This document shows, piece after piece, positions 1 to 64,000 of a DNA stretch of 64,000 nt. The DNA is taken from contig NW_026909577.1 in NCBI RefSeq assembly GCF_033115175.1, positions 1,054,001 through 1,118,000 on the forward strand, written 5' to 3'. The stretch's first letter is position 1. The number at the start of each line of letters is the position of its first letter. The position numbers and the translations under genes were made by a program. The notes beneath the pieces are model-generated. The model ran no database searches and had not been told where the DNA came from. It worked only from the letters and a program-made list of their open reading frames with translations. This DNA is from Lepus europaeus (lineage: Eukaryota; Chordata; Mammalia; Lagomorpha; Leporidae).

Positions 1-812
1 TGACAGCCCCTTAGCCAGCAGTTCATCATGTCTGTGGGATACCACTCCTACCGTGAAGATTTTTGGTTTCCTCTGACACATATCGGGCAGGATTGCAGTG
101 TGCATGTTGCTAGCAAGCAATCTATATTCTCTGTGGCATTACACCAGCATTGCCTCATTAATTCCCATGGGCAGAAGTAGAACAGGGTGCCAACGGTTGT
201 GTCAGTCTCCAAAAGATGGTCTCACAGAAGCAATGTCTGAAACAAAGCATTTGGGGTCTCAGTCATCAGAGAACCCCAGGTTTTAGGAGACCCCCGCGTT
301 TTCCCTAAGCAAAGAGGAATAGCTGACTATAGGATTCATTCTTTGAATTTTTCAAAATAAAAGAAGTTGATTCAGGTGGTAATTATGTTTCCACCCCCAC
401 ATCTCTTCCCCCAACTCTTTCACATACATTTTCTTCCTAAGAATTTTATCAAACTCTCACCAGACCTTCTTCTGCATTAGTCAAAATTTTTTATGTGCTG
501 ATACACAATTAATTACTGAAAGAAAATCTTAAGACATCAAGATAAGGTTATTAAGATTTAGATTTGGACTCTTAGCCCTTACTTAATGATTTCCTAACTA
601 AGGGACACTGACTCAAGTATTTTTTGGGGCAAAGCATGATTTTTAAAGTGAAGATATTATACTATAAATAAAAGACATGCTGGCCTTAAAGCAGTGAATT
701 GACTTATTCTAACAGAGAATTTCCTGGAAAATCATTAACATCAACACTTTTCAGTATGCTTGTTAGTTTCTCAGCCACGGTCAAAATCATTTATAAACAA
801 AATTAGTGTATT
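1..812. other. Intergenic sequence, nothing recognised
   Basis: AT-rich single-copy-looking DNA. The short reading frames here have no recognisable domain. I see no RNA gene or identifiable mobile element. Confidence 0.5.
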
Positions 813-827
813 TAGATGTAATTCTTT

Positions 828-1165
828 TTTTTTTTTTTTTTGACAGGCAGAGTGGACAGTGAGAGAGACAGAGAGAAAGGTCTTCCTTTTGCCATTGGTT
901 CACCCTCCAATGGCCGCCGCGGCCAGCACACTGTGGCCGGCGCACCGCGCTGATCTGATGGCAGAAGCCAGGTGCTTCTCCTGGTCTCCCATGGGGTGCA
1001 GGGAGTCCTTGGGCCATCCTCCACTGCACTCCCAGGCTACATAGCAGAGAGCTGGCCTGGAAGAGGAGCAACCGGGACAGAATCCAGCGCCCCGACCAGG
1101 ACTAGAACCTGGTGTGCCGGCGCCACAAGTCGGAGGATTAGCCTGTTGAGCCACGGAGCCAGCCC
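828..1165 (-). mobile_element. CSINE (rabbit C repeat), young subtype
   Basis: Reads from a T-run through the SINE body to a tRNA-like head at the high-coordinate end. Flanked by a perfect 15-bp target-site duplication, TAGATGTAATTCTTT, at 813-827 and 1166-1180. The A-tail follows a CTGTCA-type end rather than the AAATAAATAAAT end of older copies, which marks the younger subtype. Confidence 0.95.
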
Positions 1166-1180
1166 TAGATGTAATTCTTT

Positions 1181-2400
1181 AAAGCCAGCATGTGGAAAAC
1201 ATTAGATTAAAAGCCGGTAGGTGTGGGTTAACCTTTAGGGTCTTCTGTAAACTGAGATTGTTAAACAAGACATCCTTAAGACAACTCAAAAAGTTAACAA
1301 AGCTGAGATAATTGGGAAAAGCTTAGACTCTGTCTAAAAATGTGTTTTCTTATTGTTAAGTGATCTCAGATGACCTGGAACTCATGAACAGAGCACTGTA
1401 AGCCTGATCAGTAATATCCATTCAGCCAAACTGCTATTATTTTTATGTTTGGATTAGCAACTCCTGGAAATTCTGCTGACTACATTCCTCAGACTTTCTC
1501 ACATGGATCGAATCCAAAATTATTTTTTAAATGAGAAAAAAATAAAACGCTCTTTAGAGCAAGAAGACTAAAAATCCAAAGCAAACACTTTCAGCTCTCA
1601 TTGTATGTTTTATCAAACTCTAATATTTTATCAAGCTTTAATGTTCTCAGCATAGAAGAAATGGCTGTAATGTGTAAAATAATATTAGCATCTTTTTCTA
1701 GTCCTGATCTGTCATGAATTTTTGGATTGTGACAGGTTAATATATAGTATTGCCAAAAAGATAAAAATAGCATTATATGAAATTTTTAGATTTTATATGA
1801 ACGTCTTTTCAGTCATGTAAAAACTTAGCACCACTAATGCAATGTTTCATACTAAATGTTTCATAATGATTAGTGACACTAGTAAATTTCAGTTTTTAAT
1901 GCTCTAATTTCCATATTTCTCAGCATTTTTACTTGTTCTTAATTTTAATGGGAGTGATGTGGACAAAAGTGTTGGATTTGAGTCAATTTCTTAGGTTAGA
2001 AAAAAATATACAATGATAATGAGACAGATCCTGGTATTTACACACATGAATGGACATTGAGTCTGTTATGTACCCAAATTATGTGACCCTACAAGAGGAC
2101 AAATAAGATTTTACACAACCCAAGTGTCACTCAAGCTTCCTGTTTCTACATATTAAGAAGAGCTTAGTAATTATCTATTTTTTAACTTTTAAAAAGAATT
2201 CATCACACACCAAAAGGCTCCAAATTTTGCCTTCACCCTCTGAATTGTGTCCCAAATTCACATTTCTGTGCTGTCTGCAAAAATGATGTCTCTGGTATCA
2301 AAATAATTATGTTGTTTTTTTTTTTTAGATGAGAAGTCTGTTATTCAGCAATAAAGCAGTAGTAAAGTAATAAGGATAAGGATAGTCTCCCTACTAAACC
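1181..2400. other. Intergenic sequence, nothing recognised
   Basis: AT-rich DNA with no supported gene or recognisable repeat. Confidence 0.45.
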
Positions 2401-2414
2401 AGATGCATTCTTTT

Positions 2415-2730
2415 TTTTTAAGATTTATTTATTTATTTGAAAGAGTTACACAGAGAGAGGAGAGGCAGAGAGAGAGGTCTTCCATCCAATGATTCACTCC
2501 CCAGTTGGCTACAATGGCTGGAGCTGTGCCGATCAGAAGCCAGGAGCCTCCCCCAGGTCTCCCATGTGGGTGCAGGGACCCAAGGACTTGGGCCATCTTC
2601 TACTGCTTTCCCAGACCATAGCAGAGAGCTGGGTAGGAAGTGGAGCAGCCAGGTCTTGAACTGGTACCCACATGGGATGCCAGTGCTTCAGGCCAGAGCG
2701 TTTACCTGCTGCACCACAGCACCTGCCCCG
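2415..2730 (-). mobile_element. CSINE
   Basis: Antisense C repeat beginning TTTAAGATTTATTTATTT and ending in the reversed tRNA-like head. Perfect 14-bp target duplication AGATGCATTCTTTT at 2401-2414 and 2731-2744. Confidence 0.95.
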
Positions 2731-2744
2731 AGATGCATTCTTTT

Positions 2745-3545
2745 GTTAACATAAATCTCATCTAGAAAGAAGACAAATTTCTTCATTTTCAATAGGTTCT
2801 TCAAAAACATGATCCAGCGTCTTATTAACCAAATTCAATAGTGCTTTCCCTTCTCAAAGCACAAGGCTTCTCTATAGATTCTTAAGTGTCTACTGCAGAT
2901 GAATTTGAGAAAGACACTTCACTATGGAAAATGTCTTTAATGGAGCAGTGATGTTTGTTAAAACAGAATTTGACAGATCAATATACTAAAATAATTTGGC
3001 TTTTATTCTCTGAAACATCTTGATCATGTTTAGCCTTAAAAGATGTTGGAATTCAAACAGGAATGCCCACATGTTTGAAATCAGGAATATTTGAAAGTTG
3101 GTCATAGGCAAGTATTACAGTGCTCTGATATGGCACTGTCTACTGTACTCTAGAATGTAGTCACCAGACTTTCACTGGGCTCCACACCAAGAGGAGCAGG
3201 CATAGAGAGACATTCACATCTATCATGTAGGAGTTAAATCGGTTTAGAAGCAAACCTGCAAGACTGCATATCTAACAGCAGTTTAGGATAATGACTTCTG
3301 TTTGGGAGCTACTGATCATTCCCATTGCCCATCACCTCTTCCCTTCATGTTATCCTTGCCTTATTAAACCAAGTTTGTTAGACCAATGTCTTCCATAAGC
3401 TAAGGAATAAGGATCAAAGAAGCTACTTCTAAGTTTCCTGCCTTTCCAAGAAGCCTTCAGTATATTGTTTCTGGCAGTTTCTTCTTCATTCTATAATTCT
3501 CAATTTCTCTGTCACCTGAGAAACACTTGTAATAAATCATATTCA
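2745..3545. other. Intergenic sequence, nothing recognised
   Basis: No supported gene, RNA or identifiable repeat. Confidence 0.45.
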
Positions 3546-3862
3546 TTTTTTAAAAGATTTATTTATTTATTTGAAAGGGTTACACAGAGAGAGGAGAGGC
3601 AGAGAGAGACCATCTGCTAGTTCACTCCCCAATTGGCCACAATGGCTGGAGCTGCACTGATCTGAAGCCAGAAGCAAGGAGTTTCTTCCAGGTCTCCCAT
3701 GTGGGTGCAAGGGCCCAAGGACTTGGGCCATCTTCTACTGCTTTCCTAGGCCATAGCAGAGAGCTGGATTGGAACTGGAGTAGCCAGGTCTCAAACTGGC
3801 GCCCATATGGGATGCTGGAGATTCAGGCCAGGGCATTAACCCGCTGAGCCACAGCGCTGGCC
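3546..3862 (-). mobile_element. CSINE
   Basis: Antisense C repeat with the AAATAAATAAAT-type tail, immediately followed by a second, younger C repeat. The target duplication is obscured by that neighbour. Confidence 0.92.
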
Positions 3863-3871
3863 CCTCATTAA

Positions 3872-4200
3872 CTCTTTTTTTTTTTTTTTGACAGGCAGAG
3901 TGGACAGTGAGAGAGACAGAGAGAAAGGTCTTCCTTTGCCATTGGTTCACCCTCCAATGGCTGCCGCGGCCAGCACACCACGCTGAACCGAAGGCAGGAG
4001 CCAGATGCTTATCCTGGTCTCTCATGGGATGCAGGGCCCAAGCACTTGGGCCATCCTCCACTGTACTCCCAGGCCATAGCAGAGAGCTGGCCTGGAAGAG
4101 GGGCAACCGGGACAGAATCCGGCACCCCGACCGGGACTAGAACCCGGGGTGCCGGCGCCGCCAAGCGGAGGATTAGCCTATTGAGCCGTGGCACTGGCCC
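3872..4200 (-). mobile_element. CSINE, young subtype
   Basis: Antisense C repeat of the GC-rich CTGTCA-tail subtype, inserted at the head of the preceding SINE. Target duplication CCTCATTAA at 3863-3871 and 4201-4209. Confidence 0.93.
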
Positions 4201-4423
4201 CCTCATTAATTTTTTAAAGCCCTTCTTTGCCAGGCGCTTTTTCCATAATTTAGTAAACTCAAATCATAGTGAGTGCTTTCTTTTCTGGAACTTTGAGTCA
4301 GTTTTTACTTAAATCAATACTTCCCTGTGCCACACCAGAATGCTTGCCTTCAATATTCACTCCTCACGTAGATCATGAACCCTTTGAAGACACAATTTTG
4401 ACAGCTTTTGAAACGCATCTATT

Positions 4424-4767
4424 GGGGCCTGCACTGTGCCACAGTGGGTAAATCTGCCACCTGCATGGCCAACATCCCATATGGGCACCAGTTCGAGTCC
4501 TGACTGCTCCACTTTTGGGCTCCCTGTTGATGGCCTGGGAAAGCAGTGGAAGATGACCCAAGTCCTTGGGCCCCTGCACCCACATGGGAGACTCAGAGGA
4601 AGTTCCTGACTCCTGAAATAGTCCAGCTGGATCAGCCCAGTTTCAGCCATTGCAGCTGTTTGGGGAGTGAACCAGCGGATGGAAGACTCACTCTGTATCT
4701 CTCTCTCTAACCCTCTCTCTCTCCTCTCTGTAACTCTCCCTTTCAATAAATAAAAATAAATAAAAAG
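4424..4767 (+). mobile_element. CSINE
   Basis: Sense C repeat with tRNA-like head, TC-rich region and AATAAA-rich tail. Imperfect target duplication GCATCTATT / GCATCCATT at 4415-4423 and 4769-4777. Confidence 0.93.
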
Positions 4768-4777
4768 AGCATCCATT

Positions 4778-5218
4778 AATAGCATTGATCCATGAATCTC
4801 ATTCACATGTATGGAATATAATTAGGATATGTACTTATGATTGCTATGTTTACGGTTCATCAAATGTTCATTGCAAATCTTGGTTTAGATAGTCAGATCA
4901 GATCCTCTACGTATAAAACTCCTGGGGTGGAATCCAGAATAAGCAGAGAATGAACATCTTCTTGAGGAATGAAAAATAACCAGATGTTGAAAGAGGCTTT
5001 ATTCAGAGCTGGACACGGATCCACAAGCCCACCATGAACAATCGGCACACTGAAGGAAGTCCCCACTCCTGTGAGGGACAGTCCTGAGGGCCAGAGGTTC
5101 TGAAAGTCACCAGAAAGGAGAGCTTTTCTTCTAGACCAATCAAAACTGCTCCCTGCCGTTTCTGGTCTTATCTCCCAAGATAAAATAGGCCCAGAGCAAA
5201 GAAAGGCATAAAACTTTT
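4778..5218. other. Possible LTR remnant (unresolved)
   Basis: From about 4985 the sequence has an antisense polyadenylation-like GCTTTATTCAGAGC and a GC-richer body ending just before a SINE at 5219. This is reminiscent of a reversed retroviral LTR, but no family is identified and no terminal duplication is visible. The earlier part is unremarkable. Confidence 0.25.
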
Positions 5219-5520
5219 GGAGCCAGCATTGTGGTGCAGCAAGTTAAGCCACCACCTGCAACCAGCATCCCCTATCAAAGTCCCGATTTGAGTTCTGGTC
5301 GCTCTGTTTCCTATCCAGCTCCCTGCCAATCACCTGGGAAGGCAGAAGACAGCCCAAGAGCCTGGGCCCTGGTTAAAACACACAGGATACCCAGATGGAG
5401 TTCCTGGCTCTTGGCCCAGCCCTGGCCAGCCATTTGGGGAGTGAACCAGTGGATGGAAGATCTCTTTCTCTCTCTGTCCCTCCCTCTCTGTGACTCAGAC
5501 TTTTAAGTGCGTAAAAGAAA
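5219..5520 (+). mobile_element. CSINE, diverged
   Basis: Sense C repeat with recognisable head (AGCCAGCATTGTGGTGCAGC), TC-rich segment and degraded tail. Confidence 0.88.
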
Positions 5521-5618
5521 TTTAGAAATTAAAGCTATAGAACATTAGAGTATACAGTCCTACAACTAGCTCAAGTTTTCATTATCCACCACTAACTTGA
5601 ATCAAAAACAGTGTTAAG

Positions 5619-5660
5619 AACACACACACATACACACACACAAACACACACACAAAACAC
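5619..5660 (+). repeat. (CA)n microsatellite, interrupted
   Basis: Alternating CA run with T and A interruptions. The surrounding 5521-6240 shows no gene or recognised element. Confidence 0.85.
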
Positions 5661-6254
5661 ATCCTTTTGGAGATGCACGGTACAGGATTTTTGTTAAATA
5701 ACTAAACAATAATGGAGAATTGGCAGGCCAACTGAGTGAATTACTGATATTTTGGAAACATTGTTCATCCTATCCGTGCCCTGGCAAAGAAAACAATCCA
5801 CCTGTGTCTTAAGGCTCTCTATATGTTAAAGCCAGAGAAAAATCCTAGTTATATGGAAATCTACTGAAAAATCTTTCATGATTGTACTAACATGTTAAGC
5901 TAATAGGAGAGGAAACATGTTTCCCTGTCCAAAAAAAAAAAAAAAAAGAATTGCATGATCTGATTTAAACAGAATAAATATTTCTTAAATTTCAGGCTGT
6001 CTTTACTTACCTTTCCACACCACTCTTTAAAACATTAAATTTACATGCTCAACATCACGAGAAAATAATTTTTTGCTGAAAACTTTCACTGCAAATTCCA
6101 TTTTAATTGCTGCTTACATAAGTAACAACCTCTTAATCTTGAAATGAAAACATATCTCCCATTAATTACTTGAAAATATTTACATCATTTCAATTCAAAA
6201 TACAAAAAGAAGATATATATTTGTGTAAACCTAGTAATTTAAAAAAAACCTGTG

Positions 6255-6612
6255 GCCAGTGCCATGGCTCACTTGGCTAGTCCTCCTCCTGTGGCGCCGG
6301 CACCCCGGGTTCTGGTCCTGGTTGGGGTGCCAGGTACTGGTCCCAGTTGCTCCTCTGGCTCTCTGCTGTGGCCTGGGAGGGTAGTGGAGGATGGCCCAGG
6401 TGCTTGAGTCCCTGCACCTGCATGGGAGACCAGGAGGAAGCGGCTGGCTCCTGGTTTCGGATCAGTGCAGCACTGGCCGTAGCGGCCATTGTGGGAGTGA
6501 ACCAATGGAGGGAAGACCTTTCTTCTGTCTCTCTCTCACTGTCTATGGCTCTTTCTCTCTGTCTCTCTTTCTCACTGTCTGGCTCTGCCTGGCAAAACAA
6601 AACAAACAAACA
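6255..6612 (+). mobile_element. CSINE, young subtype
   Basis: Sense C repeat with a GCTCACTTGGCTA-type head. Target duplication AAAAAAAACCTGTG at 6241-6254 and 6613-6626. Confidence 0.94.
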
Positions 6613-6842
6613 AAAAAAAACCTGTGATATGTCTACATAAATAAAACAAATTAGTTGCTCACAGGTCAGTAGAATTAAAATAATTAAAAAACAGAACTAT
6701 TCCAATTTTAAATGTAGAATATCCTCAAAAGCAATTTCTAAATTATCGTCAGTCATACAAACTATCTAATTTTATTTCTTATATGTAAATGCACACTTTT
6801 ATTTTTGTGGACTTCTATAATTTTATGTATTTTGTCAAAATG

Positions 6843-7150
6843 TTTATATATTTATTTTTCTCTACCTGAAAGGCAAAGTGAGAGAGAGACAAAGATCTTC
6901 CATCTGCTAGTTCACTCCCCAAATACCCACAACCCCCAGGCTTGGGCTGCACCAAAGCCAGGAGCCCAGAATTCCACCTTGGTCTCCCACCTGGCAGGGA
7001 CCCACACACTTGAGCCATCATCTGCTGCCTCCCAGGATGCACTAGCAGAAGGCAAGATTGTAAGTATAGCAGCTTAGACTCAAACTAGCACTCTGGTGTG
7101 AAATGCAAGTGTCCCAAGTAGTGACTTAACCTCTTGCGTTGTGTCTGGCC
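6843..7150 (-). mobile_element. CSINE, old and diverged
   Basis: Antisense degraded C repeat: TTTATTTTTCTCTACCTGAA start and a reversed head ending GTTGTGTCTGGCC. Confidence 0.85.
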
Positions 7151-7166
7151 TTTTATTTTATTTTTT

Positions 7167-8747
7167 TTTTATTTTTTTAACTTTTATTTAACGAATATAA
7201 ATTTCCAGTGTACAGCTTATGTATTACAATGGCTTCCCCCTCCCATAACTTCCCTCCCACCCGCAACCCTCCCCTCTCCCGCTCCCTCTCCCCTTCCATT
7301 TGCATCAAGATTCATTTTCAATTCTCTTTATATACAGAAGATCAATTAAGTATAAAGATTTCAACAGTTTGCACCCACATAGAAACACAAAGTGAAACAT
7401 ACTGTTGGAGTACTAGTTATAGCATTAAATCACAATGTACAGTACATTAAGGACAGAGATCCCACATGAGGAGCAAGTGCACAGTGGCTCCTGTGCATAG
7501 CCAAAATAAGAACTTAAATAATAATCTCATAGCTAGATTCACTTCGCCATCAGTGAAGTATACAGTAAGTAGAAAAAACCTCCCTTTCAGACCAAAGGGA
7601 AAGAAAGTTTTCAAGTGAGAATATAATTTTCCTCATGGGCATTGTCTACCTTAGAAAAACTACCTACAGAACATGCCTGTGACTATAGACTTGTAGTTCA
7701 GGCCACTGAAGATTAGAGATGGGACACGGGCACTCCCTTGACTTGCATCCTCTGGTCTGCTTTAACACAAACCAGGAGGAAAAGAAAGCTCGGCATCAGA
7801 AGCAATGGGTGGCAGGCCTATTAATGGCTGATCTGTACAGTGATCTGCCCTCAAGGAGACCCAACAGGCCAGTCCACTGCAGTGGCTTTCCATGTGGTAA
7901 GCCTGGGCTTCAGCAGAAGTCAGCTTGTGAAGAGCCCTGGCAGCTCTGCCAAGAGTTGGATCACTGGAAATGGACCTGCCCTGGAGTCGAAGGATGCCCA
8001 GGTCAGAGCCACAGATCTTATTGGCTCTAAGCTGAAAAGCCCTTCACTCAGCCCAACTTCCAAAGTGACCACTGCAGCTGAGGGGATGGTCAAGTAGGGT
8101 CAGCAACATTGCAGGCAGAACTGTAAATTTCTTGTTAGAGATGCCCCCTGCCTTTACCTGGCCAGCTCTCCTCCCAGGCCAGCCAAGTAATGAAAGTCAA
8201 CAGAGTGCCTTCCCCTAGGAGGTTCACACCTCCCTTAGGATATACCCCATGTGAAGAGATAGATAGGTCTGGGCCTCTGAATTTACAAGGCCTTAAGCCC
8301 ACCAGATTATTATCAAGCCCCTTCTGTCAGGTTCTATTTGCCTCTCAATCAGAAAACTTAATTGTAGTTTAGATAGCACCTTTCTTAGCTCCTCTAATAA
8401 TGACTCTGTCCTTTGTTCTAGACCCTATCTAGCACACTTGGGCCTCATTCCTTTGTAATCATAACCTCTACTCTACCACCAATGGCTCTACTCCCAACCT
8501 GTGTGTACTGATGGTCCTCTTCCCCACTTAATGCTGTATAATTGTTCAAACCTGGTTAATGCCACTCTTAGGATCATTGTTTACTATCCTCACCCTGTCT
8601 TTTATGACCTTGTCTAAATATGATCAGAGTCGGCAAACTTGGAAGGCTTCCATAGCCTTGGCAACTCATGACGACAGCCTAGGATGGTTACTGGCACCAT
8701 AAACTAGAATGTCAATTTGTTGGGTCAACAACAGGAGCCACTGTGCA
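7167..8747 (-). mobile_element. Rabbit L1 3' end with internal inversion (twin-primed)
   Basis: The segment from 7167 to about 7495 is an antisense rabbit L1 3' end (poly-T, then the reversed polypurine tract read as TCCCTCCCACCCGCAACCC). The rest, to 8747, runs in sense orientation: 8620-8747 is the reverse complement of the L1 3'UTR at 45,600-45,750. The outer end (GGAGCCACTGTGCA) abuts in L1 coordinates the inner end of the antisense part (GCACAGTGGCTCC near 7480-7495), which is the signature of twin priming. T-rich 16-bp target duplication at 7151-7166 and 8748-8763. Confidence 0.82.
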
Positions 8748-9692
8748 TTTTATTTTATTTTTTAAGTTTAACAGACATACATAAGTTATAATTATTTATG
8801 CAGTGCCAAATGCTGTTTGAATACATGTACATAGACTGTATAGTATCCAATCATGGTAAATATTTCTATCTCCTTATATATAATTCTTTATGGTGATGAC
8901 ATTCAAAATTTTATATTCCAGGATTTTTTCTGTTTCTACAGAAACACACAGTACATTAACATTATAAATATCACTATAGAATTTCTGATAGATATAACCT
9001 AGTACCAATTAATCAACTTTTTCTCACCTCTCCTTCCGACTTTCCTCCTAACCTCTGATAACCATCATTTTACTTTTAACTTCTGTGAGGTCACCTCTTT
9101 TGTCTCAGATGCCATATGTGTGCATGAAATCTTGGGCTGCTTGTCATTTTGTGCTTTGCTTATTTCACGTAACACCTCTAGTTCCATCCACGTTGTTGTG
9201 AAGGACAGTATTTCATCATGTCTCACAGCTGAACAGTGTTGTATACACCTACCACATTTTCTTCATCCATTCAACAGTGACTGGCTGCTTAGGTGTTTCC
9301 TTTGCTTGGCTATTGTGAAGAGGGCTGTAGTAAACACGGGGGTGCAAATGTTTTTTGTAGATCACTGTGTTATATGATAGCTCTGTTTTTTAGTTTTTTG
9401 AGGAGACACCATACTGTTTTCCAAAGTGGCTTAACTTTATGTTCACACCAACAGGGAATAGGTGTTCCCTTTTATCTGATCCTCACCAACACTTGCTATT
9501 TTTTGTCTCTTTTTGGTAATCCCCAATCTAACTGGTGTGAAGTGATAATCTCATTGTAGTTTTGATTTGGATTTCCCTGATGATTCTTGATACTGAGCAT
9601 TTATTCAAATGCCTGTTGCCCAATTGGATGTCCTCCTTAGAGAAATGTGTGTTTAGATCTACTGCACATTTTTATTAGATTTTTCTATGTAA
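8748..9692 (-). mobile_element. Old L1 3' region fragment (L1M-like)
   Basis: Antisense old mammalian L1 3'UTR (TTTAAGTTTAACAGACATAC and following) running into the reversed ORF2 C-terminal coding region, recognisable by GGCTATTGTGAAGAGGGCTG near 9309. The younger L1 above inserted into its T-rich tail. Confidence 0.78.
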
Positions 9693-9739
9693 TTTTCCAA
9701 ACTTCTCGGATGAATGTTAACTTATAAAAGGCTGATTGT

Positions 9740-10219
9740 GGGGCCAGTATTGTGGTAGAGCTGGTTAAAGCCACTGCCTGAAACGTTGGCATCCTATAAG
9801 GGATCCAGTTCATGTCCCTGCTACTCCATTTCCAATCCAGCTCCCTGCTAATGCACCTGGGAAAACAGCAGAAGATGGCCCAAAGGCTTGGGCCTCTGCA
9901 CCCATGTGGGAGACCTGAAGGAAGCTCCTGGCTCCTGGCTTCAGACTTTTTAAAGTCCCTCCTACCTTAAATACTTTTCTCACAAATGTTATTAAATTGT
10001 ATTCATATGAATTTTTATTTCACTGAGAACATTCCTAAGACTTAGTTTTAACTTGTGATTACTTCTCTAGAATGGTGGAGATGTATATCTGTCCCTCCGT
10101 ATAGCTTTCCACTTCACATTTGGGGAGTGAACCAGCAGATGGAAGACCTCCTCTCTCAGTCTTTCCCTCATTCTCTCTCTAACTCTGCCTTTCACACAAA
10201 TAAAATAAAATAAACATTT
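9740..10219 (+). mobile_element. CSINE interrupted by about 160 bp of filler
   Basis: The head and body run from 9740 to about 9947. The 3' part (GGGGAGTGAACCAGCAGATGG, TC-rich, tail) resumes near 10,115. The outer ends carry one target duplication with a single mismatch, TAAAAGGCTGATTGT / TAAAAGGCTGTTTGT at 9725-9739 and 10220-10234, so both halves belong to one SINE. The middle is AT-rich non-SINE sequence replacing about 35 bp of consensus. Confidence 0.8.
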
Positions 10220-10234
10220 TAAAAGGCTGTTTGT

Positions 10235-10757
10235 AAGATTAGTTCTCAGCACAAACAGTTTTCAATTCATATGTTATGGCTAAGCATCTTCGGCAACATG
10301 CATGTTGTAACTCTCTTGTTCTATGTACACCAAGTATTCAAGAACTTCCCTACTGGTCACAAGATTTCAGATGAAATCGTATCCCTGGTGCCCACCCTCT
10401 TTCCTGAACCCTGGCATAATGTGACCACTGACAGCAGTCTTTCCATAGAACTTCACAAAGTGAGTAGTACATTATTTTCCCTTTTATGGCCTTGGAAAAC
10501 TGAATGTCAACCTTATCTCTTTCTCAGGATTTCATGCTAAGGAGCTAGCAGTCATTTTAAATTAAGCATTATAGGAAGCTATGAATAGATAGCTCAAAAT
10601 GGTTATTCTGTGTGCAGTGTAAAAATACCGTTGCTTTTTGAATCAAGTCCATGTAATACTTGAAGTAAAGAGGCATGACTTTACAGAAGGTACATAAACA
10701 GCTACTTCCCTCACACATTTGTCTCAGTCATCTACAAAGGCCATCACTTTTTTATGG
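10235..10757. other. Intergenic sequence, nothing recognised
   Basis: An 89-codon open frame at 10,271-10,540 has no recognisable motif. I do not treat it as a gene. Confidence 0.45.
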
Positions 10758-10769
10758 CCATTAAGCCTT

Positions 10770-11090
10770 TTTTAAGATTTATTTATTTATTTGAAAGAGT
10801 TACAGAGAGAGAGAGAGGGAGAGAGAGATAAAGAGAGGTCTTCCATCCATTGGTTCACTCCCCAGTTGGCTGCAACAGCCGGAGCTGTGCCGATCCAAAG
10901 TCAGAAGCCAGGAGCTTCCTCCAGGTCTCCCATGCGGGTTCAGGGTTCCAAGAACTTGGGCCATCTTCTACTGCTTTCCAGCAGAGAGCTGGATTGGAAG
11001 TGGAGCAGCCAGGACTCGAACCGGTGCCCATATGGGATGACGGCACTGCAGCCAGCAACTTTACCTGCTATGCCATAGCACCAGCACCAG
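10770..11090 (-). mobile_element. CSINE
   Basis: Antisense C repeat. Target duplication CCATTAAGCCTT / CCATTAAGTCTT at 10758-10769 and 11091-11102. Confidence 0.94.
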
Positions 11091-11102
11091 CCATTAAGTC
11101 TT

Positions 11103-12208
11103 GCTCAAATTAAGTTTGCTGTATCAAAATATCTAGGTAAGTTTTTTTTTTTTAAATGTGGACACATTCTACATAAAGCATCTTCTTTTTTCATTAGCTT
11201 ATTCACTGTGACCTACATTTCGTATTTACTGTTTTACAGAGACAAATAAGATACTGGATATGCCTTTGAGAATGTATAAACTTACCAAAATAGACATATA
11301 AATGTATAATTTTAATGTGCTAATTAAAATTGTTGTGGGTTCATAAAGTGTATGTCTTCTTGCACCGATGCATCAACTTACTGTCTTATAATTTCATAGT
11401 TGTCTGTTGTCATCCACTCTGCTCAGATGTCTAACTCAATGTTAGAAAAATAATCAATTTATTCACATATTAATTCAACAAATACATTGGAAGCATTTTG
11501 TGATTAGTCGCTTGGGTTTGGGTATTTCCAATAATGTATTTCTTTTAGTCACTGTAAACTTCCAAAAGTATTATACAACACTCTGTGGACCAGCCATTTG
11601 TAGTCCAATTGCACCATTTTCACCCCTTCTATGTGTCCTATAGCTGAGAAAACTGATTTTCCAATAGGCACATCCAATCCTTACGAACCATCTAGCTACA
11701 GTTGCAACAGTACACTCAGCTGAAGGACTAGAGCTTTTCCTTCTAGTGAAGAAAACCAGCAACACAATGGGGAACACGGCTTCTGAACATGGCTTCAGAA
11801 TGCCTTAGTTTCTCAGAGAATTGTTAGAGCTATTTAGAAAATAGGGTCTTGACACTTCAGTCTGACATACTGTATTTGTAGAGAGCTTTGAAATCAGAAG
11901 GCCGAGGTTATTTAGACTAGCAGTCAGTCACCAGTTCATCAAATTATTGAATACCAACTGTGTACCCAGCACTGTTGCAGATGCCAGTGAGGCACCAAGG
12001 AAAGGCAGAAATTCAGGCCCTGACTGGTCACCAGCCTCCCACGACCACACCCAGCAGATAAGTGGAAACTGATACAGAAGGACAGACAGACGTCTCCACT
12101 ATTCTAGCAAAGTAACCACAAGTTAAAAGAAAGTGTAGGAATGTGCTCAATGAAAGAAAAGTTCATATAAATACAGTTTAATAACACTTGTGATAAAAGT
12201 ATTTAAAG
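11103..12208. other. Intergenic sequence, nothing recognised
   Basis: AT-rich, no supported gene or repeat. Confidence 0.45.
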
Positions 12209-12210
12209 TA

Positions 12211-12311
12211 TGAGGGGTTTCAAAAAGTTCCTAGAAATATTGAGTGGAAGATAAGCTTGTGTAAGTTCAAAAAGATTTTAAATTTTCCATGAAAGTTTTG
12301 AAGTCCCTTCA
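12211..12311. mobile_element. Mariner-like MITE with terminal inverted repeats
   Basis: About 100 bp bounded by TA on both sides. The left end TGAGGGGTTTCAAAAAGTTC and the reverse complement of the right end (TGAAGGGACTTCAAAACTTT) are imperfect inverted repeats of roughly 20-25 bp. TA target duplication plus short inverted ends fits a non-autonomous Tc1/mariner element. No transposase is present and the exact family is not assigned. Confidence 0.7.
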
Positions 12312-12313
12312 TA

Positions 12314-13090
12314 TATCAAGATTTTATAGTCTTTTTCATTTGCTCTAATTTATGTATTTCAGGATTTTGGATTTTTTTAGAGATTTGGACCAGTTTCTTA
12401 GTTCAGAATGTCAGCAAAAAAAATCATTCAGTGGTATATTACATCTTGCCACTACCTTGAGTGTACAGTTTAAAAATTATAAATGTAGATTTCATATCTA
12501 AGCCTTTGACTGAAAAATAGAGGGAACAAAAGTAACCCATACTATACCAGTAAAGTCATCAATCAGTTCATTATAGAAATGCATATCCACTGACCCACGA
12601 CCTGCTAATATAAGACACCTTAACAAATCTCTAAGTCCCCAGACTACTTTGGATGCTGAAAAGAACAAGAAAGTGAAAGCTTGGAAAAATGAAAGAAGCC
12701 AACCTCCCTCCCACAGTCAATAATATTTTGACTGTTTGCTTCAGTGTTCCTCTTATACAAAGAAAGTGTATAAAGGAATATAGTTGATGGTTTGACCTTT
12801 GTTAAGGGATTTTAACTTGTCATTTTCAACCTTCACTGCACTTGGAAAATGAACTATCTTTAGTTGCATTTCCTATGTCCAGCAAACTGGATTAACCAGT
12901 CTTTGCCCTAGTCAGGATCCAGGTAGGCCCAAATAAAAAATGCCTTGTTGCTTACATATATAGGAGTGCCCAAATTCAGGTCCAAATGTTTATCATTAAG
13001 AACAAGTGATATCTGAGAGGATAAAACAAGGTAAATCAGGTAGTACTGCAAGTAAAGTTACTGAGAAGTATGGTCAGTACAATAAACAAA
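12314..13090. other. Intergenic sequence, nothing recognised
   Basis: No supported gene or repeat. Confidence 0.45.
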
Positions 13091-13104
13091 AGAATAAGGT
13101 ACAC

Positions 13105-13451
13105 AGGCCGGCGCTGCGGCTCAATAGGCTAATCCTCTGCCTGCGGCGCTGGCACACTGGGTTCTAGACCCGGTCAGGGCACCAGATTCTGTCCTGGTTG
13201 CCCCTCTTCCAGGCCAGCTCTCTGCTGTGGCCCGGGAGTGCAGTGAAGGATGGCCAAAGTGCTTGGGCCCTGTACCCCATGGGAGACCAGGAGAAGCACC
13301 TGGCTCCTGCCTTCGGATCAGCACGGTGCACCGGCCACAGTGCACCGGCCACAGTGGCCATTAGAGGGTGAACCAACGGCAAAGGAAGACCTTTCTCTCT
13401 GTCTCTCTCACTGTCTGCTCTGCCTGTCAAAAAAAAAAAAAAGAGAGAGAG
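13105..13451 (+). mobile_element. CSINE, young subtype
   Basis: Sense C repeat (GGCCGGCGCTGCGGCTCAAT head). Perfect target duplication AGAATAAGGTACA at 13091-13103 and 13452-13464. Confidence 0.95.
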
Positions 13452-13613
13452 AGAATAAGGTACATACTAAATATATTAGCAGATAACATTCTTAAGAAAA
13501 TATAGGAAAAAACAAGCCAACTAAAGCAAAAAATACAGAAAATGTAGCAGGAGTGGCCTTGATTGAGTAATTGTTAGTTTCAGAAGAGGTATATGGCAGG
13601 CAGTCACTCCATT

Positions 13614-13830
13614 CCCTTTTTTGATTTTTTTTATTTAAAAAATTTTATTTGTATAAATGGAGCAAATTTCATGTATCTCATACATACAGTTTTAAGTACA
13701 TAAGGACACTTCCTACCCCATCCTCACTCCCTCCCTCACTCCCACCCTTTCTCCTACTTCCTTTCTTATTTTTCTTTTAATTTTTGAGATAATATACATT
13801 TTTCCCTTGAGAACAAGTTTTATCATTAAT
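13614..13830 (-). mobile_element. Probable L1 3' end fragment
   Basis: T-rich start, then TTTATTTGTATAAATGGAGC and a pyrimidine-rich tract of CCCTCC/CTCACTCCC type. This is the layout of a reversed L1 3'UTR with its polypurine tract, but diverged from the two rabbit L1 copies elsewhere in the window. Confidence 0.55.
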
Positions 13831-14130
13831 CAAAGAAGCACCTAAGGAAACAGGCAATGGAGTTCGAAATTTCCCACATTGAAAATGAGAGAAAAAAAAT
13901 ACCTAATTGCATTTCTTTAAGCTTTTCTTTTAACAACTCAATAAGAATCCAGAAAAGTGGTTAGAATACATATAAAATATGTTATGATATGAACTTCCTG
14001 GGGAAAATCAATATGAAACAGAATATTGAATTAATGTCAGGGGAAAAGGGCCTTTGTTAACCATGAAAAGGTTGTGACTTTTAACAAAATGTATAGCTCA
14101 ATAATATATTTTTTAAAAAGCTTATAACTA

Positions 14131-14456
14131 GGGGGCGGTGCTGTGGTGCAGTGGGTTAAAGCCCCAACCTGCAGCACCAGCGTCCCATATGGGCACCAAT
14201 TCAATCCACTTCCAATCCAGCTCTCTGCTATGGCCTTAGGAAAGCAGTAGAAGATGGCCCAAGTCCTTGGGTCCCTACATGCATGTGGGAGACCCAGAAG
14301 AGGCTCCAGGTTCCTGGCTTCAGATTGGTGCAGCTCTGGCCGTTGTGGTCATCTGGGGAGTGAACCAGGGGATGGTTGACCTCTCTCTCTCTCTCTCTGG
14401 CTCTACCTCTCTCTGTAACTCTGTCTTTCAAATAAATAAATAAAAAAAATAATAAT
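14131..14456 (+). mobile_element. CSINE
   Basis: Sense C repeat. Imperfect target duplication around AAAAAGCTTATAACTA (14115-14130) and AAAAATCTTATAATTA (14457-14472). Confidence 0.92.
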
Positions 14457-14512
14457 AAAAATCTTATAATTAGATAGGACATTTTATTGGGGATAGTTAG
14501 CATCTTGATTTA

Positions 14513-14536
14513 AACACACACACACACACACACACA
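14513..14536 (+). repeat. (CA)n microsatellite
   Basis: Uninterrupted CA dinucleotide run. Confidence 0.9.
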
Positions 14537-16199
14537 TAAATGATCCAAAATGGGAAAGGGAAGTCTTAGGAAATGTTTACACATACAAATGATTAGTTCT
14601 AGATTGTTAAAGAAAAGTTATTCCATGATAAAGCATACTATACTGCTAAAGCATAGTAAAAAAAAAAAAAAACAAAAAAAACAACCTTCAGTCATGATTC
14701 CTGCCATAGATGTAGAATCCACTTCAAGGGTGTCTTGTTGCATTGGGTAGAGATTGGACTCAGTGCTGAATAAAGCACAGACCAGAGGGAATTCCTAGCC
14801 AGAGAGCAGGGCGGGGAGGGGGTGAGGTTGTCAGTGGATGGAAATTACTAAGAGGAGCCCTTAGACGTAAGGGGATCCTCTTTAAACCAACTTAACGAGA
14901 TTCTTGCTGAAGACAGGCCAGGCTGATCTGACAACACCCAGGGACAATGGCCAATGAGGAACCTGATCAGGTATCCAGGGTAATCAGATATTGAGGGTGA
15001 GGATAGGGGGGTGGTTCTTGCTAAGCAGACTTAGCAGAGTTCTTTGCTAAAACTGGATTTCATGAGGAAGTGCACAGATGGGCCTTCCAGAAGACTCAGA
15101 AGCATGAACAAGCTTTGCCCAAGCAAAGAATCTTTGCCAAAGTAAATGATTAACCCAGTTATATTTTACATTATCAAAACTAGGAAATAGCAAATGCCTT
15201 TATGGTATCAATTAAAAGCAAAAAGGGAACATTTTGCTTATGTTATTTGGAATTCAATTTACATAGAATGGACTAGTGCATAACAGAAAACCATAGGAAA
15301 TGGAATTGAATTAAAAATCATTTTGAAGTTTTCTAAAACAAACCAGGCCCAACTATTTAACAGTTTTTCATCATTTTCTTTAATAGAATCATAGTATTAG
15401 TGGGAATAAAGGAAATATTAGTATATGTTATGCAGCATTTAGTCTAAAATAAAATACCACAGACACTGCCTCTGGATATCTTGTTTGAAAATTGAATCTA
15501 CTGGGATATAAACTCTGCAGTGTGGAGTAGCTGCTCCATGAAAGACCTTCACCCAGATAATAAGTGTGACTTATTAAAGGAAAACAAAGTATTTCTTTAT
15601 TGGGAAAAGAAAGTGGGAATCCCAGAACTACAAATTTTGTTCTCAGAAGTTCTCGTTTGAATGAAAAACCCACAAGTGCCATAACATACTACCTTCCCTG
15701 GTCTCACGGCTTCCTTTGCTCCTTTGTCCCTGTTCTGAACACTTCTCACCTTTGCACCCCTGGACCCTCTCTGTCACCTAATATCCAATTCTAACCAGTA
15801 TTTCTGTCACCAAATCGATCTTGTCAACACCTCAAGATAGTTATACAAAAACAGCTCTACTTAAACAAGTTCTCTGACAAATTTCTTTGAAGAACCCTCA
15901 TATAAAAGGCAGAAAAGACATTCTGAGGAAGCAAATAAGTTATTTGGAGCATCTCAAAAACAGGCCTAAAGCAGGGAAACCTATGAGTATGCTGGAGGAT
16001 TTGCAGATGCTGGGGAGCATTGTGCATTGAGTGTTTGCTTATTACTTGTTTTGGAGCGTTCCTCCTGTCTTCCTTCTACGTAATCTTCCTAAGTGATCGT
16101 ATGCAGTCCTTGCATGTACATGCCTCCCATGCACTGGGAGTTCCACATTACAGCTCAGACTTCACCACTGAGTTCTAAATTCGTCTACTCCTAGTAGAC
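14537..16199. other. Intergenic sequence, nothing recognised
   Basis: 14,740-15,060 is GC-richer than its surroundings and might be an old LTR or DNA-transposon relic, but I could not assign it. No gene supported. Confidence 0.4.
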
Positions 16200-16633
16200 G
16201 CTCCATTGGGTGTCTCACAGTAACCTCAAATGCGCCATGTACACACTGGAACCTTCAGTTCTGAACAGCTCTACAATCTTTCCACTATCGACCACCCAGT
16301 TGGTGTAAGTCCAAGACGTAGAAATTATCCTCAGTGACTTTTTATTTCCTGTTGTCACCAAATCCACTACATCAGCAACTCGCATCAAATTTTTCCAGGT
16401 CTCTATCTCCATGATCACCCCCTCCAACCTGGAACACCATTCTATCTCAGCTGCTGCAATGGCTTCCCAACCAGCCCCCTCTGTCCCTGTTGATAATTCC
16501 TCCCATCAGCCACCAGAATGACATTGTAGAAGGTAAATCATATTTTATAATGGCTCTATTTAAAATTCTGCCACAGACATTTGGTGCAGCATTAAAGACA
16601 CCCCTTGGAATAACCACATCCCATCTAATAGAT

Positions 16634-17006
16634 GAGTGCCTGTTTCAAGTCCCAGCTCATTCAGTTCAAACTCAGCTTCCTGCTAATGCCCAAAACCCTG
16701 GGAGGTGCATGTGTTTTCTTAAGTACCTGGGTCCCTGCTACCCATGTGGGAGATTTGGTTGGACTTCTGTCTGCTCCAGCCTTTGTTGTTGGAGGCATTT
16801 GTGGAGTGAACCAGCAGGTTAAAGATCTCTCTTCTCTTCTCTTCTCTTCTCTTCTCTTCTCTTCTCTTCTCTTCTCTTCTCTGTCTCTCTCTCTCCCTCC
16901 CCCTCCCCCTTCCCCTCTCCCTCCCTCCCTCCCTCCCTTTCTCTCTGTCCCCCTTCTACCTCCCTGCCTATGTCTCTCTGCCTCTCAAATACAATTCTTA
17001 AAATCT
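16634..17006 (+). mobile_element. CSINE, old, with expanded pyrimidine microsatellite
   Basis: Body and tail of a diverged C repeat; the head is degraded. Its TC-rich segment has expanded into (CTTCT)n at about 16,828-16,881 followed by CT/CCCT-rich sequence. Confidence 0.78.
16828..16881 (+). repeat. (CTTCT)n pentanucleotide microsatellite
   Basis: About ten tandem CTTCT units inside the SINE pyrimidine tract. Confidence 0.92.
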
Positions 17007-17450
17007 GACATTTGAATCTTCACCAGGACCCAGAGACCTGATCTGTTTCTCACCTTCCTCTCTAACCTCTAACTCCAGATATGTCCTCCCTAAAGACTGT
17101 GCTGTTCCTCTGCTAGAATGTTCTCCTCCAAACTCTTTGTATGACTGATTCCTCTTACTTGTTGTCTCAAGTCAAAAGTCACTTTCTCAAATGGACTGGT
17201 CCCTCTAATCCACATATCGGTACTTTTTTTTTACATTACTTTTCCTCATATGTACCTTTTTTACTTATCTCTTACCTTTTCTCTTTTTATGTCTTGTCTG
17301 CATTGCTGTTCCAGTCCTAGGCATACAATGGGAGCACTGTAAACATTTGTGAATAAATGAATGAATGGACTGGTTATAAATATATATTAATATGTGTAGT
17401 TTGTTAAATATAATATCAATATACATATTTCAAACAATAGTAACAAAATG

Positions 17451-17700
17451 GGGGCCAACACTTTGGCATAGCAGGTAAAGTCGCCACCTGCAGTGCCAGC
17501 ATCTCACGTGGGCACTGGTTCAAGTACTGGCTGCTCTACTTCCAACCCAGCTCTCTGCTATGGCCTGGGAAGGCAGTAGATGATGCTTGGGCCCCTGCAC
17601 CCCCATGGGACACCTGGAAGAAGCTCCTGGCTCCTGAATTTGGATCATGATAGCTCTGGCCATTGCAACCATTTGGGGAGTGAACCAGTGGATGGAAGAC

Positions 17701-17731
<31 letters not shown>

Positions 17732-17814
17732 CCTCTCTCTCTCTCCCTCCCTCCCTCCCTCCCTCTCTGCCTCTCTATGTAACTCTTTCAAATAAGTAAA
17801 TGAATATTCTAAAA
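17451..17814 (+). mobile_element. CSINE
   Basis: Sense C repeat with a (TC)n / (CCCT)n expansion at 17,703-17,765. Imperfect target duplication ATAGTAACAAAATG / ACAGTAACAGAATG on either side. Confidence 0.93.
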
Positions 17815-18176
17815 AACAGTAACAGAATGTTTTAAAACGTAGATATTTGGTTATATATTAATGACTTAATTAAGCAAATATTCATTGAGTACTAAGTACA
17901 AGATAGTATATTAAGAGAATTTTTTTTCAACTAAATGTATATTCTGGGGGCGAACAGTCTCTCTCATGTAATTCTAGAGGTTGTGTAATTGGTACACCCC
18001 ATAAGAAGGACATTAAGCAAGTTCTTCAAAAGTGATAGGTGCATATACCCATTAATCTAGTCACTGCATTTCTGCAAACTCATCATATAGATATATTTGC
18101 ATGTGTACAAAATAATGTATGTGTAAGGCTACCAAGGACAGCATTCATTATTTTAACGACTGTTAGAAACTACCCA

Positions 18177-18489
18177 GGGGCCGGCGCCATGGCTCACTTG
18201 GCTAATCCTTCGCCTGCATTGCCGGCATCACATATGGGCGCCAAGTTCTAGTCCCGGCTGCTCCTCTTCCAGTCCAGCTCTCTGCTGTGGCCCAAGAGGG
18301 CAGTGGAGAATGGCCCAAGTGCTTGGGCATCTGTACCCGCATGGGAGACCAGGAATAAGCACCTGGCTCCTGGCTTCAGATCGGCGCAGTTCTGGCTGTA
18401 GTGGCCATTTGGGGGGTGAACCAATGGAAGGAAAACCTTTCTCTCTGTCTGTCTCTCTCTCTCTCACTGTCTAACTCTGTCAAAAAAAA
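18177..18489 (+). mobile_element. CSINE, young subtype
   Basis: Sense C repeat (GGGGCCGGCGCCATGGCTCA head). Target duplication AAACTACCCA at 18167-18176 and 18490-18499. Confidence 0.95.
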
Positions 18490-18514
18490 AAACTACCCAA
18501 ATATTCATATAAGG

Positions 18515-19655
18515 CTGCGATGATTTGGTTATTCTTGGTGTCCCATAAAGTTTCCTGTGCTGGAGCTTGGCCTGCAGTATCAGGGAATTGTAACTGTTGT
18601 GGGCAATAGGGCCCCCAGCTGAGCTCCATTCCAGGTTCTTCCCTCCACATGTGAAAGAATTCAAAGCGGAGGCATAAAGCGGTACAGGGAAGCAGGGTTT
18701 ATTTAAAGCAAAAGTACACACTGAAGAAATGAGTCAGACCAGCTCAAGAGAAAGAGAATAAACAAAGAACCAAAACATAAGAAGATTTAAAACACAACAA
18801 CAACCAAAAAACCCTCAAAAAGTTTCCAACCATGCTTTTAACCATGGGCAGACATAGGGGTTGGTGTCTGGAGTGGAACTCAGTTGAGTATTCAAGGTGG
18901 AGTGGAGTTTGGGGCAGGGCTTGGGGAACACCCATTTCTGTGCCCTTTTCTGGAAATACAGGAATTTGTCATGGCATCAGGTATATGATGGGAGGGCAAG
19001 TGTTCCCCATGGTAATTTTATTATAATGACATTATAATGACCCAAAGGTCACTGCAGGGATCTATCTTAGAGCCCTATTGGATATTTCCAGCTGGAAATA
19101 AGCTTGCAACATTGTAGAATTTCTGCATGGATTTGGGTAGGGGGTAGGGGGTATTTGGTGGTGCACAGAAAACAGAACTGGAAGAGAGTTTGTGTTGTGC
19201 ACACAAAAGGAGTTCAGTGGTAGACAGCTGTCTCCCCAGCCGGTCTGGCAGTCATACAGGAGAAGGCTGCAGCTGCCGGCAGGTCGCACTGCCACACAGC
19301 GTGGCTGGAACTGTCAAACAGGGCCTATACCACCACACAGGTCAAGCTGTGAAACCAAGGGTCATCTGCCCATATCATAATCTTTAAGAGGGGAGAGCTA
19401 GTGGAAGGTAACTAGGTCTTTGAGAACTATTTCTTGCTGGATGCTGGCTAGTTGCTGTGAGAGTAGATGATTATAAAAAGAGCAAGCTTGTCCCCTGAAC
19501 CTCTCTTGCTTTCTGTCTCACAATGCCATCTCTCCCTTCTACATACAGCAAGGTCTCTTTCTGTTTCTCTCCCATGTTATGCTACAGCCAGGGTACCCTC
19601 CCCCTGCCCCGGCCAGGACATCAGCCTCTGTAATAGCAACAGAAAATAGACCAAG
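18515..19655 (+). mobile_element. MaLR (MST/THE1-like) LTR, split
   Basis: The left piece, about 18,515-18,609, has the MaLR opening (GATTTGGTTATTC then GTGTCCCATAAAGTTTC). The right piece, about 19,385-19,655, has the downstream LTR part (GTGGAAGGTAACTAGGTC, GATTATAAAAAGAGCAAGCT) and the terminal AATAGACCAAG. Between them lies a foreign segment of about 775 bp, listed separately. Confidence 0.65.
18610..19384 (-). mobile_element. Insertion inside the MaLR LTR, possibly a reversed solo LTR
   Basis: About 775 bp separating the two halves of the MaLR LTR. It contains CAGGGTTTATTTAAAGC, which read on the minus strand gives an AATAAA-type signal. GC-richer at its right end. No clear target duplication found, so LTR identity is an inference. 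Confidence 0.35.
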
Positions 19656-19659
19656 AAAA

Positions 19660-19872
19660 AAAAAGTACTAGTTGATAAGATTGTAGTATATCTGTACAAT
19701 GAAATCATATGCATCCACTTAACAGCAGGAGGATGATGAGAAATCTCTGTGATAAATCAGGAAAGACCATCAGTAATACATGAAACAAAAATTAGCAAGA
19801 ATAGTTACCTTTGAATCAGGAAGTGGGCATTTGGAGGCTGGGAGTGGGAAAGACCTTCATTATACCTTTCAG
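19660..19872 (+). mobile_element. Possible old L1 fragment
   Basis: Contains GTAGTATATCTGTACAATGA and a downstream TAGTTACCTTTGAATCAGGA, resembling old L1 ORF2-end / 3'UTR sequence. Diverged. Confidence 0.4.
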
Positions 19873-19874
19873 GT

Positions 19875-20045
19875 GTGTGCTGTGGTTTGACTATTGTCTC
19901 CCAGAGGCCATGTGGGGGAAATTTAACCTATAAAGTAACAGTGTGAAGAGGTGGGGCCTTTGATGCTTTCTGTCTCTGCTACTCTGCTTCCAATCCAGTT
20001 GCCAGCTACTGTGCCTGGAAAGGCAGCAGTAGGTGACAACCCAAC
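19875..20045 (+). mobile_element. MaLR LTR fragment joined to a SINE fragment
   Basis: 19,875-19,968 opens GTGCTGTGGTTTGACTATTG and has GTGAAGAGGTGGGGCC, typical of an MST/MLT1 LTR start. From about 19,970 to 20,045 the sequence matches the middle of a C repeat (CTTCCAATCCAGTTGCCAGC). Confidence 0.55.
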
Positions 20046-20660
20046 AAATTTAGTGGCAAGATTCCATTCTGATACATACTAGTTACACACATGATATAGA
20101 TGTGGAATATAAATAATAATGTATACCTTAAATAAAATGTTAGAAATAATAAATAAATAATAAGTCTTTATGGTGAAGAAAGCTAATGCTTCTCAAAATA
20201 ACCTGCAGGATTTAGCTTCCTGGCCAGAAAATGGGCTGGGCTTGTTTTATTGTGGACTTTGTTTTATAATAATGCTTTATCTATTGTAAATGCAAAGCTT
20301 TCTGAGTCAAATAATTACTTTAGAGGAAATAGTTAATTTTTTTTCTTGGTCAACAATAAAATTGATTTATGAATAGAACTAGATTCTATATAATGAATAA
20401 ATATTTGTAGTACTTACAAGCTTATGGTTTAGTATAACCAATTTTATTAGAGATTTTTCTATTTTTATTACTGAGGTATTCAAACTTTCTTTTTCAAATC
20501 TTTATAAATCTCTAACAAAGTTTCACTGTTTGAGCAATGGAATAATCATGGGATTTTAATGATGATATACTAAGATTAATGATGATTACTAAGATTTAAT
20601 GATGTTATACTAAGATTACTCTTAGACAAGCCCAGTATAATGAATAGTGAATTCATGAGT
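20046..20660. other. Intergenic sequence, nothing recognised
   Basis: AT-rich; no gene or assignable repeat. Confidence 0.4.
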
Positions 20661-20699
20661 GCTGTGGACTGAATTGTGTCCCCTTCAAATTCATCCTAG

Positions 20700-20818
20700 C
20701 CCAGCCTCAGCCATTGTGACCAGTGACCCAGTGGATGGAAGACCTCTCCCTCTCTCTCTCATCTGTCTCTTTTTCTCTGTAATTCTCTCTGTGTAACTAA
20801 AAAGTAAATAAACCTTTA
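20700..20818 (+). mobile_element. CSINE 3' fragment
   Basis: Only the 3' third of a C repeat (GTGACCCAGTGGATGGAAGA, TC-rich, tail), lying inside the MLT1 LTR. Confidence 0.8.
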
Positions 20819-20826
20819 AAGAAGAA

Positions 20827-21160
20827 GGGGACTGGTGCTGTGGCGTAGCACGTAGAGCCGCACGTAGCACGCAGCATGGCGTAGCACATAGCTGGCATCA
20901 CATATGGGCGCCAGTTCAAGTCCCAGCTGCTCCACTTCCGATCCAGCTCTCTGCTATGGCCTGGGAAAGCAGTGGAGGATGGCCCAAGTCCTTGGGCCCC
21001 TGCACCCACATGGGAGACCAGGAGGAAGCTCTTGGCCCCTGGCTTCGGATCTGTGCAGCTTCGGCCATTGCAGCCATCTGGGGAGTGAACCAGCGGGTGG
21101 AAGACCTCTCTCTCTCTCTCTCCCTCTCTCCCTCTCTCCCTCTCTCCCTCTCTCCCTCTC

Positions 21161-21193
<33 letters not shown>

Positions 21194-21260
21194 GCTTCTC
21201 CTTCTCTCTGTGTGTGTAACTGTGACTTTCAAGCAAAATAAATAAAAATATTTTTAAAAA
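20827..21260 (+). mobile_element. CSINE with duplicated head segment
   Basis: Sense C repeat. Near 20,840-20,892 the phrase TGGCGTAGCAC is repeated with variants, lengthening the tRNA-like head. The TC tract at 21,104-21,192 is expanded as TCTCCC repeats. Confidence 0.88.
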
Positions 21261-21432
21261 AAGAAGATGACAGCCGTCTACAAGGCAGGAGGAAACCCTA
21301 CCCAGAAGCTAAATTGACCAACACATTGATCTTGCACTTCCAAACCTTCAGAACTCTGAGAAAGTAGGTTTCTGTTGTCTCTGCTGCCATGTCTGGAATT
21401 TTGTTATGGCCCTCAGAGTAGACTAATAACAG

Positions 21433-23756
21433 TGAATAAACAAAAAAATCCATATCTTTCAACTATATTTTGTTCCTATTTCATGCTTTTCCTCAAGCTA
21501 TCTTTAACCAATACTGATCAATTAATTTTCCTTTCCATTGCTCTGTTCTAGTTTGATAAGCCACATCAGTAATAGAAGAAGGAAAAGGAGAGCAAAGAAT
21601 AGAGATCATCTACATGCCAAGCAAGCACCTTATTAAATGCTAACTTTTAATTATTCACAGAGCTCAAGTGAATACGATACATTCTTTATGAAAATGAAGG
21701 TAAATCTAGATGGAAAGGGATTTCTTGATTTAGTCCCTTTTCTGTCCAACTAAACAAAGGTTGCAGAGAGAATTTTCACAGCGTGAAAGGGATTTGCCTT
21801 TAGAGAGACCCGGGTGTATTGGTTTTGGATAACCCACTTAGACATTCTGAACTTGAGTTTCTTCTATGTGTAAAGGGATAATAATATCTACCTCACAAGG
21901 TGTCTGGAGAATTGAGATATCAAACAACACTCCATAAAAGCCTGCTGTGATTACGAAGAAAAAGAAGTAGAATTTAGCTCAGAGGAACTATGGTGTTTGA
22001 ATCGATTAGCAATAAAACTTGGCTGCATGCAAACTTGACTTGACTCTCTCAGAGAGAGAACAACAGACTAAAGTATGCACCACACATAGAAATACAGTCT
22101 GAAAAACTGAAACTGATGGCTGTCTGTATTTTTTTAAGGGGTGAGGAACCACAAGAAGCCACCACTCCATTTGCAGGAGTATCACTACTTCCTCATTTCT
22201 AGAGCTACCTGTGGCTTTAGTTTGTTACCAAACACCAGCTCTGCCTGTGGTGGCTGGGGTTTCTCAACACTCCTGAGGGATTCCTAATGTTGGAGTCCAG
22301 CTCATCATTCAACATTTTTTGATAAAAATGAAACTTTGAGCCTTTTAAATTTTTTGAGCCTTTTAATTTTTAAAATCATTCCTTTAATTAATCGCATTTT
22401 CATGACTACAATAGAATTTCATCTTTGTGGCCAGAAATAAATCAGCAATCACAGGGGAAAAAACTGACCCCAGCTCAGAACCTCTTCGCTGATTAGAAAG
22501 TGCTAAGAAGTTATTTCTTCCTTTGAGAAAGAAGTTCAAATATCCAAAACAAGCTAACTAAACCTAACTTCAAGAGAAAGGAAATCAAAGACTTTTGTTC
22601 CTTGTCATTTGGCATTCGTTACTAGGCCTAATGGAAGCAAAGTTAAAATGAGTAATTTCTGTGTATCTTCAAGTCCACCTATGCTAGGTCCTCTCCTGCC
22701 CTGCTGCAGGTCTCACCCATGACTGCCACAATGCTACCCGGAGTGTCACAGTAAACAGATGAAACTACCAATGAGTAACTTAACATCTGCCAAATAGAAT
22801 CAGAACCATGGAAAAAAAGTTTGTCAGTGAATGAGGAAGGAGATCTTTTTCAGATGCTCTATTTTCACAAACATTTCTTAGAATACCTTTTGATATTCAC
22901 TAAGTTTTAGAATGAATGTTCCACGTGTTAATATGGAAGGGACAATTGTCAGCTTTAAACACACAGGGGCAGGGCAGAAATAGATTTTACATCAAATGAT
23001 ATTAATTTATATCTCCTTTACTATTACCTGAATTTAAAAATTAACTGCATGAGTAAATAATCTAAATAAATAAATATGAATAACTCTAGTTAGCTAATTT
23101 CAACTTTCCATAGTCTTTCATATCGCCTCTAAAGTTTTCTTTATTTTGTGTGCATGAAACTTGTATATCATTACAGATCATAAAACACACTTCTAGGAAA
23201 TCTCCTTTTACCAGTTAAGGTATTCACTGAGAAATAAAGAATACTTAGAAACTTAGCAGTGACACAGAAGCCCTTAAGATAAAATTCTCAGTTCTTTTAT
23301 CCTCAAGATTTTCTCCATTGGGAGAAAAAATATTTTATAACAAAGCAAAGCAATGGATAATAGAAACAAAAGATAAACCTTTAAATGAGAGAGAGAGAAA
23401 AAAACTCAGGAGGAACAGAACACATTGAGATTTTTACAGCAGGCAGAGAGGCAGTTCTGATCCCTTTCCCATGAGAGAAAAGACTTCTAAATTCTTGGAA
23501 TGCAGCTGGGATTATTAAAGTGGACAGACCATTGATAGTCCGTCTCCTTGGCCCCACATGTGTGCTACTTTCAGCATCCCAGGCATGCCTTTGTTGCCAG
23601 GGGGACTCCGTGTGGGTTTCAATGGCAGAGTCCCCAGAGAACTCCTCTGGGGTCAGGTGACCTTCTGGGAGGAGTGGCTAAAACAACAAGTGCCATTTTC
23701 TCTCTGCAGCCTTCACTTTTACCTAAGGTTTTCTCTGATACTTTCTTTATCAATTA
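21433..23756. other. Intergenic sequence, nothing recognised
   Basis: Longest stretch without an assignable repeat. 23,540-23,700 is GC-richer with short open frames of 69 and 81 codons, but no domain or splice structure supports a gene. Confidence 0.45.
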
Positions 23757-23811
23757 AGAAATTTTTTTATTTATTTGAAAGGCAGAGTTACAGAGAGAGG
23801 TAGAGACAGGT
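23757..23811 (-). mobile_element. CSINE 3' end fragment
   Basis: Reversed tail and start of a C repeat (TTTATTTATTTGAAAGGCAG), cut off after about 55 bp. Confidence 0.7.
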
Positions 23812-23837
23812 TTGGCTATCAATTTGGCATCTGAATT

Positions 23838-23840
23838 GGT

Positions 23841-23906
<66 letters not shown>

Positions 23907-23930
23907 AGGGAGGGAGGGAGGGAGGGAGGA
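23838..23930 (+). repeat. Compound (GT)n(GA)n(GGGA)n microsatellite
   Basis: Three adjacent tracts: GT, then GA, then GGAG/GGGA units. Purine-rich and likely highly variable in length. Confidence 0.93.
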
Positions 23931-24224
23931 GAAACAGAAGAAACTATCAGAGGAAAACCTTAGGAAAAGTGAAGGTTGTGGGGAGAAAATGCACAGCCCC
24001 AGCCCCTTTAAGTTCTTAAATCTGGAGCCGTTGCTGTGGTCCACCAGGTTAAAGCAAATGAGATACAGACACTGTTGTGATTGTCTAATTATCTTTATAT
24101 CACGGAAGGCTATGGTAAGTAATTCTAAGTTTGGTAAAAATATTCTCAGAAGAGAACACATTAAAAAATAGTAAGTAGAAACAACTTTTATTCTTTAAGA
24201 GTATAGATGGGCTAAAATTAATAA

Positions 24225-24835
24225 CAAATTCTGAAAATGTCAATTTCACTCATATACATTACTTTTTGTACTCCGCATGTTAGTTACCACAAATAATGGA
24301 AAACATACGATATTTGTCTTTTGGGGACTGGCTTATTTCACTATGCATAATTGTCTCCAATTTCATCCAATTTGTTGCAGAAGTCAGGATTTTGTTCTTT
24401 TTCATGGCTGAGTAGTATTCCATTGCAGATGTATTCTGCAAAGTCTTTATCCAGTAATCCGTTTTTGGACATCTGTGTTGATTTCACATCTTCACTATTG
24501 TGAGTTGAGCTGCTATAAACATGGGGTACAGATAACTCTCACATGCTGATCTCATTTCCTTTGGGTTAATTCCCAGCAGTGGAATTTCTGGGTCATAAGA
24601 CAGTTCTATTTTTTGATTCCTGAGGAATCTCAATAGTGTCTTTCATAATGGTTATACTAGTACACATTCTATCAACAGTTTATAGGGAACCATTTCCCCC
24701 ATGTTGTCGGTGGCATTTGTTATATGTATTTATTTATTTTTGGATGATAGCCATTCTGAGTAGGGTGAAATGAAACTTCACTGTGGCTTTTATTTACATT
24801 TTCCACATGCTTGTGATCCTACATTTTATTTGAAG
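24225..24835 (-). mobile_element. L1 fragment (ORF2 C-terminus / 3' region)
   Basis: Antisense L1: GGGGACTGGCTTATTTCACT, GGCTGAGTAGTATTCCATTG and TTCCTTTGGGTTAATTCCCA are reversed ORF2 C-terminal phrases that also appear, less diverged, at 46,550-46,800. Confidence 0.82.
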
Positions 24836-25732
24836 ACAATGATATAAAAAAAAGACTTTTGTCAACCTTTGCAAGTAGAGACCTGTTTATTTTCCACTTC
24901 CTCATCTCTCTCACTCCTAACTCCTAATCACTCTTCTTGGCTAAATCCCCTTGATTCCCACTTCCTTCAACTTAACATCCCCCCAAAGATACCAAATACC
25001 ACAGTATCTGCAGCTATGATCCATTTGCTTATAGAAGGGATCTCTGGACTCTTGGTCATCTTTGCATTATTTCCATGCTTTATGGGATTTATACAGTGAG
25101 TTTTCTTGTTCCTGGAAGCATTGGAGAAGCCATGTATGAAAAGTTTTGTTAACTGCTCTACAGACTGACAGTGCTTCGCACATGAATCCCAGCAACATCT
25201 GTGGACTATCTGTTATCATCTCTCACCACAGTCCACAGACTTCTAGGAAAATCAGTTTGAGGGACTAATGAATCAGAATGAAAGAAAGCAGGCAAGTAAT
25301 AAAATCAGTGGTAGGTAAAAGTCTTTAATACAACAAGATTATATTATTTTCTGTAATAACAAGAATTTGTAGCCATGACTTTATACCCAGTAGATACAGC
25401 TCCAGCTGAGGGTCAGTTGCTAAGCAGCATAGATTAACCAGAAGAGAGTTGCCTAGTCACCAGCATCTGAGGTGTCTCCTGTCCCATGACACATGTGGGA
25501 GAACTTGTAGTAGAATCATGAAAAAGGTTTCCACGTTAATATTCATCAGAATATGGGTAATTTGGGTGTCCAATAAAGCTAAAATGAGAAAAATGCACAG
25601 CCTATACTCTGTGACCACATTTCTAGAAAACTAAATAAGTGGTTTCTATGATACTGCCATTAGAAAAAAAATATGTTTGTTTTCATACTGGCTTTATTAT
25701 CCAACTAAAATTCATGAGCATGACTTTATGAT
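24836..25732. other. Intergenic sequence, nothing recognised
   Basis: No supported gene or repeat. Confidence 0.45.
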
Positions 25733-25862
25733 AAACATATATATGATAAATATATATAAATATAAATATATAAGTATAAGTATATGTAAATATATAAGTA
25801 TATATAATATGTATATAAATATATAAGTATATATTTATATATAAATATGTGAATATACATTC
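25733..25862. repeat. AT-rich (TATA/TAAATA) low-complexity repeat
   Basis: About 130 bp of alternating TA and ATATAAGTATA-type motifs. The remainder up to 26,604 shows nothing recognisable. Confidence 0.9.
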
Positions 25863-26621
25863 TCATATACATTTTCTTATGACAAATACATATTCTTTTT
25901 TTTTTCACTGCAAAAAGGTCATCTATTTACATGAGTGATTTAAAGACATTATGGTTTTCTTTACAAATAGATGTAGGAACAGGAATTGTCCACTTTTAAA
26001 AACTCTACATTTCAACCCTCCACTATTAGAATCCACTGAATTGCGGTGTATCAAAGGCTATTTTCTGTTTCTTCCTGTTTGATGCTCCAAATGAATTTCC
26101 ATCATTTCTCCATCATCTATGGCCCTGGCTCTCCTGAAAAGTCTCTGGGCACAAATCATATGGGCAGGTTTTTGACCTGCAATTAAAATACCTGAGAACG
26201 AGCCCCTCCCCATGCCATGTCCCCCGTCTGTGTGGTTCAGTCGTCACTGTCCGACAGTGTCTCGTACTATTCTTATCCTTGTTTTGAAATCTACTTTTAA
26301 GAATACATCCTTTGCATAGAGATTACCATATGTTATAAAATCATATCCAACGTTTCTATTAGCTTTGTAAGGTCAGCCTTTCTCAAGGTAAATGAAGGAT
26401 TTGAGTCCTTAATAAACACACAGTGAAAAGGAAGGGGAAAATGTCAAACTGGAAATCCATTAATTTACAAGTCTGTAAGGGACAATTCCATATAGAGGGA
26501 TATGTATTTCTGCATAAGGACATTCTAAAGGCTAATCTTCATACTTACTGAACAGGTTTGTATTAGTATTACTTTCTAAACTTATTAGCAAGATAGTTAT
26601 GCATAAAAGATCAAGAGTGTT

Positions 26622-26953
26622 GGGGCTGGCGCTGTGGTGCAGCGGGTTAACTCCCTGGCCTGAGCGCCGGCATCCATATGGGCACCGGTTCTAGTCCTGG
26701 CTGCTCCTCTTCCAATCCAGCTCTCTGCTATGGCCTGGGAAAGCAGTACAAGATGGCCCAAGTCCTTGGGCCCCTGCACCCACGTGGGAGACCTGGAAGA
26801 AGCTCCTGGCTCCTGGCTTCAGATCGGCACAGCTCTGGCCATTGCGGCCATCTGGGGAGTGAACCATTAGATGGAAGACCTCTCTCTCTCTCTCTGCCTC
26901 TCCTCTCTCTGTGTAACCCCGACTTTCAAATAAATAAATAAATCTTTAAAAAA
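26622..26953 (+). mobile_element. CSINE
   Basis: Near-consensus sense C repeat. Target duplication AAAAGATCAAGAGTGTT / AAAAGATCAAGGGTGTT at 26605-26621 and 26954-26970. Confidence 0.96.
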
Positions 26954-26970
26954 AAAAGATCAAGGGTGTT

Positions 26971-28025
26971 ATCAAGAGTAGTCCACAAATTAAATTGAAA
27001 AAAGCTCTGTTATGAAAGAAATTAATGTCTCAAGGCTTCTTTCCATCTATTCTTGAAGCTATGTTTGAAATGGGTATCATCAAACCTAAGGATCATCAGG
27101 TATTGCTCTAGGCATTGCCCAATCTAATGGATTTCTTTCATTTATGATTTTATTATTAGTGTGATGTATTGAAATTCATCAAATAAATTTTACTTTAATG
27201 TGTAAATACTCATTCTTCTATTTTCTTCCCTGAAAAGGTGTTTTTTTATGAGTAAACTTTCAAGACTTCTGAAATTAGTACTGCTTTGTTTCAAAAATAC
27301 AGGTGAAACTTATTTACTTAATTTATAAGTTCTTACAGGTACATGTTGAGGGAAGAGAATGATGTCAAACAAGTTTACTAACATAAATATTAAGTAAGTC
27401 CCTTGTATTTTAATATAAGCTACATTTTTCCAAACTTTCCAAGATTCAAGACTATTTTGTCCAGAATATCTACTAAGCAAAAGTCAATCATATATGAAAA
27501 TGGGGACTCTTATACATTACAGTTACTGAGATTATTGATTAACTTACATGTCTAAAATCGTGGAAGGCAAATTATCTTAATGACTTAGATATAAACAGAC
27601 ATGCCTGTGAATGAAGACGACTGCTGCCTAGGACCACAAGGTTGTTGGAAATGCCTTAATCTGATAAGAATTGAAGTTTGAGAGAAGTATGTGTCATTTT
27701 ACAAACACTGAATTAGGCTACATTGGTGATTCCCATAGTGCACATTCACAGATAGTAGGGCAATTGAAGCTAATGCCTTTCCTACATTCCTCTTCAGAAA
27801 ATAAATGGAGGCAACACATTTCCAAAGCCACTTACATATCAGCTGGATAATAGCGAAGATTTTTGTTCAGGCCATCCAGAGTTTCCATGTCCTCTGAAGA
27901 CAATTGAAATTCAAACACCTGTTAGAGAAGTATATAATATTTGGTTATTTTATACTGATTATTGGCCACTCTGGAAAATCCTGAAAAGTTTCCAAACATT
28001 TTGAGACATGAAGCAAATCATTCTT
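26971..28025. other. Intergenic sequence, nothing recognised
   Basis: AT-rich; no supported gene or repeat. Confidence 0.45.
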
Positions 28026-29118
28026 CAATAAGTGCTGGGTGTTGGGTGGAATGTATACCATGATGAAATATTGTATGGAGATTTCTCAGAAATTTGAAAA
28101 TATTTATTTTTTAATTTTTCAAAGATTTTATTTATCCATTTGACAGGTAGAGTTACAGACAATGAGAGACAGAGAGAAAGGTCTTCTTTCTGTTGGTTCA
28201 CTCCCCAAATGGCCGCAATGGCTGGAGCTGTGCTAAATTGAAGCCAGGGGCTAGGTGCTTCTTCCCAGTCTCCCATGTTGGTACAGGGGCCCAAGCACTT
28301 GGGCCATCCTCCACTGCCATCCCAAGCCACAGCAGAGAGCTGGACTGGAAGAGGAGCAACTGGGACTAGAGTTGGCGCCCATATGGGATGCTGGCACCAC
28401 AAGCAGAGGATTAACCTAGTGCCCTCTGAAAATATTTCTACTGCTCGCCAAACCATCCCATTCCTGAGCATTTAACCAACAGAAATTAAATCAGCTTATG
28501 AAGTATCGTCTGAATCCCCATGTTTAAAGCATCTCAATTCACATTAGCTAGGATATGAGATCAACCCATATGTTCATCAACTGATGACTGCATAAAGAAA
28601 TCTGGTTCATATACACAATGAAACAGTACTCAGCCATAAACAAGAAGTAAATTCTGTCTTTTCCTACAAAGTAGAAGCAAACCGAGGAGAAATATGCTTA
28701 ATGAAATAAGCAAGACCCTAAAGGATAAATATCATATGATTTCTCTGATTTGCAGTAGCTAACATATAGAATGTACACATGTAAACCTATACACACACAC
28801 ACACACACACACAAAACTAAATGTAGAAGAAATTGATCCTATGATTTGATTATTCTTTATAGCTCTTGTATATATTCATGTGGAACAGTCCTTCAACTTT
28901 TACTTATTAAACACAATATTTACTTGAACATTAAATATGTGGTTATAAAATAAATGGAATTAATTCTATCAAAAATTAAAAGAATAAAGAAAGGAAGATG
29001 GAGGGAAGGACCAAGGGAGGGAAGGAAGTATCAATATGTCTTAGAATTGTGTCTATGAAATATGTAAATTCTATTCTCTTTATGTTAACCATAAAAAATT
29101 TTAAAAATAATAAAATCA
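28026..29118 (+). mobile_element. L1 3' end (ORF2 end plus 3'UTR), split by a SINE
   Basis: Sense L1: TATGGAGATTTCTCAGAAAT, the ORF2 end (CAACTGATGACTGCATAAAG, CACAATGAAACAGTACTCAG), a CA run at 28,789-28,814 and a 3'UTR with a polypurine tract (GGAGGGAAGGACCAAGGGAG) ending in an A-rich tail. Coding potential is lost. Confidence 0.82.
28106..28426 (-). mobile_element. CSINE inserted in L1
   Basis: Antisense C repeat dividing the L1. Target duplication TTGAAAATATTT at 28094-28105 and CTGAAAATATTT at 28426-28437. Confidence 0.92.
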
Positions 29119-29126
29119 GCATGTAT

Positions 29127-29387
29127 GAGGAGTTGGTTTTGTGGCACAGAAGGTTAATCAGCACCTGCAATTCAGTCATTTCTTGTTGGCACCAATTGGA
29201 GTCCCAACTGTTCGGCTTCTGATACAAGTCCCTGCTATGGGCCTGGGAAAACAATGGAGGAAGTCAAAAGTGCTTACACCCCCCCACCCATGTGAGAATC
29301 TCGGATTGTTGTCCAGGCTCCTGGCTTTAGCATGAGACAGGCCAAGAGTTGTGACCCTCGGGGAGTGAATCAGCATATGGAAAATAT

Positions 29388-29421
<34 letters not shown>

Positions 29422-29478
29422 CCCTCCTGCTTTCTCTGTATCTTTGCCTTTCAAATGAATAAATAAAATCTTTAAAAA
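29127..29478 (+). mobile_element. CSINE, diverged
   Basis: Sense C repeat directly after the L1 tail: head GGAGTTGGTTTTGTGGCACA, TC tract, AATAAATAAAATC tail. Confidence 0.85.
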
Positions 29479-30040
29479 AGTGAAAAGTAAATAAAAGCAG
29501 TGCACTTTGCTAGTGACTACTAATTATAATATATTAAAACCACACAACATTACAGATAAAAAGAAGTCTCAATGTTAGCTGTAGAAGGAAGCTGACATTA
29601 CTTAAAGAAGATAGAGCCATGCACTTACAAGATCTAGAAGATCCTATAGGCAAACATTAAAATATATAAGATTATTTAGTAAAGTTCCTTGATGTAGTCA
29701 TGTGTTTATATCCCATCAGTGAAGAAAGAAAAGAACAGAAAGTGTTGATAATTTAAAAAAGAGAAAGGTATATTTAAAAATTCTCTTGTAATTAATGGAG
29801 AGTTTCAATTCAATATGGAAAGTGAAAGTCCTTACAAATTTTACATAACAATTAATTCAATGAAGAGTAACTGAGATATTTTAAATATGAGGTATTAGTA
29901 AATGTTTTACCATACTGGAAAACAGAGCTTTATTTTGTAACTCTTCAGAAACGAAAACAATCTCTTGAGGAGAGGAGTGAATTCAGATATGTACATGCAG
30001 AGTGAGGAGAGGCTCATTGTTGTGTCAAAGTGTCAGAATA
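29479..30040. other. Intergenic sequence, nothing recognised
   Basis: AT-rich, nothing recognised. Confidence 0.45.
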
Positions 30041-30043
30041 CAC

Positions 30044-30330
30044 AGTGACAGAATGAGTGAGAGATACAGAAAGACAGAGATCTCTCATCTACCAGTTTAC
30101 TCTCAAATGTCTGCAAGAATCAGAGCGGAGGGTGGGGGAGGCAGAAGCCAGCAGCCTGGAAATCAGTTTGGATCTCTAACAAGGGCTATATGCATTCAAG
30201 CACAAGGACATAACTTGTTGATTCCTACAGGGTGTATTAACAGCAAGATAGAAGCAGGACCAGGGCTCAAATCCAGGCATTTCAGTATGAGCTAAGGGCA
30301 TGTCAAGCAATGAACCAAATTCTTAATCTT
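30044..30330 (-). mobile_element. CSINE-related, old and diverged
   Basis: Reversed old C-repeat features: ACAGAGATCTCTCATCTACC, GGCAGAAGCCAGCAGCCTGG, AGGACCAGGGCTCAAATCC. Limits approximate. Confidence 0.65.
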
Positions 30331-30583
30331 GATATTCTTTCTGAAAGTATATATGCATGTCAGTGGACTCTTACATATATTTCACATGGTATTTTAAAAC
30401 ACCAGTTGAATTAATAACCAAATTTAGAAAGACCATAATGTTTTATAGAAAATATAGTAAAATATTATTCTGTTCCAAAATAAAGAACACTTGGATCAGC
30501 CTCAAAAATCTAAACATACAAAAGTAGGAATTTTTATCGTGAAAATATACCATAAAGAGAATACAGTTTGTGAGAACGTGTTG

Positions 30584-30905
30584 TAAAAGGTTTACTTATT
30601 TAATTGAAAGACATGATTTAAAAAAGAAAGGGAAAGACACAGAGAGAGTTATTCTAACTGCTGGCTTACTCCCCAAATTGCCACAACAGCTGAGGCTGGG
30701 CCAGACTGAAGCCAGGAGCTAGGGGATTCATACTAATCTCCCATTTGGTGGTAAGAGCCCAAACACCCTTGCAATCCTCCACTGTTGTCCTAGGCACATC
30801 AACAGGGAGCTGGATCAGAGTGAAGAACCAGAACTAGAATTGGCTTCCATATGGGATGCTGGAGTTGCTGGCAGCAGCTTGACCTGCTGTACCACACTGG
30901 GCCCT
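30584..30905 (-). mobile_element. CSINE, diverged
   Basis: Antisense C repeat from TTTACTTATTTAATTGAAAG to the reversed head TGTACCACACTGGGCCC. Confidence 0.85.
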
Positions 30906-31583
30906 GAAAAAAATTTTAACAAATAGATCTCGATATAAAATTAAAGTCCAGAATACATAAACATGCTAGATTGAGTAAGAAACTATCTCCCAATACTTCA
31001 CTTTGCTAGGCTCTATACCCCTTGGATCCATTAGCTATTACACAATGATTTCAGTGTGGCCTGATCTGTTCAATGGTCATAGAACTTGTCAGAAGCAATT
31101 GCTAGAGAGTTCTGAGAAGGCTTTGCCAGTATGCAATCAGTGCCTTTGGATTGTGCCATGTAATGAAGAAAGGCCTAGGATACTTAGCTGGAGGATGACA
31201 AAGTACATGGAGGAGCACTGAGGCATCCCATGCAATGCTCAGTTAACATCATAAAGGGAGCTGCCTCATTTACGATTCCTGAGGGAGTGGATTACAAGAA
31301 CATGAGAGAGCTCAATACAACCCAAGGTGGATGAGTTCAGGCTCAGCCCAGGCTAAATCACAAACCACGAAAGGATGTTATAAATTAGTTATATACAATC
31401 ATCTGTGCAGAAGGTATTTTTTATTTTACAACTATAATAATAAGAGTTAAATAATGCTTTCTTAATTAAAAACACAGACACAGCCAATATATTTATATGG
31501 TACTTCACTTAGATAGGAAAACCAAAGTGAAAACCATATGAAAATTAAGCTATATGAATTCTAAAATTGCAAAAAATATAATG
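30906..31583. other. Intergenic sequence, nothing recognised
   Basis: A 72-codon open frame at 31,003-31,221 has no recognisable motif and is not called a gene. Confidence 0.45.
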
Positions 31584-31584
31584 T

Positions 31585-31921
31585 GGCCGGCGCCATGGCT
31601 AATCCTCTGCCTTGCGGCACCAGCACAACGGGTTCTAGTCCCGGTCGGGGCGCCGGATTCTATCCCGGTTGCCCCTCTTCCAGGCCAGCTCTCTGCTGTG
31701 GCCCAGGAAGGCAGTGGAGGATGGCCCAAGTGCTTGGGCCCTGCACCCGCATGGGAGACCAGGAGAAGCACCTGGCTCCTGGCTTCGGATCAGCGCAGCG
31801 CGCTGGCCGCAACACGCTGGCCGTAGCGGCCACTTGGGAAGTGAACCAACGGAAAAAGGAAGACCTTTCTCTCTGTCTCTCTCTCTCTCTCTCACTAACT
31901 CTGCCTGTCAAAAAAAAAAAA
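31585..31921 (+). mobile_element. CSINE, young subtype
   Basis: Sense C repeat with the GC-rich body (CGCGCTGGCCGCAACACGCT region) and CTGTCA-type A tail. Abuts a second SINE 3' fragment. Confidence 0.94.
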
Positions 31922-31939
31922 GATTTTTTTTTGAAAGCA

Positions 31940-32015
31940 ATACATATCCTCTCTGTCTCTCCCTGTCTATAGCTCTACCTTTCATATAAGTAAATAAAAT
32001 CCTTTTTAAAAAGTG
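31940..32015 (+). mobile_element. CSINE 3' fragment
   Basis: TC-rich segment and AAATAAAATCC tail of a C repeat without its head. Confidence 0.65.
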
Positions 32016-32483
32016 TATTACTGAAGCATTAATAAGCATTATCTATTGAGTAATTGGACTGAAACTAGTACACACTACAAGTAATTATAAAGAGGTAGTT
32101 CAGATGCATATGGCCTGGAACTTTGAGTCATGTGGAAAGTGCTTTCTCTCCACTCATCTCTCTTCTCACTTGCTGCTGCCCAGACCTGAGGGCAGCGCAG
32201 GAATGACCTAGAGACCAGAATACCTTAAGGAGTGGAGGGAAAACAAGATGGTACCCAAATTCCTGATTGGCTGTGTCCAATTCAGGCAACCACAGATCTG
32301 GAATTTGCATCGCAGTTGTATGAGATGTGCACTTTAAGTCACTGGGCATTTTTGATGCTGATCTCTAAAAACATGCCAGCCCTCACCCTGTTTCATACAA
32401 ATCCCTAACTCCTTGCTCCACCAAATCAGCTGAGTTGCAGCAAAGTTTAAATGCAAAAAGATGACGTGTGGGAGGACTTTAAA
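32016..32483. other. Intergenic sequence, nothing recognised
   Basis: No supported gene or repeat. Confidence 0.4.
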
Positions 32484-32598
32484 ACTTTATTAGAAAAAAA
32501 TTTTGCCGTATATATTTAGGGTATGCAATGTGATTATTTGATGTACATATACATTGTGAAATAATCACCACAGTCAAGTTAATTAAATATCCGTCACT
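32484..32598 (-). mobile_element. Old L1 3'UTR fragment (L1M-like)
   Basis: Reversed old L1 phrases: TATATTTAGGGTATGCAATG, ACATTGTGAAATAATCACCA, CAGTCAAGTTAATTAAATAT. Confidence 0.65.
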
Positions 32599-32599
32599 G

Positions 32600-32815
32600 G
32601 GACACATATTTGGCCTAGTGCTTAATAGGTGCACAGCTCCTGTCCGGGTATCTGGGTCCTACACCTGGCTCAGCAACCAGTTCCTGCTTCCTACTGATGC
32701 ACACCCTGGGAGGCAGCAGATGATGGCTCAAGTACTTCATTGTTTGTTACTCACATGAGATATCTGGATAGAGTTTCCTGCCTGGCTTCCTGGTTGCCAC
32801 AGTGCCTGCCTGCGG
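32600..32815 (+). mobile_element. CSINE, old and truncated
   Basis: Sense diverged C-repeat body (CAGTTCCTGCTTCCTACTGA, CTGGGAGGCAGCAGATGATG). The TC tract and tail are missing. Confidence 0.65.
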
Positions 32816-33258
32816 GGAAGGCCAGGTGTTCATCTATACCTGCCTGGGTTGAGCCATGGTCCAGGAACCCTGAAAGTAGCCACTGAACTGCAGAGGAGCT
32901 GCCTTCCTCTCTGGAGATGACGACCTGGAATGCCACTCAGCGCCTCCCTGGGGCCCAGGGGAAGGGTCTCCAGATGTGCAAGCCTGGAAGCCTGCCGGTA
33001 CGGTCCCAAGGGGAGACTGCAGGCTTTGGTACCCTGAGATTGCCGGGGCGGGAGCTGCGCCCAATCTTCACGGAGTGCGCTCTCTCCCAGGCGGTTGCCA
33101 CCGCAGGGCTTGCCAGGGCCCTCCACTCCCAAAGGCAGCAGCTCACAGAAACGCGGAGAAATGGGCGAGAATTGGCAACAGACACTTGGCAGGTCCTCCA
33201 AGCCAGAGGCGCTGTTCTCTGCCGGATGTCACCTGCCTCCGAGACTGAATGGGCCCTC
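32816..33258. other. GC-rich unidentified target-site flank (left)
   Basis: Markedly richer in GC and CpG than the surrounding DNA, with overlapping open frames on both strands (up to 123 codons) that reflect base composition rather than a recognised protein. It continues uninterrupted at 38,473 once the provirus is disregarded. It could be an old promoter, CpG island or processed pseudogene; I cannot assign it. Confidence 0.4.
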
Positions 33259-33730
33259 TGTTGGACCTCTCAGTTGTAGAGATGCCCACTTGCTCGAGAG
33301 GACGCCCAAAAATCCAGACTCCAGACCAGTTGATGCAAAAAGCATGAGGTATTTATTGTACGTTTGCGCAAACGGGCCCCCACCTAAGGCGGTGAGGAGC
33401 CCTGAGCGGCAGTTTCACACAGGTTATATAGAGGGATAATTAGCATACCGGAGAATGCTGAGGAGAGTGCTGAGGGAACCAGCTGAAGAGAATGCTGAGG
33501 AGAGTGCTGAGGGAACCAGCTGAAGAGAATGCTGAGGAGAGTACTGAGACTCTCCGAAGGGGGAGTGGCAGCTCTGCTCTGGGCATGCCTAGAGGTTCTC
33601 TAAAGGGGATAGACTTTTCCTTCCCAGAGAACGTGCCCGCTGGACCCTGGGGAACATCTAACCTCTTAAGAAGCCCCTGATATCTGCCCAGGCCTAGTTT
33701 CTTGTCCCTCTCCCCCATAAGGGTCCTTCA
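33259..33730 (-). repeat. 3' LTR of the provirus
   Basis: On the minus strand it runs TGAAGGACCC ... GGTCCAACA, giving TG...CA ends. A TATATAA box lies at 33,424-33,430 and an AATAAA signal at 33,352-33,357, placing U3 above, a short R between and U5 below. U3 contains 2.5 copies of a 37-bp direct repeat. 4,737 bp separates it from the matching 5' LTR. Confidence 0.95.
33451..33545 (-). repeat. 37-bp direct repeats in U3 (enhancer-like)
   Basis: Units at 33,451-33,487 and 33,488-33,524 plus a partial third to about 33,545. The same array occurs at 38,188-38,282 in the other LTR. Tandem U3 repeats upstream of the TATA box are typical of gammaretroviral enhancers; their function here is inferred. 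Confidence 0.85.
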
Positions 33731-33731
33731 T

Positions 33732-33752
33732 TCCCTCCTTTTCTTTTTGCAA
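33732..33752 (-). promoter_or_regulatory. Polypurine tract (plus-strand primer site)
   Basis: On the minus strand, AAAAAGAAAAGGAGGGAA directly precedes the TG of the 3' LTR, as expected for the polypurine tract that primes plus-strand DNA synthesis. Confidence 0.85.
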
Positions 33753-33799
33753 AGATTTTAATCTTAAAATCTATTGAACCGGCCTGGGGAGAACCTGCC

Positions 33800-35237
33800 T
33801 CACTGGAGGGAGGAAACTCTGTTCTTGCTGGACTGGGTTAGGTTCCACGTTAACAATTGCGGAACATGGGGATTGGAAAAACAATGGGGAAAGGCCAGGA
33901 ACATCATAAATATTAAACAGTTTTTTGAAAGTCTTAGCTTGAGTGGGTTCTGAGTGCGCTGGAGCTTCCATTTGGCTGGTCTATCCAGATCCTCGGGGCC
34001 CTGGGGAGGTGGTGCTTGCTTCACGTGTGAGGCGTGGACCCAAGCAGCGATTCCGTCGACCTTGAGAGCGGTGGAAGTTGTCAACAGCACAGTGAAGGGG
34101 CCTTTCCACCGGGGCTCTAGAGTCTTAGATTGGTGCCTTCGGACATACACAGCATTAAGGATGTGGAATGGTTGTCGTCTTGGGTTGGTAGGCTGCTGCA
34201 AGAGGTTTCCAGACCTGGTTCTGGATGATCTGGAGTGCTCTCAACCGGGCCTGTAACTTAGGGGCATCGGCAACGGAGTCACTGGCAAGGTCAAGCAAGC
34301 CTGCTACTGGTGGGGGCCCTCCATAAAGGACTTCATATGGTGTCAGCCCGCAATGAGAGGGCGTGTTTCGAACCCGGAACAACACCATAGGGAGGAGTTG
34401 GACCCAGTCTTTAACACCAGTCTCCAACGCTAATTTAGTCAAGGTCTCTTTAATTATTCTGTTCATCCTTTCTACCTGTCCTGAACTTTGGGGTCTATAG
34501 GCACAGTGCAATTTCCAATTTATGCCTAATGCTTTGGCCACCAACTGACTTACCTGGGAGACAAACGCTGGGCCATTGTCGGACCCGATTACCTTAGGCA
34601 AGCCGAACCGGGGGAAGATCTCCTCTATGATCTTCTTGATGACCACCTGGGCGGTTTCCCGTTTTGTGGGGAATGCCTCAGTCCATCCGGAGAAGGTGTC
34701 TACAAAAACTAGAAGATACTTATTCCCATAACTGCCCGGCCTTATCTCAGTGAAATCGACCTCCCAGTTGATTCCTGGTCGGTCTCCTCTTACCCTAGCT
34801 CCCTCCGGGAGCTTGAGGTGTCTGGCATTTACCTTGGCACACGGAACACAGGATTCAGTCACCTGCTGGGCTAAAGAGTCAAATCCGGGGATGTAGTAAG
34901 ACTGCCTATCTTCCTGTAAGGCTGCTTTTAGCTTTTTGTATCCCAAATGAGTCCATTGATGGAGGCTGGTAATTATTTCTTTAGCCAATTGGTGTGGCAG
35001 GACTATTTTCTCTCCGAGCCTCCAAACCCTTATTTGTTCATCATACTCTGCACCGAGCCGCTGAATCGTATCTAAGTCTTGGTCCGAATAGAGGAAAGGT
35101 GGTTCCCTCGATACTTGGGTGGGCTCAATTGTCTTTAACGGGAGCACCTGTTGGCTCAGGGCTGCCGCCCTAGCGGCCTCGTCTGCCATCCTGTTTCCCC
35201 TTGCTACGAGGTCGTCTCCTCGTTGGTGCCCGGGGCA
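33800..35237 (-). pseudogene. pol: pol: RNase H tail and integrase (two frames)
   Basis: A 344-codon frame (35,189-34,155) begins in the last residues of RNase H (MADEAA) and continues into integrase. It has the zinc-binding H..H and C..C pairs ([17 protein letters not shown]) and the catalytic core, with D in the VDFTE segment, D in SDNGP and E in GQVERMNR, so the D,D-E triad is present. After about codon 340 the frame shifts. The C-terminal domain ([20 protein letters not shown]) continues in another frame at 34,201-33,800. Role in an intact virus: insertion of viral DNA into the chromosome. The frameshift and the deleted upstream pol make product from this copy unlikely. Confidence 0.88.
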
Positions 35238-35803
35238 ATGAATTGCTGAGGAGAATGCTGAGGAGAGTGGCAGCTCTGCTCAGTTTCAGCGGCAAGGAGG
35301 AGGTCGTCCACATATTGCAGGAGGACCAGGTCCGGATGGTTGACTCGGAAGTCGGCCAAATCTAGGTGCAGAGCTTCGTCAAACAAGGTAGGCGAGTTTT
35401 TAAATCCTTGGGGCAACCTTGTCCAGGTGAGTTGTCCTGAAAACCCGGTCTCTGGGTCTTTCCACTCAAAAGCAAAGATGGATTGGCTCTGAGGGCTCAG
35501 TCTTAAACAAAAGAATGCACCTTTTAGATCCAACACAGTGCACCATACGTGGGTCAGAGGCAAGGTACTTAGCAGATTGTAGGGGTTGGGCACCGTGGGA
35601 TGCATATCCTCCGCTCTCCCGTTAACCTCCCGCAAGTCCTGTACCGGGCGGCAGTCACCCGTACCAGGCCTCTCTACTGGTAGTAGGGGGGCGCTCCAAG
35701 GTGAACGACAAGGTTTTAAAATGCCTAGGTGTAACAGTCTCTGGATATGTGGCCGGATACCTTCCTTAGCTTCCTTGCCCATCGGATATTGACGAACTGA
35801 CAC
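35204..35803 (-). pseudogene. pol: pol: reverse transcriptase, N-terminal part only
   Basis: A 199-codon frame covering the fingers and palm of a gammaretroviral reverse transcriptase: [39 protein letters not shown] and the catalytic YVDD near codon 163. About ten codons after YVDD the RT sequence stops and runs into a short LTR-derived patch, then the last few RNase H codons. The thumb, connection and most of RNase H are deleted. The frame differs from both gag and integrase. Confidence 0.88.
35238..35281 (-). repeat. LTR-like patch at the pol deletion junction
   Basis: GAGAATGCTGAGGAGAGT followed by GGCAGCTCTGCTC matches two pieces of U3 (the 37-bp repeat and the GTGGCAGCTCTGCTC segment about 25 bp further on). 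It sits exactly between RT and the RNase H remnant, so it marks the joint of the internal deletion. Confidence 0.7.
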
Positions 35804-36024
35804 GGGAATGGCCGTGGGCTTCAGATTAAGGGAGGCCGATTGACGGCCAACCCTATTCCCGCAGTCTCTGCCCAGGCCTGAGGAAAATCTTGGAGCTTAA
35901 AGGCCCTTTTTCTGAAGTCAGTACCGAGTGCTGGGCTCCCGTGTCAATCAGGAAGGTTACCGGTCTGCCCCCCACTTCAAGGGTTATCCTGGGCTCAGGG
36001 GGGGGGCTCCTGGCCCTGACTCAC
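35804..36024 (-). pseudogene. pro: pro: protease remnant and RT start
   Basis: Directly downstream of the gag stop. The retroviral aspartic protease motif DTGA is readable at about 35,934-35,945, but it is offset by one base from the gag frame. A run of nine C (minus strand; 35,998-36,006) lies between, a likely slippage site. About fifteen codons past DTGA the protease ends and the sequence jumps to the start of RT, so the C-terminal half of the protease is deleted. No active enzyme is expected. Confidence 0.8.
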
Positions 36025-37587
36025 CTAGTCGTCTTCTTCCAGGGACAGGATTGGAACTGGTCTCCTCTTTGGTCCCTGTGTTTTCTTCAGGCAGTCTTTA
36101 ACCCAGTGTCCTCTTCCTTTACAATAGGCACATTGATCTTTTTCCACCCGAGGCTTTCGTTTGTCTCCCAAGTCCCTATTCTGTCCTGGTCTACTCCTTT
36201 CTGTATCCTGCATTATGGTGGCCAAAATTCTACTAAGCTCTCGATTACGTTTTTTGTCTCTTTTGTCTTCCCTTTCCTCCTGCTCCTTACGGATCCTTTC
36301 CTCCTTCTCCTCTCGGATCTCCCTTTTGTTGTAAATCTTTTCTGCCTCCTTTATTAAATCTTGTATAATACGGTAGGCTTCCATTAATCTTTCTAGGAAG
36401 CCTGCCGGCGTTTCCTCAGCCCCCTGCACTACTGCACATACCTTGGCCAAATTGGTGGGGCGCTTTCCAGCCCCTCTGAGACCCGCGAGGAGAATCTGGT
36501 GGTAAAGACAAAGTCGCTCCCTACCAGCAACGGTGGTGTAGTCCCAATCAGGACGAGTTGAGGGAAACGCCTCCTTGATTTCATTTAGCAGTAGGGTCGG
36601 TCGGCCATCTGCTCCAGGGACGTTTTTCCGTGCCTCAAGGTAGACACGCTGCTTTTCCTCAGTAGTGAGGAGGGTCTGCAGGAGCTGCTGACAATCATCC
36701 CAGGTGGGCTGATGAGTCAATAAAATTGACTCAATCAGCCCAGTCAGAGCCTGGGGGTCCTGAGAGAAAGAGGGGTTATGGGTTTTCCAATTATAAAGAT
36801 CGGAAGCAGAAAATGGCCAGTACTGCATCTGGCCAGCCACCGAGCGAAGAGGAAAAGCCTGCGAATTCCAGACGCTTCCCGAGCCCCCTGCCTGCCCCCG
36901 ACGGAGGCGCAGGCGGCTGGAGGGCGGGGGAGGCGCTGAGACTTCTTCCCCTGCCCTCGTGGAATCAAGGGGTGGTGCAGAAGGTTGCACATCCCGCTCT
37001 GGTTATTGTGGAAGTTCCTGCGGGGGAGCAGGCTGGCCGGGAAGATAGGGTGGGGGAGAGTCAAAGCGCAGAAAGTCCTGATCAGCCGGAAGAACCGGTG
37101 GCTTGTCAGGTTTTGGATCTCGAATCTCCTTCAGAGGGTATAGGGAGGAGGTTGGCACAACCGGGATAGGAGGAGGGGGTAACGGGGTCCGTATGGGCTC
37201 CGTCGGGAAGGAGAAGGGTTCTATCCAGGGAGGGGGATTACGTGAAAGATCCTCCCACGTAGTAATGTAGGGCACCTGATCAGGGTGTCCATTTGATCCT
37301 GGCTGAAAGACCCGTGCCTTAATCTGTAAAATAATATCGAGGTTAAAAGTGCCGTTCCTTGGCCAGCCGACCTCGAAAGCCGGCCATTCTGAGGAACAGA
37401 ATTTTACCCATTGTTTCCTTTTAACCTCCAATGAGAGGTGGCGCGCGCGTTCTCGAACGTCCTTCCAGTGATCTAGAGTGAGACTTAAAGGGGTGGTTAT
37501 TTGTTGACCCATGTGTGCAAGGATTTTAGCCCAAACAAAAAGAACAGCCAATGCACAAACATATACAATAAGCAAGACAAATCCCAT
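36025..37587 (-). pseudogene. gag: gag with in-frame stop (gammaretrovirus-like)
   Basis: Canonical start at 37,512 ([10 protein letters not shown], a myristoylation-type glycine at position 2), followed by a matrix domain with WPAFEVGWP and HPDQVPYI, and a PPPY late-domain motif at 37,045-37,056. A TAA at 37,003-37,005 breaks the frame within the p12-like region. The same frame resumes and encodes capsid ([26 protein letters not shown], the major-homology segment ending [10 protein letters not shown]), a charged coiled-coil-like stretch and one CCHC zinc knuckle ([14 protein letters not shown]). Capsid appears shortened after the major-homology region compared with relatives. The frame ends in an amber TAG (36,025-36,027), the readthrough-type arrangement of gammaretroviruses. 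An upstream in-frame ATG at 37,587 adds 25 mostly hydrophobic residues. Confidence 0.9.
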
Positions 37588-37738
37588 GGCTTGCGCTAGT
37601 TTTGGGAGCGGCTACCTGACCAGCCCTCCCCGGGAAGGAGGGAGACTTGGTCTCCGACCCACCTCCAGACCACCCCGGGTGCGTCTTCCGGGGGAACAGA
37701 CCGAGGGTTTCCCCTCATACCCCGGAGCGTCCTCCGGG

Positions 37739-37832
37739 GAACGGACCAGGGGTTGCTGGGCACGCCTGCCTCCCCCACTGGTCCGGAACGGACCAGGGTT
37801 GCAGGGCACTCCTGCCTCCCCCACTGGTCCCA
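37739..37832 (-). repeat. Duplicated ~46-bp segment in the proviral leader
   Basis: Two adjacent near-copies, each containing GGAACGGACCAGGG and GCCTGCCTCCCCCACTGGTCC on the plus strand, in the GC-rich region between primer-binding site and gag where packaging signals normally lie. Confidence 0.75.
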
Positions 37833-37974
37833 CAGAGTCAGGTCAGATACTGGCCAGTCAGAATACTTCAGTCAGAATCCAGTCAGAATACTCAAGACAA
37901 AGAACAACAGACAGAAAACACTTAATTATACCTCCAACTGGTCCTGCAGAGAATGGGTCTGAGGGCGACCTCGA

Positions 37975-37992
37975 GCCCCACGTTGGGCGCCA
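37975..37992 (-). promoter_or_regulatory. Primer-binding site, tRNA-Lys type
   Basis: The minus strand reads TGGCGCCCAACGTGGGGC, three bases after the 5' LTR. This is complementary to the 3' end of tRNA-Lys1,2. Confidence 0.88.
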
Positions 37993-37995
37993 AAA

Positions 37996-38467
37996 TGTTG
38001 GACCTCTCAGTTGTAGAGATGCCCACTTGCTCGAGAGGACGCCCAAAAATCCAGACTCCAGACCAGTTGATGCAAAAAGCATGAGGTATTTATTGTACGT
38101 TTGCGCAAACGGGCCCCCACCTAAGGCGGTGAGGAGCCCTGAGCGGCAGTTTCACACAGGTTATATAGAGGGATAATTAGCATACCGGAGAATGCTGAGG
38201 AGAGTGCTGAGGGAACCAGCTGAAGAGAATGCTGAGGAGAGTGCTGAGGGAACCAGCTGAAGAGAATGCTGAGGAGAGTACTGAGACTCTCCGAAGGGGG
38301 AGTGGCAGCTCTGCTCTGGGCATGCCTAGAGGTTCTCTAAAGGGGATAGACTTTTCCTTCCCAGAGAACGTGCCCGCTGGACCCTGGGGAACATCTAACC
38401 TCTTAAGAAGCCCCTGATATCTGCCCAGGCCTAGTTTCTTGTCCCTCTCCCCCATAAGGGTCCTTCA
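37996..38467 (-). repeat. 5' LTR of the provirus
   Basis: Same 472 bp as 33,259-33,730; I found no difference reading them side by side. TATA box at 38,161-38,167 and AATAAA at 38,089-38,094 on the minus strand. In this copy the LTR promoter would drive transcription toward lower coordinates. Confidence 0.95.
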
Positions 38468-38472
38468 CCCTC

Positions 38473-39210
38473 GACGCTCGCCTGGCCAGTCCAAGCTCGC
38501 CTTGCTGGCCCTTCGTCACTGGGAGTGCGCAGACGGCGCGCTGCGCGATGCCTGTACAGATCTTGTCGGAACCAGGACTATGGGGGAAACTCACAGGTCA
38601 ATGAGAAAAAACCCAAGGAAGAGGAGCTACGGCTATGCGGAGGACATTCACAAAAGGGCCAAGAAGCAGGAACACAAGTTAAACCTTAGCCATGCTGCAA
38701 ACTTCGGCTTCTCCCACACAGCGGCTGCGAGAGTGCAAGCACCAGACACTCACTCATAGCTGAATTGTGAACTGCAGGGATTCGGGAGTACAACTTGACA
38801 GTCAGTATCTAGCAGAACCTGAGTCCCCTACCCTCCATCAGCCATGCCTCTTGCAGGAATCCCGAATGCCGCAGGACAGTGGGCTCATTCCTCTCCAGGC
38901 ATACTTCTTACTGGAACGCACCCACACCTGCACCGTCACAAGCTCATGGAGGCTCAGTTAGTGGCAACAATCTGTAATTGTTTATTAATAGAGGAAAGGG
39001 TTACAAAAATGTATTCTGTTTACATTAGCCACACCTGTGCTAACAAGGACAAATTTAGAAATCGTAATGTTAAGTGAATAAAGGATATGCACATGTCATA
39101 TTTATGTGCAGGATTTTAAAATTTGGAACAATACCATATTGCTTGTGGACTTACTTTGATGAAGTCTGAGATCGATGATAGCCAGGCCACACATCAACTT
39201 TAGATCCCAG
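38473..39210. other. GC-rich unidentified target-site flank (right), then AT-rich DNA
   Basis: The first ~300 bp is CpG-rich and continues the left flank. A 106-codon frame at 38,439-38,759 begins inside the LTR and contains a lysine/arginine-rich stretch; I do not recognise it. From about 38,960 the sequence is AT-rich and featureless. Confidence 0.4.
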
Positions 39211-39339
39211 GTTACTTTTGGAAGGAAGGATGGGGATTAATTGGATAGAGGGACCATACAATTCCACTTGTAGACTATTGATTCTTAAAATAGTTGAAAC
39301 AAAGATGGCAAAAAAAATTAAAGTGCGTCACGCTGGAAT

Positions 39340-39643
39340 GGTGGGGCAAGTTTTGACCTAGTGTCTCCTGTGGGTTAAGATGACCATGTCCATTGGAGTT
39401 CCGGGGACTGATTTCTAGCTCCAGCTCCCAATTTCAGTTTCTTGCTAATGCAGGGTCTGGGTGAGAATTGTGATGGCTCAAGTACCAGGTTCCCTGCCAC
39501 CCACATGGGCTATTGGTATGGGTTCACATCTTCCGGCTTTGGCCAGAGATCCCCAGCCCCAGCTGTTGTGCACCTCTGGGGAGTGAAGCAGCAGATAGGA
39601 GCTCTCTCTGTCTCTGTCTCTCTGCTTCTGAAATAAATAAGTT
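39340..39643 (+). mobile_element. CSINE-related, old (shared by both duplication units)
   Basis: Sense diverged C repeat (TTTCAGTTTCTTGCTAATGC, CTCTGGGGAGTGAAGCAGCA, CTGCTTCTGAAATAAATAAG). Its counterpart in unit 2 is at 42,040-43,325, split by later SINEs. Confidence 0.75.
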
Positions 39644-39644
39644 T

Positions 39645-39951
39645 TTTTTTAATTTTTATTTATTTATTTGAAAGTCACAGTTACACAGAGAGAGGAGAAG
39701 CAGAGAGAGAAAGGTCTTCTGTCCGCTGGTTCACTCCCCAATTGGCTGCAATGGCAAGAGCTGTGCTGATCCAAAGCCAGGAGCCAGGAGCCTCTTCCAG
39801 GTTTCCCATGTGGGTGCAGGGGCCCAAAGAATTGGGCCATCCTCCACTGCTTTCCCAGGCCATAGCAGAGAGCTGAATTGAATTGGAGCAGCCAGTTCTT
39901 TTGTGCCCATATGGGATGCTGGCACTTCAGATGCCACAGCAGCAGCCCCAA
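39645..39951 (-). mobile_element. CSINE
   Basis: Antisense C repeat present only in unit 1, inserted at the tail of the older SINE. Confidence 0.92.
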
Positions 39952-39974
39952 TATAAATTTTTTAATTTGGAAAA

Positions 39975-40289
39975 TGATTGGGCAGGCATTGTGGCGTAGC
40001 AGATTAAGCTGCTGCCTACAATGCCCGATCATACTGCTGCTCCATTTCCAATCCAGCTCCCTGCTAATGGCGCTGTGAAGGCAGCGAAGATGGCCAAGTT
40101 CTTGGGTTACTACACCCATGTGGCTGTGAGACCCAGATGCAGTTCCTGGCTCCTGGCTATGACTGGGCCTGGCCCAGCCCCAATTGTTGCAGTGATTTGG
40201 GGAGTGAATGAACAAATGGAATATCTTTTTCTCTCTGTCTCTTCATCTCTGTCACTGCTTTTCAAATAAGAAAAATAAACAATAAATTT
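39975..40289 (+). mobile_element. CSINE, diverged
   Basis: Sense C repeat (GGGCAGGCATTGTGGCGTAG head), unit 1 only. Confidence 0.88.
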
Positions 40290-40369
40290 GGAAAATTATT
40301 CATTAAATGTAAAATTTTTCTCTATTTTGTACATGAGAAATCTTTTATAAGTTCAAGAGAGTTAACATG

Positions 40370-40706
40370 GGCTGGTGTCGTGGCTCACCTGGCTAATTCT
40401 CTGCCTGCAGTGCTGGCACTCCGGGTTCTAGTCCCAGTTGGGGCGTCAGGTACTAGTCCCAGTTGCTTCTCTTCCAGTCCAGCTCTCTGCTGTGGCCCGG
40501 GAGGGCAGCAGAGGATGGCCCAAGTGCTTGGGTCCCTGCACCCGCATGGGAGACCAGGAGGAAGTACCCAGCTCCTGGCTTCAGATCGGCACAGCACAGG
40601 CCGCAGCGGCCATTAGGGAAGTGAACCAACGGAAAGAAGACTTTTCTCTCTGTCTCTCTTTCACTGTCTATAACTCTCTCTCACTGTGTAACTCTGGGAA
40701 AAAAAA
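40370..40706 (+). mobile_element. CSINE, young subtype
   Basis: Sense C repeat, unit 1 only. Target duplication AGAGTTAACATGG before (ending 40,369) and after (from 40,707). Confidence 0.94.
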
Positions 40707-40825
40707 AAGAGTTAACATGGACAAAATGAAATAGGTTACAATGTATACATAGAATTTAACACTCTTAAAAATCTCCACATCAAAGAACTTAGTGATATGG
40801 GGGAAAGGGTACAATATACATTATC

Positions 40826-41129
40826 TCAGGATGTATTTATTCATTTGAAAGTCAGAGTTACACAGAGAGAGAAGGAGATGCAGAGAGAGAGAGAAGTCTT
40901 CCATCCACTGGTTCACTCCTCAGTTGGCCACAATGCCCAAGCTGTGCCGATCTGAAGCCAGGAGCTAGGAGCTTCCTCCAGGCCTTCCCATGTGTGGGCA
41001 GGGGCCAAAGGACTTGGGCCATCATCCACTGCTTTCCCAGACCATAGCAGAGAGCTGGATCAGAAGTGGAGCAGCGGGGACTCAAACTGCAGACCGCGGA
41101 TTTACCAGCTACTCCACAGTGCGGGCTCC
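40826..41129 (-). mobile_element. CSINE
   Basis: Antisense C repeat, unit 1 only; the reversed head ends CTCCACAGTGCGGGCTC. Confidence 0.9.
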
Positions 41130-41173
41130 ACATTAAATATTTGATGTGAAAGCATAGATTAGAAACCAACTGT

Positions 41174-41514
41174 GGGGCTGGCGCTGTGGCACAGTGGGTA
41201 AAATTGCCATCTGCAGTGCTGACATCCCATATGGGTGCCGGTTCAAGTCCTGGCTGCTCCATATCTGATCCAGCTCTCTGCTGCGGCCTGGGAAAGCAGT
41301 GGAAGATGGCCCAAGTGCTTGGGCCCCTGTACCTGCAGGGGAGACCTGGAAGAAGCTCCTGGATACTGGCTTCAGATCAGCCCAGCTCCAGCTGTTACGG
41401 CCATTTGGAGAGTGAAACAGGGATGGAAGATATCTCCCTCCCTCCGCCCCCCCCCCGGCATCTTCCTCTCTGTAACTCTGCGTTTCAAATAAATAAATAA
41501 ATCTTAAAAAAAAA
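41174..41514 (+). mobile_element. CSINE
   Basis: Sense C repeat, unit 1 only, ending AAATAAATAAATAAATC plus A tail. Contains a C-homopolymer near 41,448-41,457. Confidence 0.93.
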
Positions 41515-42074
41515 TTGTATGGGGGGGAATAAGTTTTATGTAGTCTCTTCTTTCTATCATGTGTCTATAACCATGAAGATAAATTTCAGATTGTTAACCC
41601 TGGCTATATTCAAGAAGTGCTCCCTAAGTTAACTTGTATTTTTTTCTTCTCTGTACCAATTTTACAATGATTGTATAGTTATTTTATCAGAAAAACAACC
41701 TAATAAATATTTTTGTGCAAATAAGTTGTCAAAATGAACTGATCAATTAACATCAGTGTTCAGTTTCAGAACAAATTTGCAGAAATTTCATGCTACTTTA
41801 TTTGAAGTGCCTATGTTACCACTGGACAAATTTTTTTTATGTTTTCATGTTTTTTCTGGACAAATGGAAAAATACTTTATGATGTAAAGTGACAAAATAC
41901 AGATGTAAAGATGGGAATTAATTGCATAGAGGGACCCTTCAATTCTATCTATAAATTATACTTTCTAAAATTATTTAAAGCAAAGATGGCCAAAAAGTGA
42001 ACATGTGTTAAATGTGGATAGTGGGGTGGATGTTTAGCCTACAGAGAAAGGCATGGGTTAAGATGTCTGATTCT

Positions 42075-42407
42075 TGGCCAGCGCCATGGCTCAATAGGCT
42101 AATCCTCCACCTTGCGGCGCCGGCACACAAGGTTCTAGTCCCGGTCGGGGCACCGATCCTGTCCCGGTTGCCCCTCTTCCAGGCCAGCTCTCTGCTGTGG
42201 CCAGGGAGTGCAGTGGAGGATGGCCCAAGTGCTTGGGTCCTGCACCCCATGGGAGACCAGGAGAAGCACCTGGTTCCTGCCATCAGATCAGCACAGCGCG
42301 CCTACTGCGGCGGCCATTGGAGGGTGAACCAACAGCAAAAAGGAAGACCTTTCTCTCTGTCTCTCTCTCTCACTGTCCACTCTGCCTGTCAAAAAAAAAA
42401 GAAGAAG
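42075..42407 (+). mobile_element. CSINE, young subtype, inserted in the old SINE
   Basis: Perfect 15-bp target duplication AAGATGTCTGATTCT at 42,060-42,074 and 42,408-42,422. Confidence 0.95.
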
Positions 42408-42442
42408 AAGATGTCTGATTCTCATCTTAAAGTACATGGGTT

Positions 42443-43084
42443 TGGGGGCGGGCGCTGTGGCATAGTGGGTTTGAGGCCTGGCTGCTTCACTTCTTTTTTT
42501 TTAAGATTTATTTTATTATTTATATGAAGGTCAGAGTTATACAGAGAGAGAAGGAAAGGCACAGAGAGAGAGAGAGACAGGTCTTCCATCTGCTGGTTCA
42601 CTCCCCAATGGGCTGTAACAGCCAGAGCTGTACTGATCCAATGTCAGTAGCCAGGAGCTTCTTCCAGGTCTCCCATGCAGTGCAGAAGCCCAAGGACTTG
42701 GGCCATCTTCTACTGCTTTCCCAGGCTATAGAAGAGAGCTGGATTGGAAGTGGAGCAACCGGGACTCAAACCAGTGCTCATATGGGATGTCAGCACTGCA
42801 GACAGTGGCTTCACTGGCTACACCACAGAGCTGGTTCGTGCTCCACTTCTGATCCAGCTCTCTGCTATGTCCTGGGAGGGCAGTGGAAGATGGCCCAAGT
42901 CCTTGGGCCCCTGAACCCATGTGGGAGACCCGGAGGAGGCTCCTGGCTTTGGATTGGTGCATCTCTGGCCATTGTGGCCAGTTGGGGGTGGGGTAAACTA
43001 GCAGATGGAGGACTACTCTCTCTCTCTGCCTCCCCTTCTCTCTCTGTGTGGCTCTGACTTTCAAATAATTTTTTTTAAAAAAAT
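42443..43084 (+). mobile_element. CSINE inserted in the old SINE, itself split
   Basis: Head at 42,443-42,494, body and tail at 42,840-43,084. Target duplication AAAGTACATGGGTT-type at 42,429-42,442 and AACGTACATGGGTT at 43,085-43,098. Confidence 0.9.
42495..42839 (-). mobile_element. CSINE nested inside a CSINE
   Basis: Antisense C repeat splitting the sense copy. Target duplication GCTTCACTTCT / GCTCCACTTCT at 42,484-42,494 and 42,840-42,850. Confidence 0.92.
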
Positions 43085-44035
43085 AACGTACATGGGTTCG
43101 ATACCTGCTTCCAGCTTCCTGCTAAGGATGATCCTTCATGGGAACAGTGATGGACTCAAGTAATTGGCTTCCTGACACTCACATGGAGGACCTGGATTGA
43201 GTTTCCAGCTCCTGGTTCTAGCCTCGACTCAGAGCAAGATTTGCAGGCATTTAGGAAGCAAACCAGCTAACGGGAACTCTCCCTTTTTGTTTCTGACTCT
43301 CTCTGCTTCAGAAATATATTCTAAAATTTAAAAAATTTGGTTACATTATTTGGGTGACTACAGTATTTTTCTTCATATAGTATATGGGAAATCCCTTATC
43401 ATTTAAAGACAATTAACATGCCTAATTTAAATCAATTAAGTAAGTTACAACTCATTCACAGGATGGAACATCATGCATTCTTTAAAAGTCGCCAAGTCAA
43501 AGAATTCAGTCACACAGGGAAAAAGGCTCAAGAAACACTGGATGTAAAAGGATGAATTAGAAAACAACTGTGCTGTTTGGGTGGTGGTGGGGGTGACATA
43601 TTTTGTCTGAAAAATGTGTAGTCTCCTTTTTCTATCACATTTCTGCGAACATGAAAGTCAATATCAGATTCAACCCTGGCTATATATGAGCAGTACTACA
43701 ACAGGTAGCTTGCATTTTTTCTCCTCTATACCAATTTTGCAATGCATGTATAGGCATTTTGCCAGAAACATAAACAATCCAATTAGTAATTCTTTTGTAA
43801 ATAACATGTCACAATAAACAAGCAATTAACATCAGCATTCAATTTCAGACCAAATACAGTTTTTGCTACTACTTTATTTGATGTGTTTTTGCTGCCATCT
43901 TTTGGACAAACAGAAAAATGCTTTATGGTGTAGCATGATAAAAGTCTGATGTGCATTTCAAATACTGGTAAACAAAAAAATTTTTAATGCAAAAGACCAA
44001 CACAATGAAAACCTGATTTATCATTTTTTGTTTTT

Positions 44036-44165
44036 CAATATATTTGAAAAGAAGAGAAAGAAACAGACAAAAAGATCTGCCACCTGTGAATTCATGCTTT
44101 ACATGCCTGCAACAGTCAGGACTACGCCACGCCAAAGCCAGGAGCCCAAAACTCATTTCTGTATT
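44036..44165 (-). mobile_element. CSINE fragment, old
   Basis: Reversed degraded C-repeat 3' half (AATATATTTGAAAAGAAGAG, CCAAAGCCAGGAGCCCAAAA). Confidence 0.6.
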
Positions 44166-44189
44166 TATGCCTTTCAAATAAATAAACAG

Positions 44190-44275
44190 ATATTGAAAGT
44201 CTCCCAACAAGAAAGTCTAGGATCTGATGGATTCACATATGCATTCCATAAAACATTTAAAGAAGAACTAAATCC
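44190..44275 (+). mobile_element. L1 ORF2 fragment
   Basis: About 85 bp in sense that translates to an L1 reverse-transcriptase phrase around DGFTYAFHKTFKEEL. Cut by the SINE at 44,277. Confidence 0.65.
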
Positions 44276-44276
44276 T

Positions 44277-44593
44277 TGGGGCTGGTGCTGTGGCATACAG
44301 GTAAAGCCACCACCTGAAAGGCCAGAATCCCATATTGACACAGTTTGAGTCCGGACTGCTCCACCTTTGATCCAGCTCCTTACTGATGTACCTGGGAAAG
44401 CACCGAAAGATGGCCCAAGTATTTGGGCTCCTGCACTCGCATGGGAGACCCAGAAGAAGCTCCTGGCTTCTGTCTGGATTGGCCCAGCTCCAGCGATTGT
44501 GGCCATTTGGAGAGTGAACCAGTGGATGGAAGACATCTATGTCTCCCTCTCTGTAACTCTACTGTTCAAATAAGTCTTTACAAGAAAAAAAAA
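44277..44593 (+). mobile_element. CSINE
   Basis: Sense C repeat (GGGGCTGGTGCTGTGGCATA head) with a shortened TC tract. Confidence 0.9.
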
Positions 44594-44984
44594 AAACTAA
44601 ATGGGATGAGTGCCAGGGAGACCTACTGGACAGGATGTTTATAATGAAAATGGCTGTCAAGCTGGATCCCTATGACATGGTCATGGCCCATGACATAATG
44701 GCTACTGTCATGGCATTCACAGCCTAGCAATTGAGAGTTGAGAAGGTGGTGACTTGACAAGGAGTGTGGATGTTGGCCAGAGTGGAGGGCTAAAGAGAGG
44801 GCCTGGTGACTGAACACTGGGCTACCAGTGGGGACGATAACCTACGGCTGCCTCAATCCAGAAGCCCGCGATGGAGGTATTGTGTCATCCTCAGCCATGC
44901 TGGCCCTGTGAGCTGTCAGCCTTCTCTGACATTGCTTCTGGTTCACTTGGAGACCGCACAACTGGTTAGTGGACACTCCCTCCC
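44594..44984. other. Intergenic sequence, nothing recognised
   Basis: Moderately GC-rich. An open frame from 44,806 has no recognised domain and runs into repeat sequence. Confidence 0.4.
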
Positions 44985-45047
44985 TCTTTCTTTTTCCTCA
45001 TATGGTGGTAAAATATGCATGACAAAACTGACTATGTTAACTGTTGC
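44985..45047 (-). mobile_element. Old L1 3'UTR fragment, interrupted by a younger L1
   Basis: GGTGGTAAAATATGCATGAC resembles a reversed L1M 3'UTR. The continuation probably lies at 48,830-49,095 beyond the younger L1 and an unassigned 330-bp stretch. Confidence 0.45.
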
Positions 45048-45425
45048 TGTGGATTCGTTTTTTTTTATTATTAAACTTTTATTTAATGAATATAAATTTC
45101 CAAAGTATAGCTTATGGGTTACAATGGCTTCCCCCCTCCCACAACTTCCCTCCCGCCCGCAACCCTCCCCCCTCCCGCTCCCTTTCCCCTTCCATTCATG
45201 TAAAGATTCATTTTCAATTCTCTTTATATACAGAAGATCAGTTTAGTATATATTAGGTAAAGATTTCAACATTTTGCCCATATCGCAACATAAAGTGAAA
45301 AAACTACCATTGGATTACTAATTATAGCATTAAATAGCAATGTACAGCACATTAAAGGCAGAGATCCTACATAATTTTTTTTCAAATTAATTAATTTTCT
45401 ATGCCATTTCCTTTCTAACTCCAGG

Positions 45426-45620
45426 TTGTTTTTTTTTTTTTCATTTCCAATTCTCTTTATATACAGAAGATCAATTCAGTATATAATTAGTAAAGACCTC
45501 ATCAGTTTGTGCCCACAAAGAAACACAAATTATAAAAATACTGTTTCAGTACTAGTTACAGCATCACTTCGCTTTAGACGACACATTAGGGACAGATCCC
45601 ACATGGGGTGTAAGTACACA
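45426..45620 (-). repeat. Second L1 3'-terminal segment
   Basis: After a 50-bp AT-rich spacer the L1 3'-terminal sequence begins again: poly-T, then CAATTCTCTTTATATACAGA (also at 45,216) and the following ~150 bp in the same order. The element therefore carries two 3' ends in tandem. Confidence 0.75.
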
Positions 45621-47130
45621 GTGACTCCTGTTGCTGACTTAACAATTTGACACTCCTGTTCATGGTGTCAGTAATCTCCCTAGGCTCTAGTCATGAGTTG
45701 CCAGGGCTATGGAAGCCTTTAGAGTTCGCTGACTCTGATCTCATTCCGATAGGGCCACAGTCAAAGTGGAAGTTCTCTCCTCCCTTCAGAGAAGGGTACC
45801 TCCTTCTTTGATGGCCCCTTTCTTTCCACTGGGATCTCACTCCCAGAGATCACTCATTTAGGTCTTTTTTTCTTTTTTCCATGATATCTTGGCTTTCCAT
45901 GCCTGCCATACTCTCATGGGCTCTTCCGCCAGATCCGAATACCCTGAGGGCTGATTCTGAGGCCAGAGTGTTGTTTAGGACATCTGCCATTCTATGAGTC
46001 TGCTGTGTATCCCGCTTCCCATGTTGGATCTTTCTCTCCCTTTTTGATTCTATCAGTTAGTATTAGCAGATACTTGTTTGTGTGATCCCTTTGACTCTTA
46101 GACCTATCAGAGCTATCAATTGTGAGCTGAAATTGATCACTTGGACTAGTGCGATGGCATTGGTACATGTCATCTTGGTGGGATTGTGTTGGAATCCCCT
46201 GGCACATTTCTGACTCCACCATTTGCGGCCAGTCCGATTGAGCATGTTCCAAATTGTTCATCTCCTCCCTCTCTTTTTCCACTCTTAGATTTAACAGGGA
46301 TTACTTTTCAGTTGAAATTTAAACACCTAAGAATAATTGTGTGTTAATTACTGAGTTCAACCAATAGTACTAGAACAACAACAACAACAACAACAAATAC
46401 TAAAAAGGATAAAGTATTACATTGTACATCTAAAGTCAGGACAGGAGCTGATCAGTTCATTGTCGCTTATAGTGTCCATTTCACTTAATAGGTTTCCCCT
46501 TTGGCGCTCAGTTGTCACCGATCAGGGAAAACAAATGATATTTTTCTCTTTGGGACTGGCTTAATTCACTCAGCATGATGTTTTCCAGATTGCTCCATCT
46601 TGTTGCAAATGACTGGGTTTCGTTGTTTCTTACTGCTGTATAGTATTCTATGGAGTACATGTCCCATAATTTCTTTATCCAGTCTACTGTTGATGGGCAT
46701 TTGGGTTGGTTCCAGGTCTTAGCTATTGTGAATTAAGCTGCAATAAACATTAATGTGCAGATGGCTTTTTTATTAGCCAAGTTAAGTTCCTTTGGGTAAA
46801 TTCCAAGGAGTGGGATGGCTGGGTTGTATGGTAGGGTTATGTTCAGGTTTCTGAGGAATCTCCAGACAGACTTCCATAGTGGCTTAACCAGTTTGCATTC
46901 CCACCAACAGTGGGTTAGTGTCCCTTTTTCCCCACATCCTCTCCAGCAGCTGTTGTTGGTAGATTTCTGAATGTGGGCGATTCTCACCGGGGTGAGATGG
47001 AACCTCATTGTGGTTTTAATTTGCATTTCTTTGATTGCTAGTGATCTTGAACATTTTTTCATGTGTCTGTTGGCCATTTGGATTTCCTCTTTCGAAAAAT
47101 GTCTATTGAGGTCCTTGGCCCATCTCTTAA

Positions 47131-48255
47131 GTGGGTTGTTTGTTTTGTTGTTGTGGATTTGATAAAATACAACACCCTTTCATGATGAAAACTCTAAGCA
47201 AACTGGGTATGGAAGGAACATTCCTCAATACAATCAAAGCAATATATGAAAAACCCACGGCCAACATACTATTGAATGGGGAAAAGTTGGAAGCATTTCC
47301 ATTGAAATCTGGTACCAGACAGGGATGCCCACTCTCACCACTGCTCTTCAATATAGTTCTGGAAGTTTTGGCCAGAGCTATTAGGCAAGAAAAAGAAATT
47401 AAAGGGATACAAATTGGTAAGGAAGAACTCAAACTATCCCTCTTTGCAGATGATATGATTCTTTATTTAGGGGACCCAAAGAACTCTACTAAGAGACTGC
47501 TGGAACTCATCGAAGAGTTTGGCAAAGTAGCAGGATATAAAATCAATGCACAAAAATCAACGGCCTTTGTATACACAGGCAATGCCACGGCTGAGGAAGA
47601 ACTTCTAAAATCAATCCCATTCACAATAGCTACAAAAACAATCAAATACCTTGGAATAAACTTAACCAAAGACGTTAAAGTTCTCTACGATGAAAACTAC
47701 AAAACCTTACAGAAAGAAATAGAAGAGGATACCAAAAAATGGAGAAATCTTCCATGCTCATGGATTGGAAGAATCAATATCATCAAAATGTCTATTCTCC
47801 CAAAAGCAATTTATACATTCAATGCAATACCCATCAAGATCCCGAAGACCTTCTTCTCAGATCTGGAAAAAATGATGCTGAAATTCATATGGAGACACAG
47901 AAGACCTCGAATAGCCAAAGCAATCCTGTACAACATAAAAAAAGCCGGAGGCATCACAATACCTGATTTCAGGACATACTACAGGGCTGTTGTTATCAAA
48001 ACAGCGTGGTACTGGTACAGAAACAGATGGATAGATCAATGGAACAGAATAGAAACACCAGAAATCAATCCAAACATCTACAGCCAACTTATATTTGACC
48101 AAAGATCCAAATCTAACCCCTGGAATAAGGACAGTCTATTCAATAAATGGTGCTGGGAAAATTGGATTTCCATGTGCAGAAGCTTGAAGCAAGACCCATA
48201 CCTATCACCTTACACAAAAATTCACTCAACATGGATTAAAGACTTAAATCTATGA
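47131..48255 (+). pseudogene. L1 ORF2 segment (reverse transcriptase, C-terminal half)
   Basis: An open 374-codon frame encoding part of the LINE-1 ORF2 protein, which nicks target DNA and reverse-transcribes RNA. Visible: [34 protein letters not shown] and the catalytic FADDM at about codons 109-113, then the conserved thumb and downstream region. The endonuclease domain and first RT motifs are missing; the frame opens in the inversion joint and ends in a TGA inside ORF2 at 48,253-48,255. The rest of ORF2 lies in the opposite orientation at lower coordinates, so this is a dead copy. Confidence 0.88.
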
Positions 48256-48501
48256 CCAGAAACCATCAAATTATTAGAGAGCATTGGAGAAACCCTGCAA
48301 GATATAGGCACAGGCAAAGACTTCCTGGAAAATACTCCAACAGCACAGGCAGTCAAAACCAAAATTAACATTTGGGATTGCATCAAATTGAGAAGTTTCT
48401 GTACTTCAAAAGAAACAGTCAGGAAAGTGAAGAGGCAACCAACAGAATGGGAAAAAATATTCGCAAACTATACTACAGATAAAGGATTGTGTATTCGTTT
48501 T

Positions 48502-48829
48502 GAGAGGAGAAACACAGTGGGGGCAAGAGGTGTGGAGTCAAGACACAGACACTGGGGGTCAGGTGAAAGCGGGCTAGAGGTGAGCAGCTTGCAGACTCTT
48601 GCAGTTGGTGCAGCAGCTTATCTAGCCAAGGCAGCCAGTCTGATCAAGGGATGGTTTATGACATAACCAATCACTGCCTGTTGCTAGGCAGGCTCCTTTG
48701 GGTTCTGAAGCCATTTCCTGAGTAACTGCCATTCGCTAGCCAGTGCCATCTTGGCAAGGTCTGCTCATTCCACCACAGTTAATTAGGTAAGTAGCATATT
48801 GTTGGGCAGGTCTTATCCACATGCAACTC
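48502..48829. other. Unassigned, possible LTR remnant
   Basis: About 330 bp with moderate GC (GGAGAAACACAGTGGGGGCA onward). Its character resembles an old LTR, but I could not match a family or find ends. Confidence 0.25.
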
Positions 48830-49095
48830 GAGAACATTTTCATCACCCCCAACTGAAACCTATCTGCATGAAATGCCACCTCACCTGCTCTCCTACCCGC
48901 TAGGCTCTAGCGGTCACTACTTTCAGTCTTTATGAATGTGACTACCCTGGGTACTTCATGTAAGTACAGTCATACAGTATTATCCTATTGTATGTGGCTT
49001 ATTTCACATAGCATCGTGACCTCAATGGTCACTCGTGTTACACTCTGTGTCAGAGTTTCCTTCATTTCTAAGGCTATGAATATAAATAATATCCC
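48830..49095 (-). mobile_element. Old L1 3' region fragment
   Basis: Reversed old L1 phrases: AGAACATTTTCATCACCCCC, TATGTGGCTTATTTCACATA. Confidence 0.65.
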
Positions 49096-49319
49096 ATAAT
49101 ACGTATAGATAGTCCTGGACATACAATGTGTGATGCCCAGATAAGTAGATCCCCAAGAAGCTATGTAGGTATTAAATTATATACTTCAAAAATTTCATAG
49201 AAAATGGAATTAAAGTAGGAGTTTAATTAGGTGCTAAATTGAGTTTGAACCCCATACATTTTTTTTCCTTGATACACATTTTCCATGTGTTAAGAAAACA
49301 ATTTTTAAAAGTGTTTAAA

Positions 49320-49573
49320 TACTTGTTACTTATTTGAAAGGCAGAGTTACAGGGGTGGGGGAAGGCTAGTTCACTCCCCAAATGGCCACATCGCTGGAGT
49401 TGGGCTGATCCGAAATCAGGAGCCAGGAGCTCCTTTCCGGTCTCCCACCTATGTGCAGGGGCCAGAAGCTGCTTTCCTAGGAGCATTAGCAGGGAGCTGG
49501 ATTGGAGTGAAGCAACCATACAGGATGCTGGTGCTGCAGGTGCTGGGTTAACCTGCTATGTCAAAGGGCCAGT
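49320..49573 (-). mobile_element. CSINE, diverged
   Basis: Antisense C repeat from TACTTATTTGAAAGGCAGAG to the reversed head ACCTGCTATGTCAAAGGGCC. Followed by a TTTTG run at 49,578-49,600. Confidence 0.85.
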
Positions 49574-49603
49574 GTTTTTGCTTTGTTTTGTTTTGTTTTT
49601 TGC

Positions 49604-49954
49604 AGCAAAAACTTTTGTATGAAAACAAACTCCTACTTTTAATTCCATTTTCACATATACTTTCTGCAGTTGCTTCTTATTTAGCCTCCAGTATTAGTTA
49701 ATCTTCCACAGTCTGACAACTTTTTAATGAAGTCTTTTTGTTATTTCTTATTTTCAAAGACCATGCTTATGACAGAATATCTAAAACTACTGAGCAGCCA
49801 GGCACCATTAAAAACATCATTACCTGAATGTCAGAAATAAACACAGTATTGAATGAAAGAAGGGAGTCACAAGGGAATGACGACTTCAAGGAGCCTGTTT
49901 TGAAAACTGGACAAACTTGAATTCCACTGTCTGGGGGTATTTGGGGAGGCATGC
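49604..49954. other. Intergenic sequence, nothing recognised
   Basis: No supported gene or repeat. Confidence 0.4.
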
Positions 49955-50105
49955 TGAGGTGACAGAACTGTAAAGGCCACGAAGTGGTGATAGCTGTAGC
50001 ACACTCAGTGGTAGACGTGGGTGTGTACCCTGTGATAATTCATTGAACTGTACACATGTTTTCTCTATATGTGTGATTCCTCACAACACAAATAGATTTA
50101 AAAAG
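49955..50105 (+). mobile_element. Possible old L1 3' end
   Basis: AAGTGGTGATAGCTGTAGCA and ATTGAACTGTACACATG resemble the end of an L1M 3'UTR in sense. Confidence 0.4.
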
Positions 50106-50136
50106 TCATAACCCTCAGACGCAGTTAAACATTTCT

Positions 50137-50430
50137 CTTGGGACAAGCATTTGGAGCAGCAGTCAAGCCGCCACTTGGGATGCCTGCATTCCATAGCAGA
50201 GTGCCTGCATTCAGGTCCTGGATCCACTCTTGACTCCAGGTTCCTGCTAATGTACACCCTAGGAGGTAACTGTGATAACTCAAATACTTGGGGTCCTGAA
50301 TCTCCATAGGAGATCCAGACAAAATGCACAGTTCACTGCTTTAGCCTGGCACAGTTCTGGCTGTTGCACGCATTTGGATAGCTAGCTAGTAGAGAAAGAG
50401 ATCACTCTGCCTTTCAAATAAAATTTTTTT
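50137..50430 (+). mobile_element. CSINE, old
   Basis: Sense diverged C repeat (ACTCCAGGTTCCTGCTAATG, CTCTGCCTTTCAAATAAAAT end). Confidence 0.75.
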
Positions 50431-50547
50431 TCTTTTAATAATTAGCATATAGCCTTCCAGTTCAATTCTTATCCATGATTATATCCACACACTATTTTGT
50501 AACAAGTTGTCTGTACTGGATGTATTGTGAGCATGCTTCCTTTTGGT

Positions 50548-51074
50548 CACATGAGATGGTGACTAGAATGGCTCCAATATAAAAGACTACAAATATCAAA
50601 ATGTTGGAGATGATGTGGAGAAACTGGAACCTATCCTATCTTACTGGTGAAAATGTAAAATAGTGTGATGACTTGTGGAAATGGGTTAGCAATTGCTAAA
50701 GAGTCAAATATACACTTAGTATACATCCCAGCGATTCTATTCCTAGGCATTTATGCAAGAGAAAATGTGAAAATATATCAATGCAGACTCACACATATAT
50801 ATGTGTGTGTTTGTGTGTGTGTGCATAATCATGAATTTTCACAGCAGCATTATTCATAATAGACAAAACATGAACACAGTCCAGATGTCCATAAACCAAA
50901 AATGACTCAACAAATGGTATTGTACCCAACTACAGAATTCCCCACCCCTCAACACACACAACACTACAATGGACAGACTTCTCACACATACTACAACACG
51001 GGTGAATCTTGAAGCCAATATGCTAAGTGAAAAGTGCCAGGCATACAATATTACATCTTGTATGTCCACTTACA
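50548..51074 (+). mobile_element. Old L1 fragment abutting the claudin array
   Basis: Sense old L1 ORF2 C-terminus: TGTTGGAGATGATGTGGAGA, CAGCAGCATTATTCATAATA, CTACAACACGGGTGAATCTT, TGCTAAGTGAAAAGTGCCAG. It includes a TG microsatellite at about 50,800-50,823. The L1 is cut at TGTATGTCCACTTACA, where the tandem array begins. Confidence 0.82.
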
Positions 51075-51435
51075 CTTTATCATCCTTGCACTTAGAAATG
51101 TGTACATGGGCATTGTGGGGACCAATACCCTCTTCAACCCATTTGTGGCTTCTGGAGTCCTGTACATAACTGCCAGTGCCTGTGTCTTAACCACTGCGTT
51201 CTGGAATTACTACTCCGTTGTGAATGTACCAGGCATTGCCTTCCCGTCGTCTTTCCATCTGCCCTTCAAGCCGGATCCTCAGGAAGCTGGGAGTGCCATT
51301 CCAGTGGCAGCTCTGTCTGCCCTCCTCATGTGGTTGAGTGGCTTGGTTTTCTGCTTTTATAAGTTTCCCCCTGGACAGGAATATGTATCCCGAGGTTTCA
51401 GAAACATGGATTTTCTGGAAACATCGGCTGTGTAG
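51034..51435 (+). pseudogene. Claudin-34-like copy, 5'-truncated, fused to L1
   Basis: The first array copy lacks the first 30 or so codons; claudin-type sequence starts at 51,075 (FIILALRNVYMG). An in-frame ATG at 51,034 in the L1 fragment gives a 133-codon chimeric frame: 14 L1-derived residues, then the claudin-34-like segment to the normal TAG at 51,433-51,435. The fusion is probably accidental. Confidence 0.75.
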
Positions 51436-51456
51436 ATCCACGATTCCCAGGAGTTT

Positions 51457-51906
51457 ATGGAAGGACTAACCCAGGATAATCTTCCAAATAGTATATCTCA
51501 ACACCTCCTGCTGGCTGCCAACCTTCTAGGGCTTCTGGGGAAGGCCTTTATCATCCTTGCACTTAGAAATGTGTACATGGGCATTGTGGGGACCAATACC
51601 CTCTTCAATCCATTTGTGTCTTCAGGAGTCCTGTACATAACTGCCAGTGCCTGTGTCTTAACCACTGCGTTCTGGAATTACTACTCCGTTGTGAATGTAC
51701 CAGGCATTGCCTTCCCGTCGTCTTTCCATCTGCCCTTCAAGCCGGATCCTCAGGAAGCTGGGAGTGCCATTCAGGTGGCAGCTCTGTCTGTCCTCCTCAT
51801 GTGGTTGAGTGGCTTGGTTTTCTGCTTTTATAAGTTTCCCCCTGGACAGGAATATGTATCCCGAGGTTTCAGAAACATGGATTTTCTGGAAACATCGGCT
51901 GTGTAG
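51457..51906 (+). CDS. Claudin-34-like ORF, array copy 1 (coding unproven)
   Basis: 149 codons with three predicted helices. Distinguishing residues: F31, Y60, P98, Q106; private changes S55 and V111. ATG context GTTTATGG is weak at -3 but has G at +4. No promoter, splice or poly(A) signal is visible inside the unit. Confidence 0.6.
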   Translation: MEGLTQDNLPNSISQHLLLAANLLGLLGKAFIILALRNVYMGIVGTNTLFNPFVSSGVLYITASACVLTTAFWNYYSVVNVPGIAFPSSFHLPFKPDPQEAGSAIQVAALSVLLMWLSGLVFCFYKFPPGQEYVSRGFRNMDFLETSAV

Positions 51907-51927
51907 ATCCACGATTCCCTGGAGATT

Positions 51928-52377
51928 ATGGAAGGACTAACCCAGGATAATCTTTCAAATAGTATATCTCAACACTTCCTGCTGGCTGCCAACCTTCTAG
52001 GGCTTCTGGGGAAGGCCTTTATCATCCTTGCACTTAGAAATGTGTACATGGGCATCGTGGGGACCAATACCCTCTTCAACCCATTTGTGGCTTCTGGAGT
52101 CCTGTACATAACTGCCAGTGCCTGTGTCTTAACCACTGCGTTCTGGAATTACTACTCCGTTGTGAATGTACCAGGCATTGCCTTCCCGTTCTCTTTCCAT
52201 CTGCCCTTCAAGCCGGATATTCAGAAAGCCGGGAGTGCCATTCCAGTGGCAGCTCTGTCTGCCCTCCTCATGTGGTTGAGTGGCTTGGTTTTCTGCTTTT
52301 ATAAGTTTCCCCCTGGACAGGAATATGTATCCCGAGGTTTCAGAAACATGGATTTTCTGGAAACATCGGCTGTGTAG
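51928..52377 (+). CDS. Claudin-34-like ORF, array copy 2 (coding unproven)
   Basis: F31, Y60, P106. The most divergent full copy: S10, F17, F88, I98, K100, and a spacer before the ATG reading CCCTGGAGATT instead of CCCAGGAGTTT. Confidence 0.6.
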   Translation: MEGLTQDNLSNSISQHFLLAANLLGLLGKAFIILALRNVYMGIVGTNTLFNPFVASGVLYITASACVLTTAFWNYYSVVNVPGIAFPFSFHLPFKPDIQKAGSAIPVAALSALLMWLSGLVFCFYKFPPGQEYVSRGFRNMDFLETSAV

Positions 52378-52398
52378 ATCCACGATTCCCAGGAGTTT

Positions 52399-52848
52399 AT
52401 GGAAGGACTAACCCAGGATAATCTTCCAAATAGTATATCTCAACACCTCCTGCTGGCTGCCAACCTTCTAGGGCTTCTGGGGAAGGCCTTTATCGTCCTT
52501 GCACTTAGAAATGTGTACATGGGCATTGTGGGGACCAATACCCTCTTCAACCCATTTGTGGCTTCTGGAGTCCTGTTCATAACTGCCAGTGCCTGTGTCT
52601 TAACCACTGCGTTCTGGAATTACTACTCCGTTGTGAATGTACCAGGCATTGCCTTCCCGTCGTCTTTCCATCTGCCCTTCAAGCCGGATCCTCAGGAAGC
52701 TGGGAGTGCCATTCCAGTGGCAGCTCTGTCTGCCCTCCTCATGTGGTTGAGTGGCTTGGTTTTCTGCTTTTATAAGTTTCCCCCTGGACAGGAATATGTA
52801 TCCCGAGGTTTCAGAAACATGGATTTTCTGGAAACATCGGCTGTGTAG
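52399..52848 (+). CDS. Claudin-34-like ORF, array copy 3 (coding unproven)
   Basis: F31, V33, F60, P98, P106; the only F60 copy that keeps proline at 106, so mosaic between types B and C. Confidence 0.6.
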   Translation: MEGLTQDNLPNSISQHLLLAANLLGLLGKAFIVLALRNVYMGIVGTNTLFNPFVASGVLFITASACVLTTAFWNYYSVVNVPGIAFPSSFHLPFKPDPQEAGSAIPVAALSALLMWLSGLVFCFYKFPPGQEYVSRGFRNMDFLETSAV

Positions 52849-52869
52849 GTCCACGATTCCCAGGAGTTT

Positions 52870-53319
52870 ATGGAAGGACTAACCCAGGATAATCTTCCAA
52901 ATAGTATATCTCAACACCTCCTGCTGGCTGCCAACCTTCTAGGGCTTCTGGGGAAGGCCTTTATCATCCTTGCACTTAGAAATGTGTACATGGGCATTGT
53001 GGGGACCAATACCCTCTTCAACCCATTTGTGGCTTCTGGAGTCCTGTACATAACTGCCAGTGCCTGTGTCTTAACCACTGCGTTCTGGAATCACTACTCC
53101 GTTGTGAATGTACCAGGCATTGCCTTCCCGTCGTCTTTCCATCTGCCCTTCAAGCCGGATCCTCAGGAAGCTGGGAGTGCCATTCCAGTGGCAGCTCTGT
53201 CTGCTCTCCTCATGTGGTTGAGTGGCTTGGTTTTCTGCTTTTATAAGTTTCCCCCTGGACAGGAATATGTATCCCGAGGTTTCAGAAACATGGATTTTCT
53301 GGAAACATCGGCTGTGTAG
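52870..53319 (+). CDS. Claudin-34-like ORF, array copy 4 (type C)
   Basis: F31, Y60, H75, P98, P106. Protein identical to copies 6 and 13. Confidence 0.6.
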   Translation: MEGLTQDNLPNSISQHLLLAANLLGLLGKAFIILALRNVYMGIVGTNTLFNPFVASGVLYITASACVLTTAFWNHYSVVNVPGIAFPSSFHLPFKPDPQEAGSAIPVAALSALLMWLSGLVFCFYKFPPGQEYVSRGFRNMDFLETSAV

Positions 53320-53340
53320 ATCCACGATTCCCAGGAGTTT

Positions 53341-53790
53341 ATGGAAGGACTAACCCAGGATAATCTTCCAAATAGTATATCTCAACACCTCCTGCTGGCT
53401 GCCAACCTTCTAGGGCTTCTGGGGAAGGCCTATATCATCCTTGCACTTAGAAATGTGTACATGGGCATTGTGGGGACCAATACCCTCTTCAACCCATTTG
53501 TGGCTTCTGGAGTCCTGTACATAACTGCCAGTGCCTGTGTCTTAACCACTGCGTTCTGGAATTACTACTCCGTTGTGAATGTACCAGGCATTGCCTTCCC
53601 GTCGTCATTCCATCTGCCCTTCAAGCCGGATACTCAGGAAGCTGGGAGTGCCATTCCAATGGCAGCTCTGTCTGCCCTCCTCATGTGGTTGAGTGGCTTG
53701 GTTTTCTGCTTTTATAAGTTTCCCCCTGGACAGGAATATGTATCCCGAGGTTTCAGAAACATGGATTTTCTGGAAACATCGGCTGTGTAG
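53341..53790 (+). CDS. Claudin-34-like ORF, array copy 5 (type A)
   Basis: Y31, Y60, T98; private M107. Confidence 0.6.
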   Translation: MEGLTQDNLPNSISQHLLLAANLLGLLGKAYIILALRNVYMGIVGTNTLFNPFVASGVLYITASACVLTTAFWNYYSVVNVPGIAFPSSFHLPFKPDTQEAGSAIPMAALSALLMWLSGLVFCFYKFPPGQEYVSRGFRNMDFLETSAV

Positions 53791-53811
53791 GTCCACGATT
53801 CCCAGGAGTTT

Positions 53812-54261
53812 ATGGAAGGACTAACCCAGGATAATCTTCCAAATAGTATATCTCAACACCTCCTGCTGGCTGCCAACCTTCTAGGGCTTCTGGGGAAGGC
53901 CTTTATCATCCTTGCACTTAGAAATGTGTACATGGGCATTGTGGGGACCAATACCCTCTTCAACCCATTTGTGGCTTCTGGAGTCCTGTACATAACTGCC
54001 AGTGCCTGTGTCTTAACCACTGCGTTCTGGAATCACTACTCCGTTGTGAATGTACCAGGCATTGCCTTCCCGTCGTCTTTCCATCTGCCCTTCAAGCCGG
54101 ATCCTCAGGAAGCTGGGAGTGCCATTCCAGTGGCAGCTCTGTCTGCTCTCCTCATGTGGTTGAGTGGCTTGGTTTTCTGCTTTTATAAGTTTCCCCCTGG
54201 ACAGGAATATGTATCCCGAGGTTTCAGAAACATGGATTTTCTGGAAACATCGGCTGTGTAG
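53812..54261 (+). CDS. Claudin-34-like ORF, array copy 6 (type C)
   Basis: F31, Y60, H75, P98, P106. Protein identical to copies 4 and 13. Confidence 0.6.
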   Translation: MEGLTQDNLPNSISQHLLLAANLLGLLGKAFIILALRNVYMGIVGTNTLFNPFVASGVLYITASACVLTTAFWNHYSVVNVPGIAFPSSFHLPFKPDPQEAGSAIPVAALSALLMWLSGLVFCFYKFPPGQEYVSRGFRNMDFLETSAV

Positions 54262-54282
54262 ATCCACGATTCCCAGGAGTTT

Positions 54283-54732
54283 ATGGAAGGACTAACCCAG
54301 GATAATCTTCCAAATAGTATATCTCAACACCTCCTGCTGGCTGCCAACCTTCTAGGGCTTCTGGGGAAGGCCTATATCATCCTTGCACTTAGAAATGTGT
54401 ACATGGGCATTGTGGGGACCAATACCCTCTTCAACCCATTTGTGGCTTCTGGAGTCCTGTACATAACTGCCAGTGCCTTTGTCTTAACCACTGCGTTCTG
54501 GAATTACTACTCCGTTGTGAATGTACCAGGCATTGCCTTCCCGTCGTCATTCCATCTGCCGTTCAAGCCGGATACTCAGGAAGCTGGGAGTGCCATTCCA
54601 GTGGCAGCTCTGTCTGCCCTCCTCATGTGGTTGAGTGGCTTGGTTTTCTGCTTTTATAAGTTTCCCCCTGGACAGGAATATGTATCCCGAGGTTTCAGAA
54701 ACATGGATTTTCTGGAAACATCGGCTGTGTAG
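54283..54732 (+). CDS. Claudin-34-like ORF, array copy 7 (type A)
   Basis: Y31, Y60, T98, P106; private F66 replaces a cysteine in the third claudin helix. Confidence 0.6.
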   Translation: MEGLTQDNLPNSISQHLLLAANLLGLLGKAYIILALRNVYMGIVGTNTLFNPFVASGVLYITASAFVLTTAFWNYYSVVNVPGIAFPSSFHLPFKPDTQEAGSAIPVAALSALLMWLSGLVFCFYKFPPGQEYVSRGFRNMDFLETSAV

Positions 54733-54753
54733 GTCCACGATTCCCAGGAGTTT

Positions 54754-55203
54754 ATGGAAGGACTAACCCAGGATAATCTTCCAAATAGTATATCTCAACA
54801 CCTCCTGCTGGCTGCCAACCTTCTAGGGCTTCTGGGGAAGGCCTTTATCATCCTTGCACTTAGAAATGTGTACATGGGCATTGTGGGGACCAATACCCTC
54901 TTCAACCCATTTGTGGCTTCTGGAGTCCTGTTCATAACTGCCAGTTCCTGTGTCTTAACCACTGCGTTCTGGAATTACTACTCCGTTGTGAATGTACCAG
55001 GCATTGCCTTCCCGTCGTCTTTCCATCTGCCCTTCAAGCCGGATCCTCAGGAAGCTGGGAGTGCCATTCAGGTGGCAGCTCTGTCTGCCCTCCTCATGTG
55101 GTTGAGTGGCTTGGTTTTCTGCTTTTATAAGTTTCCCCCTGGACAGGAATATGTATCCCGAGGTTTCAGAAACATGGATTTCCTGGAAACGTCGGCTGTG
55201 TAG
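54754..55203 (+). CDS. Claudin-34-like ORF, array copy 8 (type B)
   Basis: F31, F60, P98, Q106; private S65. Two silent changes near the 3' end, one shared with copy 9. Confidence 0.6.
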   Translation: MEGLTQDNLPNSISQHLLLAANLLGLLGKAFIILALRNVYMGIVGTNTLFNPFVASGVLFITASSCVLTTAFWNYYSVVNVPGIAFPSSFHLPFKPDPQEAGSAIQVAALSALLMWLSGLVFCFYKFPPGQEYVSRGFRNMDFLETSAV

Positions 55204-55224
55204 ATCCACGATTCCCAGGAGTTT

Positions 55225-55674
55225 ATGGAAGGACTAACCCAGGATAATCTTCCAAATAGTATATCTCAACACCTCCTGCTGGCTGCCAACCTTCTAGGGC
55301 TTCTGGGGAAGGCCTTTATCATCCTTGCACTTAGAAATGTGTACATGGGCATTGTGGGGACCAATACCCTCTTCAACCCATTTGTGGCTTCTGGAGTCCT
55401 GTACATAACTGCCAGTGCCTGTGTCTTAACCACTGCGTTCTGGAATTACTACTCCGTTGTGAATGTACCAGGCATTGCCTTCCCGTTGTCTTTCCATCTG
55501 CCCTTCAAGCCGGATCCTCAGGAAGCTGGGAGTGCCATTCCAGTGGCAGCTCTGTCTGCCCTCCTCATGTGGTTGAGTGGCTTGGTTTTCTGCTTTTATA
55601 AGTTTCCCCCTGGACAGGAATATGTATCCCGAGGTTTCAGAAACATGGATTTCCTGGAAACATCGGCTGTGTAG
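55225..55674 (+). CDS. Claudin-34-like ORF, array copy 9 (type C)
   Basis: F31, Y60, Y75, P98, P106; private L88. Confidence 0.6.
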   Translation: MEGLTQDNLPNSISQHLLLAANLLGLLGKAFIILALRNVYMGIVGTNTLFNPFVASGVLYITASACVLTTAFWNYYSVVNVPGIAFPLSFHLPFKPDPQEAGSAIPVAALSALLMWLSGLVFCFYKFPPGQEYVSRGFRNMDFLETSAV

Positions 55675-55695
55675 ATCCACGATTCCCAGGAGTTT

Positions 55696-56145
55696 ATGGA
55701 AGGACTAACCCAGGATAATCTTCCAAATAGTATATCTCAACACCTCCTGCTGGCTGCCAACCTTCTAGGGCTTCTGGGGAAGGCCTATATCATCCTTGCA
55801 CTTAGAAATGTGTACATGGGCATTGTGGGGACCAATACCCTCTTCAACCCATTTGTGGCTTCTGGAGTCCTGTACATAACTGCCAGTGCCTGTGTCTTAA
55901 CCACTGCGTTCTGGAATTACTACTCCGTTGTGAATGTACCAGGCATTGCCTTCCCATCGTCATTCCATCTGCCCTTCAAGCCGGATCCTCAGGAAGCTGG
56001 GAGTGCCATTCCAGTGGCAGCTCTGTCTGCCCTCCTCATGTGGTTGAGTGGCTTGGTTTTCTGCTTTTATAAGTTTCCCCCTGGACAGGAATATGTATCC
56101 CGAGGTTTCAGAAACATGGATTTTCTGGAAACATCGGCTGTGTAG
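55696..56145 (+). CDS. Claudin-34-like ORF, array copy 10 (type A)
   Basis: Y31, Y60, P98, P106. Protein identical to copy 14. Confidence 0.6.
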   Translation: MEGLTQDNLPNSISQHLLLAANLLGLLGKAYIILALRNVYMGIVGTNTLFNPFVASGVLYITASACVLTTAFWNYYSVVNVPGIAFPSSFHLPFKPDPQEAGSAIPVAALSALLMWLSGLVFCFYKFPPGQEYVSRGFRNMDFLETSAV

Positions 56146-56166
56146 ATCCACGATTCCCAGGAGTTT

Positions 56167-56616
56167 ATGGAAGGACTAACCCAGGATAATCTTCCAAATA
56201 GTATATCTCAACACCTCCTGCTGGCTGCCAACCTTCTAGGGCTTCTGGGGAAGGCCTTTATCATCCTTGCACTTAGAAATGTGTACATGGGCATTGTGGG
56301 GACCAATACCCTCTTCAACCCATTTGTGGCTTCTGGAGTCCTGTTCATAACTGCCAGTGCCTGTGTCTTAACCACTGCGTTCTGGAATTACTACTCCGTT
56401 GTGAATGTACCAGGCATTGCCTTCCCGTCGTCTTTCCATCTGCCCTTCAAGCCAGATCCTCAGGAAGCTGGGAGTGCCATTCAAGTGGCAGCTCTGTCTG
56501 CCCTCCTCATGTGGTTGAGTGGCTTGGTTTTCTGCTTTTATAAGTTTCCCCCTGGACAGGAATATGTATCCCGAGGTTTCAGAAACATGGATTTTCTGGA
56601 AACATCGGCTGTGTAG
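56167..56616 (+). CDS. Claudin-34-like ORF, array copy 11 (type B)
   Basis: F31, F60, P98, Q106. Protein identical to copy 15. Confidence 0.6.
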   Translation: MEGLTQDNLPNSISQHLLLAANLLGLLGKAFIILALRNVYMGIVGTNTLFNPFVASGVLFITASACVLTTAFWNYYSVVNVPGIAFPSSFHLPFKPDPQEAGSAIQVAALSALLMWLSGLVFCFYKFPPGQEYVSRGFRNMDFLETSAV

Positions 56617-56637
56617 GTCCACGATTCCCAGGAGTTT

Positions 56638-57087
56638 ATGGAAGGACTAACCCAGGATAATCTTCCAAATAGTATATCTCAATACCTCCTGCTGGCTGCC
56701 AACCTTCTAGGGCTTCTGGGGAAGGCCTTTATCATCCTTGCACTTAGAAATGTGTACATGGGCATTGTGGGGACCAATACCCTCTTCAACCCATTTGTGG
56801 CTTCTGGAGTCCTGTTCATAACTGCCAGTGCCTGTGTCTTAACCACTGCGTTCTGGAATTACTACTCCGTTGTGAATGTACCAGGCATTGCCTTCCCGTC
56901 GTCTTTCCATCTGCCCTTCAAGCCGGATCCTCAGGAAGCTGGGAGTGCCATTCAGGTGGCAGCTCTGTCTGCCCTCCTCATGTGGTTGAGTGGCTTGGTT
57001 TTCTGCTTTTATAAGTTTCCCCCTGGACAGGAATATGTATCCCGACGTTTCAGAAACATGGATTTTCTGGAAACATCGGCTGTGTAG
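56638..57087 (+). CDS. Claudin-34-like ORF, array copy 12 (type B)
   Basis: F31, F60, P98, Q106; private Y16 and R137. A second consecutive B copy, breaking the C-A-B rhythm. Confidence 0.6.
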   Translation: MEGLTQDNLPNSISQYLLLAANLLGLLGKAFIILALRNVYMGIVGTNTLFNPFVASGVLFITASACVLTTAFWNYYSVVNVPGIAFPSSFHLPFKPDPQEAGSAIQVAALSALLMWLSGLVFCFYKFPPGQEYVSRRFRNMDFLETSAV

Positions 57088-57108
57088 GTCCACGATTCCC
57101 AGGAGTTT

Positions 57109-57558
57109 ATGGAAGGACTAACCCAGGATAATCTTCCAAATAGTATATCTCAACACCTCCTGCTGGCTGCCAACCTTCTAGGGCTTCTGGGGAAGGCCTT
57201 TATCATCCTTGCACTTAGAAATGTGTACATGGGCATTGTGGGGACCAATACCCTCTTCAACCCATTTGTGGCTTCTGGAGTCCTGTACATAACTGCCAGT
57301 GCCTGTGTCTTAACCACTGCGTTCTGGAATCACTACTCCGTTGTGAATGTACCAGGCATTGCCTTCCCGTCGTCTTTCCATCTGCCCTTCAAGCCGGATC
57401 CTCAGGAAGCTGGGAGTGCCATTCCAGTGGCAGCTCTGTCTGCTCTCCTCATGTGGTTGAGTGGCTTGGTTTTCTGCTTTTATAAGTTTCCCCCTGGACA
57501 GGAATATGTATCCCGAGGTTTCAGAAACATGGATTTTCTGGAAACATCGGCTGTGTAG
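57109..57558 (+). CDS. Claudin-34-like ORF, array copy 13 (type C)
   Basis: F31, Y60, H75, P98, P106. Protein identical to copies 4 and 6. Confidence 0.6.
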   Translation: MEGLTQDNLPNSISQHLLLAANLLGLLGKAFIILALRNVYMGIVGTNTLFNPFVASGVLYITASACVLTTAFWNHYSVVNVPGIAFPSSFHLPFKPDPQEAGSAIPVAALSALLMWLSGLVFCFYKFPPGQEYVSRGFRNMDFLETSAV

Positions 57559-57579
57559 ATCCACGATTCCCAGGAGTTT

Positions 57580-58029
57580 ATGGAAGGACTAACCCAGGAT
57601 AATCTTCCAAATAGTATATCTCAACACCTCCTGCTGGCTGCCAACCTTCTAGGGCTTCTGGGGAAGGCCTATATCATCCTTGCACTTAGAAATGTGTACA
57701 TGGGCATTGTGGGGACCAATACCCTCTTCAACCCATTTGTGGCTTCTGGAGTCCTGTACATAACTGCCAGTGCCTGTGTCTTAACCACTGCGTTCTGGAA
57801 TTACTACTCCGTTGTGAATGTACCAGGCATTGCCTTCCCGTCGTCATTCCATCTGCCCTTCAAGCCGGATCCTCAGGAAGCTGGGAGTGCCATTCCAGTG
57901 GCAGCTCTGTCTGCCCTCCTCATGTGGTTGAGTGGCTTGGTTTTCTGCTTTTATAAGTTTCCCCCTGGACAGGAATATGTATCCCGAGGTTTCAGAAACA
58001 TGGATTTTCTGGAAACATCGGCTGTGTAG
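57580..58029 (+). CDS. Claudin-34-like ORF, array copy 14 (type A)
   Basis: Y31, Y60, P98, P106. Protein identical to copy 10. Confidence 0.6.
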   Translation: MEGLTQDNLPNSISQHLLLAANLLGLLGKAYIILALRNVYMGIVGTNTLFNPFVASGVLYITASACVLTTAFWNYYSVVNVPGIAFPSSFHLPFKPDPQEAGSAIPVAALSALLMWLSGLVFCFYKFPPGQEYVSRGFRNMDFLETSAV

Positions 58030-58050
58030 GTCCACGATTCCCAGGAGTTT

Positions 58051-58500
58051 ATGGAAGGACTAACCCAGGATAATCTTCCAAATAGTATATCTCAACACCT
58101 CCTGCTGGCTGCCAACCTTCTAGGGCTTCTGGGGAAGGCCTTTATCATCCTTGCACTTAGAAATGTGTACATGGGCATTGTGGGGACCAATACCCTCTTC
58201 AACCCATTTGTGGCTTCTGGAGTCCTGTTCATAACTGCCAGTGCCTGTGTCTTAACCACTGCGTTCTGGAATTACTACTCCGTTGTGAATGTACCAGGCA
58301 TTGCCTTCCCGTCGTCTTTCCATCTGCCCTTCAAGCCGGATCCTCAGGAAGCTGGGAGTGCCATTCAGGTGGCAGCTCTGTCTGCCCTCCTCATGTGGTT
58401 GAGTGGCTTGGTTTTCTGCTTTTATAAGTTTCCCCCTGGACAGGAATATGTATCCCGAGGTTTCAGAAACATGGATTTTCTGGAAACATCGGCTGTGTAG
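58051..58500 (+). CDS. Claudin-34-like ORF, array copy 15 (type B)
   Basis: F31, F60, P98, Q106. Protein identical to copy 11. Confidence 0.6.
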   Translation: MEGLTQDNLPNSISQHLLLAANLLGLLGKAFIILALRNVYMGIVGTNTLFNPFVASGVLFITASACVLTTAFWNYYSVVNVPGIAFPSSFHLPFKPDPQEAGSAIQVAALSALLMWLSGLVFCFYKFPPGQEYVSRGFRNMDFLETSAV

Positions 58501-58521
58501 ATCCACGATTCCCAGGAGTTT

Positions 58522-58971
58522 ATGGAAGGACTAACCCAGGATAATCTTCCAAATAGTATATCTCAACACCTCCTGCTGGCTGCCAACCTTCTAGGGCTTC
58601 TGGGGAAGGCCTTTATCATCCTTGCACTTAGAAATGTGTACATGGGCATTGTGGGGACCAATACCCTCTTCAACCCATTTGTGGCTTCTGGAGTCCTGTA
58701 CATAACTGCCAGTGCCTGTGTCTTAACCACTGCGTTCTGGAATTACTACTCCGTTGTGAATGTACCAGGCATTGCCTTCCCGTCGTCTTTCCATCTGCCC
58801 TTCAAGCCGGATCCTCAGGAAGCTGGGAGTGCCATTCCAGTGGCAGCTCTGTCTGCTCTCCTCATGTGGTTGAGTGGCTTGGTTTTCTGCTTTTATAAGT
58901 TTCCCCCTGGACAGGAATATGTATCCCGAGGTTTCAGAAACATGGATTTTCTGGAAACATCGGCTGTGTAG
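58522..58971 (+). CDS. Claudin-34-like ORF, array copy 16 (type C)
   Basis: F31, Y60, Y75, P98, P106. Shares a silent GCT at codon 112 with the H75 copies, so it is a type C unit that has Y75. Protein identical to copy 19. Confidence 0.6.
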   Translation: MEGLTQDNLPNSISQHLLLAANLLGLLGKAFIILALRNVYMGIVGTNTLFNPFVASGVLYITASACVLTTAFWNYYSVVNVPGIAFPSSFHLPFKPDPQEAGSAIPVAALSALLMWLSGLVFCFYKFPPGQEYVSRGFRNMDFLETSAV

Positions 58972-58992
58972 ATCCACGATTCCCAGGAGTTT

Positions 58993-59442
58993 ATGGAAGG
59001 ACTAACCCAGGATAATCTTCCAAATAGTATATCTCAACACCTCCTGCTGGCTGCCAACCTTCTAGGGCTTCTGGGGAAGGCCTATATCATCCTTGCACTT
59101 AGAAATGTGTACATGGGCATTGTGGGGACCAATACCCTCTTCAACCCATTTGTGGCTTCTGGAGTCCTGTACATAACTGCCAGTGCCTGTGTCTTAACCA
59201 CTGCGTTCTGGAATTACTACTCCGTTGTGAATGTACCAGGCATTGCCTTCCCGTCGTCATTCCATCTGCCCTTCAAGCCGGATACTCAGGAAGCTGGGAG
59301 TGCCATTCCAGTGGCAGCTCTGTCTGCCCTCCTCATGTGGTTGAGTGGCTTGGTTTTCTGCTTTTATAAGTTTCCCCCTGCACAGGAATATGTATCCCGA
59401 GGTTTCAGAAACATGGATTTTCTGGAAACATCGGCTGTGTAG
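58993..59442 (+). CDS. Claudin-34-like ORF, array copy 17 (type A)
   Basis: Y31, Y60, T98, P106; private A130. Confidence 0.6.
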   Translation: MEGLTQDNLPNSISQHLLLAANLLGLLGKAYIILALRNVYMGIVGTNTLFNPFVASGVLYITASACVLTTAFWNYYSVVNVPGIAFPSSFHLPFKPDTQEAGSAIPVAALSALLMWLSGLVFCFYKFPPAQEYVSRGFRNMDFLETSAV

Positions 59443-59463
59443 GTCCACGATTCCCAGGAGTTT

Positions 59464-59913
59464 ATGGAAGGACTAACCCAGGATAATCTTCCAAATAGTA
59501 TATCTCAACACCTCCTGCTGGCTGCCAACCTTCTAGGGCTTCTGGGGAAGGCCTATATCATCCTTGCACTTAGAAATGTGTACATGGGCATTGTGGGGAC
59601 CAATACCCTCTTCAACCCATTTGTGGCTTCTGGAGTCCTGTTCATAACTGCCAGTGCCTGTGTCTTAACCACTGCGTTCTGGAATTACTACTCCGTTGTG
59701 AATGTACCAGGCATTGCCTTCCCGTCGTCTTTCCATCTGCCCTTCAAGCCGGATCCTCAGGAAGCTGGGAGTGCCATTCAGGTGGCAGCTCTGTCTGCCC
59801 TCCTCATGTGGTTGAGTGGCTTGGTTTTCTGCTTTTATAAGTTTCCCCCTGGACAGGAATATGTATCCCGAGGTTTCAGAAACATGGATTTTCTGGAAAC
59901 ATCGGCTGTGTAG
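59464..59913 (+). CDS. Claudin-34-like ORF, array copy 18 (type B)
   Basis: Y31 with F60 and Q106: an A-type first marker joined to B-type later markers, consistent with exchange inside the unit. Confidence 0.6.
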   Translation: MEGLTQDNLPNSISQHLLLAANLLGLLGKAYIILALRNVYMGIVGTNTLFNPFVASGVLFITASACVLTTAFWNYYSVVNVPGIAFPSSFHLPFKPDPQEAGSAIQVAALSALLMWLSGLVFCFYKFPPGQEYVSRGFRNMDFLETSAV

Positions 59914-59934
59914 GTCCACGATTCCCAGGAGTTT

Positions 59935-60384
59935 ATGGAAGGACTAACCCAGGATAATCTTCCAAATAGTATATCTCAACACCTCCTGCTGGCTGCCAAC
60001 CTTCTAGGGCTTCTGGGGAAGGCCTTTATCATCCTTGCACTTAGAAATGTGTACATGGGCATTGTGGGGACCAATACCCTCTTCAACCCATTTGTGGCTT
60101 CTGGAGTCCTGTACATAACTGCCAGTGCCTGTGTCTTAACCACTGCGTTCTGGAATTACTACTCCGTTGTGAATGTACCAGGCATTGCCTTCCCGTCGTC
60201 TTTCCATCTGCCCTTCAAGCCGGATCCTCAGGAAGCTGGGAGTGCCATTCCAGTGGCAGCTCTGTCTGCCCTCCTCATGTGGTTGAGTGGCTTGGTTTTC
60301 TGCTTTTATAAGTTTCCCCCTGGACAGGAATATGTATCCCGAGGTTTCAGAAACATGGATTTTCTGGAAACATCGGCTGTGTAG
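59935..60384 (+). CDS. Claudin-34-like ORF, array copy 19 (type C)
   Basis: F31, Y60, Y75, P98, P106; matches the majority residue at most sites and is identical in protein to copy 16. Confidence 0.6.
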   Translation: MEGLTQDNLPNSISQHLLLAANLLGLLGKAFIILALRNVYMGIVGTNTLFNPFVASGVLYITASACVLTTAFWNYYSVVNVPGIAFPSSFHLPFKPDPQEAGSAIPVAALSALLMWLSGLVFCFYKFPPGQEYVSRGFRNMDFLETSAV

Positions 60385-60405
60385 ATCCACGATTCCCAGG
60401 AGTTT

Positions 60406-60855
60406 ATGGAAGGACTAACCCAGGATAATCTTCCAAATAGTATATCTCAACACCTCCTGCTGGCTGCCAACCTTCTAGGGCTTCTGGGGAAGGCCTATAT
60501 CATCCTTGCACTTAGAAATGTGTACATGGGCATTGTGGGGACCAATACCCTCTTCAACCTATTTGTGGCTTCTGGAGTCCTGTACATAACTGCCAGTGCC
60601 TGTGTCTTAACCACTGCGTTCTGGAATTACTACTCCGTTGTGAATGTACCAGGCATTGCCTTCCCGTCGTCATTCCATCTGCCCTTCAAGCCGGGTACTC
60701 AGGAAGCTGGGAGTGCCATTCCAGTGGCAGCTCTGTCTGCCCTCCTCATGTGGTTGAGTGGCTTGGTTTTCTGCTTTTATAAGTTTCCCCCTGGACAGGA
60801 ATATGTATCCCGAGGTTTCAGAAACATGGATTTTCTGGAAACATCGGCTGTGTAG
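60406..60855 (+). CDS. Claudin-34-like ORF, array copy 20 (type A)
   Basis: Y31, Y60, T98, P106; private L52 and G97. Confidence 0.6.
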   Translation: MEGLTQDNLPNSISQHLLLAANLLGLLGKAYIILALRNVYMGIVGTNTLFNLFVASGVLYITASACVLTTAFWNYYSVVNVPGIAFPSSFHLPFKPGTQEAGSAIPVAALSALLMWLSGLVFCFYKFPPGQEYVSRGFRNMDFLETSAV

Positions 60856-60876
60856 ATCCACGATTCCCAGGAGTTT

Positions 60877-61326
60877 ATGGAAGGACTAACCCAGGATAAT
60901 CTTCCAAATAGTATATCTCAACACCTCCTGCTGGCTGCCAACCTTCTAGGGCTTCTGGGGAAGGCCTTTATCATCCTTGCACTTAGAAATGTGTACATGG
61001 GCATTGTGGGGACCAATACCCTCTTCAACCCATTTGTGGCTTCTGGAGTCCTGTACATAACTGCCAGTGCCTGTGTCTTAACCACTGCGTTCTGGAATTA
61101 CTACTCCGTTGTGAATGTACCAGGCATTGCCTTCCCGTCGTCTTTCCATCTGCCCTTCAAGCTGGATCCTCAGGAAGCTGGGAGTGCCATTCCAGTGACA
61201 GCTCTGTCTGCCCTCCTCATGTGGTTGAGTGGCTTGGTTTTCTGCTTTTATAAGTTTCCCCCTGGACAGGAATATGTATCCCGAGGTTTCAGAAACATGG
61301 ATTTTCTGGAAACATCGGCTGTGTAG
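60877..61326 (+). CDS. Claudin-34-like ORF, array copy 21 (type C)
   Basis: F31, Y60, P98, P106; L96 (shared only with copy 22) and private T108. Confidence 0.6.
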   Translation: MEGLTQDNLPNSISQHLLLAANLLGLLGKAFIILALRNVYMGIVGTNTLFNPFVASGVLYITASACVLTTAFWNYYSVVNVPGIAFPSSFHLPFKLDPQEAGSAIPVTALSALLMWLSGLVFCFYKFPPGQEYVSRGFRNMDFLETSAV

Positions 61327-61347
61327 ATCCACGATTCCCAGGAGTTT

Positions 61348-61797
61348 ATGGAAGGACTAACCCAGGATAATCTTCCAAATAGTATATCTCAACACTTCCT
61401 GCTGGCTGCCAACCTTCTAGGGCTTCTGGGGAAGGCCTATATCATCCTTGCACTTAGAAATGTGTACATGGGCATTGTGGGGACCAATACCCTCTTCAAC
61501 CCATTTGTGGCTTCTGGAGTCCTGTACATAACTGCCAGTGCCTGTGTCTTAACCACTGCGTTCTGGAATTACTACTCCGTTGTGAATGTACCAGGCATTG
61601 CCTTCCCGTCATCTTTCCATTTGCCCTTCAAGCTGGATCCTCAGGAAGCTGGGAGTGCCATTCCAGTGGCAGCTCTGTCTGCCCTCCTCATGTGGTTGAG
61701 TGGCTTGGTTTTCTGCTTTTATAAGTTTCCCCCTGGACAGGAATATGTATCCCGAGGTTTCAGAAACATGGATTTTCTGGAAACATCGGCTGTGTAG
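61348..61797 (+). CDS. Claudin-34-like ORF, array copy 22 (type A)
   Basis: Y31, Y60, P98, P106; L96, and F17 as in copy 2. Followed by a 53-bp partial copy that breaks off at 61,850 after a private ACCCACG change. Confidence 0.6.
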   Translation: MEGLTQDNLPNSISQHFLLAANLLGLLGKAYIILALRNVYMGIVGTNTLFNPFVASGVLYITASACVLTTAFWNYYSVVNVPGIAFPSSFHLPFKLDPQEAGSAIPVAALSALLMWLSGLVFCFYKFPPGQEYVSRGFRNMDFLETSAV

Positions 61798-61850
61798 ATC
61801 CACGATTCCCAGGAGTTTATGGAAGGACTAACCCACGATAATCTTCCAAA

Positions 61851-61971
61851 ATTCCAAACTCTGCAGACCATGGGACATAAAGTGGCTGACTGTTTTCTTC
61901 CACTATATTCTGCGTCTGAATTTGGTTCTTTGGTTGGTTGAATTAAGAACTTTGATTAAAAAAAAAAAACA
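61851..61971 (+). other. 3' flank of the array ending ATTAAA plus A-run
   Basis: About 110 bp of non-array sequence, then GATTAAAAAAAAAAAAC at 61,955-61,971, an ATTAAA hexamer immediately followed by A residues. It could be the 3' end of a retroposed transcript or a chance A-run. Confidence 0.35.
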
Positions 61972-62559
61972 CTTCGCCCATTTGCCAATTGATCTTTTCG
62001 GATCTGGATTTTAATTTCTGTTGGCTGAAATAAATAATCAAAACTAAATCTGTGTGTATGTAAATAAGTGGATCTGAATACATTAACCTCCAATATCTCC
62101 CGCTGAAACTTCTGCTTCCAAAAATAATGGCTCCTATTTCCTAAGTCGTGGTGATAGCATCTCTTTGTCATACAAAGATTACCCTGAGGTGATAAGCAGA
62201 GAAAATAGCGTAAGGAATTTTTACAAAACCAGCGTTTGTCAAGACTCAGCATTTGTCAACATTTTTCTAATCCCTAAGTAGTTAAAGCCTACCTCTGACG
62301 TCAGCTCCCTTCATTCCCATATACTTCAGTATGACTCTCTAGGAATTTGATGTTTATTTGCGTAACCATGTTATACCTACAAAATTGCACAATTATGCTT
62401 TCCAATCAGTTAGAATTTTCAATGCCTCAAAAATAATTTTGTCGTTTTATTTGTTCCACACCAACTGCTCACTCTGTCTCTTAAGTCTTAATCTACACCC
62501 CACCACCACACACACAAATACAGTATCCTGTCTGCTTTTCATTTATGCATCAACTATCC
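61972..62559. other. Intergenic sequence, nothing recognised
   Basis: AT-rich. No gene supported. Confidence 0.4.
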
Positions 62560-62872
62560 ATTTATTTATTTGAGAGACAGAGATTCTTATAGAATCAGAG
62601 AGAGACCACCCATCTGCTGACTCATTTCCCAAATTCCCCCAATGGCTCGGGCAGAGCCAGGCCAAAGCTAGAAGCCAGGAATTCAATCCACGTCTCCTAC
62701 ATGGGTGACAAGTGCGCAACTACTTGAGCCATCACAGCTGCCTCAGAGTATCTGCATGGACAGGAAGCTGGTGTCCTGAGCCAGAGCCAGGAAACAAATC
62801 TGGGTACTATGGGACACGACATATGGCATGAGCATCTTAACCAGTGTCTTACCATCTAGGCCAAACACTAAC
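62560..62872 (-). mobile_element. CSINE, old
   Basis: Antisense diverged C repeat from TTTATTTATTTGAGAGACAG to the reversed head ACCATCTAGGCCAAACAC. Confidence 0.8.
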
Positions 62873-62898
62873 TCTACTTATTTTTTAAAATGACTTTG

Positions 62899-63145
62899 AA
62901 TGGAGCAGGTGTTCAGCACAGTGGTTAAGATACTGCATCTGATATTTACGTATCTGCGTTCAAGTCTCAGCTGTGCTTCTGGTGATAACTTCTTGTTAAT
63001 GCAGCAGTGAATGCTCAAGTGATTGGGTCCCTGTCCCCATTTTGGGAGACCTGAATGGATTGCCAGGCTCCTGGCTTCGACCTGGCCCAGTCCTGGCTGT
63101 TGTGGTTGTGGGCATTTGAGAAGTGAACCAGCAGATGAAGATATC

Positions 63146-63178
<33 letters not shown>

Positions 63179-63208
63179 GCCTTTTCAAATAGATGGAAAT
63201 TAAATTTA
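62899..63208 (+). mobile_element. CSINE, old
   Basis: Sense diverged C repeat (GGAGCAGGTGTTCAGCACAG head) with a (TC)n tract at 63,144-63,178. Confidence 0.82.
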
Positions 63209-63582
63209 CAATTTTTTAAATGATTTTAATTTGCTGAAGAAAATGAGACAACCGACTGCCATTTAACAAGCTACCTTTACATGCCTTATTTGGTCACAGG
63301 TCAACAGTCCTCCATAGCCGGGGCCCTGTACTTCGTGTGGGTTGCATGACATCGGGTGGCAGGTGATCATTGTCCCTTTAGTGATGATAATATTGATCAG
63401 GGGATCCATGACAGGAAGCCTAAGTCCTCTTGTAAATTTCTAAATGAAATTTCCACCTAAACCTAGCAGTTTTATCAATTGTTAACCACTGAGTCATCAT
63501 AGTAAGGGTTGCCTTAGTGCCTTTCTAGTGTGTCCATTTTTGCCAGAGTTAGGAATTAAAATATCTATGTCAAAAGGTTTCC
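63209..63582. other. Intergenic sequence, nothing recognised
   Basis: No supported gene or repeat. Confidence 0.4.
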
Positions 63583-63883
63583 CTCTGGGATTGATGCTGT
63601 GGTGCAATGAGTTAAGTTGCTTGGGACAGCCACAGTGCATATTGGAGTGCCCACTCCTTTCCTCTGTCTTGGATACAGCTCCCTTCTTGAGTGCTGGAAT
63701 GCAGTAGATGATTGCTCAAGTACTTGAGTCCCTGCTACCTGTGGGACACATGGATGGGCATCGTGGCTCCTAGCTTTCGCCTGGTCCAATCCAGGCTGTT
63801 CCAACATTGGGAAGTGAACCAGTGATGGCAGATCTCTCTCTCTCTCTCTCTAGTCCTTCTCTCAAATAAATATTTAAAAAAAT
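63583..63883 (+). mobile_element. CSINE, diverged
   Basis: Sense C repeat (GGGATTGATGCTGTGGTGCA head, CTCAAATAAATATTT tail). Confidence 0.85.
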
Positions 63884-63962
63884 ACTTTTATCAGTTATGG
63901 TTATGTGGTTACTTTAAAATTTAATGCATACAAAATAAGCAGGCTCTAATTGTTTATTTCTT

Positions 63963-64000
63963 TTTTACAAAAATTGTTAACTTTTAATTTATTTGAAAAG
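63963..64000 (-). mobile_element. Probable CSINE tail cut by the window end
   Basis: TTTTAATTTATTTGAAAAG at the last bases matches the start of an antisense C repeat, but too little is present to be sure. Confidence 0.45.

Follow-up and report, generated by a model that had tools for sequence, protein, structure and literature searches.

Large human tandem arrays such as the RS447/USP17 megasatellite are among the closest described systems to the hare repeat analysed here. They are long tandem arrays whose units contain protein-derived sequence, and they presumably grow by unequal crossing-over; their units are of kilobase size and hold genes, exons or sets of transposons (PMC2588610), whereas the hare array is built from a fragment of a gene, 471 bp long, that carries a chimeric frame. 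A second likeness is found in gene-derived satellites such as the rDNA-derived one of tomato, which likewise arose from a portion of a gene unit. The tomato satellite is reported to stem from ribosomal intergenic DNA (PMC2679016), whereas in the hare the source comprised protein-coding sequence together with 3' flank, and loci of the parental type survive there in single copy.

The gene closest to the array is CLDN34, the best match in protein searches, with which the array shares sequence from TM2 to the tail. The array differs from CLDN34 in having neither TM1 nor the first extracellular loop, in taking its start codon from the 3' flank, and in being present in about 23 tandem copies with no intact parent copy at the array locus. 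No array of CLDN34 fragments was found, by title and opening of the abstract, among the papers listed on claudin-34, CLDN34 in rabbit, satellite DNA of Lepus and Oryctolagus, RS447 and gene-fragment satellites, a body of text in which subscription journals are thinly covered.

Extent of the array and content of its unit

TRF analysis of the window, that is the whole stretch of 64,000 nucleotides of Lepus europaeus DNA that was analysed, revealed one tandem array at 51075-61850 with a period of 471 bp, 22.9 copies, 98% matches and 0% indels. The period and copy number given in an earlier note on this DNA were thereby reproduced, and the 22 joints between copies lie at exact 471 spacing. With the units phased by cutting on the ATG, the array is composed as follows, C18 and C24 being two full-length CLDN34-type loci dealt with below.

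51075..61850, + strand: the whole tandem array, in which the 471-bp unit is present 22.9 times
51075..51456, + strand: leading partial copy, unit positions 90-471, equal to the array consensus exactly
51457..61818, + strand: 22 complete 471-bp units with one 149-codon frame apiece
61819..61850, + strand: end of the array, 32 bases of unit sequence at the transition to the single-copy 3' flank common to C18 and C24

Pairwise comparison of the 22 full units showed differences at 0-17 of 471 bases. The copies are arranged head to tail in a single orientation and are highly identical, as in a macrosatellite. The 22 frames of 149 codons share one strand (+) and one register, 471 being divisible by three, and each frame is followed by 21 bases and then by the next ATG. 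An intact frame of 149 codons had been attributed to every copy; this is so for the 22 full units but not for the leading partial copy, which has no such frame of its own and is entered from the flank by a 133-codon GTG frame.

The contig that carries the array is only 1,128,821 bp long and the array lies about 13 kb from its end, therefore collapse or inflation during assembly is possible. An inflation from one or two true copies is opposed by the structured differences between units and by both array edges, which are unique joints. It is also opposed by a 612-bp database record that encodes a 149-aa protein identical to that of the array: its length equals 471+141, which would be the size of a circular path through the tandem repeat at an assembler k of 141. 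We regard such an artefact as extremely improbable and the array as real.

Protein search with one unit returned 10 hits, consisting of the window's own protein, one unnamed protein and eight annotated as claudin-34 or claudin-34-like, the named hits being from rabbit, hare, pika, squirrels, desman and hamster. The full-length frame of C18 gave 35 hits, four of them unnamed (the window's own included) and 31 named, the latter being claudin-34 or claudin-34-like in 29 cases, with a claudin-9-like and a hypothetical protein as the other two. A profile built from the alignment matched the solved claudins 18, 4, 3 and 9. Judged by these comparisons, claudin-34 is the right family for the array unit, as had been proposed from the letters alone.

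Alignment of the unit to claudin-34 showed a match from just before TM2 through the tail, the frame after codon 12 comprising TM2, TM3, the second extracellular loop, TM4 and the tail. The hydropathy profile contains three hydrophobic regions at 15-50, 49-73 and 100-128, corresponding to TM2-TM4, so that the three-helix part reported earlier is retained. TM1 and the first extracellular loop, the loop that in claudins carries the W, W, C, C positions, are missing from the unit in both alignment and hydropathy, and the unit is not a four-helix claudin. Three of the 22 units were scanned with the Pfam claudin model (cut-off 29.1); two scored 13.7 bits and the third gave no match, and the full C18 frame scored 33.7. 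An example of the peptides encoded by the array frames is MEGLTQDNLPNSISQH.

The array might also be read as about 22 clustered small genes whose products, chimeric claudin peptides of three helices, would, for example, interfere with full-length CLDN34. The three retained hydrophobic regions and the identical protein of the 612-bp record are consistent with such genes, and the Pfam scores of the units argue against them; the evidence from variation among the units is given below.

Full-length counterparts and formation of the unit

The genome-wide protein search, in which all 65 candidates were scored and the counts are lower bounds, gave at least 25 matches: one full-length on C18, one full-length on C24 and 23 in the array. 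The C24 frame agrees at 198 of 198 residues with a claudin-34-like protein of Lepus europaeus. Identity to rabbit claudin-34 (P0002) is 88% for the C24 frame and 91% for that of C18. The genome is accordingly a hare's, most likely that of L. europaeus, and not a rabbit's, as the earlier note had taken it to be. At both loci the CLDN34-type gene is single copy and has the same flanks as the array, which is about 94-97% identical to them.

MAGE matches (33 of 35 on C43) identified C43 as the X, and three ZFY-like copies mark C44 as the presumed Y; the array contig, C604, is separate from both. The genome-wide protein search gave no claudin-34 match on C43 or C44. The X-linkage that the earlier note had given for CLDN34 was thus not found in this genome, whose two full-length loci both lie off the X, on C18 and C24. 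Two markers of the ancestral X neighbourhood were also searched: GPR143 gave no match in a search that was uninformative by its own control, and the SHROOM ASD2 domain gave six matches, on C10, C5 and C43.

Comparison of 80 kb per locus, in which blocks of at least 500 bp were kept and those under 500 bp or 88% were omitted, revealed a large collinear duplicate around the array. The features of the duplicate and of the unit boundaries are as follows.

24056..64000, + strand: segmental duplicate of C18:76768795-76792534, collinear blocks of 97.2-99.1% identity
33259..38467, - strand: provirus within the duplicate, missing from C18, its two 472-bp LTRs identical
50731..51078, + strand: 5' flank common to the window and C18, 96.6% identity
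51484..61394, + strand: 22 head-to-tail joints CCAAATAGT-ATATCTCAACA, 20 exact and 2 with one mismatch, at exact 471 spacing

The duplicate alignment extends to window coordinate 64487, 487 bases beyond the window end, and is interrupted by the provirus, which presumably has gag- and pol-like frames, and by the stretch 45062-48487. Only about 6.5 kb of the duplicate has a counterpart in C24. Because of the C18 alignment and the single-copy gene with the same flanks, the array is, on sequence comparison, placed inside a segmental duplicate of an ordinary CLDN34-type locus. Further blocks at 88-93% identity between the window contig and C18 map elsewhere.

The donors of the unit joint can be read in C18, whose coding strand before TM2 is ...TCCGTATATCTCAACA... 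and whose 3' flank contains ...CAAATAGTTACAAAC...; the array joint ...CAAATAGTATATCTCAACA... is a head-to-tail fusion of C18-type donors in which the 3' flank is joined to coding sequence at a 2-bp microhomology, GT, common to both. The amplified piece begins at TM2, includes the stop codon and continues for another 57 bases. Since the 36 bases preceding the joint, the ATG included, are 3' flank that is by chance in frame with the coding sequence, codons 1 to about 12 of every array frame are former CLDN34 3' flank and not claudin sequence. The earlier view of an amplified internal-to-stop fragment therefore stands in that only a fragment was amplified, and needs correction in that the start codon and about 12 first codons come from the in-frame 3' flank and the piece ends not at the stop but 57 bp later.

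A genome-wide search for the joint with up to two mismatches found 36 sites, compared with eight for a reversed control pattern. The array holds 20 exact sites and two with one mismatch, C3 holds one with one mismatch, and the remaining 13, located elsewhere, have two mismatches; no match to the joint was found in viral contigs.

Downstream of the common 5' flank, C18 and C24 carry a SINE, which we take to be a CSINE, followed by the beginning of CLDN34 with its start, TM1 and first loop; the window has lost all of this by deletion. At the 5' edge of the array the upstream sequence ending ...CACTTACACTTT, the poly(A) end of the SINE, abuts ...CCTTTATCATCC within the unit, CTTT being common to both sides, and about 1.2 kb of C18 is missing, including the upstream flank, start, TM1 and first loop. 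The upstream region and start codon proper to claudin-34 are thus deleted at the array, and the frames start in sequence derived from the 3' flank.

Variation among units and coding constraint

Among 38 distinct coding variants of the array, each taken as one independent change although some minor alleles are ancestral, 23 were non-synonymous, 15 synonymous and none a stop. The expectation without selection is 26:11:1, the probability of zero stops by chance is 37%, and the array variants are near neutral. The stem branch leading to the array carries five non-synonymous and no synonymous changes; the corresponding numbers are 5 and 1 on the C18 branch and 7 and 7 on the C24 branch. At codon 106, in TM4, 16 of the 22 full units have Pro and the other six Gln. 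C18 and C24 have Leu there, and the ten relatives in the alignment, which are the C18 frame and nine proteins from the database, have L, F, I or V. Because of the near-neutral variants and of Pro or Gln at codon 106 in every full unit, a function of the peptide is unsupported.

Strong start-codon contexts as a rule have a purine at -3. The ATG of the array frame, GAGTTTATGGA, has none and its context is weak.

The 22 full units contain no indels. Three flanking alignments contain 26 indels, 12 of them outside simple repeats, per 148 substitutions, from which 7.2 indels would be expected in the units (P 0.0007), or 3.3 when only those outside simple repeats are considered (P 0.036). The lack of indels may be due to constraint on the frame or to exchange favouring units of equal length, and it is a signal contrary to a functionless array.

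The reading of the array as a cluster of small genes thus has on its side 22 open frames in 22 units free of indels, and is opposed by the near-neutral variants, the Pro or Gln in TM4 of all 22 units, the deletion of the upstream flank and TM1 region, and the weak ATG context. We judge such genes to be quite improbable. There is equally little probability that each unit is a newborn gene, made of 3'-flank codons and the last three claudin helices, which is multicopy in hares and would act on full-length claudin-34 at the protein or small-RNA level. Translation of three-helix peptides from the array appears unlikely, and a protein function of the array improbable. On balance, the 22 open frames probably persist owing to the youth of the array. 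Between the two alternatives of the earlier note, a protein-derived satellite is accordingly favoured, and truncated claudin-like genes are disfavoured by the variants, the stem branch and codon 106, the missing indels pointing in the opposite direction.

A regulatory role was also considered, in which array transcripts or small RNAs would act on the CLDN34-type loci that they resemble, as Suppressor-of-Stellate repeats act on Stellate. The high identity of the array to C18 and C24, and the presence of a multicopy source alongside the two full-length loci found, are consistent with it. Against it, a search with a simple consensus found no CTCF-like site in the array and five in the whole window, where 4.3 are expected. 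A regulatory satellite seems very improbable.

Growth, age and origin of the array

Classified by diagnostic sites, the units follow one another in the order o o A B C B C A o C A A B C A B C A o C o C. Units three apart differ on average by 5.47 bases compared with 6.75 in permutations (P 0.0033, 15 lags tested), and units seven apart also differ by 5.47 (P 0.0086, 15 lags tested). The evidence for a three-unit higher-order repeat is modest, because 15 lags were tested; the pattern weakly suggests unequal crossing-over. The mean difference between units, 6.75/471 or 1.4%, is near the substitution divergence of the two duplicates, which outside the array amounts to 148 of 11748 aligned bases or 1.26%, for which reason growth of the array is about as old as the duplication.

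The array is very probably a young tandem repeat derived from a gene fragment, a small macrosatellite without protein function. This reading is supported because single-copy counterparts with the same flanks exist at C18 and C24, because the joint and its donors are legible base by base, and because 22 of the 23 exact or one-mismatch joints are in the array, the other being on C3.

The following course of events is proposed. As the alignment shows, a CLDN34-type locus off the X contig was duplicated within a segment of about 40 kb. Within the copy in the window a 471-bp piece was then duplicated head to tail at the 2-bp microhomology seen in the joint, probably by a replication- or end-joining-type event. 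Unequal crossing-over or sister-chromatid exchange may have multiplied the piece until about 23 copies were present, at times by three units at once, as the order of unit types hints. A deletion from the poly(A) end of the upstream SINE to the first copy, visible at the 5' edge, removed TM1 and the first loop together with the start codon and the flank upstream of it; we infer its place after the growth of the array. The 149-codon frame would owe its existence to the youth of the array and to the chance presence, in the 3' flank, of an ATG whose frame continues across the joint.

For annotation the array is a warning, since 22 open and conserved-looking frames can appear without a gene. The hare array is a tandem repeat near its birth, and because its single-copy counterparts, joint, deletion and early higher-order pattern are all readable, models of the origin of satellites from ordinary genes become testable across hares and rabbits.

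C-terminal tail and 3'-flank pieces of claudin-34

The array and both full-length hare frames, one on contig C18 (L001) and the other on C24, share a common tail, KFPPGQ..., which is in a different reading frame from the rabbit claudin-34 tail KFPLDRNVYPEV... and also differs in frame from those of pika and squirrel. The parental CLDN34-type genes may therefore themselves be altered at the C-terminus.

Pieces of the CLDN34 3' flank were also found on two other contigs:

L003:1393-1538, CLDN34 3'-flank piece on C8
L004:1495-1736, CLDN34 3'-flank piece on C1

These pieces showed 97.1-98.8% identity with C18 or C24, and their starts lie at most 4 bases apart, beside the array-unit ATG. The L003 piece adjoins the 5' end of a SINE which we take to be CSINE.

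Mobile elements in and near the duplicated segments

Two mobile-element-like stretches were recognised in the window:

33259-38467, - strand, provirus with gag- and pol-like frames and two LTRs
45062-48487, stretch with L1-like reverse-transcriptase frames

Alignment of the two duplicates revealed that the window copy carries the provirus insertion and that the C18 duplicate is without it. Since both 472-bp LTRs are also identical to each other, the insertion is probably very recent. The gag- and pol-like assignment of its frames is presumptive, as is that of the reverse-transcriptase frames to an L1-like family. The latter stretch is missing from the C18 duplicate and has ~91% matches to other places on C18. 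Near the C18 locus, adjacent - strand open stretches (L021:3984-6490) gave the impression of resembling retroviral envelope.

Chromosomal location of claudin-34

Contig C44, probably an ampliconic hare Y, carries three near-identical ZFY-like copies, all on that one contig. CLDN34 is X-linked in other placentals, whereas in a protein search of the whole hare genome the X contig (C43) gave no hit to claudin-34, and the two full-length loci detected lie on C18 and C24. This pattern suggests that claudin-34 was relocated in leporids or hares.
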